DNA of 64,000 nucleotides from Haliotis asinina (Eukaryota; Mollusca; Gastropoda; Lepetellida; Haliotidae), in assembly GCF_037392515.1 (NCBI RefSeq), contig NC_090285.1:6265501-6329500 (forward strand), written 5' to 3'. Position numbers and translations under genes: made by a program. Positions 1 to 64,000 of this stretch are shown one piece after another. Under the pieces are notes generated by a model. The model was not told the origin of the DNA. It ran no database searches and saw only the letters and a program-made list of their open reading frames with translations. Numbering within the stretch: the first letter of the stretch is position 1; each line of letters opens with the position of its first letter.

Positions 1-165
1 GACAGGGTCCAATGTACAAACATAATATGACTAATGACTATGCCGTATGACAGTACCCAATGTACCAACACGTACGAGGTATGACAGTGCCTAGCTTACC
101 AACACGTATGACGGATGACAGTGGGCAATGTACCAACAGGTATGACGTATGATAGGGTCCAAGTA
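1..165. repeat. 34-bp minisatellite, about 4 degenerate copies
   Basis: Units of about 34 bp begin with GACAGTRCCCAATGTACCAA-like sequence and end in GTAT. Copies start near 46, 80, 114 and 148, and a divergent copy lies at the window edge, so the array may continue to the left. Confidence 0.7.
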
Positions 166-1570
166 ACAACACTCAGGACATTGGGCATCTGCTTCTTACC
201 AGGTATATAGAAAGCCGCCAAGCAGGTTCAATCAAGAAAGCAGCTGGGGGTCAGGAGCAGGGCCACGCCCCCCGTCTGTGACATTGCGTATCTTCTCTGA
301 GGGTGCTTATCTTGAAGGAGGGAGAAACCACGCCAAGTTTGGTTTAGAATATCACCAACATTAGAAGTTGAAGCGCCAGCTACTTAGCAGTGAGCCTGTA
401 GATAGCAGTAACGAGGAGCGTGCGGCTGGGTTGTTTACCTGCCTGTACGCTAACCCAGGGTCGATGACGTTTGTTTTAGGGGCTTTGATCTCCCCGACAG
501 GTAAGCTTTGGTGTCGGGCGGCGAGTGAGATAACATTCCTATAGAGGTGAGAGTAAGGCAGAGGAGCCGTGAAGGGGGCAGGGACGAGAAGCGCTGCTGG
601 ATCCCACAACAGATAATTAATTTCTCAATTAAAATGTTTTCAGCCTGTCATAGGAGGGGGATTGATTTGCGAGACGCCGTTGTAATCTGGCGAGAGTGCA
701 GATGGAGTTAGCTGTAAGTTGTTGAAGCTGACAAACAGTCATACAATAGGTTCTCTGGGCTCGGCCTTAGATAGAGAAGCCTAACCCGTCTCCAACTGTC
801 AGGATCTATGACAGACGAGGTATGCCACCCGTTGCCAATCTCCAAACCTCGGTTGGCGGATAAAATTTTATCAGACGTCTGTATAGGAGCGGATAAAATA
901 ATATCCTCCTTTCGACATTTCTTTCAATTCTTCCAAAAGGAACAAACCGATTTCCCATTTATCACAGGCTAACGAACGCACGGCTTGGATGTGGCTCACA
1001 CCGGCCAGATTACGGTCCTTTCTTTGCGGTCCCAATTAACAATACATCCATTCAGCGGTAAAAGATAAATGAAGCAGTTTTCTGTATTATCAGCCCGGTT
1101 GCTGGGAACACCTCCTGTCCCGTGCGTCTCGGCGTTAGGCAACTGGCACCCCGTCAAGACTGGTCTCACCTCTCCTCGACTCCCAGTCTTTTCATGCAAT
1201 GACGGCTTAACACACGGAGGTAGACTCGGGGGTGATTGATCAAAATTTCATTGCATGAAAATCTCGTTCTTCAATTTTGAAAATCTGCATGCACCAAGTA
1301 TGACTAAAGATCGTTGATGTTTTAGTCCCGTTTACATCACCCAACATGTCCGATATTTCCTCACTGCAAACTGAAAAGATGTGGGTTAAGAAGGGTTACC
1401 AGTTGGAGCTATTTGGGGAGCTATTTAAGAAAAGAAAAAACATATCCTGAGATTTATTAATTTCATCTTCTGTATAAAACTTGTTTTCCACTTATTTAAT
1501 CATAAATATAGGTTCATATTCACTGTAACCAAATAATCGTATTGCATTCAAGACAATGCATCAGGCCCTT
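166..1570. other. Intergenic sequence, nothing recognised
   Basis: No reading frame here shows a family motif, a splice-bounded coding block or a repeat that I recognise. The small frames at 361-609 and 996-1199 look like chance openings. Confidence 0.5.
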
Positions 1571-1574
1571 TATT

Positions 1575-1671
1575 CCCGAAACGTTCGTAGCCCTAAGGAT
1601 TCTTAACTTTGGTCGTAGCCAATGTGTTAAGTATGGGCTTAAGAAGGTCGTAGGGCTACGAACGTTTCGAG
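1575..1671. repeat. Short foldback around ACGAACGTTTCG
   Basis: CCCGAAACGTTCGTAGCCCT at 1575-1594 is answered on the other strand by AGGGCTACGAACGTTTCGAG at 1652-1671, giving near-perfect 20-bp arms around a 57-bp loop. It directly precedes the 45-bp array and may be a small MITE end. Confidence 0.6.
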
Positions 1672-1681
1672 AATAGCTGGC

Positions 1682-1960
1682 CTGGTCACCCAAGGAATAC
1701 ATTTGGATGAATGATTCTGTGAAGATCTGGTCACCCAAGGAATACAATTGGATGAGTGATTCTGTGAAGATCTGGCCACCCAAGGAATACAATTGGATGA
1801 GTGATTCTGTGAAGATCTGGCCACCCAAGGAATACAATTGGATGAGTGATTCTGTGAAGATCTGACCACCCAAGGAATACAATTGGATGAGTGATTCTGT
1901 GAAGATCTGGCCACCCAAGGAATACAATTGGATGAGTGATTCTGTGAAGATCCGGCTGGA
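1682..1960. repeat. 45-bp minisatellite, 6 copies
   Basis: Copies start at about 1682, 1727, 1772, 1817, 1862 and 1907. Each contains CACCCAAGGAATACAATTGG and GATTCTGTGAAGATCTGG. The period is a multiple of three, so two minus-strand frames stay open and read a 15-residue repeat (IFTESLIQLYSLGGQ in one). I see no promoter, splice context or known protein, so I treat the frames as a by-product. Confidence 0.85.
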
Positions 1961-2257
1961 ATTGACCTCCTGTAACCCACGCTTGTCTTTAGAGGCGAGA
2001 AACGGGATCGGTGTTGGAATCAGGGTTCCTTGATGCATGTTATCTTATCCTAAACCTACATCGGTGCTCATGATGTCTGGGTTGTCTGGACCATACTGGA
2101 GTCCGCTCACACAAAGCTCACATTCCTGTAAGTAACGGAACTAATGTCCAGAGTGGTGTACACGTTAGGGCAACTGTATTGGATAAAAATCAGCAATGTC
2201 TCCCTGACCACATACCGACGTCAAGGCGCTCATTGTGTTTAAGGTTTCGGCCTCGTT

Positions 2258-2420
2258 GAGAGAGTGATTTGGGCTTTGAGTCTCTTTAAGCAATATTCCA
2301 GCAATGTCAAGGAGGGGGACACCAGAAATGAGCTTCACATACTGAACCCACGTGCGGAATCAAACCTGGGTCTTCGACGTGACGAGTGAACGCTTTAATC
2401 TCTTGTTTAATGCACCGCCC
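2258..2420 (-). repeat. SINE family A (tRNA-derived head), full-length copy
   Basis: On the minus strand it has an A-box-like AAAGCGTTCACTCGTCAC, a box B-like GGTTTGATTCC, then TGTGAAGCTCATTTCTGGTG and the tail GCTGGAATATTGCTTAAAG. This is the same order as the other family A copies in the window. Confidence 0.8.
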
Positions 2421-2577
2421 CCTGTTTTCAGTGAAATCATGACGGGTAATCAAATGAGACGTATGATCGGTTATTCGTAAGGGGAAACGTTAATGTGCTT
2501 CCACCTTACTAGGGCCCCTTTCCAACAGACTTGTTGTTTCTATAGGTGTATGCAGCAACTATACAGTCAGGTGTGCG

Positions 2578-2859
2578 TTAATGCAGAAGTGATATTTCAC
2601 CAGTGATATCAACGAGACTGTTGACTATTAAAAGCTTAAGAACATTTGTGTTAATTTGTACTTTCCTAATTGAAGGACCTGCAGTCTCATGGAAGTAGTT
2701 TGGTTGTAGCCGTGTTTCATGTATTAGACGACGCAAGACGTTGATCAAATGGGCTTTTAAATTCTGGTACACTGACAACATACCATACTGAATTCCAAAC
2801 TCTCTTGCAGACATAATAATGGTATATTTGCAGGAAATGGCCATCGAGAGAGGAATCAT
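2578..2859 (-). other. Unassigned 93-codon reading frame
   Basis: An ATG-initiated frame whose composition is not obviously biased. No motif, signal peptide or splice support is visible. It may be chance, and is listed only because nothing else explains the region. Confidence 0.12.
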
Positions 2860-3276
2860 TACACACCGTGAGCTAAAGTCAGCGGAGTCATAAATTCATT
2901 AAAAGGTTGGACAGATACAAGGGGGCTAATAGAGGATATACCGTACATTTATTTATGATATTGAGCATCTTCGACGAATCGCTGTGATTACCACAGACAA
3001 TAAATGCGTTGTTGAAATAATATTTTATCTACAATTTGGTTCAAATATTTTTCAAACAATTCAACATGCATTACACCTACCTAACTTTCTGTTAAATACA
3101 ATTTTATGACTCTGTATCAAGATAAAGATTTATTAAGTCGCTTGTATAGAAGTGTTACGAAAAGTTGCTCCCCTGCCCACACCGTCATTGACAAATGGAT
3201 CTTATTATAGAGAATTGTATTGTCTTGTTGCATATTTCGTAGCTGCGATGTGTATGTACATTAGGTTGTTGGTAGT

Positions 3277-3594
3277 TTAACCAGTGTGTACAGTAATTCC
3301 AGTCACATCAACACTGGCCATTAGCAGGAGGTTGCGTGCTGGTGTCCCATATCTAACCTTAAAACCGGCACAACCCCGATATACATCGTCGTCAATGACT
3401 CCACGACAATGGCAGCAAATGGAAACTAAAAATTCCACCGATTTGTGGCAGTGAAAGAAAGGCGGGCATGCTGCGAAGGTTTGACGCGCAGCTTCAAGGC
3501 TGGACATTGTTTCACAGTGAAACTGGGCCAGACGGAACAATACCGCTGAAACAAAACTGAGTGTTATTATGGAACAAATCAAACAAATGGCCAT
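3277..3594 (-). CDS. Hypothetical small cysteine-rich secreted protein
   Basis: A 105-codon ATG frame on the minus strand. The N-terminus (MAICLICSIITLSFVSAVLF) resembles a signal peptide and is followed by a region with about seven further cysteines, including a CCHC cluster. It is surrounded by AT-rich sequence with no other open frame of this quality. I do not recognise the family. No Kozak-quality start, intron or polyadenylation signal decides the case, so it may be a short secreted peptide gene, one exon of a larger gene, or chance. Confidence 0.22.
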   Translation of the reverse strand: MAICLICSIITLSFVSAVLFRLAQFHCETMSSLEAARQTFAACPPFFHCHKSVEFLVSICCHCRGVIDDDVYRGCAGFKVRYGTPARNLLLMASVDVTGITVHTG

Positions 3595-5393
3595 TTCTAT
3601 ACTACAAGTAATAAATCTTCAGGTTTTCAATGAATATATCATTGTTGAATCACCAGCCTTGCTTTGTCAAACTATGTTTTGAAAATATATATATTTCATG
3701 CTGTCCATGACTTAGATACAGTCCTCGTCATTAATCAAATGTCCCGAACATGGCAGAGTAGATATAACCGTCGCGCGTTACCTTTAGTTTCACTCGGAAT
3801 TCTCTCGGCACGCACCGTGGGAAGCTCATATATCTCGGCTACAGATTAACAGACTTATACTTAGCATTAAGTTCCAAACACTCACATAAATTATTTCGGT
3901 AAGTCTCTGGTCAACATATATACATTTCTTGTAAATGGAAATATATGGGATTTGGCAAGATCTTTATCCGTACTGAATAAAATAGGCTGGAAACTTCAGA
4001 AAAGCAGTTGTTGCTTAATCGATATCGATACCAGAGACTGCACCAGAACTATAATATAACTAGAGGCTATAATATATCTTTAAGAACAGATAGAAAGATA
4101 CACGTAGGATTGTTTGGTGTAAGTTTTCGAATATAGTGATATTAACTTTATTTCAGGGACTGTTGATTTACAATTTGAATTTATATGCAGCAGAGTGACA
4201 TTTCGTGTAGGTCGGTACTAGATATTTATTTCACCTTAACATAAGCAACGTGAAATCGAATAAAGCAATGACACGAGGGCGGCCTGTGAATGTATAACTC
4301 ACACGTAATAAGTGTAATGATGATAGAGAACTCGGTCATGATCCGCGGATGTGTACATGCCATAATCACACATCCCAACATTTACACATACGCAGGGAAA
4401 ATAGTTCGGTTTTATTTAAATACAACAACATGAGCATATTACACTATCCCGAAACCGAGCATGCGAAACACATAAAGATGATTAATTCAAGCTTAGAAAA
4501 TAGTAAAGACGCTGATTTCAACAATATGTGAGTTCATTAAGGGTCGTCTAAAGCATGTGCTGTTGACATCCACATGGTCATCAATGGTTTTAATTTGACG
4601 ACGGTGGATGTGTTAACAAAACTCAGCAATCTTGCACTTATTGATGGAGTGACGTGGCGTCATGGATAGAGGTCAGCCGAGAACACGACAGTCCCCGTAC
4701 ACAAGACTCCGACCGAACACATCCGATACCGCCTGCTCAGGCAACCGTATTTTGTTTATTCAAAGTCCAGCAAATCCGCTCAAATATTTAGGTGCAAAAT
4801 ATTTGCATTTGGTTCTCGTGGTTTGCCCACGATGTTGAAGGCTGTCAATTCCTGTAAACAGTTGCTTCAAGGGATGTTTGTCTAGAGTCGGGAAACAGGG
4901 CATGTGGTCTGGCAGGGGACAGGGCAGCCATCACAACTTCCACGTACGTATAGCATGTAGAAACAAACGAAGCACTTCCATCAGGTTGAAATAAAGCAAT
5001 TGTAGAACAAATACCCAATCACGTTGGAATAGAATAGTATCTTGTTGTTCCATACCCTAAACAGCATTCCGAGTTGAGGGCACAAGAGATGTCAAGATGG
5101 CCGCCGTCATGAGAATATAGATCGCAGTAAATCAAGATGGCGGCTGTGACAGCGGGTAAACACTTGAGGACATTTTACAACTAACAAATGGAAGTGTAGG
5201 TTGACAGGTGGCTGTTGCATGTCTGCAGAGTGATGACCAACAGGGTGGAAACGATCGCCATAAATTGATTTTGATGACGACAGCCTTGTGTTCAGCAATG
5301 GTCAGTCAACAGACCTGTTGGGCCTTCCCACTGTCACGGTCACACTCTTCGCAGCTACGTCGGACATGCACACTGTCCCTAAATATATGAGAA
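3595..5393. other. Intergenic AT-rich sequence, nothing recognised
   Basis: Only short chance frames are present. No repeat family or coding block is recognised. Confidence 0.5.
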
Positions 5394-5548
5394 TGAGTGA
5401 GTGAGTGAGTGCGGTTTATCAGTGTTACATCAATATCACCAGAAGATACAACAAATGGGCTTCACACTTAGTATTCATAAAGAGAATCAAACCCGAGACT
5501 TTGGTGAGACGAGCGAACGCTTTAACCACTTGGCTACACCACCGCAGT
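5394..5548 (-). repeat. SINE family A copy
   Basis: Begins with the complement of the CACTCACTCA tail. The tRNA-like head follows on the right, with GAGCGAACGCTTTAACCAC reading as the complement of the A-box region. The middle is divergent. Confidence 0.75.
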
Positions 5549-6288
5549 AAAGGAAGTGACGTCAGTCCTGCAGCTTCATCCGTTTATTTTCAAGATGCTG
5601 TCAATTCCGAATCCCTTGGACAGATTAGCTATCAATGTATGCAATTGGCACCCGTGCATCCGGGTGGATGGAAGAACATCCGGGTGGGTGGAAGAACAAT
5701 GCCCACGTGCACATATTTATATTTATGTAAAGAAACAAAAACTTGAAATATTAGAAGCATGTTCTTCTCAAGGTAATAAAAGAATATAAAGAACCAATGG
5801 TTCTGTAACGCAGACATATCAACTATTTAAGTAAATGATTATTCTGTTCTTTAACTCCTGTTGATGATTGTGTATTCTATATTACGGTATATATGGATGT
5901 ACAGTGTGATATCGATGATTATCAGTCTATCAGGGAGCCGGCAGTGGAAGATACGGCGAGTTGTCTCAGTACCTGTGTGTATGGTAACACAGTAGATGTT
6001 TGTTGGCAAATGTGTAACTGATAGTCTAGACATGCTTGTATTTCTTTCACAAACACGTACAGATTTAACATGTTAGTGTGCTTTGAGTCCTTTATGGAAA
6101 GAAACATGACGCAACACAATACCTGTGAGGCTATCAACTTGATTTGACTTGCGTCAATGTCTGATGGTATATATAGATTGTAATAATCTAAACCTTGCAT
6201 GGCATGTTATAGAATTTCATCAGTTGCATTTAATCTACCGTTCAGATTCATTAACTCTGCTTCTGTATATCTAATGTGTATAGTACTG

Positions 6289-6377
6289 TGTGTGAAGCCC
6301 ATTTTCTGATGTCCCCCGCCGTGACATTGCTGGAATATTGCTAAAAGCGGCGTAAAACTAAACTCACTCACTCACTC
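6289..6377 (+). repeat. SINE family A, 3' fragment
   Basis: TGTGAAGCCCATTTTCTGAT, then CCCCCGCCGTGACATTGCTG, then GGCGTAAAACTAAACTCACT. The tRNA-like head is missing (5' truncation). Confidence 0.85.
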
Positions 6378-6407
6378 TAATGTGTGTAACGAGCATACAA
6401 TATAAAT

Positions 6408-6627
6408 GAGTGTGCGAGTGAATTTAGTTTTACGACGCTATGGACAATTTTCTAGCTACATGGCAGGGGTCTGTAAATAATTCAAACTGGATCAGACAAT
6501 CCCAACAGGGATACGATGGTATGTGTCAACCAAGTCAGCGAACCTGACCACCCGATCTCCACCCGCCTCTCACGACAAGCACTGTTTACTGACGATCAGT
6601 TCTAACCCGGATCTTTACATCATCGAC
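6408..6627 (-). repeat. SINE family B copy
   Basis: Starts with the complement of the shared tail (GTGAATTTAGTTTTACGACG), then GTCTGTAAATAATTCAAACT and CAACCAAGTCAGCGAACCTG. It lies head to head with the plus-strand copy at 6704. Confidence 0.85.
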
Positions 6628-6703
6628 ATCTCCAGTGTATCCGTTCCCATAAGTCTTTACTATAGCGTGTGTGTAGACTGGATGGTGACAAATCTCCATA
6701 GGT

Positions 6704-6920
6704 TCTACACCCGTTAAGGTCCGTGTTAGAATTGATCTTCAGTAACCCATGCTTGTCGTGAGAGGCAGCTAACGGGATCGGGTGGTCAGGCTCGCTGACT
6801 TGGTTGACGCACGGCATCGGTTCGATGCTTAGGCTGTTGATCACTGGATTGTCTTGTCCGCCATAAAGCTGGAATATTGCTGATGGCGGCGTAAAACTAA
6901 ACTCACTCGCTCACTCATTC
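6704..6920 (+). repeat. SINE family B copy
   Basis: Head ACCCGTTAAGGTCCGTG, middle GGGATCGGGTGGTCAGGCTC and GTTGATCACTGGATTGTC, tail GCTGGAATATTGCTGATGGC followed by CTCACTCGCTCACTCA. Confidence 0.88.
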
Positions 6921-7018
6921 CATGGGATCTCCAAGCTGGAATGGGATCCTCTATTGGTTGTATCAGGGACCAAATGGTCTAGTTCGTATTGTTGATTGGT
7001 TGAAGAGAGACAGTAAGC

Positions 7019-7170
7019 TGGGTTTTACGCCGCTTGTAGCAATATTCCAGCAATATCCGGGCAATGGTCAGCAAAAACGGGCTTAACACTTTGTACCCAT
7101 GTGGGAAATCGAACCCGGGTCTTCGACTTGACGAGCGAACGCTTTAACCACAGGGCCACTCCACCGTCCC
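7019..7170 (-). repeat. SINE family A copy
   Basis: Minus strand: TTAAAGCGTTCGCTCGTCAA (A-box region), CCCGGGTTCGATTTCC (box B), and the tail complement GGTTTTACGCCGC at the left end. Confidence 0.88.
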
Positions 7171-7379
7171 CATTACGACAAGTAAGTTACCGATTGACGA
7201 CCCCTCCAAGCCGTTTAACCAGTTATCATATGAACCTGTCTCCAGAACCCCAATCTTCGTGTCAGTCATTGGAATTTCTGGTCCAGACCTTGCAAATAAT
7301 TCGTTGTGACCGATGATAAGCATGAAACACACCCAGTGGTAGCCGTCTTCCACTGTTGTTTCCACCCAGTGTAAAATAG

Positions 7380-7555
7380 TGAGCAGCAAAACACAGTCCG
7401 TGTTTGTGTATCTGGTGTTGTGTCTTGCACGTGTTGTGTCATGTAACCGTTGTTGCATCCCGTATCTGGTGTTGTGTCATGTATCCGTTGTTGTGTACCG
7501 TATTTGGTGCTGTATCATCTGGTGTTGTGTCCCGCATCTTGTGTTGTCTCTCTCT
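7380..7555. repeat. TGTTGTGT-rich degenerate minisatellite
   Basis: TATCTGGTGTTGTGTC recurs four to five times with variable spacers of 33-48 bp. The overlapping plus-strand frames (VLCHVSVV-like) are products of the repeat. Confidence 0.6.
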
Positions 7556-8655
7556 GTCTTTCCATGTGTGCGTTAAATGCCAAACTGGTTTTGTCTCCTG
7601 TAATCTGTTAAAGAGATCTCTTCATAATATCGTAGTGATCATTCCTCAAATTATCTCAGTCCGATAATACACTGAACTATTAATGGGACAATGGCTATCA
7701 TATGAATTTGGTTATACATTGAACAGGGACGGCGGAATATAAGGAACTCCATGCGGTGAAAACCATTAGCTCCAAAACGCCTCTGTCAGGCGCAGAGATC
7801 CGCGATAAGAAATTAGGACCATGAATGGCGTTAGTCACAGTCGTGTTGCATTACAGAGCACAGTGGACCATGTAGAAATCAATACCGACATCATCAATAA
7901 ACTTTCTCCTGTATGTCGGATTGTTGGACGCTGGGCCAGCCCGCCACTGAAGAGTAGTGTTTTATAGCCGAGGGTACGCCCCAGACCGAGCCCGGGGTCC
8001 AGGAAGACATGATTAGGTTTTCGTAATTATGTGTGTATACGGGTAGATTTTCATCCTGTTTGTTTGTGATAAGACGCTGACGCCGTCCGCGGGAGTAAAG
8101 ATCATAGTTGTTCCACTCCCGACCAAATAACATTAATTCTGATCGCGTGCCCTTTAACACAAGCACGTGCAGTACAATGGGGGACGAACGCCGGATACAA
8201 AAGATGAAACTCTGGAATTTCTGGATGAAGAATTACGAGCTTTATGACAGTCAAACTAACAAACCATAGCCTTTGTTGCCTTGACTTAACGAAGCACATT
8301 GCGTATCGGGGTCGGTCGAGGTTAGAGTTGAAGTTTAACAGTATATTTGAGGGGGCAAGCTGTAAGAGCTGTGTTGATATGGTGGGGCGGATGTGGTGTA
8401 TGAGAAATGCTTGATGGGAAGGGTCGGCGAGGTCAGACACTGACCAGTTCACACAGCATGAGATGACATGGAATGGATTGAGTTGATTGAACTATCACAG
8501 ATGGTTAACTGACCGGCAGTAGATAAAGCGGGACATTAGCAGTAGGGAATTAGCGTGGGAATGTCGCACACTCCAACACGAGGAAGAGGTGATGGTCAAG
8601 TGATGGTGTTCTATCGCATTATCGAACGTGCTGATAATAAGTTATCTGTTAAGTT
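7556..8655. other. Intergenic sequence, nothing recognised
   Basis: No coding motif or repeat family recognised. The minus-strand frames at 7894-8166 and 8102-8452 overlap each other and carry no motif. Confidence 0.5.
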
Positions 8656-8659
8656 AACA

Positions 8660-8830
8660 GTACTAACACTGACCGAATCCCCTGGTGTTGATAGTGCAAC
8701 GCTGACCGAATCCCCTGGTCCTGACAGTACAACACTGACCGAATCCCTTGGTGTTGACAGTACAACACTGACCGAATCCCCTGTGCTGACAGTACAACAC
8801 TGACTAAATCAGCTGGTCCTGACTGAATTT
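8660..8830. repeat. 36-bp minisatellite, 4-5 copies
   Basis: CACTGACCGAATCCCCTGGT recurs at about 36-bp spacing, with the later copies diverging. The period keeps one frame open but no gene context is seen. Confidence 0.8.
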
Positions 8831-8868
8831 CCAGGTATTTTAAACAAATCTAGATCTCCAGATTGTCC

Positions 8869-8911
8869 TATCTATCTATCTCTCTATCTATCTCTCTATC
8901 TATCTATCTGT
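8869..8911. repeat. (CTAT/CTCT)n microsatellite
   Basis: A run of CTAT and CTCT tetranucleotides, about ten units. Confidence 0.9.
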
Positions 8912-9477
8912 GCAATGACCCAATCCCCCGGTAGTAGCACAATTACACACTTACAACACACGAATTGAAAAAAAACTCCCACAAAATGCACCCCCAAATT
9001 CATGGAAGTGGTTTTGTGTGATCTCGTCGCAGCTAAGACGTCGAGAGTGTCTCAGACCTTCAGTAAAACAGGTATTGATCGCTGGCGTTACACAAGTATC
9101 ATAGCGTCTGACATTTCCTTTTACAACATTCAGTTTATCATTAATTTTATTACTTAACTTGTCAAAATGTGTTATTTCTGTAAAATCACAACATTTTGTT
9201 TTTATTTAGTTGTACAGTCATTATTAGTTTTGTTACCAAATGATTTATCGTATTACCGTCATCGTTGAAAGGTGGAGTAAGAGGTATACGTTAGGTAAAG
9301 GTATTTCAGTTCTCGTGAATATTATGAGGTAGGATATGCTTTGGAATCTGGGCTTTTGAGAACGTAAACACGTGTATGTAGTGTTAGTTAGTGTGTGTAT
9401 GAGTGAACCAGATGATATTGTTTATTTATCGCATAAAACAATGTGATATTAATGCCAGGTACCCGATTCCTTCTTTA
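8912..9477. other. Intergenic AT-rich sequence, nothing recognised
   Basis: No frame, repeat family or regulatory motif that I can support. Confidence 0.5.
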
Positions 9478-9556
9478 GTGGGTGAGTGAGTATGGTTTTA
9501 CGCCGCCTTTAGCAATTTTACAGCAATATTGCGGCGAAGGACATCAGAAATAATAT
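9478..9556 (-). repeat. SINE family A, 3' fragment
   Basis: GTGAGTGAGTATGGTTTTAC followed by GCCGCCTTTAGCAATTTTAC. Only the tail half is kept. Confidence 0.75.
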
Positions 9557-10129
9557 GTATGTAAATATAAATGCTGTTTTACATTTGGCTTCAGACACCG
9601 GTGCAGAGCAGTGTAATGAAGCAGTAATGTTGCCAGACAAAATGTATGGTCCGAGCATAGATACCTTATCATCATGTACACGTATTAAGATTATACTACA
9701 GTCAAGACTTACAACTTGTGCTATAAAACTAACACGCCTTGCTATACATTCCGTAAAACATGATAACGTTGTATCGACTAGGGTATAACCAGCGAAATAA
9801 ACCAGGACTGTAGACTAGACTTAAACTCATAGCCGATGTACATTTTTGTTCTCCAGAAAGAGACAGTTATAAATGCCGATGCACAACGCATTCTTCCGCG
9901 CTGATAGTAATCATTGGTATACACTGGTAAATAGTTTGTACTCTGTTATCACTCCTGTTCTTTATCAAAGCTGAATGATATGCATTCATCGGTATGCCTT
10001 TATGTCACAGTATATATTACATAGTTGTATTACTTGCTATAAATTATTAACATTATTAACACCGGCGTAGAACGTGCTCTCCGGGGGAAACTAAACCTTA
10101 TTCCGCGCTGTACAATGTGTTGTGCATAA

Positions 10130-10975
10130 AATATTGCCTTGTTGTATACCAATGTACAACTTATACTCTTATAAACACAAATTTACACCCTGCTATGATA
10201 ACTCATTAATATAGATATGTACATCATGAAATGTAATAATGGCTTACTTACATATACAATCGGAGGGTAACATATTCGGTATACTCCGGTGTACAATTTG
10301 TACCGTTAACTCACTACAATACATCGATGTACAATTTGTATTGTATCATCACTTACAATACACAGAACCCGTGAAGGTCCCGGGGTAGAATAGGCCTTCA
10401 GTAACCCATGCTTGCCATAAAAGGCCATTATGCTTGTCATAAGAGGCGACTTACGGGATCGGGTGGTAAGGCCCGCTGACTTGGTTGGCACATGTCATCG
10501 ATTCCCAATTGCGCAGATCGATGCTCATGATGTTGATCACTGGATTGTCTGGTCCAGACTCGATTATTTACAGACCGCCACCATATAGCTGGAATATTAC
10601 CACGTGCGGCGTAAAACTAAATTCACTCACTCACTACAATAGACCTATGTACTTTAATATGTCATAACCTACAACTGTACATTGATGAACAGTTTGTACG
10701 ATAGTTTGACTTACAACTACACAACGATGCGCATACGTTACTCTACCACGACTTACCATTACACACCGCTGTATAATCCGTATACCATCATAACTCACAA
10801 CTGTGAATCGGTGTACAGTCTGCACAGTATAATGACTTACAATAATATACCGATGTGCAATCAGTATACCATTACGACTTCCAACTGAACATCGGTGTAC
10901 AGTTTGTATGACATTATTACTTACAATTATACACCGATCTACAGTCTGTGAATGTCGCCTGTATAGCGTGTGCAC
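10130..10975. repeat. Degenerate ~48-bp array (ACACCGATGTACAGTTTGTA-like) split by a SINE
   Basis: Loosely conserved units carry a GATGTACAATTTGTAT core, then ATNATNACTTACAATTATACA. They occur at 10140-10362 and again at 10636-10960. The family B SINE at 10366-10635 lies between the halves, so it inserted into a pre-existing array. Confidence 0.6.
10366..10635 (+). repeat. SINE family B, full-length copy
   Basis: GAACCCGTGAAGGTCCCGGG at the head, then AATAGGCCTTCAGTAACCC, GATCGGGTGGTAAGGCCC, GACCGCCACCATATAGCTGG and the tail AAATTCACTCACTCAC. One of the most complete copies of the family here. Confidence 0.9.
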
Positions 10976-13900
10976 CGCACATATTCCAACGCTGATAATG
11001 CGTTATCATGCACCAATATGCACATTGTAGTATTAAACAGTTACACAAACACAATCCGCGCGACATGTGCACAGTCCGTGATTTATGTGACATTGAACAG
11101 GTTACAGCTCCGTGGAATAAGCTCTGGCAACAACTGTCAAGTGTATTTGGGCATGTGATATTCTGAAACCATGGGTTTACTCAGCAGCGGGTCGGAGTAA
11201 CGTATTATATTACAGGGTTAAAAAAACGTAAATAATGCCGAAGGAAATCTTTTCAGTTTTTAGAACCAAAATACTTTCTCAACAGTGTATAATAGATTAT
11301 ACATAAAATATATCGCCTAGGTGGTTACAGTACAACGTTCTATCGTTCTGGGTACCTCTGGAATGAAGCGGACAAAATAATCTGCTCAGTGCATGTCGAC
11401 ATACATCTTGTTGGGGATAACGCATACCGACGTTCGTTATTTGTAACAATGTAAATTAATTTGTTTGTATGGCGATTTTCAACTTTAGTGTACATGTATC
11501 CCGTGAACTACAAGACAAGGTGAAATGTGATTACAATATCCCTTGTTGAAACACGAGTGAATTTAAACCGACGGACAGGATGAGACTTAGTCCCTGGTGT
11601 CAATTTTTTTCACCAGTGTTGTGAGTTCAGATCGTTCTCGCGATGAATAGTGACAGATGATTAAAACTCGGGGAATCTACAGGGGGATTACTGACGTGCT
11701 TGTAGCCGTTACGAGTAGATAACGGTGCAGATGGACTCAGCCTTCTTCGGCAGATGGGTCCCCCGACTCGTCCCCCCGGGCCTGCCGTTGAGTACACTAC
11801 CCTACTCTGCTCACCCCTCTCTACTAATCCCCACCGTCCAGGCGGGGCATGAGGAGACTCGCCTACAACCAGCTATGTATTTAGAACTTCCTCGGGAAGG
11901 TTCAGAGTTTTTTGTCTCTGTGGAACAGCGCTTCCACTATGTAGGGCAAATGCCATTTGAACAGAAGAGTTTGCCAGACTGGTATTTTTTAAAAATAAAA
12001 ATGTCTACCATATGCTTTGCAGCCATAAACTACTTTCGTAGATGACGAGGTTTTAACAAGCTGGAAAAAAGCATGACCCACGCCGTTCGATTAGAACAAT
12101 TTGAAATGCGGTTGCGCTCTCTCCTTCGTCCACGCTACTGACGGTACAGAGGTATTTTGGAAGTAATGTCCGCTATGCGTTCAAGGCCGCTAGCTGTGCT
12201 GTGTATGTGCGACCCTCTGGGACACTGGGACCGCGAGGAGCTCAGCCTAAACAAAAGTCAGAATGCACGTGCATTTCACGAGAGTCACAGACAGTGTCGT
12301 TGTTCCTATCGTGATAAGGCCGTGTATATCTGGCATACAGACATACCTGTATCCGTCCCTATCTATTAGTCAGTTTGGGCGCGGTTTATCCACTTAGGCG
12401 CCTTGCATCCATACAAAATTACAGTGGTAAATAAATGCACTCATTTCTACACGTTTGCAAGCAGGTTGCCTTCCAAGGCTACAACACGTTGTTTTAGACA
12501 ACGCCAAACACAGTATGTAAATTTCAGCCCAAATCAACAGACCATCCTGGCGAATGTTTGATGGTTTAAAAGGTGTCGCATGCAGATCATTAATACAGTT
12601 CATGTAGCCACGGAGTACGAAGGAGAAGAAAAGAAATAAAGGGTAATAAATGTTTATGGCGACCCGGGCCTGCCCGCCTGCTAGCACACGGCTTATATTT
12701 AGTACAATCTCCCTTTAAGCACGGACCTGAACCATAGCCGCCACAGCAGACGACAAGCATGTTGGAGGGAATTTCTGTACGATGCTGTGGATTCATCGTC
12801 AGACTAACTGTATAGAAGTAGAGTTAATTACACCACTCAGATTTGCCGGGTTATGATATCGCTCATTATCACACACGCCAAGTGGAGAGTCACACTCACA
12901 AGCCGTTAGATCTGCTCTTTATGCTGAAGTAATTTGTCAATATTTAGAGATATGAATCGATGCCATGGTCGAGTAGGTCCCGAATCCTCACGTTCTCCCC
13001 AACCTCATTGTAACAGTACCACGCAGAATAACTACCGGTTTGTTCCCAGTAGCAATCAAGCATACTCTCTTGCCTGCCCTGGTGTAGAAACCCACAAAGC
13101 GACCCAGGACCTAAAGAAGGGGATTGAAAAACGATAGCCTTTCAAGAGCAGACGATATTTTGGTCGAAGCTCCCGCCATAAGAAAATCGGGCTAGCTGCT
13201 CGCCTTGCTGTCAAGCATGGCTGATAAATCTCCCCCTTTAACCTTTCCGGGGAAGATTTATCTCTCACTACTCTTAGCGTCGTGAGTACAAGTGATTGCG
13301 CTCGTTCCCTCCCTCCCTCTCTTCAACATGCGCGGGCTACTGCAGCATAAACCAGTCCCAAACCTTTATCAACATCTTCCTTTTGCTCCACTATCCGTGT
13401 AAATGGAGGTCCGGCATTCACAGATCGGGCTGCTGTTCCACACATACACGCGCCAAATCAAATGTTTGTACAACTTCATCTGGAAATTAATCTTTTATCA
13501 CACATGTGAGTGGCAGACAGATAGCTAAATTGTTTAGCTGGGCCGGACGGAATGTCCAGACCTCTCTCCACAGCCATAATGTAATTGACAGAAGCTAGGA
13601 CGGAGGAAACACGGGATATACGCTAAGTGTTTGCATCAGTGAATAACCGGGTATTTGTCTACCTCTCTAGAGTATGCTCGCCTCGCTAAAGGGAACCCTT
13701 GTAGAATTTCAGGTGGACTGGCTTGTAATGATATCAGGTGTCGGATGGACCACATCTGCGCCTGGGCCCTCCACTTCAACACAGGCGTGGCCCTGTAAGG
13801 CCGGGCTTAACGCTCAACGCCGAGACCAGTGCATGTAATTCGGCACAAATGTCCATGTGTTTTGCTAACTTTAGGTTGGGTAATAGCGATGTCTGAAAGC

Positions 13901-14695
13901 TCAAGTCCCTAACACGAAAACACTTACTTGAAATTCGCGGAACGGGAATTCCGCTGAAATAGCTCACTTCACGGACTGGAAGCACTTTCTGTCACTCACC
14001 CCACCATGTCAACACTCCCTATCGCCTACCACAATGAACCAGATTGCTTAGGATGTACGCTCTACATGGTGACAAAAGACAAATATCGGACATAGTTTTC
14101 AATTTTTCATTCAGTTTAAAATTATGTACACATTTTCGCAGATGTAGGCCATTTAATATGGGACTCTCCGTAGTTGGTACAAAACAAAAGTACATATAAT
14201 TTCATAGTCTTAAAACAGTCAAATCTATTTTCATGACGGAAAACAATGAACGTATAGGATTTTTTTGGTATCGCTTCAGTATCAACAACAGTGAACTTTC
14301 GGGCATATGTACTGAGGATTTCAGTTTCTCGTGTACAAGTACAACATTCAGCTGGGGGTCAGGACGGTTCGGTGCCCCTCAGCCCCTCCCGACCCCACAC
14401 ATAACAATCACTACAAAATACTTGCTAGTAAGGACTTAGATATCTTGAACCTTGCACGCCTTTCCCTGTCATACACATCCCTCTTTGGGACAACAGCAAC
14501 AACAATAATAAAGAATTACCCGTAATCCACTTCCTTCACAGAGCTATACAAATGTAAGTTGGTCCTTTTGGCCTGCTGTAGAAGGTTTCTCATACGCCGA
14601 GTATTCGCCAACTATGAAAAGCACATACACCACACGCACATGGGACTATCGGCGCTGGGAGCTTGGTCCGTCACCGTCATGACGTGCACGACTGT
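10976..14695. other. Intergenic sequence, nothing recognised
   Basis: About 3.7 kb with only chance frames. The frame at 11725-12045 has no recognisable motif. The last few hundred bases may include the Frizzled 3' untranslated region. Confidence 0.45.
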
Positions 14696-14757
14696 GACAA
14701 CAATAACAACAACAGCAGCGACGATGACGACGACGACGATGGTGACGCGGATAGTTC
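14696..14757. repeat. Trinucleotide microsatellite abutting the Frizzled stop codon
   Basis: ACAACAATAACAACAACAGC passes into GACGATGACGACGACGACGA. It ends within a few bases of the Frizzled stop codon, so it would lie in the 3' untranslated region of the minus-strand transcript. Confidence 0.85.
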
Positions 14758-14760
14758 CAA

Positions 14761-16479
14761 CTACACCACAGTTTCATTGTCAGACTTATTCATATTTCTC
14801 TTGGCTTTTTCTTGCATCCGTATTGTCCTGTTATTCGAGGGTTTCAGAGGAATTTGGTGATAGTGGTGAACGGGGACAGCGTATTCCCAGTTTTTACGGT
14901 CCTTTCTCCTTGAAAACAATTTTTTGCCGAAATTTCTCCAAGAACTGACTGTTTTGGCTGACCACATCCACATGCCACTTGTAATCCCAACAACAAGGGA
15001 CATGAACAGTTTTAACATGAACACTTCAATGTTGGGGGTATTGGTACTGTCAGCAAAATACCACGAGGCCCTATTGGTGTACTCGTACAACAGACACCCG
15101 ATCACACACGTGGCAGGGGCAGTGTACAGTACTGAAAAAATGCCAATTCTGACCATTAGGACCTCCAGCTTGTCAGTCTTCACTCCATCCCCACGCACCT
15201 GTTTCCGGATATTGAATAATGCCACAAACCCAGCCACAAGGAAGGACGTTCCGACTAAGAGGTAGACGATCAGGGGTGCAATGGCGAACCCCATCAGTGT
15301 GTTAGTGTTCTGGTTCCCTACATAACATATACCTGTGATCTCGTCGGCGTCAACGTCTCTCATGACGAGGATGACGATAGTTTTGATGGCAGGGATGGCC
15401 CACGCTGCCAGATGGAAGTAACTAGAGTGCAGCTGGATTGCCTCGTGTCCCCACTTCAACCCCGCCGACAGGAACCACGTAAACGTCAACACAACCCACC
15501 ACAACGAGCTGGCTGTGCCAAAGAAATATAATAACAAAAACACAATAGCACAATCAGTATTCTCCAGTCCTTCTTGTATGAGAATTCCGTGATCACTCTG
15601 ACTCTCTGTGTCGGTACTATCGCAGGATATAGACTGGCGTCCTGCAATAAGTCTGACAATGTAGGCAATACTGTAGATATTGTAACACATGGACAGGAAG
15701 ATGATAGGTCTCTCGGGGTACCGGAATCTCTGAGAGTCTATGAGAAAGGTAAGTACGGTAAACAAGGTGGCCACAAAGCATAGTCCGGCCCATATGGCCA
15801 TCCAAACGTCAGCAAAAAACTTATCCTCTGTTGTGAAGGCATCATGCTCCGAACACTTTAAAGCACATCGTTCTGTCCTGTTTATATAAATATACTTTTT
15901 GGGGTGTCTGTAGTGCTGGCAGTTCCTTGACCCATGTGTTAGAGTATGCTGAGGGGGGTAATTCGAACTCGTCTCGGTCCTCATTCTCGTGGGTTGCCCT
16001 GGGTAGTCATCTTCCTCCCCTGCTGGACCGTCCATACACATGTGGTTTTGGTCGTTACGGACTGGGAACTTGGAACAGTTGAGAGCCGAGGGCCAGGGAT
16101 AGCCGAACTCATTTAAAACAGGCTGGCAGCGCTTCCGAACACTCTCACACAGAGGTCGACAGGGACCGATCGGAGTTAGAACTTTCTCAGTACACATGGG
16201 CAAGTACACTGAACACAGGAAGAACTTGAGTTTCTTCGAGCACCCGTATTGTATGAGAGGGGTGAATGTTTGTAGCTGAAGGCTGGCATCTTTCTGGTCC
16301 TTGTGGTCTACCAAGTTGGGCATGCCAGTCACGTTGTACCCCTGGCCCTTGCACATGTCAAACTTGATCGGCTCACACGTTCTCACAGCTTCCGAGGTAG
16401 CAACTCCGGGCACTTTGGTCAGTAGTACCGGGCCCAGGAAGACCACTAACAGCACGTAAACTGCCAAGTAAGTGCCCAT
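14761..16479 (-). CDS. FZD4: Frizzled-4-type Wnt receptor, complete, single coding exon
   Basis: A 572-residue seven-pass plasma-membrane receptor of the Wnt pathways. Residues 1-29 ([20 protein letters not shown] onward) are the signal peptide. Residues 35 to about 150 form the cysteine-rich Wnt-binding domain with all ten cysteines (CEP, MC, GC, LC, MC, PC, LC, RC, NC, MC). A charged linker follows, then seven membrane helices including [20 protein letters not shown]. The Dishevelled-binding KTxxxW motif is KTVSSW at 509-514, and the chain ends in the PDZ ligand ETVV. The linker, helices and ETVV end match Frizzled-4 better than other Frizzled classes, from memory of the vertebrate protein. 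I chose the ATG at 16477-16479 (context GCAGAAATGG). The upstream frame opens only with GTG and adds 26 residues ahead of the signal peptide. Vertebrate FZD4 has an intron; here the coding sequence is unbroken. Confidence 0.97.
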
Positions 16480-16557
16480 TTCTGCTGATAGTGTACTCCG
16501 TAAACGCAATAATAAACTGCTAGTCAAGCGGCTGTAAAGAGAGGGGGCCTCGTTCAC

Positions 16558-19375
16558 TGTGTCTCTCTCTAACAGACCGCGGGGCTCCCGACCTCTTCTT
16601 CTAACGCTGTCATGGCGAGTTCCATGATGGTCTCTGGGTACTCACGGAGTTTAGGGTACATCCATGCATCGGGTCCTTAACTTAGGATTCCCTCTCAATG
16701 AAGACGGGACACAAAACACGCACCGCATCGACCGAGGCTACATGAAATCTGTGAGAGAATCATTCGTGGATGCATTGAAAACAGGCTACACTGTCGGATT
16801 CATCAGTGCTCGGTTTCACACGGCTGTGAGCCAATAAGCGTTAGTGTTATTCTTGGTAGCTCCGCCCCCTTCCCTCTCAGCGTACACAGCCAGGCCCATC
16901 ACTCACCTTGTTATGTGTCAATCACTGCTTCTGTCCACTTTTCTCGACTACCGCCTTTCAATCGTTGATCAACCGGGGACTCATTCTTCCATCGTAATAA
17001 TGGCCGTATTCATTCAAACTTGTTCACATTTAGGCGGACCATTCCGGTTCTTTCTTTGCAACCTATTTGCTCGTCCTACGGCGGGCGATTGGTATGAAAG
17101 AGGAACCTGGAGTCAAAGAACGACAAACAAGTGTCCACAGCTTCTATTCTGGAGGAGGCGCAAACTTCTATACCGGCATCAGATGAGCACAAACAGTGTA
17201 CAAAACGACAACTGCAACCTTCCACGCTCTAAATGCTAATCGACAAATTACAGCCATACTCCCAACGACAAGTATATAATCCAACCAACAGCTCGGCTCA
17301 CCAAAACTTTTGAAACTTCAGACTTCTTAGCAAACGCTGCCTTCTCGTTGATTCGATATATGGTGCAACCAGGAGCAGGTGTTTGTTTTGGATACATATG
17401 TAATTGAGATGTATCGTTCGTAGTTATTTGTTTGCCAACAAGCCTACTGTCGCTATTCCTCGATTTCAAAATCAATAACTAGATTGACAGTCACGTGCTG
17501 TTAGGCGGCGTCATAGGGAGAAGTTCTTCATTCAACTGTTCAAAATCATGTAACAGCAGCTTTGAGATATAAAGGAGTATATTTTAAAATAATTCTTAAA
17601 CTAGAACTTGATTTAAATTTTGCCATAAATCGTGTTAATAACTCAGGATGCCTTGGGCAACAAAGTCCACGCGCGGGAAAGAGCAGACGACGCAATCATG
17701 TTATGCCCTCTAGCGGTTTGTACACAAAATGAACCGAAGAAAGATAACTCTTACGGATTATGTTTCTCAGCGTATGAAAGATGAAAATCTCAATATATAT
17801 GCATGAGAGATTCTTTTGAATCTAAGTAATAATATTGTGTTCGGGAACCGCTGTTCGCTGACCCAGATGTGCCGTATGCTCTCGCTAAGTCGAACACTGA
17901 CAACAACAGTGATGATAGCCAAGCATTCCAAAAGGCATTTCTCGCGCATAAAACCATTCGGATGGGCGAGAGTCATTATCGTCCTGACAGATAGCAATTC
18001 AACGGCGCGTGGCTCTTAAAATGTCCCAATCGTGTGACGTAAAAAACGTTGAAGAACGTGACAAGCAAAAGGCTTGATAAATGGCAACGTTGGGTAGATG
18101 CAGTTGTCATGCTTCTTGGGTTAAATTTGTCAAGCTGATCGAATATATTATGTGAGAAATTAAACACTCATAAAATAAGCGCCAGAGGTGTCAGTGCATG
18201 GCTTTTCTTCAGATCTCGCGTATACACAGTGATATGGCGCAGCCTCGTGGTCACGCTTGAAGGAACTCAGGTTGTGTCTTACTGGGCTTAATGCTACTGA
18301 TATCTTGGGGAGAAATTTATGGGCATAACTAAACACACCACTTAGATATTGGCTCTTTCATTCAGTCTGAAAGCCAAGATTATCACAAAGGTATGCTTTT
18401 TTAAGGCTGTTATTGTACGATGTTTCAAAAGTAAGTTGATCGGTTCAGAATATAATAAAGTGGTTGACGCATATATTTTTTTAAATGTAAATGTTTCCTT
18501 TTTAGTTTTTAATACAACGTCAAGGTAATTACAAATTAGTTGCAACAATAAAGCACGCAATATCATACCAATGGTTGCTTCATTGTCGCTGAATGTTATC
18601 TTCGCTATGGAAGAAAGCTTGGATAAACGTTGGACAAGAGCCTTTACTTGAGAACGTCATAGGTGAACAACATTTCCAATATGAAGTCAATGAGAGTGTG
18701 GATATTATCATGTTTGATGCGTTTGTTCAGGCCGTGAAGCACTTTCTTTGGAACGCTGTCTTATCAAACAGAGAAGCATGCAATCTGAAGGAACCAAAAG
18801 CATCTATCACGGTGTCGGCGAGGTGAAAAAATCAAAAGGGAAATCCATGTTGCAATTTCATTTCTGTGCATGAATGTGTATAGATGTGAATAAAAAATAT
18901 GTTTGTTTCATTGAATACGCTTCAGAAACCACAGTGGTAGCTAAAAGACGGCGCGAAATGGGTATTTTACGAATGTTTCAAATAGGCGAAACCGCGTAAA
19001 CTGTTTTTATTTCGACTGCAAATCAGTTCTTCGTAGAGTTTGCATTGTTAATAATCACCGCACCTCACTAGTATTGTTCATGCAAACCTTTCGATTATAT
19101 TTCAAGTGGGTGATTAGAACTGTAGATACAGCACAGTACGTATTAATCTGAGACAATATAATCAATTACTTCCTTGTGGTCAGGCGAAATTTGATCGTCA
19201 CTGTTTATTTACTGAAATATTTGATGACGTATTTCCATATATTTTCAAATATAAAGAAACACAATGTTTTCTTACAGAGGCATCGGACACAAAGGCTCGA
19301 ACTGTTAATAACGTGACTTGTAATTTCAAGTCATCATAATTTCAATCGCATAGTAGTTATGGCCCTTGTTTTCAG
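16558..19375. other. Intergenic region between divergent genes
   Basis: Lies between the 5' ends of Frizzled (minus) and the coiled-coil gene (plus), so it probably contains promoter sequence for both. I cannot pick out a convincing TATA box or other core element. One unexplained frame lies at 18593-18826. Confidence 0.45.
18593..18826 (+). other. Unassigned 77-codon frame ending near a GT donor
   Basis: The composition is protein-like (starts MLSSLWKKAWINVGQEPLLE), and the end is a possible donor GCGAG|gtgaaa. A stop codon directly precedes the ATG. Splicing this donor to the acceptor-like site before 19376 would give an immediate stop, so I do not add it to the downstream gene. It may be a separate small exon, an old insertion or chance. 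Confidence 0.2.
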
Positions 19376-19411
19376 AATGAGGCTGTAGTCCGGGAAACTG
19401 TATCAACTAAA

Positions 19412-22400
19412 ATGGCGGACTCAGAGGACGAGTTAGCCAAAACAGACGATGAAAATCTATCACCAGACACAGAAAATAACACGAATGCAGAAACATCAAG
19501 ACAGAAACCACAATTGCCAAAGAAGGTAATCTGAAGCTTTGTTTGTGTTTGATATTTTGGAGTACGCAAGACGAACATATGGAACGAACCGATTCTTGGA
19601 CTCGCAAAACTTAACCTGTAGATAACGTAAACGTAAACAAACACATGCACCAGAACCGGCTACTTTAGCTGTCGATACAGATGATAGATCACAGATTGCA
19701 TAGATGATAAACTTTATATCGTATCATTAACTAAGTATAGAGTTATTTTAGATATATATCGAAGAAATAACTTGTTGCTAAAATGCAAAAGAAGTCCTAA
19801 ATTAAAAATCAACATTTTCCAATTTCAGGTGAGTGATTGCTAAAAAAGACAACTATCAGAACATAATTCGAATAATCTGAATTTAGATGTAATGTGTTTT
19901 GTGTGAGTAAATTTAAACTTCAGACATCACTTTAGTATATATGAGATATTTTGGGTGATCCTCAGCTCATATCGATAATCATTTGATTATTCTTGCCTTG
20001 ATTCTTGCAAGTCCATTAGTAGCATTATTGCTCCTTCTTAATTACAAATAATGATCAAAATCAACTATGCTCATCAGCCTAAAGGAAATCAATCAATTGA
20101 CCAAAAAGTTTTTTGATAATTTCTCTGAAAACTGGATGAGTCATTGTATATTGTACAATACAAATTATCCGTCAGATGCAAATATGGCTATACTGTAAGC
20201 ATGATAAGAATGTAAACATTCTGAATAGGTTTCTTTTGAAAAGAGGTTAATGGAAAATTGTTGTAATCTCAGTGTATGAGTTCATAACCAAAATGATTTT
20301 TATGGAATATTGGAACTGCTACAAAGAATTTGATATGTTATTATATCTGATGGTTACTGATGATTATTTCTTCTGTAGGAAGAAATAGGAAACCTATGAT
20401 GTCCCATAATTATTCATCATGTTCGTGTGAAGATGTAAACTTTGAGTATACACATGTTAATTTGATCATTTGTTTCACGTAGAACGATAACAACATTTAC
20501 ACTCTGTACTCTTCACTTCCTTAAAAATAAGGAGGAACAATGTTTAGGGTTAGACAACTTTTTTATTGCAGTAGATATGGCATTTTGGTGTAGATGTTAA
20601 TTAGAATGTTTTGAATCTGTTTTTAAATTGGAGGTAGTGCAATAATAAGCAAAGTGTTCTGAATTGCGATAAAACTTAATTCACTGTTAAATCTTTTTGT
20701 AAGTAAAATACTTATCACGTGTACAAAGCCACAATGTATGTTGATTATAACTTTGTAAACATGCATTGGGAAATCTGATTTATGGACTTTGTCCATGTGA
20801 TATCATTCAAATCCTGGTCAAAATAACTTTGAATGAAACATTGTTTTTTTCTTTTAGAAGTAGAAGTTGTTGAAAGTTTTTCTCTGTTGGTAAGAACCAA
20901 TATGATCAATACTCAATGACATGCACTTTCCTGTAAATTAGTAGTATTTGGAAACTGTTTTCTACAACATGTATTTCCTTTTTTGCTTCAAGGTGCATTC
21001 TAGAGGGAAGTCAAATAGACCAGCAATACAGATAGATTTGTCTAAAGTGAAAAGAAGGCCGTCTCCTCACAAGCCAAGTCTCCCCACGCCCCTCACAGAA
21101 TACGGGTTGGATGAAAGAAAACAGGCTCGAGCTAAGGTAATAACCCCATGATAGGGTAGATTCCTGCTTTCCTGTCTGTGGGGGCACCTGCACAGGCAAC
21201 ATCCATGCTTGTCTAGGAAAAATTGCAGAATACCAGATACCTTACACCATCTTTGAAAACCTCAGAACTACACAAAAAAAACCAACTTGACTTGAGTGTT
21301 TAGTACTTTGCAATGATAGTGTACTTTCTTTTTTTAGCCCTTGGATACCTGCTCATATCTTTAGGGTGGGTTGATGAATGTGGTTAGGGTAAGAGGGTAA
21401 GATTAGGTTTAGGGTTGGGCAACTTTCCCACTTTTATTTGCTCCAAGTCCCAGAATTCCATTCCTTAATTCCAATTTTTCAAACATGCATATATTTTTTG
21501 TGTGCAATAACTTACATCATATTTTCAAAATTGTTGGTTAGTTTCACTAACCAAAAGTCGTCCCAAATAATTCAGTTTGTTCGGTTATTTTTTATATTTT
21601 TCCTTATCCTGATTCCTGCTTGTAATGTTTGTCTCCTTCTATCCAAACATAGTGGAACACTTGAATCCCTTGAAGTTCCTTTCACAGAAGAGGACGTAAA
21701 TTCAACACTTGCCCATGAGTAGAGTAGCCTCCCTTTAGCCCATGGATTGGCGCGCAAATCAGTCACATGACCGACCATGCCTGCCACTCTCTCCTTCATC
21801 ACCCTAGAGGTCGGATGTGAAGGCGCCTGGGTCCTGATATCCTTTAAGTTTTTTACCTTACGAGGGTTAGCTGAAAAGTTCTAAGTCTCACTGTGAAAAA
21901 AATTACAAAGTCCACGTTTGTGATTTATTTTTCTACATAGTCCCCTTCCAAGTTCACACACTTTTGCCAGCGATGCTGCAAGGCCCGAATCCCGGTCAGG
22001 AAGAAATCTTCTTCAGCTACCCTAAAAAAATCAGTCACAGCGGAAATGACATCATTACTTGCAAAATGGCGACCTGCAAGTTCCTTTTTCATTTTGGGGA
22101 ACAGATGGAAGTCAGAAGGAGCCAAATCAGGTGAATAAGGAGGATGGTCAATGAGTTCAAAGCCACAATCGCGGATTGTTGACATGGCCACCACCGATTT
22201 GTGAACAGGCGCATTGTCTTGGTGGAAGAGGACACCTTTAGCGATCATCCCTCATCGTTTGGCTTTGATTGCTTCTCGCAACTGGTTCAGTAGATCAGCA
22301 TAGTATCTGCCGTTAATAGTTTGACCTTTTTCAAGATAATCAATGAGCAGAATACCCCTGGAATCCCAAAAGACTGATGCCATCACCTTTCCAGCTGAAG

Positions 22401-25400
22401 GAACAGACTTGGCTTTCTTCGGAGCTGGTGAATCAGGATGCTTCCACTGTTTTGACTGTAGTTTTGTTTCTGGTTGAAAGTGATGTATCCAGGTCTCATC
22501 CATGGTTACAAATCGTGCCACAAAATCATCGGGATCTGCTTCAAAACAACGCAAATTGTCAAGGGACGTCTGGAACCTGACACATTTCTGTTCTGCTGTC
22601 AAGAGCTTTGGCACCCATCTTGCAGAAACTTTCGTCATTCCTAATTTGTTGGTGATAATATGCTCAACCCTCTCATGAAAGATGCCCACTACACTAGCAA
22701 TATGTCGAGTAGTCAATCGTCGATCATCCATCAACACATCGAGCACTCACGTGATGTTTTCTGGAGTGGTTGCTGTTGAAGGCCTTCCTGAGCGTGGGTC
22801 ATCTTCAAGGCTTTGTCTGCCACGCTTAAATTCTGCAGCCCACTTCTTTACTGTGGAAAATGAAGGAGCATCATCCTCTAGAGTGGAGACCATGTCAGCA
22901 TGTATCTGTGTTGGGGACATCCCTTTCTTTAGCAAGTACTTGTAGACTGCCCTGTATTCAGTTTTGTCCATTTCTGATGATTTCAGAGGGTAGGTTTACC
23001 AAAAGAGCTGTAGTTGAGATAAAACTATTAGTACGTTTGTAGTTCTTGTGTCTATGATTCACTAAATGATTGTCCTCATTGGTGGCAAACACCTGTCTCT
23101 ACCTGGTGGGGAAAAACCACTCAGGCTGAGAACTTTTCAGCCAACCCTCGTAGATCCCACAAATGTATCAAGATCGTTCACCTGCATGCAGACCTGCGCG
23201 AACCATTTCCTATCTTCAGGCTTTATTCAGCAGTCAACCATGCATGCAAGCATGATCTCTCGGAGAGGAGGACCTGCATGAACACTCATGTTTGTTTGTC
23301 GTCTCAACTATTATAATCTGTTTGGCTCAAAAGTGGACCAATGAATTGCAGTCTAAAACTAAAACTCGAAAACTAAGAAACAAAATACTTAATGAAACGC
23401 TGATCATAATCAAAATATCGTACCACCCCTGTGAAGTTTTTGCAGAATATTTTTCCTAATAATAAAAAAGTTGTTAAACAAACTGTCATTAAAATATTGA
23501 CACAGTTCACTGTTTATTACGAGGGAGGAGTGCAGAGAAAGGCACATTCAGGTGTTTTAGAAGCATGTCCACAAGTGCCAAGAAAATTATTTATTCATTA
23601 ACCTGTGCCATGCTGTACCTATGCTTTCTCACACACCAGGCTGTCCCTTTCTCTGCACTCCTCCCTCAATATTTTGATGATAGTTTGTTAAAGAACTTTT
23701 TTATTTAATGAAAAATATTCTGCAAAAACCTCACAGAGTTGGTATGATGTTCTGATTATGATTAGTGTTTCATTGAGTATGTTATGTTTATTTGTTTTTG
23801 AGCTAGACTGCAATTCATCAGTCCGCTTTTGAGCCAAACGGACTATAGAAGTCTGGAGGCCACCAGGAATGTAGGTTCCATGAATGCAACAAGTTTTACT
23901 CGTGCAGGTTCCATGAAGGCACGTTCCAAGTATGCACATTCCATGAAAGCATGTGCAGTCATCGAGGGAGGTTCAATGAAAATACAGCCTCAGGAAGGTG
24001 TAGACAACACCTTAGTGATCTCGGAGCACTTCCATTATAGATTATGTCAAGTTCGGCCCACAATGTAGAACTTAGTCCCAGACATGTTCATGAAGCATGT
24101 TACAACATAGATGTTGGCTATGTTGGATCAATGTGTGGCTAACAGAAGAGGTGCACATCTGAAATTAACGATGCCAGATAACGTCCGAGAAAACACCAAA
24201 GTTGGATCCTCATCACATAGGCTGTTGAAAATGCCACATTCATCCATGGGAGATAGATTACATGATTACACTTTATGATCTTGCATAAAGATGGTGTCAG
24301 CTTCTCATGATTGCAGCTACATAGAGATCTTTTTCATTTACATTGTTCCTGTACAGTCTACAGAGATCAAGAGGAGAGTGTGGCAGTCGTCACCAGCCTA
24401 AGATCAGACTAACAGTCTTTCATGTATAGTCGTTGCGGTGAAGATATCAACTCTACAATAACCTTTTTGTTCATTACAACACATATGGATCAAGAGATTT
24501 CAGTAAAAAATTAAAAGTGGAAGATCAGACACAACTGCCAGGGAGACAGTCAAGTTACATCAATACTATGCTGTGAAGCTTTTTTGTATGCTTCCATTCA
24601 GCCACCCACGCACGTTTGTTCGATAACTCCAGGACAAGCCATACAGTGAAATTACAGACAAGGCCAAGTTTTGGCGAACAACAAAAAAGTGACTGCACAA
24701 GATTCCACGATGATCATTTAATTGCAACACCAGTGACATCACTTTCCTGGAATCTGATTGGTCCATATTTGACAATGCCCTGCGCAGAACTCTGTCATAG
24801 TTCATGTGTCAGGAATTCATCTACAGATGTAAAAATCCTTTTAACGTGGGAAAGGCTTTACTTACAGTCCAGATAGCAGTGTACAGCCTTGTTCGATATC
24901 TTCACAGGTCATAGAGGTCTTCTGTCAGCAGTTTAAATGTTATTTATCTGAGACTTGAAACAACAAGTATCACAGGGTTTCGGCTCACCCAAGCCAGTCT
25001 TCACCACCATCCAGTCTATTATAAATAGACTTCCATCAATAGCATCGCATCATGGATCATGTGTGATCTGAAGTCGAAGATTGATGCAGCATCACTGCAT
25101 ATTGTTGAGATTCCAGTAACAACATCTTCATTACAGATGAAGCATGTTCATAGTTGATTCTACCTCAACCATATGACTGTTTACATGAGTAATCAGTTGG
25201 TTGGAGCACTTTGGCAGCAACGAGTATTCTGCAAATAGAATGACATCTTATTACCGGAATGTTAAGATATGATTCAAGCCATGATACCACAAGCAATACT
25301 CTCTCCGCGGACACATCACAGTTGGCAGTGTTTTCTTGGTCTACTGGCATCAGTCCGAGACATGACTTGCAGGGGGAGGTTACTGTTACTGTCAATGATC

Positions 25401-28400
25401 ACCTGAACAATACCGACCCATTTGTTCTACCAGATCATCTCATTCCATATCTGCTTTGGTGGACTCACAGTGAGCCGGACTGCGTCTATATGTAGATGCA
25501 TCTCTCCAAGAATGGGGCGCTCACCTCAACAATGAAGTAGCTTCGGAGAAGTGGTCGAGACAAGATCAAGCTCAACACATCAAACTCTTAGAGATGAAAG
25601 CAGTAATCAATTCAGTACAACACTGGTCAAGCCTACTCAAGAACGCCAAGCTCAGTGTTCACACAGACAACTCCACAGTTGAGTAAAGCATCTCATCCTC
25701 AAGTGCCTGACTTCTTGTGTTATTTACTACATAAAGCATTTAAAGGCTCGGCGTATTGGACTTACTTAGCAGCACTTAGTACAGTCATCACAATGAAAAC
25801 ATCCTCATAGAAACTGCTTGGTAACAACAGTCTTGGAGGGATGCCTTTAGAAATACACTATGGTGTTGCAAACCACTACCCCAGAGATATTACCAACGAA
25901 GACGTTCTTGGCATTCACCAGTCCACTAGTTGTAGAACAAAGGCACTGACATGCCGATGCCAAACACCCTGCGGAGTTAAATGGTTGAGAGCCCATGTGC
26001 GTGTGTCAGAGCAGACAAGCATGAGTGACTGTATCCCTGTACTGGTATGCTATACTTGTACCTGACGAAGGGATTGCATCATAACTTGATAACTTGGGTC
26101 AAACAAAGAAGTTGCCATAAGATTACTAGTAGGACACTAGTATATCTAAAACCACCCGGCGATGTCACATGACACTTTCATTGACAAGTTTGTCAAGTGT
26201 GTTTCCCCCAAGATACAGGATGAAAGTATAAAGTTTGCAAGTCTACAGCGCTGTTTTCAAGTTCCATTGCTGGATTACATGACATAAAATAAAGACAACC
26301 AGAGAATCCAGGAAGTGGCATGACCCACCATCGATTCTGTCGGATTCTTCCAAGTATAATAAACATTAGTCAGGATAAGGAACTAATATGTAATTTTCTG
26401 ATTAAAATCGATACTTTATAATTATCCTGACTCCTGAGGTCAGCCCTCCCATCCTTCCCTCTCAGGACACTCTGGATTTCACTGTAAATTCGGCTGTTGG
26501 GCTGTTTGATTTGGAGAGAGTGCCAAGCATGGCCAGTCATGTGACTGATTTGCGTGTCAGTGCACGGGCTAAAGGAAGACTACTTGTGGGCAAGTGTTGA
26601 TTTTACGTTCTCTTCAATGAAGGGAACTTCAAGGGATTCAAGTGTTCCACTATGTAAAGATAGAAGAAGGAGACAAGCATAATATGCATGAACCAGGATA
26701 AGTACAAAATGTCAATTTTAATCAGAAAATATCATTTGATACTCACATATTTTTTTTAATGTTACACTTATAGCTCATGCTTCCCTAGCAGTAGTAGAAG
26801 TGCTTGTGAAACTAAAGAATATGGCTGGTTTTTATCTATTATTCTGTAACTGTAAACTTGTCTCCATGTTGGGACAAAAGGGCACCTGTTAGTCCAGGGT
26901 CAGTGTTATGAATACACCTGACATTAGCCTGGTCTAGTACTCACAGGTACATATACACATGGATGCACATGGTTGTAGCTGTGTAATAATACTGATTGAT
27001 ACATTTAATTGGTTTTCATCTTATTTCACTTCATGGTCTCATCCATCAAAACTTGATCCAGATTGGCTATATTAACTGTAGGTGCAAGCTGCAAGGCTAT
27101 ATAGGAGTATTTCATACACCCTGTCACCTACTCTAGGAGAGCTGTACTTGATCCAGATTGGCTTTATTATTTGTAGGCGCAAGCTGCAAGGCTATATAGG
27201 AGTATTTCATACACCCTGTCACCTACTCTAGGAGAGCTGTACTTGATCCAGATTGGCTATATTATTTGTAGGCGCAAGCTGCAAGGCTATATAGGAGTAT
27301 TTCATACCCCTTGTCACCTACTCTAGGAGGGTTGTACTTGATCCAGATTGGCTTTATTATTTGTAGGCGCAAGCTGCAAGACTATATAGGAGTATTTCAT
27401 ACCCCTTGTCACCTACTCTAGGAGGGTTGTACTTGATCCAGATTGGCTTTATTATTTGTAGGCGCAAGCTGCAAGGCTATATAGGAGTATTTCATACACC
27501 CTGTCACCTACTCTAGGAGAGCTGTACTTGATCCAGATTGGCTATATTATTTGTAGGCGCAAGCTGCAAGGCTATATAGGAGTATTTCATACCCCTTGTC
27601 ACCTACTCTAGGAGGGTTGTACTTGATCCAGATTGGCTTTATTATTTGTAGGCGCAAGCTGCAAGACTATATAGGAGTATTTCATACCCCTTGTCACCTA
27701 CTCTAGGAGGGTTGTACTTGATCCAGATTGGCTTTATTATTTGTAGGCGCAAGCTGCAAGGCTATATAGGAGTATTTCATACCCCTTGTCACCTACTCTA
27801 GGAGGGCTGTACTTGATCCAGATTGGCTATATTATTTGTAGGCGCGAGCTGCAAGGGAACAAAAGGAAAAGAAGAGGAAGAGATCAACCACATTTTACAA
27901 TGATGATGAGAAGGATAAAGAGAAGGAAAAACTGAAGGAGGAGGTATGTTTATGCTCATCTTTGATACGTTAAAGTATACGCATCTATCGACTATCAGTT
28001 TTTGTGACCTTTAGTGTGACCATAAAGCAAAAAAATATTTGACAGAGTTTTACACTATATTCTTTTGTCTGTTTCATAATGAAACTTAGTGTGGAAAATA
28101 TCATGACAGGCTGCCGGTGTAATGTTAGGGATGCGAGGGAGCTCAATAATCCTGACAGGCTACTGGTGTAATGTTAGAGATGCCAGGGAGCTCAATAATC
28201 CTGACAGGCTGCTTGTGTAATGTTAGAGATGCCAGGGAGCTCAATAATCCTGACAGGCTGTCGGTGTAATGTTAGAGATGCCAGGGAGCTCAATAATCCT
28301 GACAGGCTGCTGGTGTAATGTTAGAGATGTGAGGGAGCTCAATAATCCTGACAGGCTGCTGGTGTAATGTTAGAGATGTGAGGGAGCTCAATAATCCTGA

Positions 28401-31400
28401 CAGGCTGTCGGTGTAATGTTAGAGATGCGAGGGAGCTCAATAATCCTGACAGGCTGCTGGTGTAATGTTAGAGATGTGAGGGAGCTCAATAATCCTGACA
28501 GGCTGCTGGTGTAATGTTAGAGATGCCAGGGAGCTCAATAATCCTGACAGGCTGTCGGTGTAATGTTAGAGATGCGAGGGAGCTCAATAATCCTGGCAGG
28601 CTGCTGGTGTAATGTTAGAGATGTGAGGGAGCTAAATAATCCTGACAGGCTGTCGGTGTAATGTTAGAGATGCGAGGGAGCTCAATAATCCTGACAGGCT
28701 ACTGGTGTAATGTTAGAGGTGTATGTGTTGCAGAAGCACATGCAGGTGCTGGAGGACTTGAAGAAGCTGAGGAATTACTACTACCAGGAGTACAGAGACA
28801 AGCTAGACACCAAGGTCACACAGCAACGGAAAGACATCCGGCTGAAGAACGAGGCTCAGCTGAAGAAACAGCAGTTAAAGGAGGACAAGGAGGTGGGGAG
28901 ACATTGTTGTGGCAAGCTGACAAAAGTCTGTAGGAACTTTAGCCATTATGGTTGATGGGGAGAGGGAGGAGATAAGGTGTAGTTGGGGATCATAGCCTGC
29001 AGCAGCTGTAGCTATGATGGTGTATGGGGAGCATTGCCCTACCAAGCTGACTGAAGACTGTAGCAAGAGTAGCCTTGATGGTGTATGGGGAGCACTGACC
29101 TACCAAGCTGACTAAAACCTTGCTAAGTTGACTGAAGGCTGTAGCCATGATGGTGGATGGGGGCATTGCTCTGCTAAGTTGACTGAAGGCTGTAGCAACA
29201 GTAGCCATGATTGTGTGTGGGAGCCATTGCCCTACCAAGTTGACTGAAGGCTGTAGTAACAGGAGCCATGATTGTGTGTGGGAGCCATTGCTCTACCAAG
29301 TTGACTGAAGGCTGTAGCAACAGTAGCCATGATTGTGTGTGGGAGCCATTGCCCTGCCAAGTTGACTGAAGGCTGTAGCAACAGTAGCCATGATTGTGTG
29401 TGGGAGCCATTGCTCTACCAAGTTGACTGAAGGCTGTAGCAACAGGAGTCATGATTGTGTGTGGGAGCCATTGCCCTGTCAAGTTGACTGAAGGCTGTAG
29501 CAACAGGATCCATGATTGTGTGTGGGAGCCATTGCCCTACCAAGTTGACTGAAGGCTGAAGCAACAGTAGCCATGATTGTGTGTGGGAGCCATTGCTCTA
29601 CCAAGTTGACTGAAGGCTGTAGCAACAGTAGCCATGATTGTGTGTGGGAGCCATTGCCCTACCAAGTTGACTGAAGGCTGTAGCAACAGGAGCCATGATT
29701 GTGTGTGGGAGCCATTGCCCTGCCAAGTTGACTGAAGGCTGTAGCAACAGTAGCCATGATTGTGTGTGGGAGCCATTGCTCTACCAAGTTGACTGAAGGC
29801 TGTAGCAACAGGAACCATGATTGTGTGTGGGAGCCATTGCTCTACCAAGTTGACTGAAGGCTGTAGCAACAGGAACCATGATTGTGTGTGGGAGCCATTG
29901 CTCTACCAAGTTGACTGAAGGCTGTAGCAACTGTATGGGGGTGGATGGGGGCGTGAGGAGGTGTAGCTGTGACATGGCAGACCAAAGTCAGTAGAAACTG
30001 TAGCTATGACATGGACTAGGGTAGAAGAATAAGGAGGTGTAGCATGATGTGAGGTTGAAGCTGGGGGAAGATGTTCCTTTACCAAGGAAGGACTAAGCTG
30101 TATTTTGAGGTGTCTTATTTTGGGTTACATCTTAACTGTACTGCATTGTGGCACCATAGGTCTGACTTACTTCAAGAATTAAACATAAAGAGATTGTTTT
30201 GTTATTGCAGCGTGAAGCAACTCATCATGTGAAGAAACGCCATGAACATCACAAACTCAAACATGATGACAGTTACATGAAGAATATACCCAAGTCTGAC
30301 GTCTATCTTGTAAGTTCACACCTGCTGTTAACATAGTTGCACATTGTGATATCAGTTACATCAGGAATATACCAAAGTCTGACGTCTATCTCGTATTGTA
30401 TCTTGTAAGTTCACACCAGCTGTTAACATAGCTGCACATTGTGATATCAGTTACATCAGGAATATACCAAAGTCTGACGTCTATCTTGTAAGTTTGTGCC
30501 TACTGTTAACATAGTTGCACATTGTGATATCAGTTACATGAAGAATATTCCCAAGACAGACGTCTATCTTGTAAGTTCACACCAGCTGTTAACATAGCTG
30601 CACATTGTGATATCAGTTACATGAAGAATATTCCCAAGACAGACGTCTATCTTGTAAGTTCATACCAGCTGTTAACATAGCTGCACATTGTGATATCAGT
30701 TACATCAGGAATATACCCAAGTCAGACGTCTATCTCGTATTGTATCTTGTAAGTTCACACCTGCTGTTAACATAGCTGCACATTGTGATATCAGTTACAT
30801 CAGGAATATACCAAAGTCTGACGTCTATCTCGTATTGTATCTTGTAAGTTCACACCAGCTGTTAACATAGCTGCACATTGTGATATCAGTTACATCAGGA
30901 ATATACCAAAGTCTGACGTCTATCTTGTATTGTATCTTGTAAGGTCACACCTGCTGTTAACATAGCTCCAGATTGTGATATCAGTTACATCAGGAATATA
31001 CCAAAGTCAGACGTCTATCTTGTAAGGTCAAACTTGCTGTTAACATAGCTCCAGATTGTGATATCAGTTACATCAGGAATATACCCAAGTCAGACGTCTA
31101 TCTTGTAAGGTCACACCAGCTGTTAACATAGCTCCAGATTGTGATATCAGTTACATCAGGAATATACCAAAGTCTGACGTCTATCTCGTAAGTTTGTGCC
31201 TACTATTAACATAGCTCCACATTGTGATATCAGTTACATCAGGAATATACCAAAGTCTGACGTCTATCTCGTAAGTTTGTGCCTACTATTAACATAGCTC
31301 CACATTGTGATATCAGTTACATCAGGAATATACCCAAGTCAGACCTCTGTCTTGTAAGTTCACACCTGCTGTTAAGATAAGTGCATGTCTGTTCCAGATC

Positions 31401-34400
31401 CTTGGACTGCAAGAGAAGATGCTAAAGGAGGGGAAGCTGCGAGGTCAGGATGACCTTGACAGGTTCTGGATGGAGATGAGAAAGCCACAAGTCTTCTTCG
31501 CTCACTTTCCAGGTCCGGCAAGCTTTTCTGTCTTCTATTATTAAATATGTTTTATTAAATTAAATATTATTAGTTGAACTTAGTAGACCAAACATACATT
31601 TCCATACTCAGGTTTTTGACTAATGGCAGTGAGTGGCAAGGAGGCCGATGGTTTCAAAGACCTGGTTTGATTCCTGGGTCAAAAATGGTTACAAACAAAT
31701 TCTTTATGAAATTTGACCATTTTTGGTTCCCAGATATTGGAGCTAATGCTTTGTGCCTAGTTAATTACCAACTGTTGTGTTGATGATACACAAACACCAT
31801 CACAGACATCACACATGGTACTCTTTCTATGCCTTGATTAAAACACCATAGGTCCTGCCATTTCTATAAGCTAGTTCTCGTGTAAGTGTTTCTGTTTTGA
31901 ATGTAGACGGACTTGCTGCCACCTCCAGCTTCCACCAGAACATTGTGAAATCTGCCATGCAGTCCCCAGGGAGGGAACAGTCTCGCTCTCTCAGTCAAAT
32001 AGCTGAGTCAAAGGAATCGTCGCGACCCACCACTCATGACACCTGGGCTGTCACACAGAGATACAGCCACATACACCAGGTCAGCAGATCCGCTTGGAAG
32101 GATTGTATACCTCCGTATTTTCTTGTGTATAGTGCTTTTTCCAAAAAAATATCTCTTACACTTACGGTATATACTCCTGTCTGAGGACCTGTCAGTTCCT
32201 TCATCGGGAGTCATCAGATTATCACTATCTGTTGGGATAGTGTCCTGAGATGTACAGGTTTTTACCAGCTGAATAGGCCTAACACCACAAGACTGACAAT
32301 TGACACATGTATGAAAACTTTCAGCCGCCAAAACACTGTACACCTTGTTTTAGACACATTCAGAAAGTGATCACTCCCAAGTTATAAGGAATCACTTTGG
32401 TGGACTACTTTTGTGTTACAGTTAGATCCATTGTGACTGCCATCAGACTTTTTGTGTTGAAATTCAAAGCTCAGACAGAGTGTTTTATTGCTTTGATGAC
32501 ATTGTCGCTATAATGCTTGATGTGAAAGATTTTGATACTGACTCGTATCTAGCTACACAATGTAGTAACAAGTCAATGTCGAAACGTTTGTGGAGAAGTG
32601 ATAGGCAACTGATATATCCTATTAACTGATATATCCTATTAACTGATATATCCTATTAACTGATATATGTCATATCAAACATTGCGATGTCTTGAAATCA
32701 GTACAGTCTTGCAGTCGAGTTATATTGCTTTTTAGAAGACAGTGATTGGTTAGTCATATGGCTAAATTGACCAATTATATGTCTAATTGTTTGATGGTGT
32801 GCTATATTGTGTTTCCCTGCCAGGCCCTTGAGTCTCCATCACTGAGGGGAGTATCAATCAGCCCTTCCAGACAAGCAGCCATTGAGCTGGAGAAGAGGTT
32901 CCCAAAGGTAGGACATAATTCTGAGGTTTAGTGGTCAAAAGCTTTGGTGTCTCCAGAAAACATGTTTCAGTCCTTACAGTACAAAGTCATTCTTAGTGTC
33001 TTTGCTGCATTACTTGAATAATGTTTGAAAGGTCCAATATGAGAGGAAGGTGTTAGATAGACAGGTCTGATGAGGGATGTTAAACCTTCTGTATATTCAT
33101 GAAGAACTTGTAACTCAGTGACGTCTGCTTCCTTCTGTCCCACAGCTGGAGATGCCGCCCCTTCACTGCTTCACCATGGACCTGGGAAAGAAGCCACCAG
33201 ATCCTGAAGAGGTACACCTGACTGCAGCTGCAGCAATAGTCTGTCTCACAGTCCCAGAACCATATTTTGATTTAGGGACTGATAAAGTTTTTTGAGAAGG
33301 GGTGGGAGGTAGGGGTGGGTGTGCAGTTCCCTTTTGCCTGTTTCTAGGAAAGTTTCATATTAAAATTTCAAGACAAAAGCGGATCTGAGCACTCCTGTTC
33401 TCTATAATCAGAGAAAAGTGTAGGTCTGCACCAGCATTAGACTAGTGGTTGCTGACGGTTACTTGGAATGTACTGATGACAGTTTTTGTCTACCACCTCA
33501 GGGTTTGAAAACAATTACAAGTTGCCATCCACCTAATGGTGAAAGAGATAATCCACACGGAATTGGCACTAGTGCAGCAAATATTGAAACCCAAGCAATA
33601 AATTGTAGAAATGTTCCTTTGGTCTATAAGTACATATTCAATTCACACAAATATCACACCATAGGCTTCTATGCTAAGCACAACAATATTTGTCAATATA
33701 CATGTATCTAGTGTATTTACCCACCTCCTGGGCAGAGTGGTGGCCTTGTGGTTGAAGCATTCGCAGATCCCATGTGTGATGTGTGAAGCTTGTTTGTGCT
33801 GTCCCACAGTGTTATGTTGCTGTTATATTGCACAAAGCTAAACTTACTCACTCACACAACTCCACATTACAGATACAACTGAAGATGGACTTGAAGGCAA
33901 AGGAGAAACAGAGGCGCAAGTTCTTGAAGAAGTTACACAAGATGCACCAGCTCGCCATGGCCAACAGCGCTGCAGCAACCAGGTAAATGCAGGTGGCATG
34001 GCAACCTCCATCAATGTGTCATATAATAGGCAATTATGGATGAGATGCTCAACTTTTACCAGAGGATTTAAACTTGAGTATTCTGCTACTGTGTCATATA
34101 AAATGTGTTTGTAGATGAGATTAGGTGTATTACATTCCCCGGTGCTTTTGTATAGGCAAATACAAGTGGAACACAGCCTCAAACACACCGTGTGGGGTCG
34201 TTTGTCGGGATTGTTTATCCAAAGTCAGCGTTGCAAACTCCCACCTGCCTGACTGTCCCGGACTGTCCGTTTTAAAAAGTTGCACGCCCAGTGGTCTTGG
34301 ACAAATCTGACTTCGAGCATAATGACTAAACCTTGACTGAAACTCATTTGAAAACATTAGTTCCTCTTATTTACCTTCTTATTTGTTTTCTTAATCCATT

Positions 34401-37400
34401 AAATTCTGGACTGGCAACTTTCTAACCGGTCAGGTAACTTTTGAGTGTTACCAGATCAGTTGCCTGACTGAAAGTTTGGTGTGTTTACAGCACTGCCGAA
34501 TTGTGTGGTTTGATTTTCATGATGTTAAACTCACTCACTGTCTGGTCAAGACTGTTATTTACAGACATCTCTTATATAGCTGATGTATTTCTGAGTGCAG
34601 CATGAAACACCAAACTGCGATAATGCAACAGGAATGACGGCAGTAGCAGTGTTTGAACAACACACTCTAGTCTCTGACTTTGTCTCCAAATGTAGCATGG
34701 GAACGTGGCATGAATGTTTTTCCTTCTTGTGAAACTATATCTTGTCCAATAAGGTAGAAAAATGTGGTCTTTTTGTCCATAGTGAGACACTGGGATGGCC
34801 TAGTGGTTAAAGTGTTTGTTTGTCATGTGGAAGACCCGGGTTCAATTGCCCACAGCAGTGTGTACAATGTTTTTGGTGTCACCATGATATTGTTGCTAAA
34901 AGTGGCATACATGTGGCATACAAGTTACATACTCAGTCATGTTGATACTCTGTATTTATACCAAGATTATTTTAACAGACATGCCAACAGCAAGATTCAT
35001 AACCTAAAGCTGACAGAGCATTCCTGAAAGTATTTGGAATGTAAGAAATTAACAAAGTGTGTTCCATGTTTCAGTTCATTAAAGAATCTCAGGTATCCTG
35101 TACCATGTGGTGAAGTTTAGATCAGCATAGTTGATAACTTGTCCTTACTTTTGTAAGAACTTGTAGAGCAGATGCAGGATTTGAGAATGGGTGGGTGCAT
35201 GAGCATGTGAGGTGTCTGGAAAGAATGGAAGAGGATGGGAGGAATGAAAGAAAAAGACACCTAACAAGCTGGATTTGCCAGTGGTTAGGAGTATTCATAA
35301 GTCTCAGTGAAGTCAGGCCTGCTTTATTACTGAATAGATGTAGATCATGTTTATCCTTGCTTAGCTTGAATTGTAAGATTCAAATTCTGTTGTAGGTATT
35401 AGTTTGGTTAATGTGTCATTGTGTTTAGACTAAAAAGCTAGTTCACTAACAACAAAGAACTAGATGGTGGAATTCATGAAATAAGTGCTGTAATTGGTGA
35501 AAGCAATGACAGTTATGGGGTGACACTTTATCATCCCACAGCGGTTACTTGTCATATCTTCCTATGAAACTCTGTTCTGATACGGCCATATTTCTCAGTT
35601 CTTGTAAAATCCCCTAGCGGCATAAAGTCGCAACACAAAATATCTTTCTTTTTTCCATTTAGTCAGAACATGCTTTACATCGACTTAGATCCAACTTGAT
35701 TAATGCAAGCAAATATGGGGCCACAAATATCCCTCATCTGATATGACAGACAAGACATTTAAAAACTAGCATGTCTGTTGTCAGTGAGGGTGATGTAGAC
35801 ACCATTGATCCACCATTACTTGACTGAATTCTGTCTTGTTGAAATATTTGCGTATCTGCGAGAGAAGAAGTTTTCCTGAAACATACGGAAATTGCCAAGG
35901 CCTTGCGAATGATCACTTAAACAACATCGCTGATTGCACAACTAAATCTTGTTGCAACCAATCACAAATCGTGATCACTTGCACAATGAAAGGGATGCAT
36001 TATACTGGCCTATTAGATCAGAGGTTTGTAGGAATAGGAAGATATGACAAGTACCCTCTGTAGGAAGAGAATGGGGGTGGAGTGACATATATTATTTTAC
36101 AAATGTAAACAGTTTTCTCGTAAAGCACATGAGAAGTATGACATTTCTGTTCTCACGTTCCTTTACTGACTATCGTTTAGTAGCAGATTCCTTAAAATGC
36201 AAGAAATTCTGATTACTGGTAGATTGATTCCATCAGTGACTGGTAGACATTTCTTAGATTGATTCCACCAGTGACTGGTAGACAGTTCTTGTGTGTTAAT
36301 CTGAGAGAACTATTTTAGTCAGCTGCAGTAATGCAAGAGGGTATGCAAGGTACAGGCAACAGAGCGTTGTAGACTTTACTAACACATGGAAATAGAGGCG
36401 TTTTACTGTAACAAAGTGCAGGGTCAAATATATGGGTATAGTTGTTCTGTAGAATCTAGTCTACATGTGATCTAAATTATATTTTCAATTTGTAAGAACT
36501 AATATATACTCATATTTATATTATATTTTCAGTTATATTCAAAGAACTTCCAACAGAATGGAGAAATATATCCAATAGCAGTATTACCATGACGATATTT
36601 AATTATCATTAAAACTTCCTATATTTGGTAAGATACATGGGATTAAAGCTGATGTAAAGAAGAAAACTAAAAACTTTTTTTCTGCTTCTTAGGCATAATA
36701 TACTGAGAGAGGCAAAAAAAGGATCACAGGAAATTTCAAGTGATCTTTTATTATTTTCCAGTTTTCATCACCACAGCACTATTCAAAGCTGGTGATGAAA
36801 ACTGGAAAAAATTAAAGGATTGTTTGAATTTCCATGTGATCATTTATCTGTTTCTCTCAGTATACACATGTATCTGAAGTTATTCATACTGATTATTGTT
36901 TGTAATTTTTTGTCTTCAGAATCTTAGATAAGCACACTGACCTTGCTTTCTTGCTGGATGGACCTGATTTAACAGATCTTGTGAGTTTGAAGTTATTTGT
37001 ATTTGGATATACATATGTTTATGGATTGAGGTATAACTGAATTTCACAGTCCGGCACACTTCATGTTTGTCATCAACTGAAACCTAGAATACATTTCGCT
37101 GAGATCATCAGATTGGAGGCGTGATCTCCTGATCCTCATACTAAAGAATAAAGGAGAATACTTCTGAATAGTACAAGCTGCCAGACTTACACATGCATAT
37201 TGCTATGCAAGTGAAATAATATTGAATGCAGTGGTGACTCCTTCATATTTCATGTTCATTTTTTCAAAATATTTCAGAAGCAATGTATTCAAAGATGATA
37301 ATTTGAAAATGGGTAAGGACAGTGTGAGGATGTTATATCATGTCGCCTTCATGCCAGCTGATATGCTTTTTTGCTCAGATATCTGATTATTACTGGGAGA

Positions 37401-38843
37401 CTCACGAAGCTGCCCCGTCCCTATCCCAGCCAGCTGCCCTGGCCAGCCAGCGCCTCCCACCTATCTCTGGTCAGGAGTCTGCGAGAGTGGGTGAGCCGAC
37501 AATGACCAAGGAGGCCATGATGGTTGAGTCAGAAACTGAGCAGAGCACACACAGCAGGAGGAGTTCAGTTTCCACAACACCAAGGCAGTGAGTACCAGGC
37601 TGTTGATCCTACAAGAGAGATATGTGTATCACATATTTATCCTACAAGAGAGATATGTATCACATATTTATCCTACAAGAGAGATATGTGTATCACATAT
37701 TTATCCTAAAATACAGATATGTGGATCACATATTTATCCTATTAGACAGACATATATTTATCACAAGACTACAATGTCCTGTTGTGTGGGAATATGTCAG
37801 TGTGGAACATGATCTAGAAACTCAAAGTTGTTTTGTCAGAAATAGTGTCATTATATAGTGTTAAATTTGTGTTTAAACTAAACTATGTTACTCTTGTCTC
37901 ACAGATAATAAACAAGTGCGGTTTGGTTTAATGCTGCCTACAGTATTCTAGTCATACCATATAGCTGAAACCCACACGCTTGTATTGGAACAGACAACCC
38001 TAGAAATATAATCAAACTAGTTACAGATTTCTGTCATGCCCAAGGGGCACAACTCTCCCTCATTCTCAGTATAATTCATGATGAGAATTTACTGTACCTC
38101 CAGTTTTTCACTAGCTGATTACATGGGAATCAAGCTCCAGGTTGAATGCATGTCATACAACCCAGACTACATAGATCAAGGCTTATGCATTCAGTGTATA
38201 GTTTCAATGGCTCATATTCAGGCCATGACATTATGGTGGATGTGACTTAATTAATTGAATGTGCGATAACTGAATGAGCTGTGACATGTCAAGTGTAACC
38301 TTGTGGAGTTTTGTTCGCATTTGGAAGGAAGGAATTTTAATGAAAATCTCTATCTTTACAGGGAGAAGAAAGCAGAGCAGCAGCTTGTTGTGTACGAACC
38401 ACCAAAACCTCTCCCACTCACTATGGAAGAAGTTCGGGATAAAAGCAGGATTGTTGTGAGTAATAAATCAAGCCAGCTAATTTACATCTCAGTATTATCA
38501 GAGAATTACAGGATTCCAAACTAAATACTACTATCCCTAGAAGGCAACTTGGGCAAATGTCAGGAAAATTTGTAATTTTCTTTTCTTTTTAACAAAATGG
38601 GAATATTTCATATTGAAATTGGTAATTTTTACTGTCATTTATCAGACTCTGAGCAGCTCTTGATAAATCTAGATACCGTTATTTATGTCAATAAATACCC
38701 ACTTAAAGCAAAGTAGAATCAAGAGTTCCATCTCATCATACTGCCCCTTAACTGTTTTCTTGCAGGAGGCGAAGGCTCTGAGTTCATTCTGGCCAAACTA
38801 TATGCATGCTGGCCGAAACGTCTTCCTCACATCATCCTCTTGA
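19412..38843 (+). CDS. Unrecognised lysine-rich coiled-coil protein, 14 exons, 535 residues
   Basis: Coding exons: 19412-19525, 20993-21136, 27842-27943, 28734-28892, 30211-30309, 31398-31512, 31907-32079, 32824-32907, 33146-33211, 33873-33982, 36920-36980, 37379-37587, 38362-38455, 38766-38843. Every junction is GT..AG and the frame stays open to TGA. The start has good context (ACTAAAATGG) and an acidic N-terminus (MADSEDELAKTDDENLSPDT). Residues 87-206 are very rich in K, E, R and Q and look like a long charged helix or coiled coil (KHMQVLEDLKKLRNYYYQEY). Next comes a more ordered block (GQDDLDRFWMEMRKPQVFFA), a serine-rich stretch, a second basic helix (KAKEKQRRKFLKKLHKMHQL) and a C-terminal block ending in NYMHAGRNVFLTSSS. 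No signal peptide or membrane helix is seen. I do not recognise a family; a cytoskeletal or ciliary role would be a guess. Introns 2-5 are filled or edged by minisatellites and a retroelement fossil. Confidence 0.85.
21355..21420. repeat. TTAGGG-like degenerate run
   Basis: Three TTAGGG hexamers with GGGTAAGAGGGTAAGATTAG-type variants in 60 bp of intron 2. This could be a decayed interstitial telomere-like tract or simply G-rich sequence. Confidence 0.3.
21861..23150 (-). mobile_element. mariner transposon, 1,290 bp, full length
   Basis: Terminal inverted repeats CGAGGGTTAGCTGAAAAGTT (left) and the complement of AACTTTTCAGCCAACCCTCG (right) are flanked by TA at 21859-21860 and 23151-23152. 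The length is usual for mariner, and one transposase frame runs through it on the minus strand. Its insertion just inside the left end of the DIRS-like fossil makes it the younger of the two. Confidence 0.95.
21925..22971 (-). pseudogene. mariner transposase with two in-frame stops
   Basis: A 349-codon frame on the minus strand from ATG 22969-22971. The N-terminal helix-turn-helix region includes RSGRPSTATTPENI. Catalytic residues are D in VTMDETWIHH, D in HQDNAPVH and D in YSPDLAPSDFH, with 34 residues between the second and third, which is the mariner DD34D signature. The frame is broken only by TGA at 22747-22749 and TGA at 22252-22254. The second falls where a run of arginines is usual, so a CGA-to-TGA change is likely. 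No frameshift is seen, so the copy is fairly young but inactive. Confidence 0.92.
23310..23846. mobile_element. Foldback (MITE-like) element, about 0.54 kb
   Basis: GTTTGGCTCAAAAG near 23319 pairs with CTTTTGAGCCAAAC near 23828. Matching arms of about 200 bp continue inward (GGAGGAGTGCAGAGAAAGG against CTTTCTCTGCACTCCTCC). No frame lies inside, so it is non-autonomous, and it sits within the DIRS-like fossil. Confidence 0.75.
27051..27841. repeat. 95-bp minisatellite carrying copies of the exon 3 splice acceptor
   Basis: ACTTGATCCAGATTGGC recurs at 27051, 27146, 27241, 27336, 27431, 27526, 27621, 27716 and 27811. Each full unit contains TTATTTGTAG followed by GCGCAAGCTGCAAG, a copy of the real acceptor (TTATTTGTAG, then GCGCGAGCTGCAAG) and the first bases of exon 3. 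The real junction is the last, ninth copy. The oldest-looking unit, the first, is the most divergent. Confidence 0.95.
28103..28730. repeat. 49-bp minisatellite filling intron 3 up to the exon 4 acceptor
   Basis: About 13 units of CTGACAGGCTGCTGGTGTAA then TGTTAGAGATGCGAGGGAGC and TCAATAAT. The final unit runs into GTGTATGTGTTGCAG, the acceptor of exon 4. Variants GCC, GCG and GTG alternate between units, suggesting higher-order duplication. Confidence 0.95.
28893..29935. repeat. 61-bp minisatellite starting at the exon 4 donor
   Basis: About 17 units of GAGCCATTGCCCTACCAAGT, TGACTGAAGGCTGTAGCAAC and AGGAGCCATGATTGTGTGTG. The first, degenerate unit begins at the splice donor itself (GTGGGGAGACATTG against GTATGGGGAGCATTG in the next units). 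The minus-strand frames reading QPSVNLVEQWLPHTI are by-products, since a 61-bp period rotates through all frames. Confidence 0.95.
30268..31375. repeat. 80-97-bp array carrying copies of the exon 5 end and donor
   Basis: The last ~40 bases of exon 5 (AGTTACATGAAGAATATACC onward) and its donor CTTGTAAGTTCACACC are copied about twelve times. Decoy donors start near 30405, 30488, 30569, 30652, 30748, 30844, 30939, 31021, 31106, 31189, 31270 and 31352. Units come in two lengths, with or without ATTGTATCT before the donor. The array fills nearly the whole of intron 5, ending about 20 bp before exon 6. Confidence 0.95.
32614..32668. repeat. Short tandem repeat, 3 copies of AACTGATATATCCTATT
   Basis: Three units of about 17 bp, then a partial one, in intron 7. 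Confidence 0.85.
33727..33858 (+). repeat. SINE family A, degenerate copy
   Basis: GTGGCCTTGTGGTTGAAGCA (A-box region), then TGTGTGAAGC and the tail AAGCTAAACTTACTCACTCA. Its tail ends 15 bp upstream of exon 10 of the coiled-coil gene. Confidence 0.7.
34780..34925 (+). repeat. SINE family A copy
   Basis: GATGGCCTAGTGGTTAAAGT, then AAGACCCGGGTTCAATTGCC (box B), then GGTGTCACCATGATATTG. The tail is decayed. Confidence 0.75.
34926..36700. other. Intron 10 sequence, nothing recognised
   Basis: AT-rich intron of the coiled-coil gene. The only local repeat noticed is a near-duplicate of CAGTGACTGGTAGACA at about 36233 and 36268. Confidence 0.5.
36703..36860. mobile_element. 158-bp palindromic MITE
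   Basis: CTGAGAGAGGC at the left and its complement TTTCTCTCAG at the right are flanked by TA. Arms of about 70 bp pair almost throughout (TTTTCCAGTTTTCATCACC on both arms), leaving almost no loop. This is probably a Tc1/mariner-type non-autonomous element, 59 bp upstream of exon 11. Confidence 0.85.
37605..37745. repeat. ~33-bp array just after the exon 12 donor
   Basis: TCCTACAAGAGAGATATGTG and TATCACATATTTA repeat four to five times, starting about 18 bp after the donor at 37588. Confidence 0.85.
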
Positions 38844-40060
38844 GTCAGGGACTTACTACAGGAGGCAATTTGTGTCAAACAGTTCATGGAGTCTATTATG
38901 ATATACGTGAAGGCATTTGCAGTGTTGGATTGACACAGTTGGAACAATCTGTCCTGTTGGATCAACACTGTTTAAACAATCAGTATTGATGGATTCACAC
39001 CTTTAGAACAATCAGTTTTGTTGAATCAGCACTTTTGGAACTATCTGGTTATCAAGTCATTTTGTGTTTGCAGGATGACTGGTCTAATCAAACGATAGCT
39101 ATTCCTGTCTGCATTTTCTGGGTTTGCTTTTTTTTCAAAATATGCATATTTGATGATATTTGACATTTTGTGTAAGTTACATCTCTCTCAATCTGAGTTT
39201 GGTAATTGTGATTTCCATAAACTCTAGATATTTGGATGTGACTTGTAAACAGAGCAAAGTCTGTGCAGTAAGCGTCACGAAATGAAATGGAGTACTAAAT
39301 TTCTGTTACTCCTGAATATTATTGTAACATGAACATGAAAATACCCACAATAGCAGTTTTGGGTAGTATTTGTATGCACCGGTTGTGAATGGTGTGTTGT
39401 TATATGGAGCCAGTTTAGAGGTATTTGCCAAACTTGTTGATCTGTGATACATGAGATTTTAGTTTAGTTTATAGTATTTGTGTTGATATTTCACTTTTTT
39501 ACATAATTGTTATATGGCTGTGAATGTGTATAAAATGTTCAACCATAAGTAGTTATCTGTTATATTTTTTCTCTTTGTGCTTCCTTTTCATTCTATCATT
39601 ACATGAAACATCGCCCTCTCCCAATTCAAGTCTTGGTTATGCTTGTTGCCCCTTGACTAATGGATACTAATGGCAGGCGGGTAGCAAACAATTTTTTTCA
39701 TGTAAATCTCTTAAGTTGCAAAACTGTATATTCAGATAGTACTGAGGACTTGCCCAACGTTATAGCAACATTCACGTGTAAGCCAGTACTACGTAATTTG
39801 CAGTGGTTCAGAACACTACAGATAATTTGGCAGTGGTTGAATCAGTGTTGCAAGATCATTATAATCATGATGAGTACATTGTAGACATTCTTGGATAATT
39901 AGACACCAAGCCAGAGACAAATGCATTGATAGTTTGATTGAACATGACATTTCTACACTACACTGACAATTGGCTCTGTAAGGAACGGAAATGGAGCAAT
40001 CACAACAATTAACAGCATCAGTTTTGACGCACAGTAGTTCAACATGTATCATCTGTGACA
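38844..40060. other. Probable 3' untranslated and intergenic sequence
   Basis: Follows the TGA of the coiled-coil gene and is AT-rich. No AATAAA is found close to the stop; one lies near 40599. No repeat family is recognised. Confidence 0.4.
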
Positions 40061-40062
40061 TA

Positions 40063-40208
40063 CAGGAGCCAAGGGGTGGCATAGTGGTAAAGGCATATGC
40101 TCACCACCTAAAGACCTGGGTTCGATTCTCCACATGGGCACAGCGTGTGAAGCCCATTTCTGATGTCTCAAGCTGTGACATCATTGGAGTATTGCTAAAA
40201 AACTAAAA
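40063..40208 (+). repeat. SINE family A copy
   Basis: GGGGTGGCATAGTGGTAAAG, AAGACCTGGGTTCGATTCTC (box B) and CGTGTGAAGCCCATTTCTGA. The tail is short. Confidence 0.85.
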
Positions 40209-41725
40209 ATTGCTAAACACTCTTCTGACATGGACTAGTTGTTTAGGAGGCTCAGTTAAAATAGGTACAACAAATCACTGAACAGAGTTGCATCCCTTGG
40301 CACGCCAGGAACATATGACAATGGGTTTGAGCTGACTTTCCCCTGTTGGTTCAGGGCTTGTGTGCACCATTCCTGTGCTTGTTTGTGTTTCCCCAAGTGG
40401 GATACGTTAGAGATCTGCTGGACACACTGTGATTCAACTGGAATACTGAGGTCAAAGCAGCATTTAGCTCAACTCTTTTCTTCTGACAGACACAACACTT
40501 AGTACAATACACTCCATGGACAAATCTGCACATTCCAAAACTCATTTTCCCATCCCAGATGACCGTCTTTATGATCTACTTTTTCACTTGTCAGATGATA
40601 ATAAACTTGACAACTAAGGTTGCAAGCAACCAAAAACAAAAACAATTAAAACACAGTTATCACTTATTCATGATATGTGAAATGCATTGCTGATTAAGAA
40701 ATAATGAATCAACAAAATTATAAGCATATAATCGCAAATCAAAAGTGCAATATTTTGTACTTGGGCTTACCTCCCTTGAAACGAAGCAGCCATGATACCA
40801 AACCCAGTCAGAGCCAGTCGGTGTGCACTTAAGTGTAATGAAGCCTTTTCATTGGCCACTGATTCATTTGCTGATATGCTTTGTCGGCTCACTGTTTATG
40901 GCTTATAAGCCTGATAGGTGTTAATTTCAAATTGCATGTGGTCAATGATTGAAGTTGTGCATTGCATATTGTCATTAACAGACAGGCAGGCAGACATATA
41001 GGTGTCAATAAACCAGACATTGACTTTTCTCTGTGACAGAGTCTGCTTATCAGAATCAACATGTTTTTTTATGTAACGAGTAGATTATTTACTTATTTGT
41101 GTACACAGGCAAGATTAGATTACTGCACACTGCAGGCAGGCAAACTGTTTCATGCTCTGCGAACCTATTTATTGCACAGGTGTTATGAGTGTAGCACACA
41201 TCACTCATGTAATCCAGTGCTGGGGAAAAAATAGTGAATTGTTTGAACTCCGATTTTGTGGGCTTTTTTTCATCGCAAGTTTTTTTTTTTTTATATCTTT
41301 ATAGGTTGAGTTGGCATTTTTGATGATATGTTTTGGTAAGTAGTTGTGTATTACATTGCGTGTGAACTTTAAGGGAAAAGGTGAATGAATAGGACTGCAC
41401 AGTATTACCGGTCTACAGATATATTGCAATACGCTTTCCAAAGAATACTTTTGCAGTATTATTTCTGAGAGCTGGTATGTTGGGTAAAGAACATATATGA
41501 AGTATGTGTGATGATCTTTATGGTTATGGTTATTCAATGTCAAAACGCTTTACTGTAACTATACAACCTTATTTTGAGATTGCTGTAATGAGAACCATAG
41601 CATATGTTTAAGGATTTTTAATGCAGAAAATAGGATTGACATCCACAATTAGTGTCACTCTTTCTAAAACACTAAAGGTACCAATATATGGCAATATGGG
41701 TACCTGAATCTCAATATGTTGCAAT
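40209..41725. other. Intergenic region between convergent genes
   Basis: Separates the 3' ends of the coiled-coil gene and TEX11. AT-rich, with no coding block recognised. Confidence 0.5.
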
Positions 41726-41729
41726 ACTG

Positions 41730-41735
41730 TTTATT
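41730..41735 (-). promoter_or_regulatory. Candidate polyadenylation signal for TEX11
   Basis: AATAAA on the minus strand, about 190 bases past the TEX11 stop codon. This is the nearest canonical signal; no transcript evidence. Confidence 0.45.
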
Positions 41736-41925
41736 TGCCAATACACAGTTCTGAAACAAAAAACAAGCGTTTGTTTATGATAGGTTTTATCTCTGCAGCA
41801 CAAACACTGAATACTGTTTGCAAGAAAGACGAAAAAGAATATATTAGCCTGTCATATGAACCTGGTCTGCTTAGCACCAAATGTTGTAGTTTCAGCTTGT
41901 CCAGTGACCAGTTGTAGTGAGTGTT

Positions 41926-44900
41926 CTATTCCTCCATTGATGGCTGACCTCGGGCTTGTTCTATCCTGTCCAGAATCTCCCCATACACAGAGTTCATCTA
42001 CAACAGAGTTATTGACATCCACTGCCAAGAAAAAGAAGTATACAATTGAAACTGGATTTGACGCTCAAATTACAAATACTATGGAAACACAACTTCACTT
42101 TAACAAAGGAAACAATTATGATACCTGTATCTATGACCAGTCACCATTTGTGTCAGAGTTGAAAGGAGTTATCAAATCAAATTTTTTACTTTTTCTAAAG
42201 ATGACTGAATAAGGAATGTACAGGGACAAACATCGAGACAACAGTAAAGTAACTCTTGTCAAAGAAGAGTGTGGCAATGGTATGAAAATCTATAATGAAA
42301 AGTCACATCATAATAATATAAAGAAGTTGTCATCCATAAACTAGCCTTCCTTTCTTATTACAACAGATCAGTATCTTAGTGGCGTGATAAGAAATGAAAC
42401 CTTGTTGAGAAACAATTCTTATCACTGTGTCCTTGTGGACCATCTGCCCACAGTGAATGCTACTGTTTATTGATTACCTGATCCTCGTAGTTGGGCCTCA
42501 TGGTTGTCAAGTACTTGAGGAGTCCCATACTCATACTGCACCATCTCTCTGCCTGATCATACTCTGTGGAACTTGGGGTAAATGTGAAATGTGATCCTTA
42601 ACACAACACTTAATATTTGGACATTGACCAGTGTAGATAATTACTAAGCAATGAAAGAGTAATATTTGTCTTCAGTTTTAAACCAAACAATTTTTGTTCT
42701 TTTTTGAAAAATGAGCATACACATATTTTTGCATCTGTTGATATACAGGAAGTACCAGATTTGTTCAGTTTGTTTAAGAGTTATCTGCTCCTTACCTCCT
42801 AAACCAACAGGACTATTTACTTGATCTGGGTTTCAAGTTTCTTGTCAGTTATTAAAAGAAACTGAAACTACTTCAACTTGTTTTTTCCTTCATATAAACT
42901 ATACATTTGTGTGGGAAATTACTTCACGTGAGACAATAGTAGGAAAAGATAACTGTTGCCATTGCAATTGTTTTTCCCCCGTCCTCAATAGTCACACTGT
43001 ACACTTGTCCAGCTATTACCTGTAGAATTGTATGCCACAGTTCCATGCTCTTGTCATCAGCCAAACAATCTCCAGTTCAGGATAATGCCCCTAAATTTAC
43101 AGAAATGTTATATCCTTACAGATATTGAGGCTTTAGGGCACAGAGGGCTCTGTCATAATAGGCATTGGAAGTCATCAAACAGATGCATGGCTGGGCAACA
43201 CATAACAGAAATATTACAGGTAATGAAGTTTTCTCTTGTTTCTCATGTAATGGGGCATTTGGCAAATTTTCAGCTATATGTAAATAATCAGTAATCTAGA
43301 TCAAATAATACAATGATCAACATCTCAAGCATCATTTTATGCAAGACCCGTGAAGGTCCTGGGGTAGAATAGGCCTTCAGCAACCCATGCTTGCCATAAA
43401 AGGTGACTATGCTTCTTGTAAGAGGCGACTAACAGGATCGGGTGGTCAGACTAGCTGACTTGGTTGACACGTGTCATTGGTTCCCAATTGTGCAAATTGA
43501 TGCTCATGTTGTTGATCACTGGATTGTCTGGTCCAGACTTGATTATTTACAGACCGCCGCCATACAGCTGGAACATTGCTGTGTGGCGTAAAACTAAACT
43601 CACTCACTCATTTTATGCAAGTAGCAAACAAAGACCTGTTCACGTCACCAAGCCTGACCTCCCAAACCCATCAGTCGCTTCTTACAAGCATTGGTTGCTG
43701 AAGATCAATACTAAACCTAAATGTTCACAGGTTGAATAATAATACCAATGGTAATTGAGCATGGAGCAGAAATTCAGTTTGCCCAGTCCAGTGAGGAATA
43801 TACATACTTTTGCCTTCTTTTCAATGACGTCTATTGTCTCCTTGAAGTAGTTGTACGTCTCCTGTTTACTGCAGGGCTGGCCTGCGCTCATCGACAGCTG
43901 GATGAGGCTGTGTATGGCCTTGCTGAAGAAACATGCACAAAGTCAAAAGAGTTTGTGAAACACAGATATTATTTGATTAGTCATCAGTTACAGTTAATTT
44001 GTACACAGTTCTTAAACAGCTTGGTTACAGTTGATCAAATAGTACCCCGACCAACACTCAACTGTCACATTTGTTTTTCTCTACCACATCCTACCAACAA
44101 CCCCATACCTAGCTTTACACTTAAACTACAACCTTAGTACTTCTGACAACAAAATTAACAGCTGTCGTATATCATGGCTGGGTCAGCTGTTAACATCTAT
44201 TTCTGAGTCTTTCAATCATAAAATGATTCGCAGGACATACACATGTAGGGATTATTCACCAAGCAATTCAGTGCTGACAGAATCTAGTAGCATTGCCCAC
44301 CTGCATCTCTGGAAGTCTGGTCGGTCCATCTGCAGGTGTGTTCTGATGGCCACCTTGAGTGCCCGGATACTTAAACCTCTGTTACAGGCAGGTGGCTCCA
44401 CAGCAAGGGCTGCAACATAGAGAGAGAGTGAGTGTGTGATTGCATACGTTGCTGAGTGAATGAGTGAGTGAAGTTTTGAGCAGCTTTTCCCGTGATATCA
44501 CGAAAATGGGAGTGAAAATGGGCTTCACACATCCATGTGGAAATTTGAATGTTGGTCATATTACACACTTCTGACTACTATACTACCAACGAGACACCAT
44601 AGAAATAGGCCTACATCTAGTGCTGAGGCGATTGATAGTTAGCCAATCCACCAGTTTTGTGTGTGTCAGCATTGAACGATAGGCTCAGAAGACTAATTGA
44701 TATTCATAAAAATTGAAACATCAAATTAAATCTTGGAACATATGCTTCTTATTGTTATGGTTGTTATATCAAGACATAAACAACTGATGTAGTTGCCTGA
44801 CCTTTCGTTTTTTGAAACACACGTATACATGTATTTATTAAAACTAAAACCTGCAAAAGCCTCAAAAGTCTTAGGTTCTGGTTGAGGTAAGGTAAGAGCT

Positions 44901-47900
44901 TTCTCCAGCAATGCTTCAGCCCCACTGTCTTGCAACTTAACACGAGCTTCAAACTCATACAGCAATAGCAGCATGTCGGTGGTATCAAGACCTTTTGTGT
45001 CTTCTGTCAAAATAAATTACATATTATCAGGCCTACCAAACAAATGGTCAACAAATCATCAAAATTGAACTCATATACACAAAAACAGAACAAAAATCAC
45101 CAAAATAGGAAAATAAACTTCCAAAACTGCAACAATATCCTCTAAACCAAAACAAACCTTCTATAACAGACAACTAATCATTTGAAATGGACACAAAACG
45201 CTTGTATCAGCTACAACAGTGCCCGTGAACGGTTGCTGAGCATACAAAACAGCAGTCATAGTATTCAAAAACAGCAATCAAGTTGGCTTTATCAGGTCTC
45301 ATAGCATCCCAAAAAGGTATAAATATTGTCAAAGATGGCGACATAGGGAAACGAACAGGCTTTGGTCAATAATGTTTCAAATCATCATGAGTCTAATCTT
45401 GAAAATTTGATATCTGGATGTAGCACATCAACCCCCTATTGTATTAAGCTCCAAACCTATATTCATACTTCTCAGTGTCAGGCTTGCGCTCCCTCATTTG
45501 ACCAATCAGGGTTTGTTCCAAAAATTCCAACTCTTGAGTTTATTCTGTCAAAATGTGTTAAAATTTGGGCAACATTCCCTTGACTATGATGCTTGGAAAG
45601 GTCATCACAACCATCATGAGAGGTGTACAAGTTTTGCTACCTCAAATGTATTGTGTTCTGTAATATAGGCCTCTTTCAGTCATCCCCTTTTACAGTGTCA
45701 TATAAAATACAATTTCCATTGGGTGAACATGTTCATTATTTAAAACATGTCACAAAATAATATACTTAGATTTCTGGTAATGATTTCAAAATTTTAGATT
45801 GTTCTTAAACTGTATCGACTTTGGATCTGCATGTGAGTGAAGTTTTATGTAGCTTTTAGCAATATACCTATAATATTACTAAAATGGGATTGAAAATGGA
45901 CTTCACACATGTAGGGATCCATGAAAGGAATAGAACCTAGGTAGGCACTTAAGCTAGTAGTCCCCACTGCCCCTCTGGTTCAGAACATTGTTGATGATTT
46001 GGTTTAGGCATAATTCCCATTGTTGATGGTAATTAATTACTCCTACCCAGTAGTGATGTTTGTCTGTGTAATGTAATACACTCCTAAACTATTGTCATTG
46101 AAATGTGGTGGATGGTACCTATCTGTGTCCATGTAACATGCTTCTGATCCCTCTGGAGTGACTGGAGTTCTTCAGTGTAGCACAGGGCTTCCTCCAGAGC
46201 ATCTCTCTGGTCAATAAACAATACTTATAAAAGATACATAGGTGAGTTTGGTTTTATCCTACTTATAGCACTATTCCAGCAATACTTTAAGCACTAATCT
46301 ACCCCACTGCCCTACTGCAAAACATTTGTGAACAGTTCTTGCAAACAATGATAACCAAGTGCTATGTTTGTTAATAGCAGAGACAGTAATAAAACATGTT
46401 ATATGTTTTGCTTCACAAGAGTTTGAATACATGTACTTTGAACATTTTACATTGTGACGACGTTTATGCAAAATGACTATTGAAATGACTTGTTTGTAAT
46501 GAATGATATATCTAGGAAGTATTTGCTCTTAGATGTACAGAACATACAAGGTAAATTGGTAAACACATACAATTTACAAAAAAACCTGTTAGGTAGATAT
46601 TTTCGTTTTGTTTTTAAACTATTTCGAAAGGTTTTGTTAATAATTTTCTCATACCAAATACAAAACTTCACACATGATGTACTGGCTTATGAACATAGCT
46701 ATGTATTGGTTAATGGATTGTATTGTAATATGTTGAGGTTGAGGTACCTGTAGTCCAACACATGCTGCAATATATTGGGGGCTAAAGTTTGACAGTGAGG
46801 GACACTGACTGTACATCCAGATCCTATTTCCTATGACATACTAAGGCGCTAAACAGAAATGTTATTGTTCTGAAAACAACAATCACAACACAAGGTTGGC
46901 TAGTTAGGGATATTCTATTTCTTTTCCATAAATATCTTACAAAACTTAATTTTTTTCCTATATACTGATTCTCACAAAAAATATTTCAATATGAATCATT
47001 TGGAAAACATATTGCAGCATACCGGTGTACGAGGAGTTTCATTTAATCCTGTGTTATTGTGAAGCTTGCATACAAATCACACAGAAAATTTACAGAAAAA
47101 ACAACACGATAACAAGACCGTGCAAATACCACTTTTGGAAACCATTTATGATTACTCAATTCTAGCATCTGTAAATAATTAATTGAATTCATGAAGGGAT
47201 ACAGTTTGAATCGCAAAGTGAATTATAATAGCCGTACACAGAAGTGATACTTTTAGGTTACCTCCATTGCCATTCTAAACCTTGCCACATTGGGCAGAAC
47301 ATGAAAAAAATAAAATTATAAGTTACCTGAGCATATATAAACTTTACAGCATATTTAAAACAGAATTTTTGAAAACAAATCTAAGCACTAGTTAAAAGAT
47401 ACATGGCAGGCTGGATAAAAAAGGTTAAGTTATACGTACTGAATATCCATATAAAAAGATGAATAACCCAGTGATAAATCTGAGTATGTAGTCACTGGTT
47501 AAAAACTGACCAGGAGTTCTGTGTATGTCATAAAACCATTAACAGTTATGTAAAGTGATTATTCCAGTGATATTTTAATACATTTACCACAAAACGTTTA
47601 AGAATCAGCAGATGAACAAATACGAACAGAATGAATTTCCATCTTACCATATTATCACCATCTGGGTGAGCTCTAGCCATCTGCAGACATCCCGCAACAG
47701 CCATCAGTGTGCATGTCTTCTGACGACACAAATGCACTTTGTCTGACGGTAGCAGGGACAACAGCTGGGAGGAGAAACTCATAGGGAAAATGCATTCTCT
47801 CCTTTTCATTTTAATCTTTTCTTCTATTTCATGCATCAAATTTAACACTCAATAACACATTTAAGTTTTACAGCATTTACAAATATATACAAACCTACAC

Positions 47901-50900
47901 TCACACAACAGTCACGCGAATTATAAGAATTATAACATGAAACTATCCCGTGGAAATACTGATGGTCATAGAAACGCAATGTAAAATCAAAGTGAAAAAG
48001 ATATAGGCCTTCCTTTATTAGCCTAGCTGAAGGCTTTATATTTATATCTAACTTGCCTCAGAAGTAAGAAACTAAGCAAAACTACCAAGGTCTCTTACAC
48101 TATATATTTCATAACTCTTTAGTTTGACATTAGGGGTTATGTTTTTAATTCTTCTTTTTACTTATCAAATTTACAAATTATTACATTTACCAGTGATAAC
48201 TGAAATGTTTTAACTGAAACTTATCAGAGGTAAGAAAAGAGACCTTTCTCAAATTTGTACACCAAGTGAAAACACCAAATACATTTTCATAACTTCTTTA
48301 CTTTGAAATAATAGGATGTATTATTTTTAGTTTTTCTTTTGCTTTACAAATTTAGAATTAATTATAGTTATTGATGTGTTCTCCCAGTTGTGCATAGCCA
48401 CACAAGTGCTAATGTGCACTGAACATTAATTCACTAGGTATTCACAAACATGACAGCTTTATCCATAGCCACATACCTTTAAACATAGACTGAAGAGATC
48501 CTTCAAGCTGAATGGGTCATCCTCACACTTTAGGGCTAGATTCCATGCTGATTTACACAGAATATGTTTGCTCTTCATTAAAGCTGGACTCAAGAAAAAC
48601 TGAAGCCTCTATTTCAAGATATTGTCATCTTTTAATATGAAACTAAAAATTGATAAACATCTTGGAGAAATTGATAAACACAGTCGTCACTTTTTTCATT
48701 TGATTAGGTAATAACAGCAGGTGTATTACATCAGAGATCATATAATAGAGAATCTATTCTATTATTCTGTTCGTATAATAGAGAGTACATAGATAGAAAT
48801 GTCATCTACTGGTAGTTACCTATTTTCATGAACCACATGGCCTCCTCCAGAGTTCCCTCCCCTGATGGCTGTTTTCCAAGAATCAGCAGCTTGTTGTAAG
48901 CTATAGCATTGGAACACCTCTGTAAACCTGTGTTTTGTTTGCTAGTTGCTAAGGTTAGACCTTGTGATATTCTAAGAAGGATACTGAGGACACAGGAAAC
49001 AGGGTTTACACAAGGGATCTGTATGGGGAATCGAACCCAGACCAACCATGTAACATGCAAATACTGAGCTTCCCAGCTTCCCCAGTTACACTTTGACAGC
49101 TGCAGTGATGTGTGTAAGTTATGTCGGACACAGAAGAAAATGTTATAAATTTTGTATGAACAATCACTGGCACAAATTCAATTAACCACAACTGAAGCAT
49201 ATACCAAGTGCTCTCATGGCCAGATTTGAACAGCAGTGTACAGACGAAAGTAGAACTTTCGACTTATTATGTACTAGAACTAGAGTCATTTCCTCTTGTG
49301 ATGAACAGTATTGATGATTCTAAAAGGGCCTGGTACCTCGTACCTAGTACCTACATGGCTGGAAGAAACTTCATGATCTTTATCAACCTGCCTAAATGTT
49401 CTTATTTTCTTGCCCATTGGAGTTTCAATATATATTTAGTAAGATTGGGTTCTTACAAGCTGTCAAAACAATTCTGCATTCAAGAACAGTATCGTGTCTC
49501 CTTCAAGACATTCAACAAGAACAATATTTGGAACATTAATTCTAGAACCTCTATCTTGTTGCTACAGCTACTTCTCTCATCCTTTATATTGCCTTTTTAT
49601 TGTTAACTGTGTATTTTAATATTATCCATTGAGCATTCAATGATCTTGTGTGGTCATTAACTGATTTCACATCTAAATTTAGTTTTGTGCAAAGCAATTG
49701 TTGGGTTACCACTGTGTTTCAGTTTGGTAATCACCATGTAACAACAAGTCTTCCTGTTCTAATGCTCATTTGCTTGTGACATTTCATATAGTTACAGTGT
49801 TGCTTTTAGCATGAAACTCATATCACAATATTTTGAAAAAGATGAACACCTGAGTAAAATTATTAATCCAAATTTCCTCTTAAAGATGTTTCAGACTTCA
49901 CAAACTACTGCAGATGTGTGAAACTTTACCTGTCCTGATCAGTGGTATGATAGGTTGAAGGGATTCACTGAAACAGAAAAAAATGTTACTACACACTCAA
50001 AGTTTTGAACACTGACAAACTGCCTTGTTATTATTTCTAACATCAATATATGCTATTCATAAGTTATTTATGACACCCATTTATTGCAATGACAGATTAA
50101 TAGGAATAAATCTGGCAATTATTAATGGCAAGACTGAGAGCAGATTTTCAATGTGTGAAGTCATAGTATCATTGCAAATTATTTACTCATACAGTTGATA
50201 TGTATTTTGTAGAAAGAAAAATATCAGATTATAGTTGTCCTTTTCTACATACTAGACTTGCTATCAGACAATGGAGAATGCATTAGGTAGGGGCCTAGAA
50301 TGGTTTGGCATGTCAAGATGGTTATCTCAACTCAAGAGCAACTGAGGATTGCTCGTGCCTCCATTTGGATCTGTTTTGTAGATACAGAGATTAAAAGACA
50401 AACAAAAAACAAAACAACAAAAACCTTTATACCTGAGACTAAAACCCAATTCAAGGGAATACCTGCAGTAGTTCTTCTTGTCAGCCTGTCCAAGCCTCAG
50501 CCTGACCAAACAGCGAAGTGCTGTGAGGGTTTGCTGATGGTCAGCACTGTGTGTGATGAGGAAGTCAAGGGCCACACAGGCCGTGTCACAGTGGTTGTGC
50601 TGCAGTCAGACAACCAGATGGGGATATTAATACCTAATGGACTAGCATACAGTCCACAAAATATTAATAAGGTAGATAAACATATCTAAATGACTTCTCA
50701 GTATTATGGAGTAAGGGTGTTTTGCTAGGTACACGTTTGAACCAAAAAACTTTAATACTATAGACATAGTACAATCAAACAAACATGGTGAGCTATTTAC
50801 ATTACCTCTAAAGCCATTTGAGCTGCTAGACAGATGAGACCAAAGGTCTGAGACTGGCTAACATTTGGCCCATCCCTCCCCGCTGCTACCATCTTCTGTA

Positions 50901-53900
50901 GACTGCAGCTTGCTGAAACATAACCACCAGGTAAGCCATGGACTTGCAGCTCATCATGGCAATATGGATCTAAGGTGCAAGTGTGTGTTCACTCTGATAC
51001 ACGCGTTAAAGTACCACTACATAAGGATGGATCTGAGCTGCAACTCTGTGTGTGTTATACCTGTAGTTTGTAGCATAGTGGTCAAAGCATTCATGTCAAA
51101 GACCGAGGTTCGTTTCCCCATGTTTATAAAATGTGTGAAGTCCCAGCAACATGACAATTTCAAGATCATGATGGATACAAATAAATGAAAATAACAGACA
51201 ACTCATATGTTCATAGATAAATAACGTATTATAAGTAAGTACACAGCACACTTACTTATAAGTAAGTATGCCAGCACACAAAGCGCCTAGCCTGTTCAGC
51301 CACTTTGTGTGCTGGCAAGTAGGTGCCTGACTCTGAGGGTGTGGGTTCGAATCCCGGATGGGACTCAACCAAAAACGTACTAGAATTTGTACTTTACTGA
51401 GAAAGTGAAATCCCAAATATGACATATGTTGCAAATCGATTACTTTTAGTTATGAAGTGAAGAACAGATTTTAACATTTCCATTTGAATATCAGGGATTT
51501 TGATCCATATGCTATTCAGTGGCATGATAGCAATTCAATGCGATAATATAAAACTATTATTTCAGTCATTTTTCTCTCTATTCTTCCTCTCAGGTATAAC
51601 ACATTAGCTAAACAATAAGTGTGGTTCACCTGTATCATGATTATCTTCTGCCAGTGCTATCTTGTAGATGATAAACTGGGTGTGAGTCTCATCTGGGCTG
51701 CATTTCTCAGCTTGCTGGATCGCTTCCTTTGCCTGTGTGAGGAAAAAATATCATTTGACTTTAAATGGATCTTTTGTATCTAACAGAAATAAGTTTTACA
51801 CATGAAAAAATAAGGGAATAAAATGTGAATTACCAATAATGGATACACTTAAATTCACAGCAACATCCAGTATGTATACTTTGTGTACCAGTTTGTAATC
51901 TTATCAGTATCATTCCACTCAGCCACCACTGTTTCCACAAAAATTTAAGTCTGACAAGTGGTAGTCTCACTCTGAGAGTTTGGGTCTGAATTCTGGACAA
52001 GACTCAACCCTGCACAAGCACTAGAATCTGTAGTTTACAAAGGAAGTGTAATACTGCACTGTATGCATAAGACATGTTATGTTGACCACTTTCTAAATAG
52101 CACTTTGTTTTCATAGCTTTCAGGCATGGGAGCCATTTCAACCTACAGAAAGTACTGCAAGAATCAGTACTTTACAAAGAAGGTGCTATCCCAAATATAA
52201 GATACAATATGTATATGATGCAATTTAACAATCACTATTCTGAATATATACTACAAATAAAAAGTATGGGAACACCCTAAAATTTGATTGTCATACATAA
52301 ATTTAAACGTGGTGTAAGATAAGTTCAACTTATGTTTAATGGACACTTTAAGCACCATGTCAGAACTAGCAGTGAAGCAACTGGTTCAATATTCGCTTAA
52401 TTTGAGTAAAGTGAAACATCTAAAAAAAAACAAAACAAGAAAAAAAAACAAGAGTGCTGAAACACACCAACACCATGTTTGATTCAAGTGCCCAAATGTA
52501 CCAGACTAGCACATGTTGAAGGCAGACTTCCCAAGCAGCTTCTGGCAATGTTTCCTGTAAATAAAGCTACAGACAGTACTGAAACCTCACAACTTCTTCA
52601 ACATATGCGTAGAGCGTTAAGTGCCCACGACAGAAGCAAGGCCATTGTATGGTTACAGGATGATGAATCCATAAGAGGTGTCGTTCGCTGTCTCAATGTG
52701 TCTCCGCCTGTAATTCACAGACTGAAGGACAGGTTCAAGGCTACTCATAGAGTACAGGACTTGTTTTTAGGTGTTTTTGACAATGTTTCATTTCACTAAC
52801 AGTAAGCGAATATTGAATCAGTTGAATCAGTTCACTGTCAGTTCTAACATGACATTAAAACTGAACATTAAGCACACAAAAAGTTGCATTTATCTTAGAG
52901 TACAAACAACCATACCACGTTTAATTTTATATGTGACTATCAAATTTTAGGGTGTTCCCATACTTTTTGTTCATAGTATATATTCAGAACAGTTATTGTT
53001 AAACTGCCTTGTATACATCTTGTATGTTATATTTGGGATTGCACCTATTGTAAAATACTGATTCTTGTACTTTCTCTGTATTGGAATGGCTCTTATGCCT
53101 GAAAGCTGTGAAAACACAATGCCATTTAGAAAGTGGTCAACATAACATATCTTATACATACAGTGTAGTATTACACTTCCTTTGTAAACTACAGATTCTA
53201 GTGCTTGTTTTTAGGGCCTTCCCATACTTTTTTGCTTGTAGTATATATATATATGTCAGTTAGTCAGTAGACAGGGGTTACACATTTATCTGCTCGTAAA
53301 AACTTCCTCATAAAAACACAAATACAACACTGAGTATACATAAATTGCAGACCTAAAATCTTAGGAAGGCAATATATACATGGAAAGCATTCAAAATCCA
53401 CCACCATGTTGTCTTGTCTGCAACGTTTTGAAAAAAAAAAACACCAATCACCAAATGCCTATTAACATTAACAACTTGGCTTCCAACCGGTTTCTGAGGA
53501 ACCATGACATAGGTAGGGAATTCCCTTGAATACCCACATTTGATTGATACCAAACTGTATCACACTGCAAACTTGTTGCTGTTTGTGTATCTGCATGTAC
53601 AATCATGTAGTTTAGCACACAGAAAATATGTTTATGCATTACATTTGTGAAAATGGACTTCAGTTTATATAGTCAGAGCAGAAACGACCCATATATTTCA
53701 GGCAAATTTGATAAACTATAACTAGTACTACTTCCTTCTTGAGAACCAAATTTTCTGTTAAAAATCTCCAGTGTAACTGATGCTTCATTAATCTGTCAGT
53801 TTACCTGACAAAGAATATGCAAAATAACTAGTTCGCCCCTGCCTCATATTTCAAATATATATACCATCATCTAAACCAACTCGATATAGGAATATATTAT

Positions 53901-56900
53901 TTCTGTACAGTTCCTTCAAATCACTGGATAAAATTCTTCAAAGTTAAAATTGTGAATATTATTTTTTGTGAATTATATGTGCAAAACAATTGCTAGGTTT
54001 CGGATGTGACAGTCCTAGAGACAACTACCTGTGGTAGGAGTCCCTGGTTTACAAAGCAGGAAGCCCTGTTCCTCTGGAGTTTGGCCATGTTGATGCTCAT
54101 CATCTCGCTTGGAGAGAACAAACTGAGGGAGTAGTTGTACCACGTCAGGGCCTCACCATACTCTTTACTCTGGGAACACAGAACACACTGATTTGATGAA
54201 GAATACTCTTTACTCAGGGAACACACTGAGTTGATGAAGAATACTCTCTACTCAGGGAACACACTGATTTGATGAAGAATATTTTTACTCAGGGAACACA
54301 CTGTTGATGGAGGGAGAATACTCTTTACTCAGGGAACACACTAATCTGATGAAGAATACTCTTTACTCAGGGAACACACTGAGTTGATGAAGAATATTCT
54401 CTGCTCAGGGAACACACTGATTTGATGAAGAATATTTTTACTGAGGTAACACACTGATTTGATGAAGAATACTCTTTACTCAAGGAAACGTGTTGATGGA
54501 GAATACTGTTTACTCAGGGAACACACTGATTTGATGAAGAATACTGTTTACTCTGGGAACACACTGATTTGATGAAGAATACTCTTTACTCAGGGAACAC
54601 TGATTTGATGAAGAATACTCTTTACTCTGGGAACACACTGATTTGATGAAGAATACTCTTTACTCAGGGAACACACTGATTTGATGAAGAATACTCTTTA
54701 CTCAGGGAACACACTGATTTGATGAAGAATACTCTTTACTCAGGGAACACAGAAGCAACTATCATGCAGTGACATTAATACAAATGTTTGTTATTGATCA
54801 TAGATCCATAGAAAGTAATGCATAAGGATTCAGTTATAATACAGGTATAAAATATTAGTTTTAACAAAACAAATCCCCTGTGCAAACCCTGCATACAGTG
54901 TGTGAAAGATTTCAAGTTATACAAGCAGATGAATATTGACAATTAGCTAAATGAATAGTGTTAAAAATTTGCTCCCCACAAAAATGTGATCTACAGACAT
55001 GAACAATTCTTGTTGAAACAGATCTTACTGTTAGTTTCAAAGAAGTCTATTTTAGACTGGGTACATTGTAGGCCCCAGATGTATAGTTAGACACAATATT
55101 ACTTCCCAAAGAAGTCTGAATCTTTAAAATTTCAAGTGTCTCATTAGACAGAAAAACACACACGCACACACACGGATGCACGCACGCACACACAGACTCT
55201 GCTGGTTTTGTTGAAGTCTTCTTTAGAAAGAATAATTACAGTGTTGGTCTAAGTGAGGTGAAGTTTAGACAGAATATATACAGTTGATCTGAATGACGGC
55301 AGTTGTTATGGGCAGTTTTTCTCCATTATTAATCATCCAAATGCAGGTTTTACAGACTATAAAGGAGTACCTGTACATGTATTGAATTACAACACAATAG
55401 TAGTTATACAATCAGACGTAATTTGTTGAAGAGGTAAGATATGATATTTACCTCAAAAGCAGCTCCACCCTTCTCCCAAAACACCAGGTGGAACTGCTTC
55501 CTTGTGTTAATGTCCAGTGGCCTTCCTGTGTTGTGAGCTATACAAAGAAACAGTTGATTGATTGTTTGTTGCTCAATGTCAAACTCAGCCAAGTTCCAAC
55601 TGCAGTGGTCTGCAGTGTGTGAAATTTACACTGGTCCTGTGGTCGTGGCTACTAAAAATTCACCACAGTGAACTTTGTATTAAAAGGTAAGTAAATGTAT
55701 AAATGTCATTTTGAACCAGAGAAGTAAAGAGATGACCACTTATTATTGTCCACACACTAGTTCTTTGGTCTAGTGGGAAATTTTGAAAGTTTCTTTCCAG
55801 GGTTTGTAAATAAATTGATCCATGCATCCATGATGTTATTTCTGGTGTGACAGGTAGGTAAGTGACTGAATATTTTGATGTCTTTCCGCCACTGTGTCTA
55901 TATTACATACATCGGTGAAGACAATGGTATCATTTCTTAGATATTAAATACTGAGTAAGTGAGTGAGTTTAGTTTTATGCCACACTCAGCAATATTCCAG
56001 CTATATGGCGGCGGTCTGTAAATAATGCAGACAATCCTGTGATCAACAACATGAGCATCGACCTGCACAATTGGTAACTGATGACATGTGTTAACCAAGT
56101 CAGCAAGTCTGACCACCCAATCCTGTTAGTCGCCTCTTACAATTAAATACTGAATTAAGAATATGATCTTTATAATAACAGCAAAGGTAATATCCTATTA
56201 GAAAGTGAGGGAAAAAACAAACCTTTACTTATGTGACAATAACTATGCAATGATTATAACCAATGAAACATCAAATTAAACTTTAGAAAGTATGTTTCTT
56301 ATTGCTATGTTCATCAAATCAAGACTTGAACAACTAATGCAAAATGTTATGATTGTGTCCAGTTATTGCCCACATGAGTTTTATGGTGGGGTTATTATAA
56401 CAAATATTGATAACGATCTATTACCAAGTTCATATCACTGACCTGTACAATGTGAGTGATAACTAGTACTTGTGAAACTATTAAATCCTGGCAGTTACTG
56501 TTCTGATAAAATCAACAAGATTAATGCCTTCCGGTATGGATACAAGATTTTCTTGTTCATACCTCAATAGCAAAATACCATATTAAAAGAATATAACTGT
56601 CCACATTTGCAGACACCCCACAGGAGGAGTACTATGATCAGGCATGGTTAGAGAGCGTGAGTGAGGTTAGTTTTATGCCGCACTCTGCAATATTCCAGCT
56701 ATATAGTGGCAGTATGGAAACAATCGAGTCTGGACCAGACAATCAAGTGGTCCACAGCATCAGCATCAATCTGGGCAACTGTGAACCAATGGCATTTGTC
56801 AACCAAGTCAGCGAGTCTGACCACCCGTTAGTTGTCACCAAGAAAGAACATTATTTTATCCTAACGAACTTAATGATAGCCACCACTATATATATTGCTA

Positions 56901-59900
56901 AATGCAGTGTTAAATAACATACATACACAAACACATACCAGTGATGCATTCTTCAGAGAAGAGCTTTGCCTGCTGGCATTGGTCACTCTCCAGCAAGGCC
57001 TGGAGTTGAGCGATGAAGAGCTGACCAACATCGGGACACTGCTCAAACCTCTTCCTTAGCTTGGATGGGAAGTCCATAGAATGATCGAAACTGTAATACA
57101 TATTGATGTAAAGCATTTCAGGAGAGATATCTCAAGTTATGATATACAGAAATGTGTGTATGAGTCATAGTTGGTAAGGATTCTTGAGCAGAACAAGTGG
57201 TCCTTAGTAGTTTGGCTGTATATCCATGAAGGAGGTATTTGATTTCCAATGAAACACCCTTTATGTAGTAAACAGTGTAACTTGTGTTGTTTTAAGAGAA
57301 ATAAACACTGCTCTAAAATAATGAAATTGTTCACTAACCACCCTAAGATGTGAACAGAGACTGGGCTCTCTAATTCTACTGATTGGGTTTACAATACGTG
57401 GCATGTCTGATTGTGTGCTCTATGCCTTCAAAATGTTAATGGGTGCTCATACCAAGAACCATCGGTTTTGTCTGGTCTAGGAGAGTGCGATCAAAAGTAC
57501 AATTGATTGACATATTGTTTGAAATAGGGAAAAAACATTTTGTTACCGTTTGTACTTCTTTAACAGCTGTAATACGCTCAGTCCTAGCTCTAAGGTGCAG
57601 TCTGAGTGCTTAATGATGTCATCCAACACTGGAAAAGAGTTTGTAGATTGGACAAGTATTTACAGTGTGTGTATGTGTCTAGAGAACCTGTCTAGTTGTA
57701 AGACACGCAGATTGGCTGGATTTACAGTTGTCTTGTAAAATGAGGTATCATAATACCTTGACAGCATGGATTGTTACAGCTTCAATCAACCGACTGTCTG
57801 ACTCAGTTATTTACAGATCACCCTCATGAAGCTGGAATATTGCTGTTGCACAAGAACCCTCATAAAAAATGACCATGTATGTATGTATGTATGTATGTAT
57901 GTATGTATGTATGTATGTATGTATGTATGTATGTATGTATGTATGTATGTATGTATGTATGTATGTATGTATGTATGCATGCATGTTTGCATGTATGATC
58001 ACTAACTCATCCTGCATACTGCCCTAGCTTCATATGAATTTCTATGAAGTTAGGAAATCTCTGTGATTGTAATTTCCCTCTGATCTGACTACATATATCT
58101 TTTCCAATACAAACTGCATTTTTAATCTTCCCATCTCTCCTTGTTAGTCACAAGTGATACCATAATATGGAGATAAACAGAAAGTGGGCAAATAGCTAAT
58201 GCAAAATTGTATGTATGATGCACTTTTTACTACGATGTCCCCTGTCATGTCTGACTACAAGTCTGACAAGCAAGTCTGACTACAATTTTTATATGAAGTA
58301 GATCATCTTTCTACATTGTCATGAATCACATATCAAACTTTTTAAATATCACTAGGAGATCATTGCTAGAAAAACATACCATATGCAGAGATAAACGTAC
58401 CATATGCAGATAAACAGACTTACAGATACATCTGTAAATGATTCTAAGAACATACACAATACCTGAGATGTGTATCTCTTACATTTTCCAAAATATTTCC
58501 TACCATATCTTGGATATTATTTATCCATACAGATGCTGATACAGCCTTATCTTTAAATGCTGAGCTCAGATACATGTATAATAATGGGGCAGAACTGAAT
58601 TTTGTATGTTGACTATGACTGGCATTGGAAGAGCACAGTTTGATAGGTTGACGATTTCAAGCCAACATGCCACTGAAGCTCTGTGTAAAGTCAGTGATAC
58701 AGAAGATGTACCTCAAGGTCCAATACAAAGGTATTGGGGAAAAGGTGAATGTAACTATGATTCACTGGATAAACAGGGAGGCCAGCAACAGTAACAACCT
58801 AAGAACAATACACAAGAGAATACTTGTGCCTCACCTGCAGAGACAGGTGCCCCCTTCTCTCCTCCTATAAGCAGTATTCTGAGCTTCAGGTAGAGACCAG
58901 CTGAGTGGCAATGCTCCTGTAACCCTCGCATAAATGTATTCAACATTAGCCAGCCAGCTAACACACGCAAACTGCATGGAGATGGACTCGAATCAGGAGT
59001 CAGTTTCGAATGTGACATTTTACAAATTCACAATATGTTTTTACCAAACTGATAAATTAACAGAATGGTTTGGCAAACAAAAGCATACACTTAAAACTGG
59101 ATTTGACCCAAAAGTTACAAATTTTCTGGTTACTGATTCACTGCAAATGTTGGGTCAGATGCTAAACTATGATACCTATGGTATATCACACACATCACCA
59201 TCCAACAATTACTCCTTGTATAATAACTGTACCCACCACCAAACATGGATGTAGTCTGCCTTTTGTCCAGTAAAATGTTTGAACAAGAAATGTAATTAAC
59301 GATATGTAATTGGCAACAGATTCAAAAGGTATAAAATGGAGATATACTGACTGTATTTGCCAGAGACACTGCATTCAAGGCCTTCTCAAAGTATTCTGAT
59401 GGGTTACTCTCAATGTAGGCATTTGCTAAGAGTCTTAGAGTTCTTGCCTGGAATGGAATTAATCCAAATAATGATCATTCTGTTGGGTTTGCAGTGATGT
59501 TTTATACTGACGCGTAGAGAGTTTTGTGAGTGAGTGAGTGAGTTTGGCTTTATGCCGCACTCAGCAATATTCCAGCTCTATGGCGGTGGTCTATAAATAG
59601 TGGGTCTGGACCAGACAATCCAGTGATCAACAGCATGAGCATCGATCTGCACAATTGGGAACTGATGACGTGTCAAGCCAGCGAGTCTGACCACCTGATC
59701 CCATTAGCCAAATCTTACGACAAGCAGTCACCTTTTATGGCAAGCATGGGTAGTTGAAGGCCTATTCAAACCCGGACTTTCATGGGTCTTTGTGAATAAG
59801 GCACTCGTCTATTCAATCTACACAATTATCCTTCTGTTACAAAGCACCAAATACCTTATATTCAGTGAGGATTAATATGATATTGCTTAGTGAATGAAGC

Positions 59901-62900
59901 GTTTTTTGGCTTGTTTCACAACAAATTGTTTCACACTGGTCCTTTCATCCAAACTCCAAACTAAAGTACTGTTGGAAATAGAAAAAAAAACTCTGATTTT
60001 TCATGTTTATCTCTACAAATTATGTAGTTGATATGCAAGTGTGAAATACCTGTTAAAATAAGTTTTCAGTCTAACTACAGTTCCAGTTTTAGGATGGTTG
60101 GAAATGTTAAAAAGGACTTAAAAAGGAGAGATTAGTGCAGAAATGAGCAATGCGAAGTCTAAAGCGACTTCTTAGGCTGACAGACTACAGCTTTATGCAA
60201 ATTAGTGAGCAATGATATTGTATTATAAAGGACATTTTTCAGTCTAAGTAAACTTGAATGTACTGAGGATAAGTTTACTTAGACTGGACATTTTTAGATG
60301 TCCATTTTTGAATTTGTCTTCGCTTCATTATAAACGACAGCAGTCGTAATAAATAGTAACTTTCATGCTGAAACTATTAAGGATGTAGATACCATGGAGT
60401 CTCACTATCACTTTAATAAGAAACAGGTAGGAGGGATTGTCTCAACAGCAAAACCAGGATGGATGTTGCAGACGATGGTTGGGGTCAGGCTGGGGGATAG
60501 TGATATCAGCTAAGATACGATAATCCTTTAGGGGAATTAAACTGGGGAAATACACTGGGAAATATCCAGTCATGTCGACCTCCGGGTGGTCATGCCACCT
60601 GTATATTTTGAGATGTTCAATACGATGCTTTTCTATGGGTATCAGGTATCATACTCTTTTAATAATGTATCTTAAACTTCATTATAGAAAGACATGTAAG
60701 ATGCTAATCAATAGATGAGACATATTTAATATACATGAAAAAGCACGCAATACCTTTGAGATAAACCCTTGCACCAGTTGGCAGCGCATGCATTTTAAGC
60801 CACATGAGTCGACTATCCATCGTACCTATAGTGAACTTGATCGACTGTTCTCATAAGAATATTTAGTGGAGTAGGAAGATAAGTATATCCAGTATGAATT
60901 CCATTATTTATTTACATGTAAAGCATTGGCAAATGAACGTTCTTCTTTTAGTAGTGATTATTGTTACAAATGGCCTAACATGTCAAAACAAAGCAACTTT
61001 TTAAAAGTTTCTATTTTCATACATCAGGCTCTTTTTGAATACATACATGCATATATACAAAATACCTTTCACAGACTTCATGGAAGTGTATAGTGATCGT
61101 TATCTGACTAGTGATAATATCTGATTAATAACAGTACATCATCATATAATTATTCCATGTGGGACCACATTAGGTCAAGATAGACTTGCATTTAGCAGGC
61201 TCATGGTACTGGATACATGCATACAAACCAGCTTTCTAGTCACAGACATCATGAAAGTGTACAGTGATCATTATCTGACTAGTGATAATATCTGATTAAT
61301 GATAATACAATGTCATAACATTATAGATCCAAGACCACACTGAATATGGGTAAACTTTGCATATTGCATATTATTGTGATAGGAGAGTGTTGAGAGATGG
61401 CCCAAATGTCAAAAAATTAGCTTGGTCGCCATGTGCAAAGGCAATAAATTTACATGATTTGCAGCATTTTTTTTCACTTTTGATCTGGTGAAAAAATAAA
61501 AGAACTGATAAAATGACAGTGAATTTGAAATTGCTCTGAATGTTCACTAAATCAAATTTGGGCATGAAGTTCAATATCTGGTGTGTCCACGATGTTGGGC
61601 ATCACATTCACGACACCTTGATGGCATGCTGTTGATTAATTTCCGGATGGTTGCCAGTGGTATGACCAGCTGTTTCTCCTGAAGAGCTGAACCAAGCAGG
61701 GCCAGATTGACCTGTACCATGTCCCTGGCATACACCCTTCAACCAAGAATATCCTATAAATGTCCAGTTAAGGACAGGGTCAAATGGTCAGTCCAGCTCT
61801 GTATGCCCTCTTGTTGGAGATAAGCTGTGACAGTTTGGGCCCAATGTGGTGTGGCATTATCATCTTGGAATTCAAAGTTCCTGCCGATGATTCTAGCCAG
61901 TGGAGCCACAATTGGATGAAAAATTTTGTCAATGTATCACTGACAAGTCAAGTATCCATTAACATTGACCAGTTCTGATCGCCTGTCAGGTGTAACTCCA
62001 TCCCACACCATGACACTACCACCCTTACAGCGATCATGGTCAATAATTGCCGCTCTGACACACCACTCACTGCTACGGCACCAACAACAGTTCCTGCCAT
62101 CTGTGAATCTGAAGCTAAACCTTGATTTATCCGAGAACATGGTGTAATGCCAGTGGCGCACTGACGCTGCCTAGCCCATACCAGTCTTTGGTGCCTATGG
62201 TGAGCAGTAAGGGTAACACCCTTGAAAAGTTGCCTTGCTTTCAGATGGGCTTGACAGAGCTGTTTTTTAATGGTTGAGTGTTAAATTTGTCGCCCAGTGA
62301 GTGTACATAATTCCCTATTGATGGCAGGTGCTGATTAGAACCCATTACGAAGAACTATTAATGTAATGAGATGATCCTGACATGGTGTCCTAGATTTTGG
62401 TCTACCACGCCCAGGCCTCTTTGCAATCCCACCTGTTTGACAGTACTTGTCTCACAGGCAAGAAATTACACTTCTTTGATTTTACCCAACTTTCGGGCAA
62501 CTTGACACAATGATGTCCCCCTTCTGTCATACCCACAATTCTCAATTTTGTTTGTTCATTGAGACATTTTTCAGCATGTGTTCAGCTGTATTGCAGTAGT
62601 GACTTTGAGTTCTCCAAACCGTTTACCAATGCACAAGCATCACATGTTGGTATTGCATCATGTAAATTTCATAGTCATTGGCTGTTGCGTTCGGGTGCAA
62701 CGCTACGGTAATGCACCCTTTCGCTTCAGCATTTGCTGCATTCAGTTTCTTAGTTCCCTTATTTTTTGTTGATAGTATATCCGAATGTGCTGTATATCCG
62801 AATGACACATTACATATATGAATAAAATACTGAAACAATTTTATAATTGATAATCATGCTATTTTTTTGCTGGGGTGAAATTGTCTCTACATGGGGTGAA

Positions 62901-63903
62901 GCGACCTGTGGTGAAACAACCCGGGTAAAATAACTTTGGGTGAATGTGTCTGGGGTGAAATGACCCATTACCAATGAAGCAATGCCAAATATTTGTGACA
63001 CTACATATGTTATCAGGCAATGCTGTACTTACTTGGGGCTCCCTTTACCAACTAAAACAATTGTTCATTAACTAATAACAGAAAACATTCTAGCCGTAAA
63101 ATGTAAACATGTTTTCAAGTTTAGCCTGTAGCACCTGGTTTCTAGGCATAACTCCTTTTCTTTCCTTGCTGAGATCAAAACTTTCTCGGAGCCAGTGGAT
63201 GGCATCATCGTGCATATTCTTCTGATACAGGTCTACTCCAAAGTTGTAACACAGCATGCTGAGGAACCTGCTCTGTGTTAACAACATGACACATATAACT
63301 CATATTTAAAATACAATGCAAAAAATAATTTTAAGTCTTAGAGAGACAACATAGTGATCGTGTTTTGAAAATTTGGAACTAAACATCATGTTGATATTGA
63401 GCAGTTGTCATGAAAAAGGATAAGTGAATATTACAGATTCACATAAGCATATATATATCACCTGTGACCATTACATTTAATTGCCTTATTGGATACTGTG
63501 AGTGTGTATGTGTGCATCAGCATTTGCTGATCAGTCAGGAAGGGGATCTTTGCAGGATATCCAGTTATACTACAGGGGATATCTAACTGGAAGGGGGCTC
63601 AGAGTAATGCAAATTTTCAATACAGTTGCCATTTCAGCCATTTTAGCATGAGTATAATCCTGACTGACGGGAAATGTAGCTAGAACAAATCTGGGATCTC
63701 AGCCTGTAATCACAGTATCAAGGGATACCAAACGTCACAGTGAATTGAACTGAGAGAAATGACAGGCCTAATTAGGCAACCAAAATTAGCTGGTGTTGGC
63801 CTAATGATTTGTTCGCACATACCTCTTGTGGGAATCTTGTGAGCATCTGTTTAGCCATCTGCACCAAGTTTACAGCTGCTTCATTTCTACACTGCAACAT
63901 TTC
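41926..63903 (-). CDS. TEX11: TEX11/SPO22/ZIP4 meiotic crossover protein, 3' 22 exons (5' end outside window)
   Basis: Exons, 5' to 3': 63823-63903, 63135-63272, 59352-59447, 58835-58916, 57547-57628, 56939-57090, 55452-55537, 54029-54169, 51630-51732, 50806-50912, 50463-50599, 49929-49966, 48820-48927, 48477-48547, 47648-47764, 46119-46206, 44851-45003, 44301-44409, 43808-43922, 43020-43090, 42478-42571, 41926-41997. They join in frame into 746 residues plus TAG. TEX11/ZIP4 is a TPR-repeat protein of the ZMM group that promotes class I crossovers on meiotic chromosomes. Blocks agreeing with vertebrate TEX11 from memory include LSMLCYNFGVDLYQ, LRLLANAYIES, SAGLYLKLRILL, AKLQRNRASCFVNQ, QKTCTLMAVAGCLQMARAH, LLLLYEFEARVKL and YPELEIVWLMTRAWNCGI. 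The human protein is about 940 residues, so roughly 200 N-terminal residues lie beyond 64000. The end reads GEILDRIEQARGQPSMEE. All introns are GT..AG and no break is seen, so the gene looks functional. Confidence 0.93.
42035..42150 (+). repeat. Dispersed segment shared with 59082-59205
   Basis: ACTGGATTTGACGCTCAAAT and AATTATGATACCTGTATCTA match AACTGGATTTGACCCAAAAG and AACTATGATACCTATGGTAT in the other copy, in the same order and spacing. The family is not recognised. Confidence 0.5.
43345..43612 (+). repeat. SINE family B, full-length copy
   Basis: AGACCCGTGAAGGTCCTGGG at the head through GATCACTGGATTGTCTGGTC to the tail AAACTAAACTCACTCACTCA. In TEX11 intron 19, antisense to the gene. Confidence 0.92.
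44455..44585 (-). repeat. SINE family A, degenerate copy
   Basis: TGAATGAGTGAGTGAAGTTT, then GTGAAAATGGGCTTCACACA, the complement of the family A middle region. The head is poorly kept. Confidence 0.65.
44714..44792. repeat. Dispersed segment shared with 56264-56340
   Basis: GAAACATCAAATTAAATCTT, GCTTCTTATTGTTATG and ATCAAGACATAAACAACTGA align with the copy at 56264-56340. Unrecognised family. Confidence 0.55.
45833..45985 (-). repeat. SINE family A, degenerate copy
   Basis: GTGAGTGAAGTTTTATGTAG, then ATGGACTTCACACATGTAGG and AATAGAACCTAGGTAGGC (box B region complement). Confidence 0.65.
46243..46310 (-). repeat. SINE family A tail fragment
   Basis: GTGAGTTTGGTTTTATCCTA followed by AGCACTATTCCAGCAATACT. 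Only the shared tail remains. Confidence 0.6.
49010..49095 (-). repeat. tRNA-like SINE head fragment
   Basis: On the minus strand GGTCTGGGTTCGATTCCCCA resembles a box B, preceded by CTGGGAAGCTCAGTATTTGC. No shared tail is seen. It is a fragment rather than a tRNA gene, since no acceptor stem pairs. Confidence 0.4.
51067..51165 (+). repeat. SINE family A copy, truncated
   Basis: GTAGCATAGTGGTCAAAGCA, GACCGAGGTTCGTTTCCCCA and ATGTGTGAAGTCCCAGCAAC; ends before the tail. Confidence 0.75.
51265..51437 (+). repeat. tRNA-like SINE family C
   Basis: GGCAAGTAGGTGCCTGACTC (A-box-like) and GTGTGGGTTCGAATCCCGGA (box B), then TGGGACTCAACCAAAAACGT and ACTGAGAAAGTGAAATCCCA. Related sequence recurs at 51945-52060. 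The upstream GCCAGCACACAAAG pairs with CTTTGTGTGCTGGC as a hairpin. Confidence 0.55.
52014..53207. repeat. 1.2-kb palindrome with ~430-bp arms
   Basis: CAAGCACTAGAATCTGTAGT at the left end is the exact complement of the right end. Pairing continues through GTTGACCACTTTCTAAAT and CCCAAATATAA to the Tc1-like element at its centre, whose own inverted repeats extend the arms. Family C SINE-like sequence makes up the outer arms. Confidence 0.85.
52251..52976 (+). mobile_element. Internally deleted Tc1-like transposon, 726 bp
   Basis: Long inverted repeats (AAAAAGTATGGGAACACCCT left, AGGGTGTTCCCATACTTTTT right) are flanked by TA. The frame at 52479-52799 keeps only the N-terminal DNA-binding part (SKAIVWLQDDESIRGVVRCL, then SPPVIHRLKDRF), resembling the Tc1 helix-turn-helix. 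No DDE catalytic domain remains, so it cannot move by itself. Confidence 0.8.
54155..54745. repeat. 38-bp minisatellite carrying copies of a TEX11 splice acceptor
   Basis: About 15 units of GAATACTCTTTACTCAGGGA plus ACACACTGATTTGATGAA. On the minus strand the real junction TGTTCCCAG then AGTAAAGAGTAT (exon 54029-54169) is the template. Most copies read TCCCTGAGTAAAGAG, but those near 54548 and 54626 keep the TCCCAG acceptor. Confidence 0.93.
55150..55198. repeat. (CA)n-rich microsatellite
   Basis: Imperfect run of ACACACGCACACACAC type in a TEX11 intron. Confidence 0.8.
55951..56145 (-). repeat. SINE family B copy, 5'-truncated
   Basis: GTGAGTGAGTTTAGTTTTAT, GCTATATGGCGGCGGTCTGT, AACCAAGTCAGCAAGTCTGA and GTTAGTCGCCTCTTAC. 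The head beyond this is missing. Confidence 0.88.
56264..56340. repeat. Dispersed segment shared with 44714-44792
   Basis: GAAACATCAAATTAAACTTT and ATCAAATCAAGACTTGAACA correspond to the other copy. Both lie in TEX11 introns. Confidence 0.55.
56649..56832 (-). repeat. SINE family B copy, 5'-truncated
   Basis: GTGAGTGAGGTTAGTTTTAT, AATCGAGTCTGGACCAGACA and GTCAACCAAGTCAGCGAGTC. Confidence 0.88.
57785..57850 (+). repeat. SINE family B tail fragment
   Basis: TTATTTACAGATCACCCTCA followed by AGCTGGAATATTGCTG. Confidence 0.6.
57874..57979. repeat. (ATGT)n microsatellite, about 26 units
   Basis: An uninterrupted ATGT run ending in GCATGCATG variants. It lies just after a family B tail fragment. 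Confidence 0.97.
59082..59205 (+). repeat. Dispersed segment shared with 42035-42150
   Basis: AAAACTGGATTTGACCCAAA and ACTATGATACCTATGGTATA, spaced as in the copy next to the last TEX11 exon. Confidence 0.5.
59527..59792 (-). repeat. SINE family B, full-length copy
   Basis: GTGAGTGAGTGAGTTTGGCT at the tail end, GTGGGTCTGGACCAGACAAT in the middle and GGACTTTCATGGGTCTT at the head. Confidence 0.9.
59793..61055. other. TEX11 intron, no coding block
   Basis: AT-rich. The only structure seen is a hairpin at 60240-60286 (arms CAGTCTAAGTAAACTT and its complement). Confidence 0.5.
61060..61330. repeat. Tandem duplication, about 185-bp spacing
   Basis: TATCTGACTAGTGATAATAT and TGATTAAT follow a CATGRAAGTGTAYAGTGAT segment in both halves (about 61080 and 61250). 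Confidence 0.75.
61484..62780 (-). mobile_element. Decayed Tc1-like transposon, about 1.3 kb
   Basis: Minus strand. The longest open piece (61937-62161) reads a Tc1 block with the first catalytic D in FSDKSRFSF and GGSVMVWDGV. A second-D block (QDDNATPHWAQ) follows near 61850. The DNA-binding region at about 62400-62460 shows KYCQTGGIAKRPGRGRPKS in another frame. Stops and frameshifts interrupt the transposase and the third catalytic region is degraded. End sequence AAAAAATAAGGGAACTAAGA (complement of the right end) is loosely matched on the left. Confidence 0.8.
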
Positions 63904-64000
63904 CTAAAATAGAAAGTTTCCTTGTAAATATCATCTCTTTTCTGATATACTTTGTAAATGTCCATCCCATTTTAGCACCAACAGCTTTTATTTATATACA
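63904..64000 (-). other. TEX11 intron at the window edge
   Basis: Sequence upstream of the exon at 63823-63903. The acceptor CTATTTTAG ends at 63904, and the next exon upstream lies outside the window. Confidence 0.6.

Follow-up and report, generated by a model that had tools for sequence, protein, structure and literature searches.

The host gene and its arrays

The window, by which we mean the whole analysed stretch of 64,000 nucleotides of Haliotis asinina DNA, contains a gene for a coiled-coil protein whose exons join in an open frame across 13 GT-AG introns of agreeing phase (Table 1). No Pfam matches were returned for its protein, and PDB hits on a biotin ligase (E 0.017 and 0.018) were dropped as what looks like a resemblance of charged sequence. 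Twelve large tandem arrays lie in the window, six of which could be assigned to an intron. The remaining six enter the density count given below but no junction count: five are found at 1-14 kb, where a coding scan revealed no clear gene, and one lies beyond the last exon (38923-39045). Arrays 5 and 6 had been missed by a preliminary description of this DNA. The window further contains four short imperfect pairs of inverted repeats and, at four places, an interspersed repeat of an abalone type (41-44 of 49 bases matching; maximum of 26 in five shuffles), on finding which an amphioxus host was dismissed.

Table 1. Positions in the window of the host gene, the exons bordering its arrays, and the six arrays
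Feature	Position	Strand	Remarks
Host gene, coiled-coil protein without family assignment	19412..38843	+	14 exons; stop codon 38841-38843 in exon 14
Exon 3	27842..27943	+	only 1 of 9 acceptor copies, exon 3's own, keeps the frame
Exon 4	28734..28892	+	gene model
Exon 5	30211..30309	+	last 40 bases inside array 4
Exon 6	31398..31512	+	gene model
Array 1, 95-bp units	27051..27856	+	8 decoy copies and the exon-bearing copy
Array 2, 49-bp units	28100..28718	+	wholly intronic; stops 15 bases before exon 4
Array 3, 61-bp units	28893..29935	+	TRF start 28997; diverged copies back to first base of intron 4
Array 4, 83- or 95-bp units, 13 copies	30270..31379	+	fills intron 5
Array 5, 33-bp units	37606..37741	+	18 bases downstream of exon 12 donor (37588)
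Array 6, 38-bp units, SPO22-like gene	54158..54751	-	acceptor (54169) spanned, with 12 bases of exon

Introns 2 to 5 of the host gene hold four arrays with unlike units (95, 49, 61 and 83/95 bp), as the preliminary description had stated, while some of the boundaries that it gave had to be redrawn. Array 1 does not end on the exon 3 acceptor but spans it: the frame-keeping acceptor is the one at 27842, and every copy holds this acceptor together with about 15 exon bases. Over 285 bases its copies 2-4 are identical to copies 5-7 (0 mismatches), which supports unequal exchange, as suggested earlier, or else block duplication. Array 2, likewise thought to end on an acceptor, that of exon 4, stops short of it. 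An extension to the exon in the form of diverged copies is unsupported, the right flank showing no homology to the array (P 0.76), and no dispersed family was seen, because a genome search with array 2 returned a single place, namely array 2 itself. Array 3 starts by TRF at 28997, but diverged copies carry it back to 28893, at the exon 4 donor as claimed (alignment score 56, shuffle maximum 39). It contains the intron side of the junction only.

Array 4 was rightly said to begin inside exon 5, from where it runs through intron 5 to a point 18 bases upstream of exon 6; every copy carries a version of the last 40 exon bases followed by a GTAAG donor, and the donor is spanned. Reduced to its one-copy form, intron 5 would measure only 44 bases. 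Two other readings of this array were set aside, that of tandem alternative exons because the unit, read by eye as a phase 0 cassette, meets a stop, and that of a newly gained intron 5 because translation continued past exon 5 runs into a stop after 8 codons. In this one gene two junctions are spanned by arrays, and three more have an array on or close to them.

Splice-site copies and a proposed origin

Use of any of the acceptor decoys in array 1 (8/8) or of the donor decoys in array 4 (12/12) leads to an early stop, such that in both arrays the frame stays open with no site other than the exon-side one. This agrees with the earlier proposal that such arrays are tolerated only as long as the outermost junction stays intact, and, judged from the reading frames, splicing presumably takes the exon-side copy and not the decoys.

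We consider it probable that the arrays were generated by local tandem duplication and unequal exchange, and that they are tolerated as the exon-side copy wins splicing. Minisatellites would arise through tandem duplication on the spot, in a genome where such arrays abound, and whenever the duplicated stretch happened to include an exon-intron junction, that junction would be copied repeatedly on the intron side. Copy number could later be altered by unequal exchange or by block duplication. Such an array would be tolerated because the splice site adjoining the body of the exon would still be used, and because use of a decoy, ending in an early stop, would be selected against. Duplication would then be near random in position, any excess at junctions being no more than modest, and copy number probably differs among individuals; the perfect 285-base block in array 1 may be a sign of this kind of length instability. 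A hairpin-driven birth was rejected, as in five of the six arrays the unit does not outdo its shuffles in folding (z -1.1 to 0.9); the unit of array 5 does (z -2.7).

Array ends and splice junctions

Junction-spanning arrays are not confined to the host gene. Besides array 6, they are present in two dynein loci (L032 and L029) and two myosin loci (L042 and L044), the last of which has two of them: a donor array enters an intron of 855 bases from one end and an acceptor array from the other, and together they fill it. Altogether these eight arrays (1, 4, 6, one each in L032, L029 and L042, and two in L044) have units of 24-95 bp in 4.8-15.9 copies. The overall density of large arrays is 21 in 180 kb of preset regions; the sequence read outside the window came to about 300 kb.

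In the window, each of the six large arrays assigned to an intron is no more than 20 bases away from a junction, where 1.5-2.2 would be expected if each seed were placed at random within its own intron (P 1e-6 to 9e-5); the window was chosen for its striking look, and the host gene's own junction excess (P 0.002-0.01) is a post hoc statistic. The preliminary description had asked whether array ends elsewhere fall at random relative to exons, and this was put to 24 dynein and myosin loci, chosen regardless of repeats and compared with uniform seeding. Large arrays overlapped an exon edge in 5 of 12 cases against 2.1 expected (P 0.04), and all arrays in 6 of 24 against 3.2 (P 0.08), an excess of about twofold. 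Dynein loci alone gave no excess (3/15 against 2.0, P 0.33; large arrays, 2/7 against 1.2, P 0.34), and among the myosin loci alone the large arrays gave 3/5 against 0.9 expected (P 0.03). From the overlap counts in the 24 loci we therefore conclude that junction-spanning arrays are widespread and tolerated, yet the same counts argue weakly for a seeding of arrays at splice sites. Purely random seeding may nevertheless be wrong, because the excess among large arrays is nominally significant and is stronger in the host gene. The earlier idea that duplication is seeded at, or constrained by, splice junctions is supported in so far as the exon-side junction is kept, whereas its seeding part is not established (P 0.04-0.08).

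Were junctions to seed duplication actively, for example through filled-in nicks or staggered breaks, a junction-filler-junction (A-B-A) arrangement would be formed and subsequently expanded. Birth from staggered breaks is an idea current for minisatellites, and the form of arrays 1, 4 and 6, which by eye have the junction-bearing segment at either end, (AB)nA, would fit it, as would the proximity of all six assigned arrays in the window to a junction, the exon-edge overlap of large arrays in the outside sample and the L044 intron filled from opposite ends. However, minisatellites in general often end in partial copies, the dynein loci and the pooled 24 arrays speak against a clear excess, and a search of the window for the source of four of the fillers gave no score above the shuffle maximum. 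We regard active seeding as rather unlikely. It is equally doubtful that the gastropod lineage possesses a process preferring exon-intron junctions for duplication, by which junction-filler-junction units would expand, introns would lengthen from either end towards the middle and spare splice sites would come to fill the genes.

That the copied sites are functional, for instance as a store of alternative sites under regulation or as a switch for unproductive splicing, could be argued from the retention of GTAAG in 12/12 decoys of array 4 and of AG in 8/8 of array 1, and from a C. elegans minisatellite, CeRep25B, over-represented near alternative splicing regions according to the available part of its description (PMC4039745). 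Yet all 20 decoys tested give early stops, and young arrays are expected to retain their sites anyway. Nor is retention general, because array 6 keeps AG in just 2 of 15 decoys and array 3 has weak donor-like sites. We thus find a function of the decoys highly improbable. Very little likelihood attaches, too, to transcription-linked R-loops over G-rich sense strands, a cause that the preliminary description had raised: the sense GC skew reaches 0.33 in array 2 and 0.25 in array 3, but arrays 1, 4, 5 and 6, which include the junction-spanning 1, 4 and 6, have no marked sense-strand G excess (0.05, -0.10, -0.10 and -0.07), leaving this cause unsupported. The least credible reading is an assembly artefact, from which the perfect block in array 1 could also have come, but units vary within each of the four arrays compared (last-copy mismatch counts of arrays 2, 3 and 4, where copies were cut past the array ends, not being used) and a like structure is found again in unlinked genes.

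Mirages outside amphioxus

The structure described here resembles the amphioxus mirages, which, in the available portions of their descriptions (PMC3087553, PMC3902484), are minisatellites that duplicate intron/exon boundaries in Adh3, the globins BflGb6 and BflGb9, TnC and PGBD5. They affect donors and acceptors alike, have units of 10-160 bp and carry splice signals in many, though not all, copies; regular splicing is undisturbed, and their length is unstable among haplotypes or in soma, the BflGb6 mirage having 3 and 6 copies in two haplotypes. A unit with exon and intron sequence across the junction is found in each of the eight junction-spanning arrays listed above, and their units are head-to-tail and of minisatellite size. 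By this anatomy arrays 1, 4 and 6 are mirages, whereas array 2 and, by its position, array 5 lack such a unit, and array 3 has the intron side alone. The host is a gastropod and not a cephalochordate, a difference of range and not of structure; further differences are the two junction-spanning and three at- or near-junction arrays in one gene, the myosin intron filled from both ends, and copy numbers of 4.8-15.9 as against the 3 and 6 of BflGb6. In the portions available of the open-access literature searched, boundary-duplicating arrays named mirage are described only in amphioxus.

Other known systems are more distant, as far as the accessible parts of their reports go. In Haliotis discus hannai, intron 3 of a TSSK1-like gene holds a minisatellite with a 27-bp unit, the copy number of which varies among individuals (PMC6905558), and like our arrays it lies inside an abalone intron; its consensus gave 0 matches with up to 2 mismatches allowed, a search in which a missing letter inside the consensus would hide matches, because 26 letters are printed for the 27-bp unit. 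CeRep25B is a named repeat family spread across many genes, unlike the present arrays, which differ from one another in unit and each duplicate their own junction. Tandem genomic duplication has been invoked to explain how introns arise (PMC4974935), whereas here existing introns enlarge and no new intron is shown. Human internal tandem repeats (PMC2812944) are segmental duplications, the likeness being that minisatellite expansion alters gene structure.

Taken together, the occurrence of mirages in several mollusc genes suggests an under-noticed route for intron growth and for the multiplication of splice sites. Each array constitutes a natural experiment in which a splice site is present in up to 15 matched copies, and because 43 of the 63 retained decoys equal or exceed the site in use in their score (by a simple splice-site matrix), these arrays ask what, besides the site itself, fixes the edge of an exon.

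The host gene, its neighbours and the edges of the arrays

The four minisatellites of the coiled-coil host gene are real and were well read by the preliminary description, with their edges corrected here against a hand-built, script-tested gene model. This predicted model comprises 14 exons separated by 13 GT-AG introns, with exons 1-13 open and a stop in exon 14, and it agrees with the earlier placement of the arrays in introns 2 to 5; a Pfam search with the protein returned no family. Array 1, described as ending on the exon 3 acceptor, does touch that junction, but the acceptor compatible with the frame is 27842 and the array passes it by 15 bases, its copies including the acceptor and ~15 exon bases. 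Array 2 does not end on the exon 4 acceptor as proposed; it stops 15 bases earlier, and no homology to the flank before exon 4 was found. Array 3 does start at the exon 4 donor, since diverged copies extend back to where intron 4 opens, at 28893 (score 56 versus a mean of 22.2 and a maximum of 39 for shuffles), and no homology was detected on the exon side of this donor (P 0.22). Array 4 likewise begins within exon 5, 40 bases inside it; all 13 copies include a GTAAG donor along with a variant of these 40 exon bases, and the array occupies intron 5 up to 18 bases short of exon 6. Therefore, two of the four arrays span a junction, one begins at a junction and one lies only near. With array 4 reduced to one copy, intron 5 would measure just 44 bases (31354-31397), which is short for an animal intron.

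The minus-strand gene hosting array 6 has exons matching SPO22 (29.3 bits against a cut-off of 27.5, residues 1-43 of 190), and a coding scan indicates possible additional exons. One unit of array 6 has 23 bases in common with the true acceptor region (score 46, against at most 28 for shuffles), and 12 of these bases are exonic. Within intron 2 of the host gene lie ORFs that we take to be Mariner-like transposase and a fragment that presumably resembles the reverse transcriptase or RNase H of a retroelement. An interspersed repeat common to abalone was located with a probe from a Haliotis gigantea paper, of which base shuffles (n=5) reach at most 26/49.

Features of the window, and arrays spanning junctions at loci outside it
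Feature	Position	Strand	Details
Array 1	27051-27856		95-base units (Tandem Repeats Finder)
Array 2	28100-28718		49-base units (Tandem Repeats Finder)
Array 3	28997-29935		61-base units (Tandem Repeats Finder)
Array 4	30270-31379		83/95-base units (Tandem Repeats Finder)
Array 5	37606-37741		starts 18 bases 3' of exon 12 donor
SPO22/ZIP4-like meiosis gene	about 42500-63275 (extent tentative)	-	five exons assembled; hosts array 6
Frizzled gene	14764-16641	-	one frame without interruption; Pfam matches to Frizzled (417 bits) and Fz (112 bits)
Putative Mariner-like transposase pieces	21925-22995	-	intron 2; more than one frame; from ORFs
Retroelement-like fragment	25474-25683	+	intron 2
Interspersed repeat	6759, 10440, 43419, 56091		41-44/49 bases of published 49-base probe
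L032			82 bp x 15.9; spans acceptor and about 36 exon bases
L029			35 bp x 4.8; spans donor
L042			33 bp x 15.5; spans donor
L044, first array			41 bp x 12.3; spans donor
L044, second array			24 bp x 14.4; spans acceptor

Decoy splice sites and the origin of the arrays

Junction-spanning arrays carry extra copies of the splice site (decoys) besides the exon-side copy, which is probably the used site. By rough scores from simple matrices, five of the eight decoy acceptors in array 1 outscore the used acceptor, two match it and one falls below it; the 12 decoy donors of array 4 comprise seven equal and five lower (five and seven in the pooled scan, owing to a 12-base insert in some units). Use of any decoy in these two arrays would lead to an early stop (20/20). 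AG is retained in 2/15 decoys of array 6. Altogether, 79 decoys were aligned from eight junction-spanning arrays in six genes, with L042 under-counted (3 of about 15 copies); the dinucleotide is kept in 63, of which 21 score higher than the used site, 22 equal and 20 lower.

Copies 2-4 of array 1 are identical to copies 5-7 over 285 bases, suggesting that a block was duplicated recently. The exon-distal copy is the most diverged, with 4-9 mismatches against the remaining full copies, compared with 0-5 between those copies. Judged by eye, arrays 1, 4 and 6 have the junction-bearing segment of the unit at both ends, an (AB)nA layout. This is a hint of a junction-filler-junction birth, in which the junction segment would have been copied to either side of a short filler and the whole then expanded; within the window, no source of the filler stood out. 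An R-loop cause, raised earlier as speculation, is not favoured because high sense GC skew is confined to arrays 2 and 3.

Arrays elsewhere in the genome and a possible junction preference

In this 1.143-Gb genome, 18 preset 10-kb regions contain 21 large arrays (period at least 15, at least 3.5 copies, at least 100 bases), or 1.17 per 10 kb, and the 64-kb window contains 12. Two minisatellites are very long: 119 copies of 29 bp lie immediately upstream of the window (L003 5536-8947), and 146 copies of 46 bp lie in one of the preset regions (L021 1-6710).

Junction preference was assessed at loci selected without regard to repeats: 14 dynein heavy-chain loci with 51 of 55 PF12781 matches (four isolated matches omitted), and 10 myosin loci with 32 of 125 head-exon matches (65 of 339 candidates scored; many remaining matches, neighbouring paralogues on one contig, were left out). 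Each array was collapsed to one unit with its seed placed uniformly outside exon interiors, exon edges outside the window being profile-match ends rather than annotated junctions, and large arrays here having at least 3 copies and at least 100 bases. With P values nominal, several thresholds having been tried without correction, an exon edge was overlapped by 3/15 dynein arrays (2.0 expected, P 0.33) and 2/7 large ones (1.2, P 0.34), and by 3/9 myosin arrays (1.2, P 0.09) and 3/5 large ones (0.9, P 0.03). Pooled, the proposed seeding at splice junctions is weakly supported over uniform placement, an edge being overlapped by 5/12 large arrays (2.1 expected, P 0.038) and by 6/24 arrays of all sizes (3.2, P 0.083); within 20 bases of an edge, the counts are 6/12 (2.9, P 0.041) and 8/24 (4.7, P 0.072), respectively. 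L025 (23 bp x 2.5), starting near a donor, was counted as an overlap on 5 bases, where the exon match may simply run too far. The array of L030 (61 bp x 3.4) follows an exon match at a distance of 17 bases.

In the host gene, which was picked for its look, 4/8 arrays (1.0 expected, P 0.01) and 4/5 large ones (P 0.002) lie within 20 bases of an edge and 2/8 overlap one (0.7, P 0.16), a count on Tandem Repeats Finder edges that scores array 3 as a miss. The within-20-base test in the window took 54150 rather than 54158 as the end of array 6 and 27857 as that of array 1, leaving the outcome of the criterion unaffected. We conclude that junction-spanning arrays are common, not depleted, in this genome, and that any junction preference is modest, about twofold in the small dynein and myosin sample.

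One 855-base myosin intron (L044 364-1218) is nearly filled from both ends, 480 and 342 bases being taken by its donor and acceptor arrays. Among the myosin matches, neighbouring exon matches at G000:C5:72781461-72781556 and 72782373-72782474 cover the same head stretch (121-152 and 119-152) and are possibly alternative exons, and head matches with identical scores on two contigs (G000:C4:389122-389355 and C18:1570718-1570951) would reflect either a recent duplication or duplicated assembly.

Relation to mirages

Arrays 1, 4 and 6, together with those in L032, L029, L042 and L044, have the structure that defines mirages, the amphioxus term for minisatellites duplicating an intron/exon boundary. 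PGBD5 and TnC are further cases (PMC3902484). Searches of an open-access library showed no mollusc case, which is not proof of absence in print, subscription journals lying mostly outside it. As a kind of structure, the junction-spanning arrays of Haliotis asinina are already known; their host is new and their number unusual.
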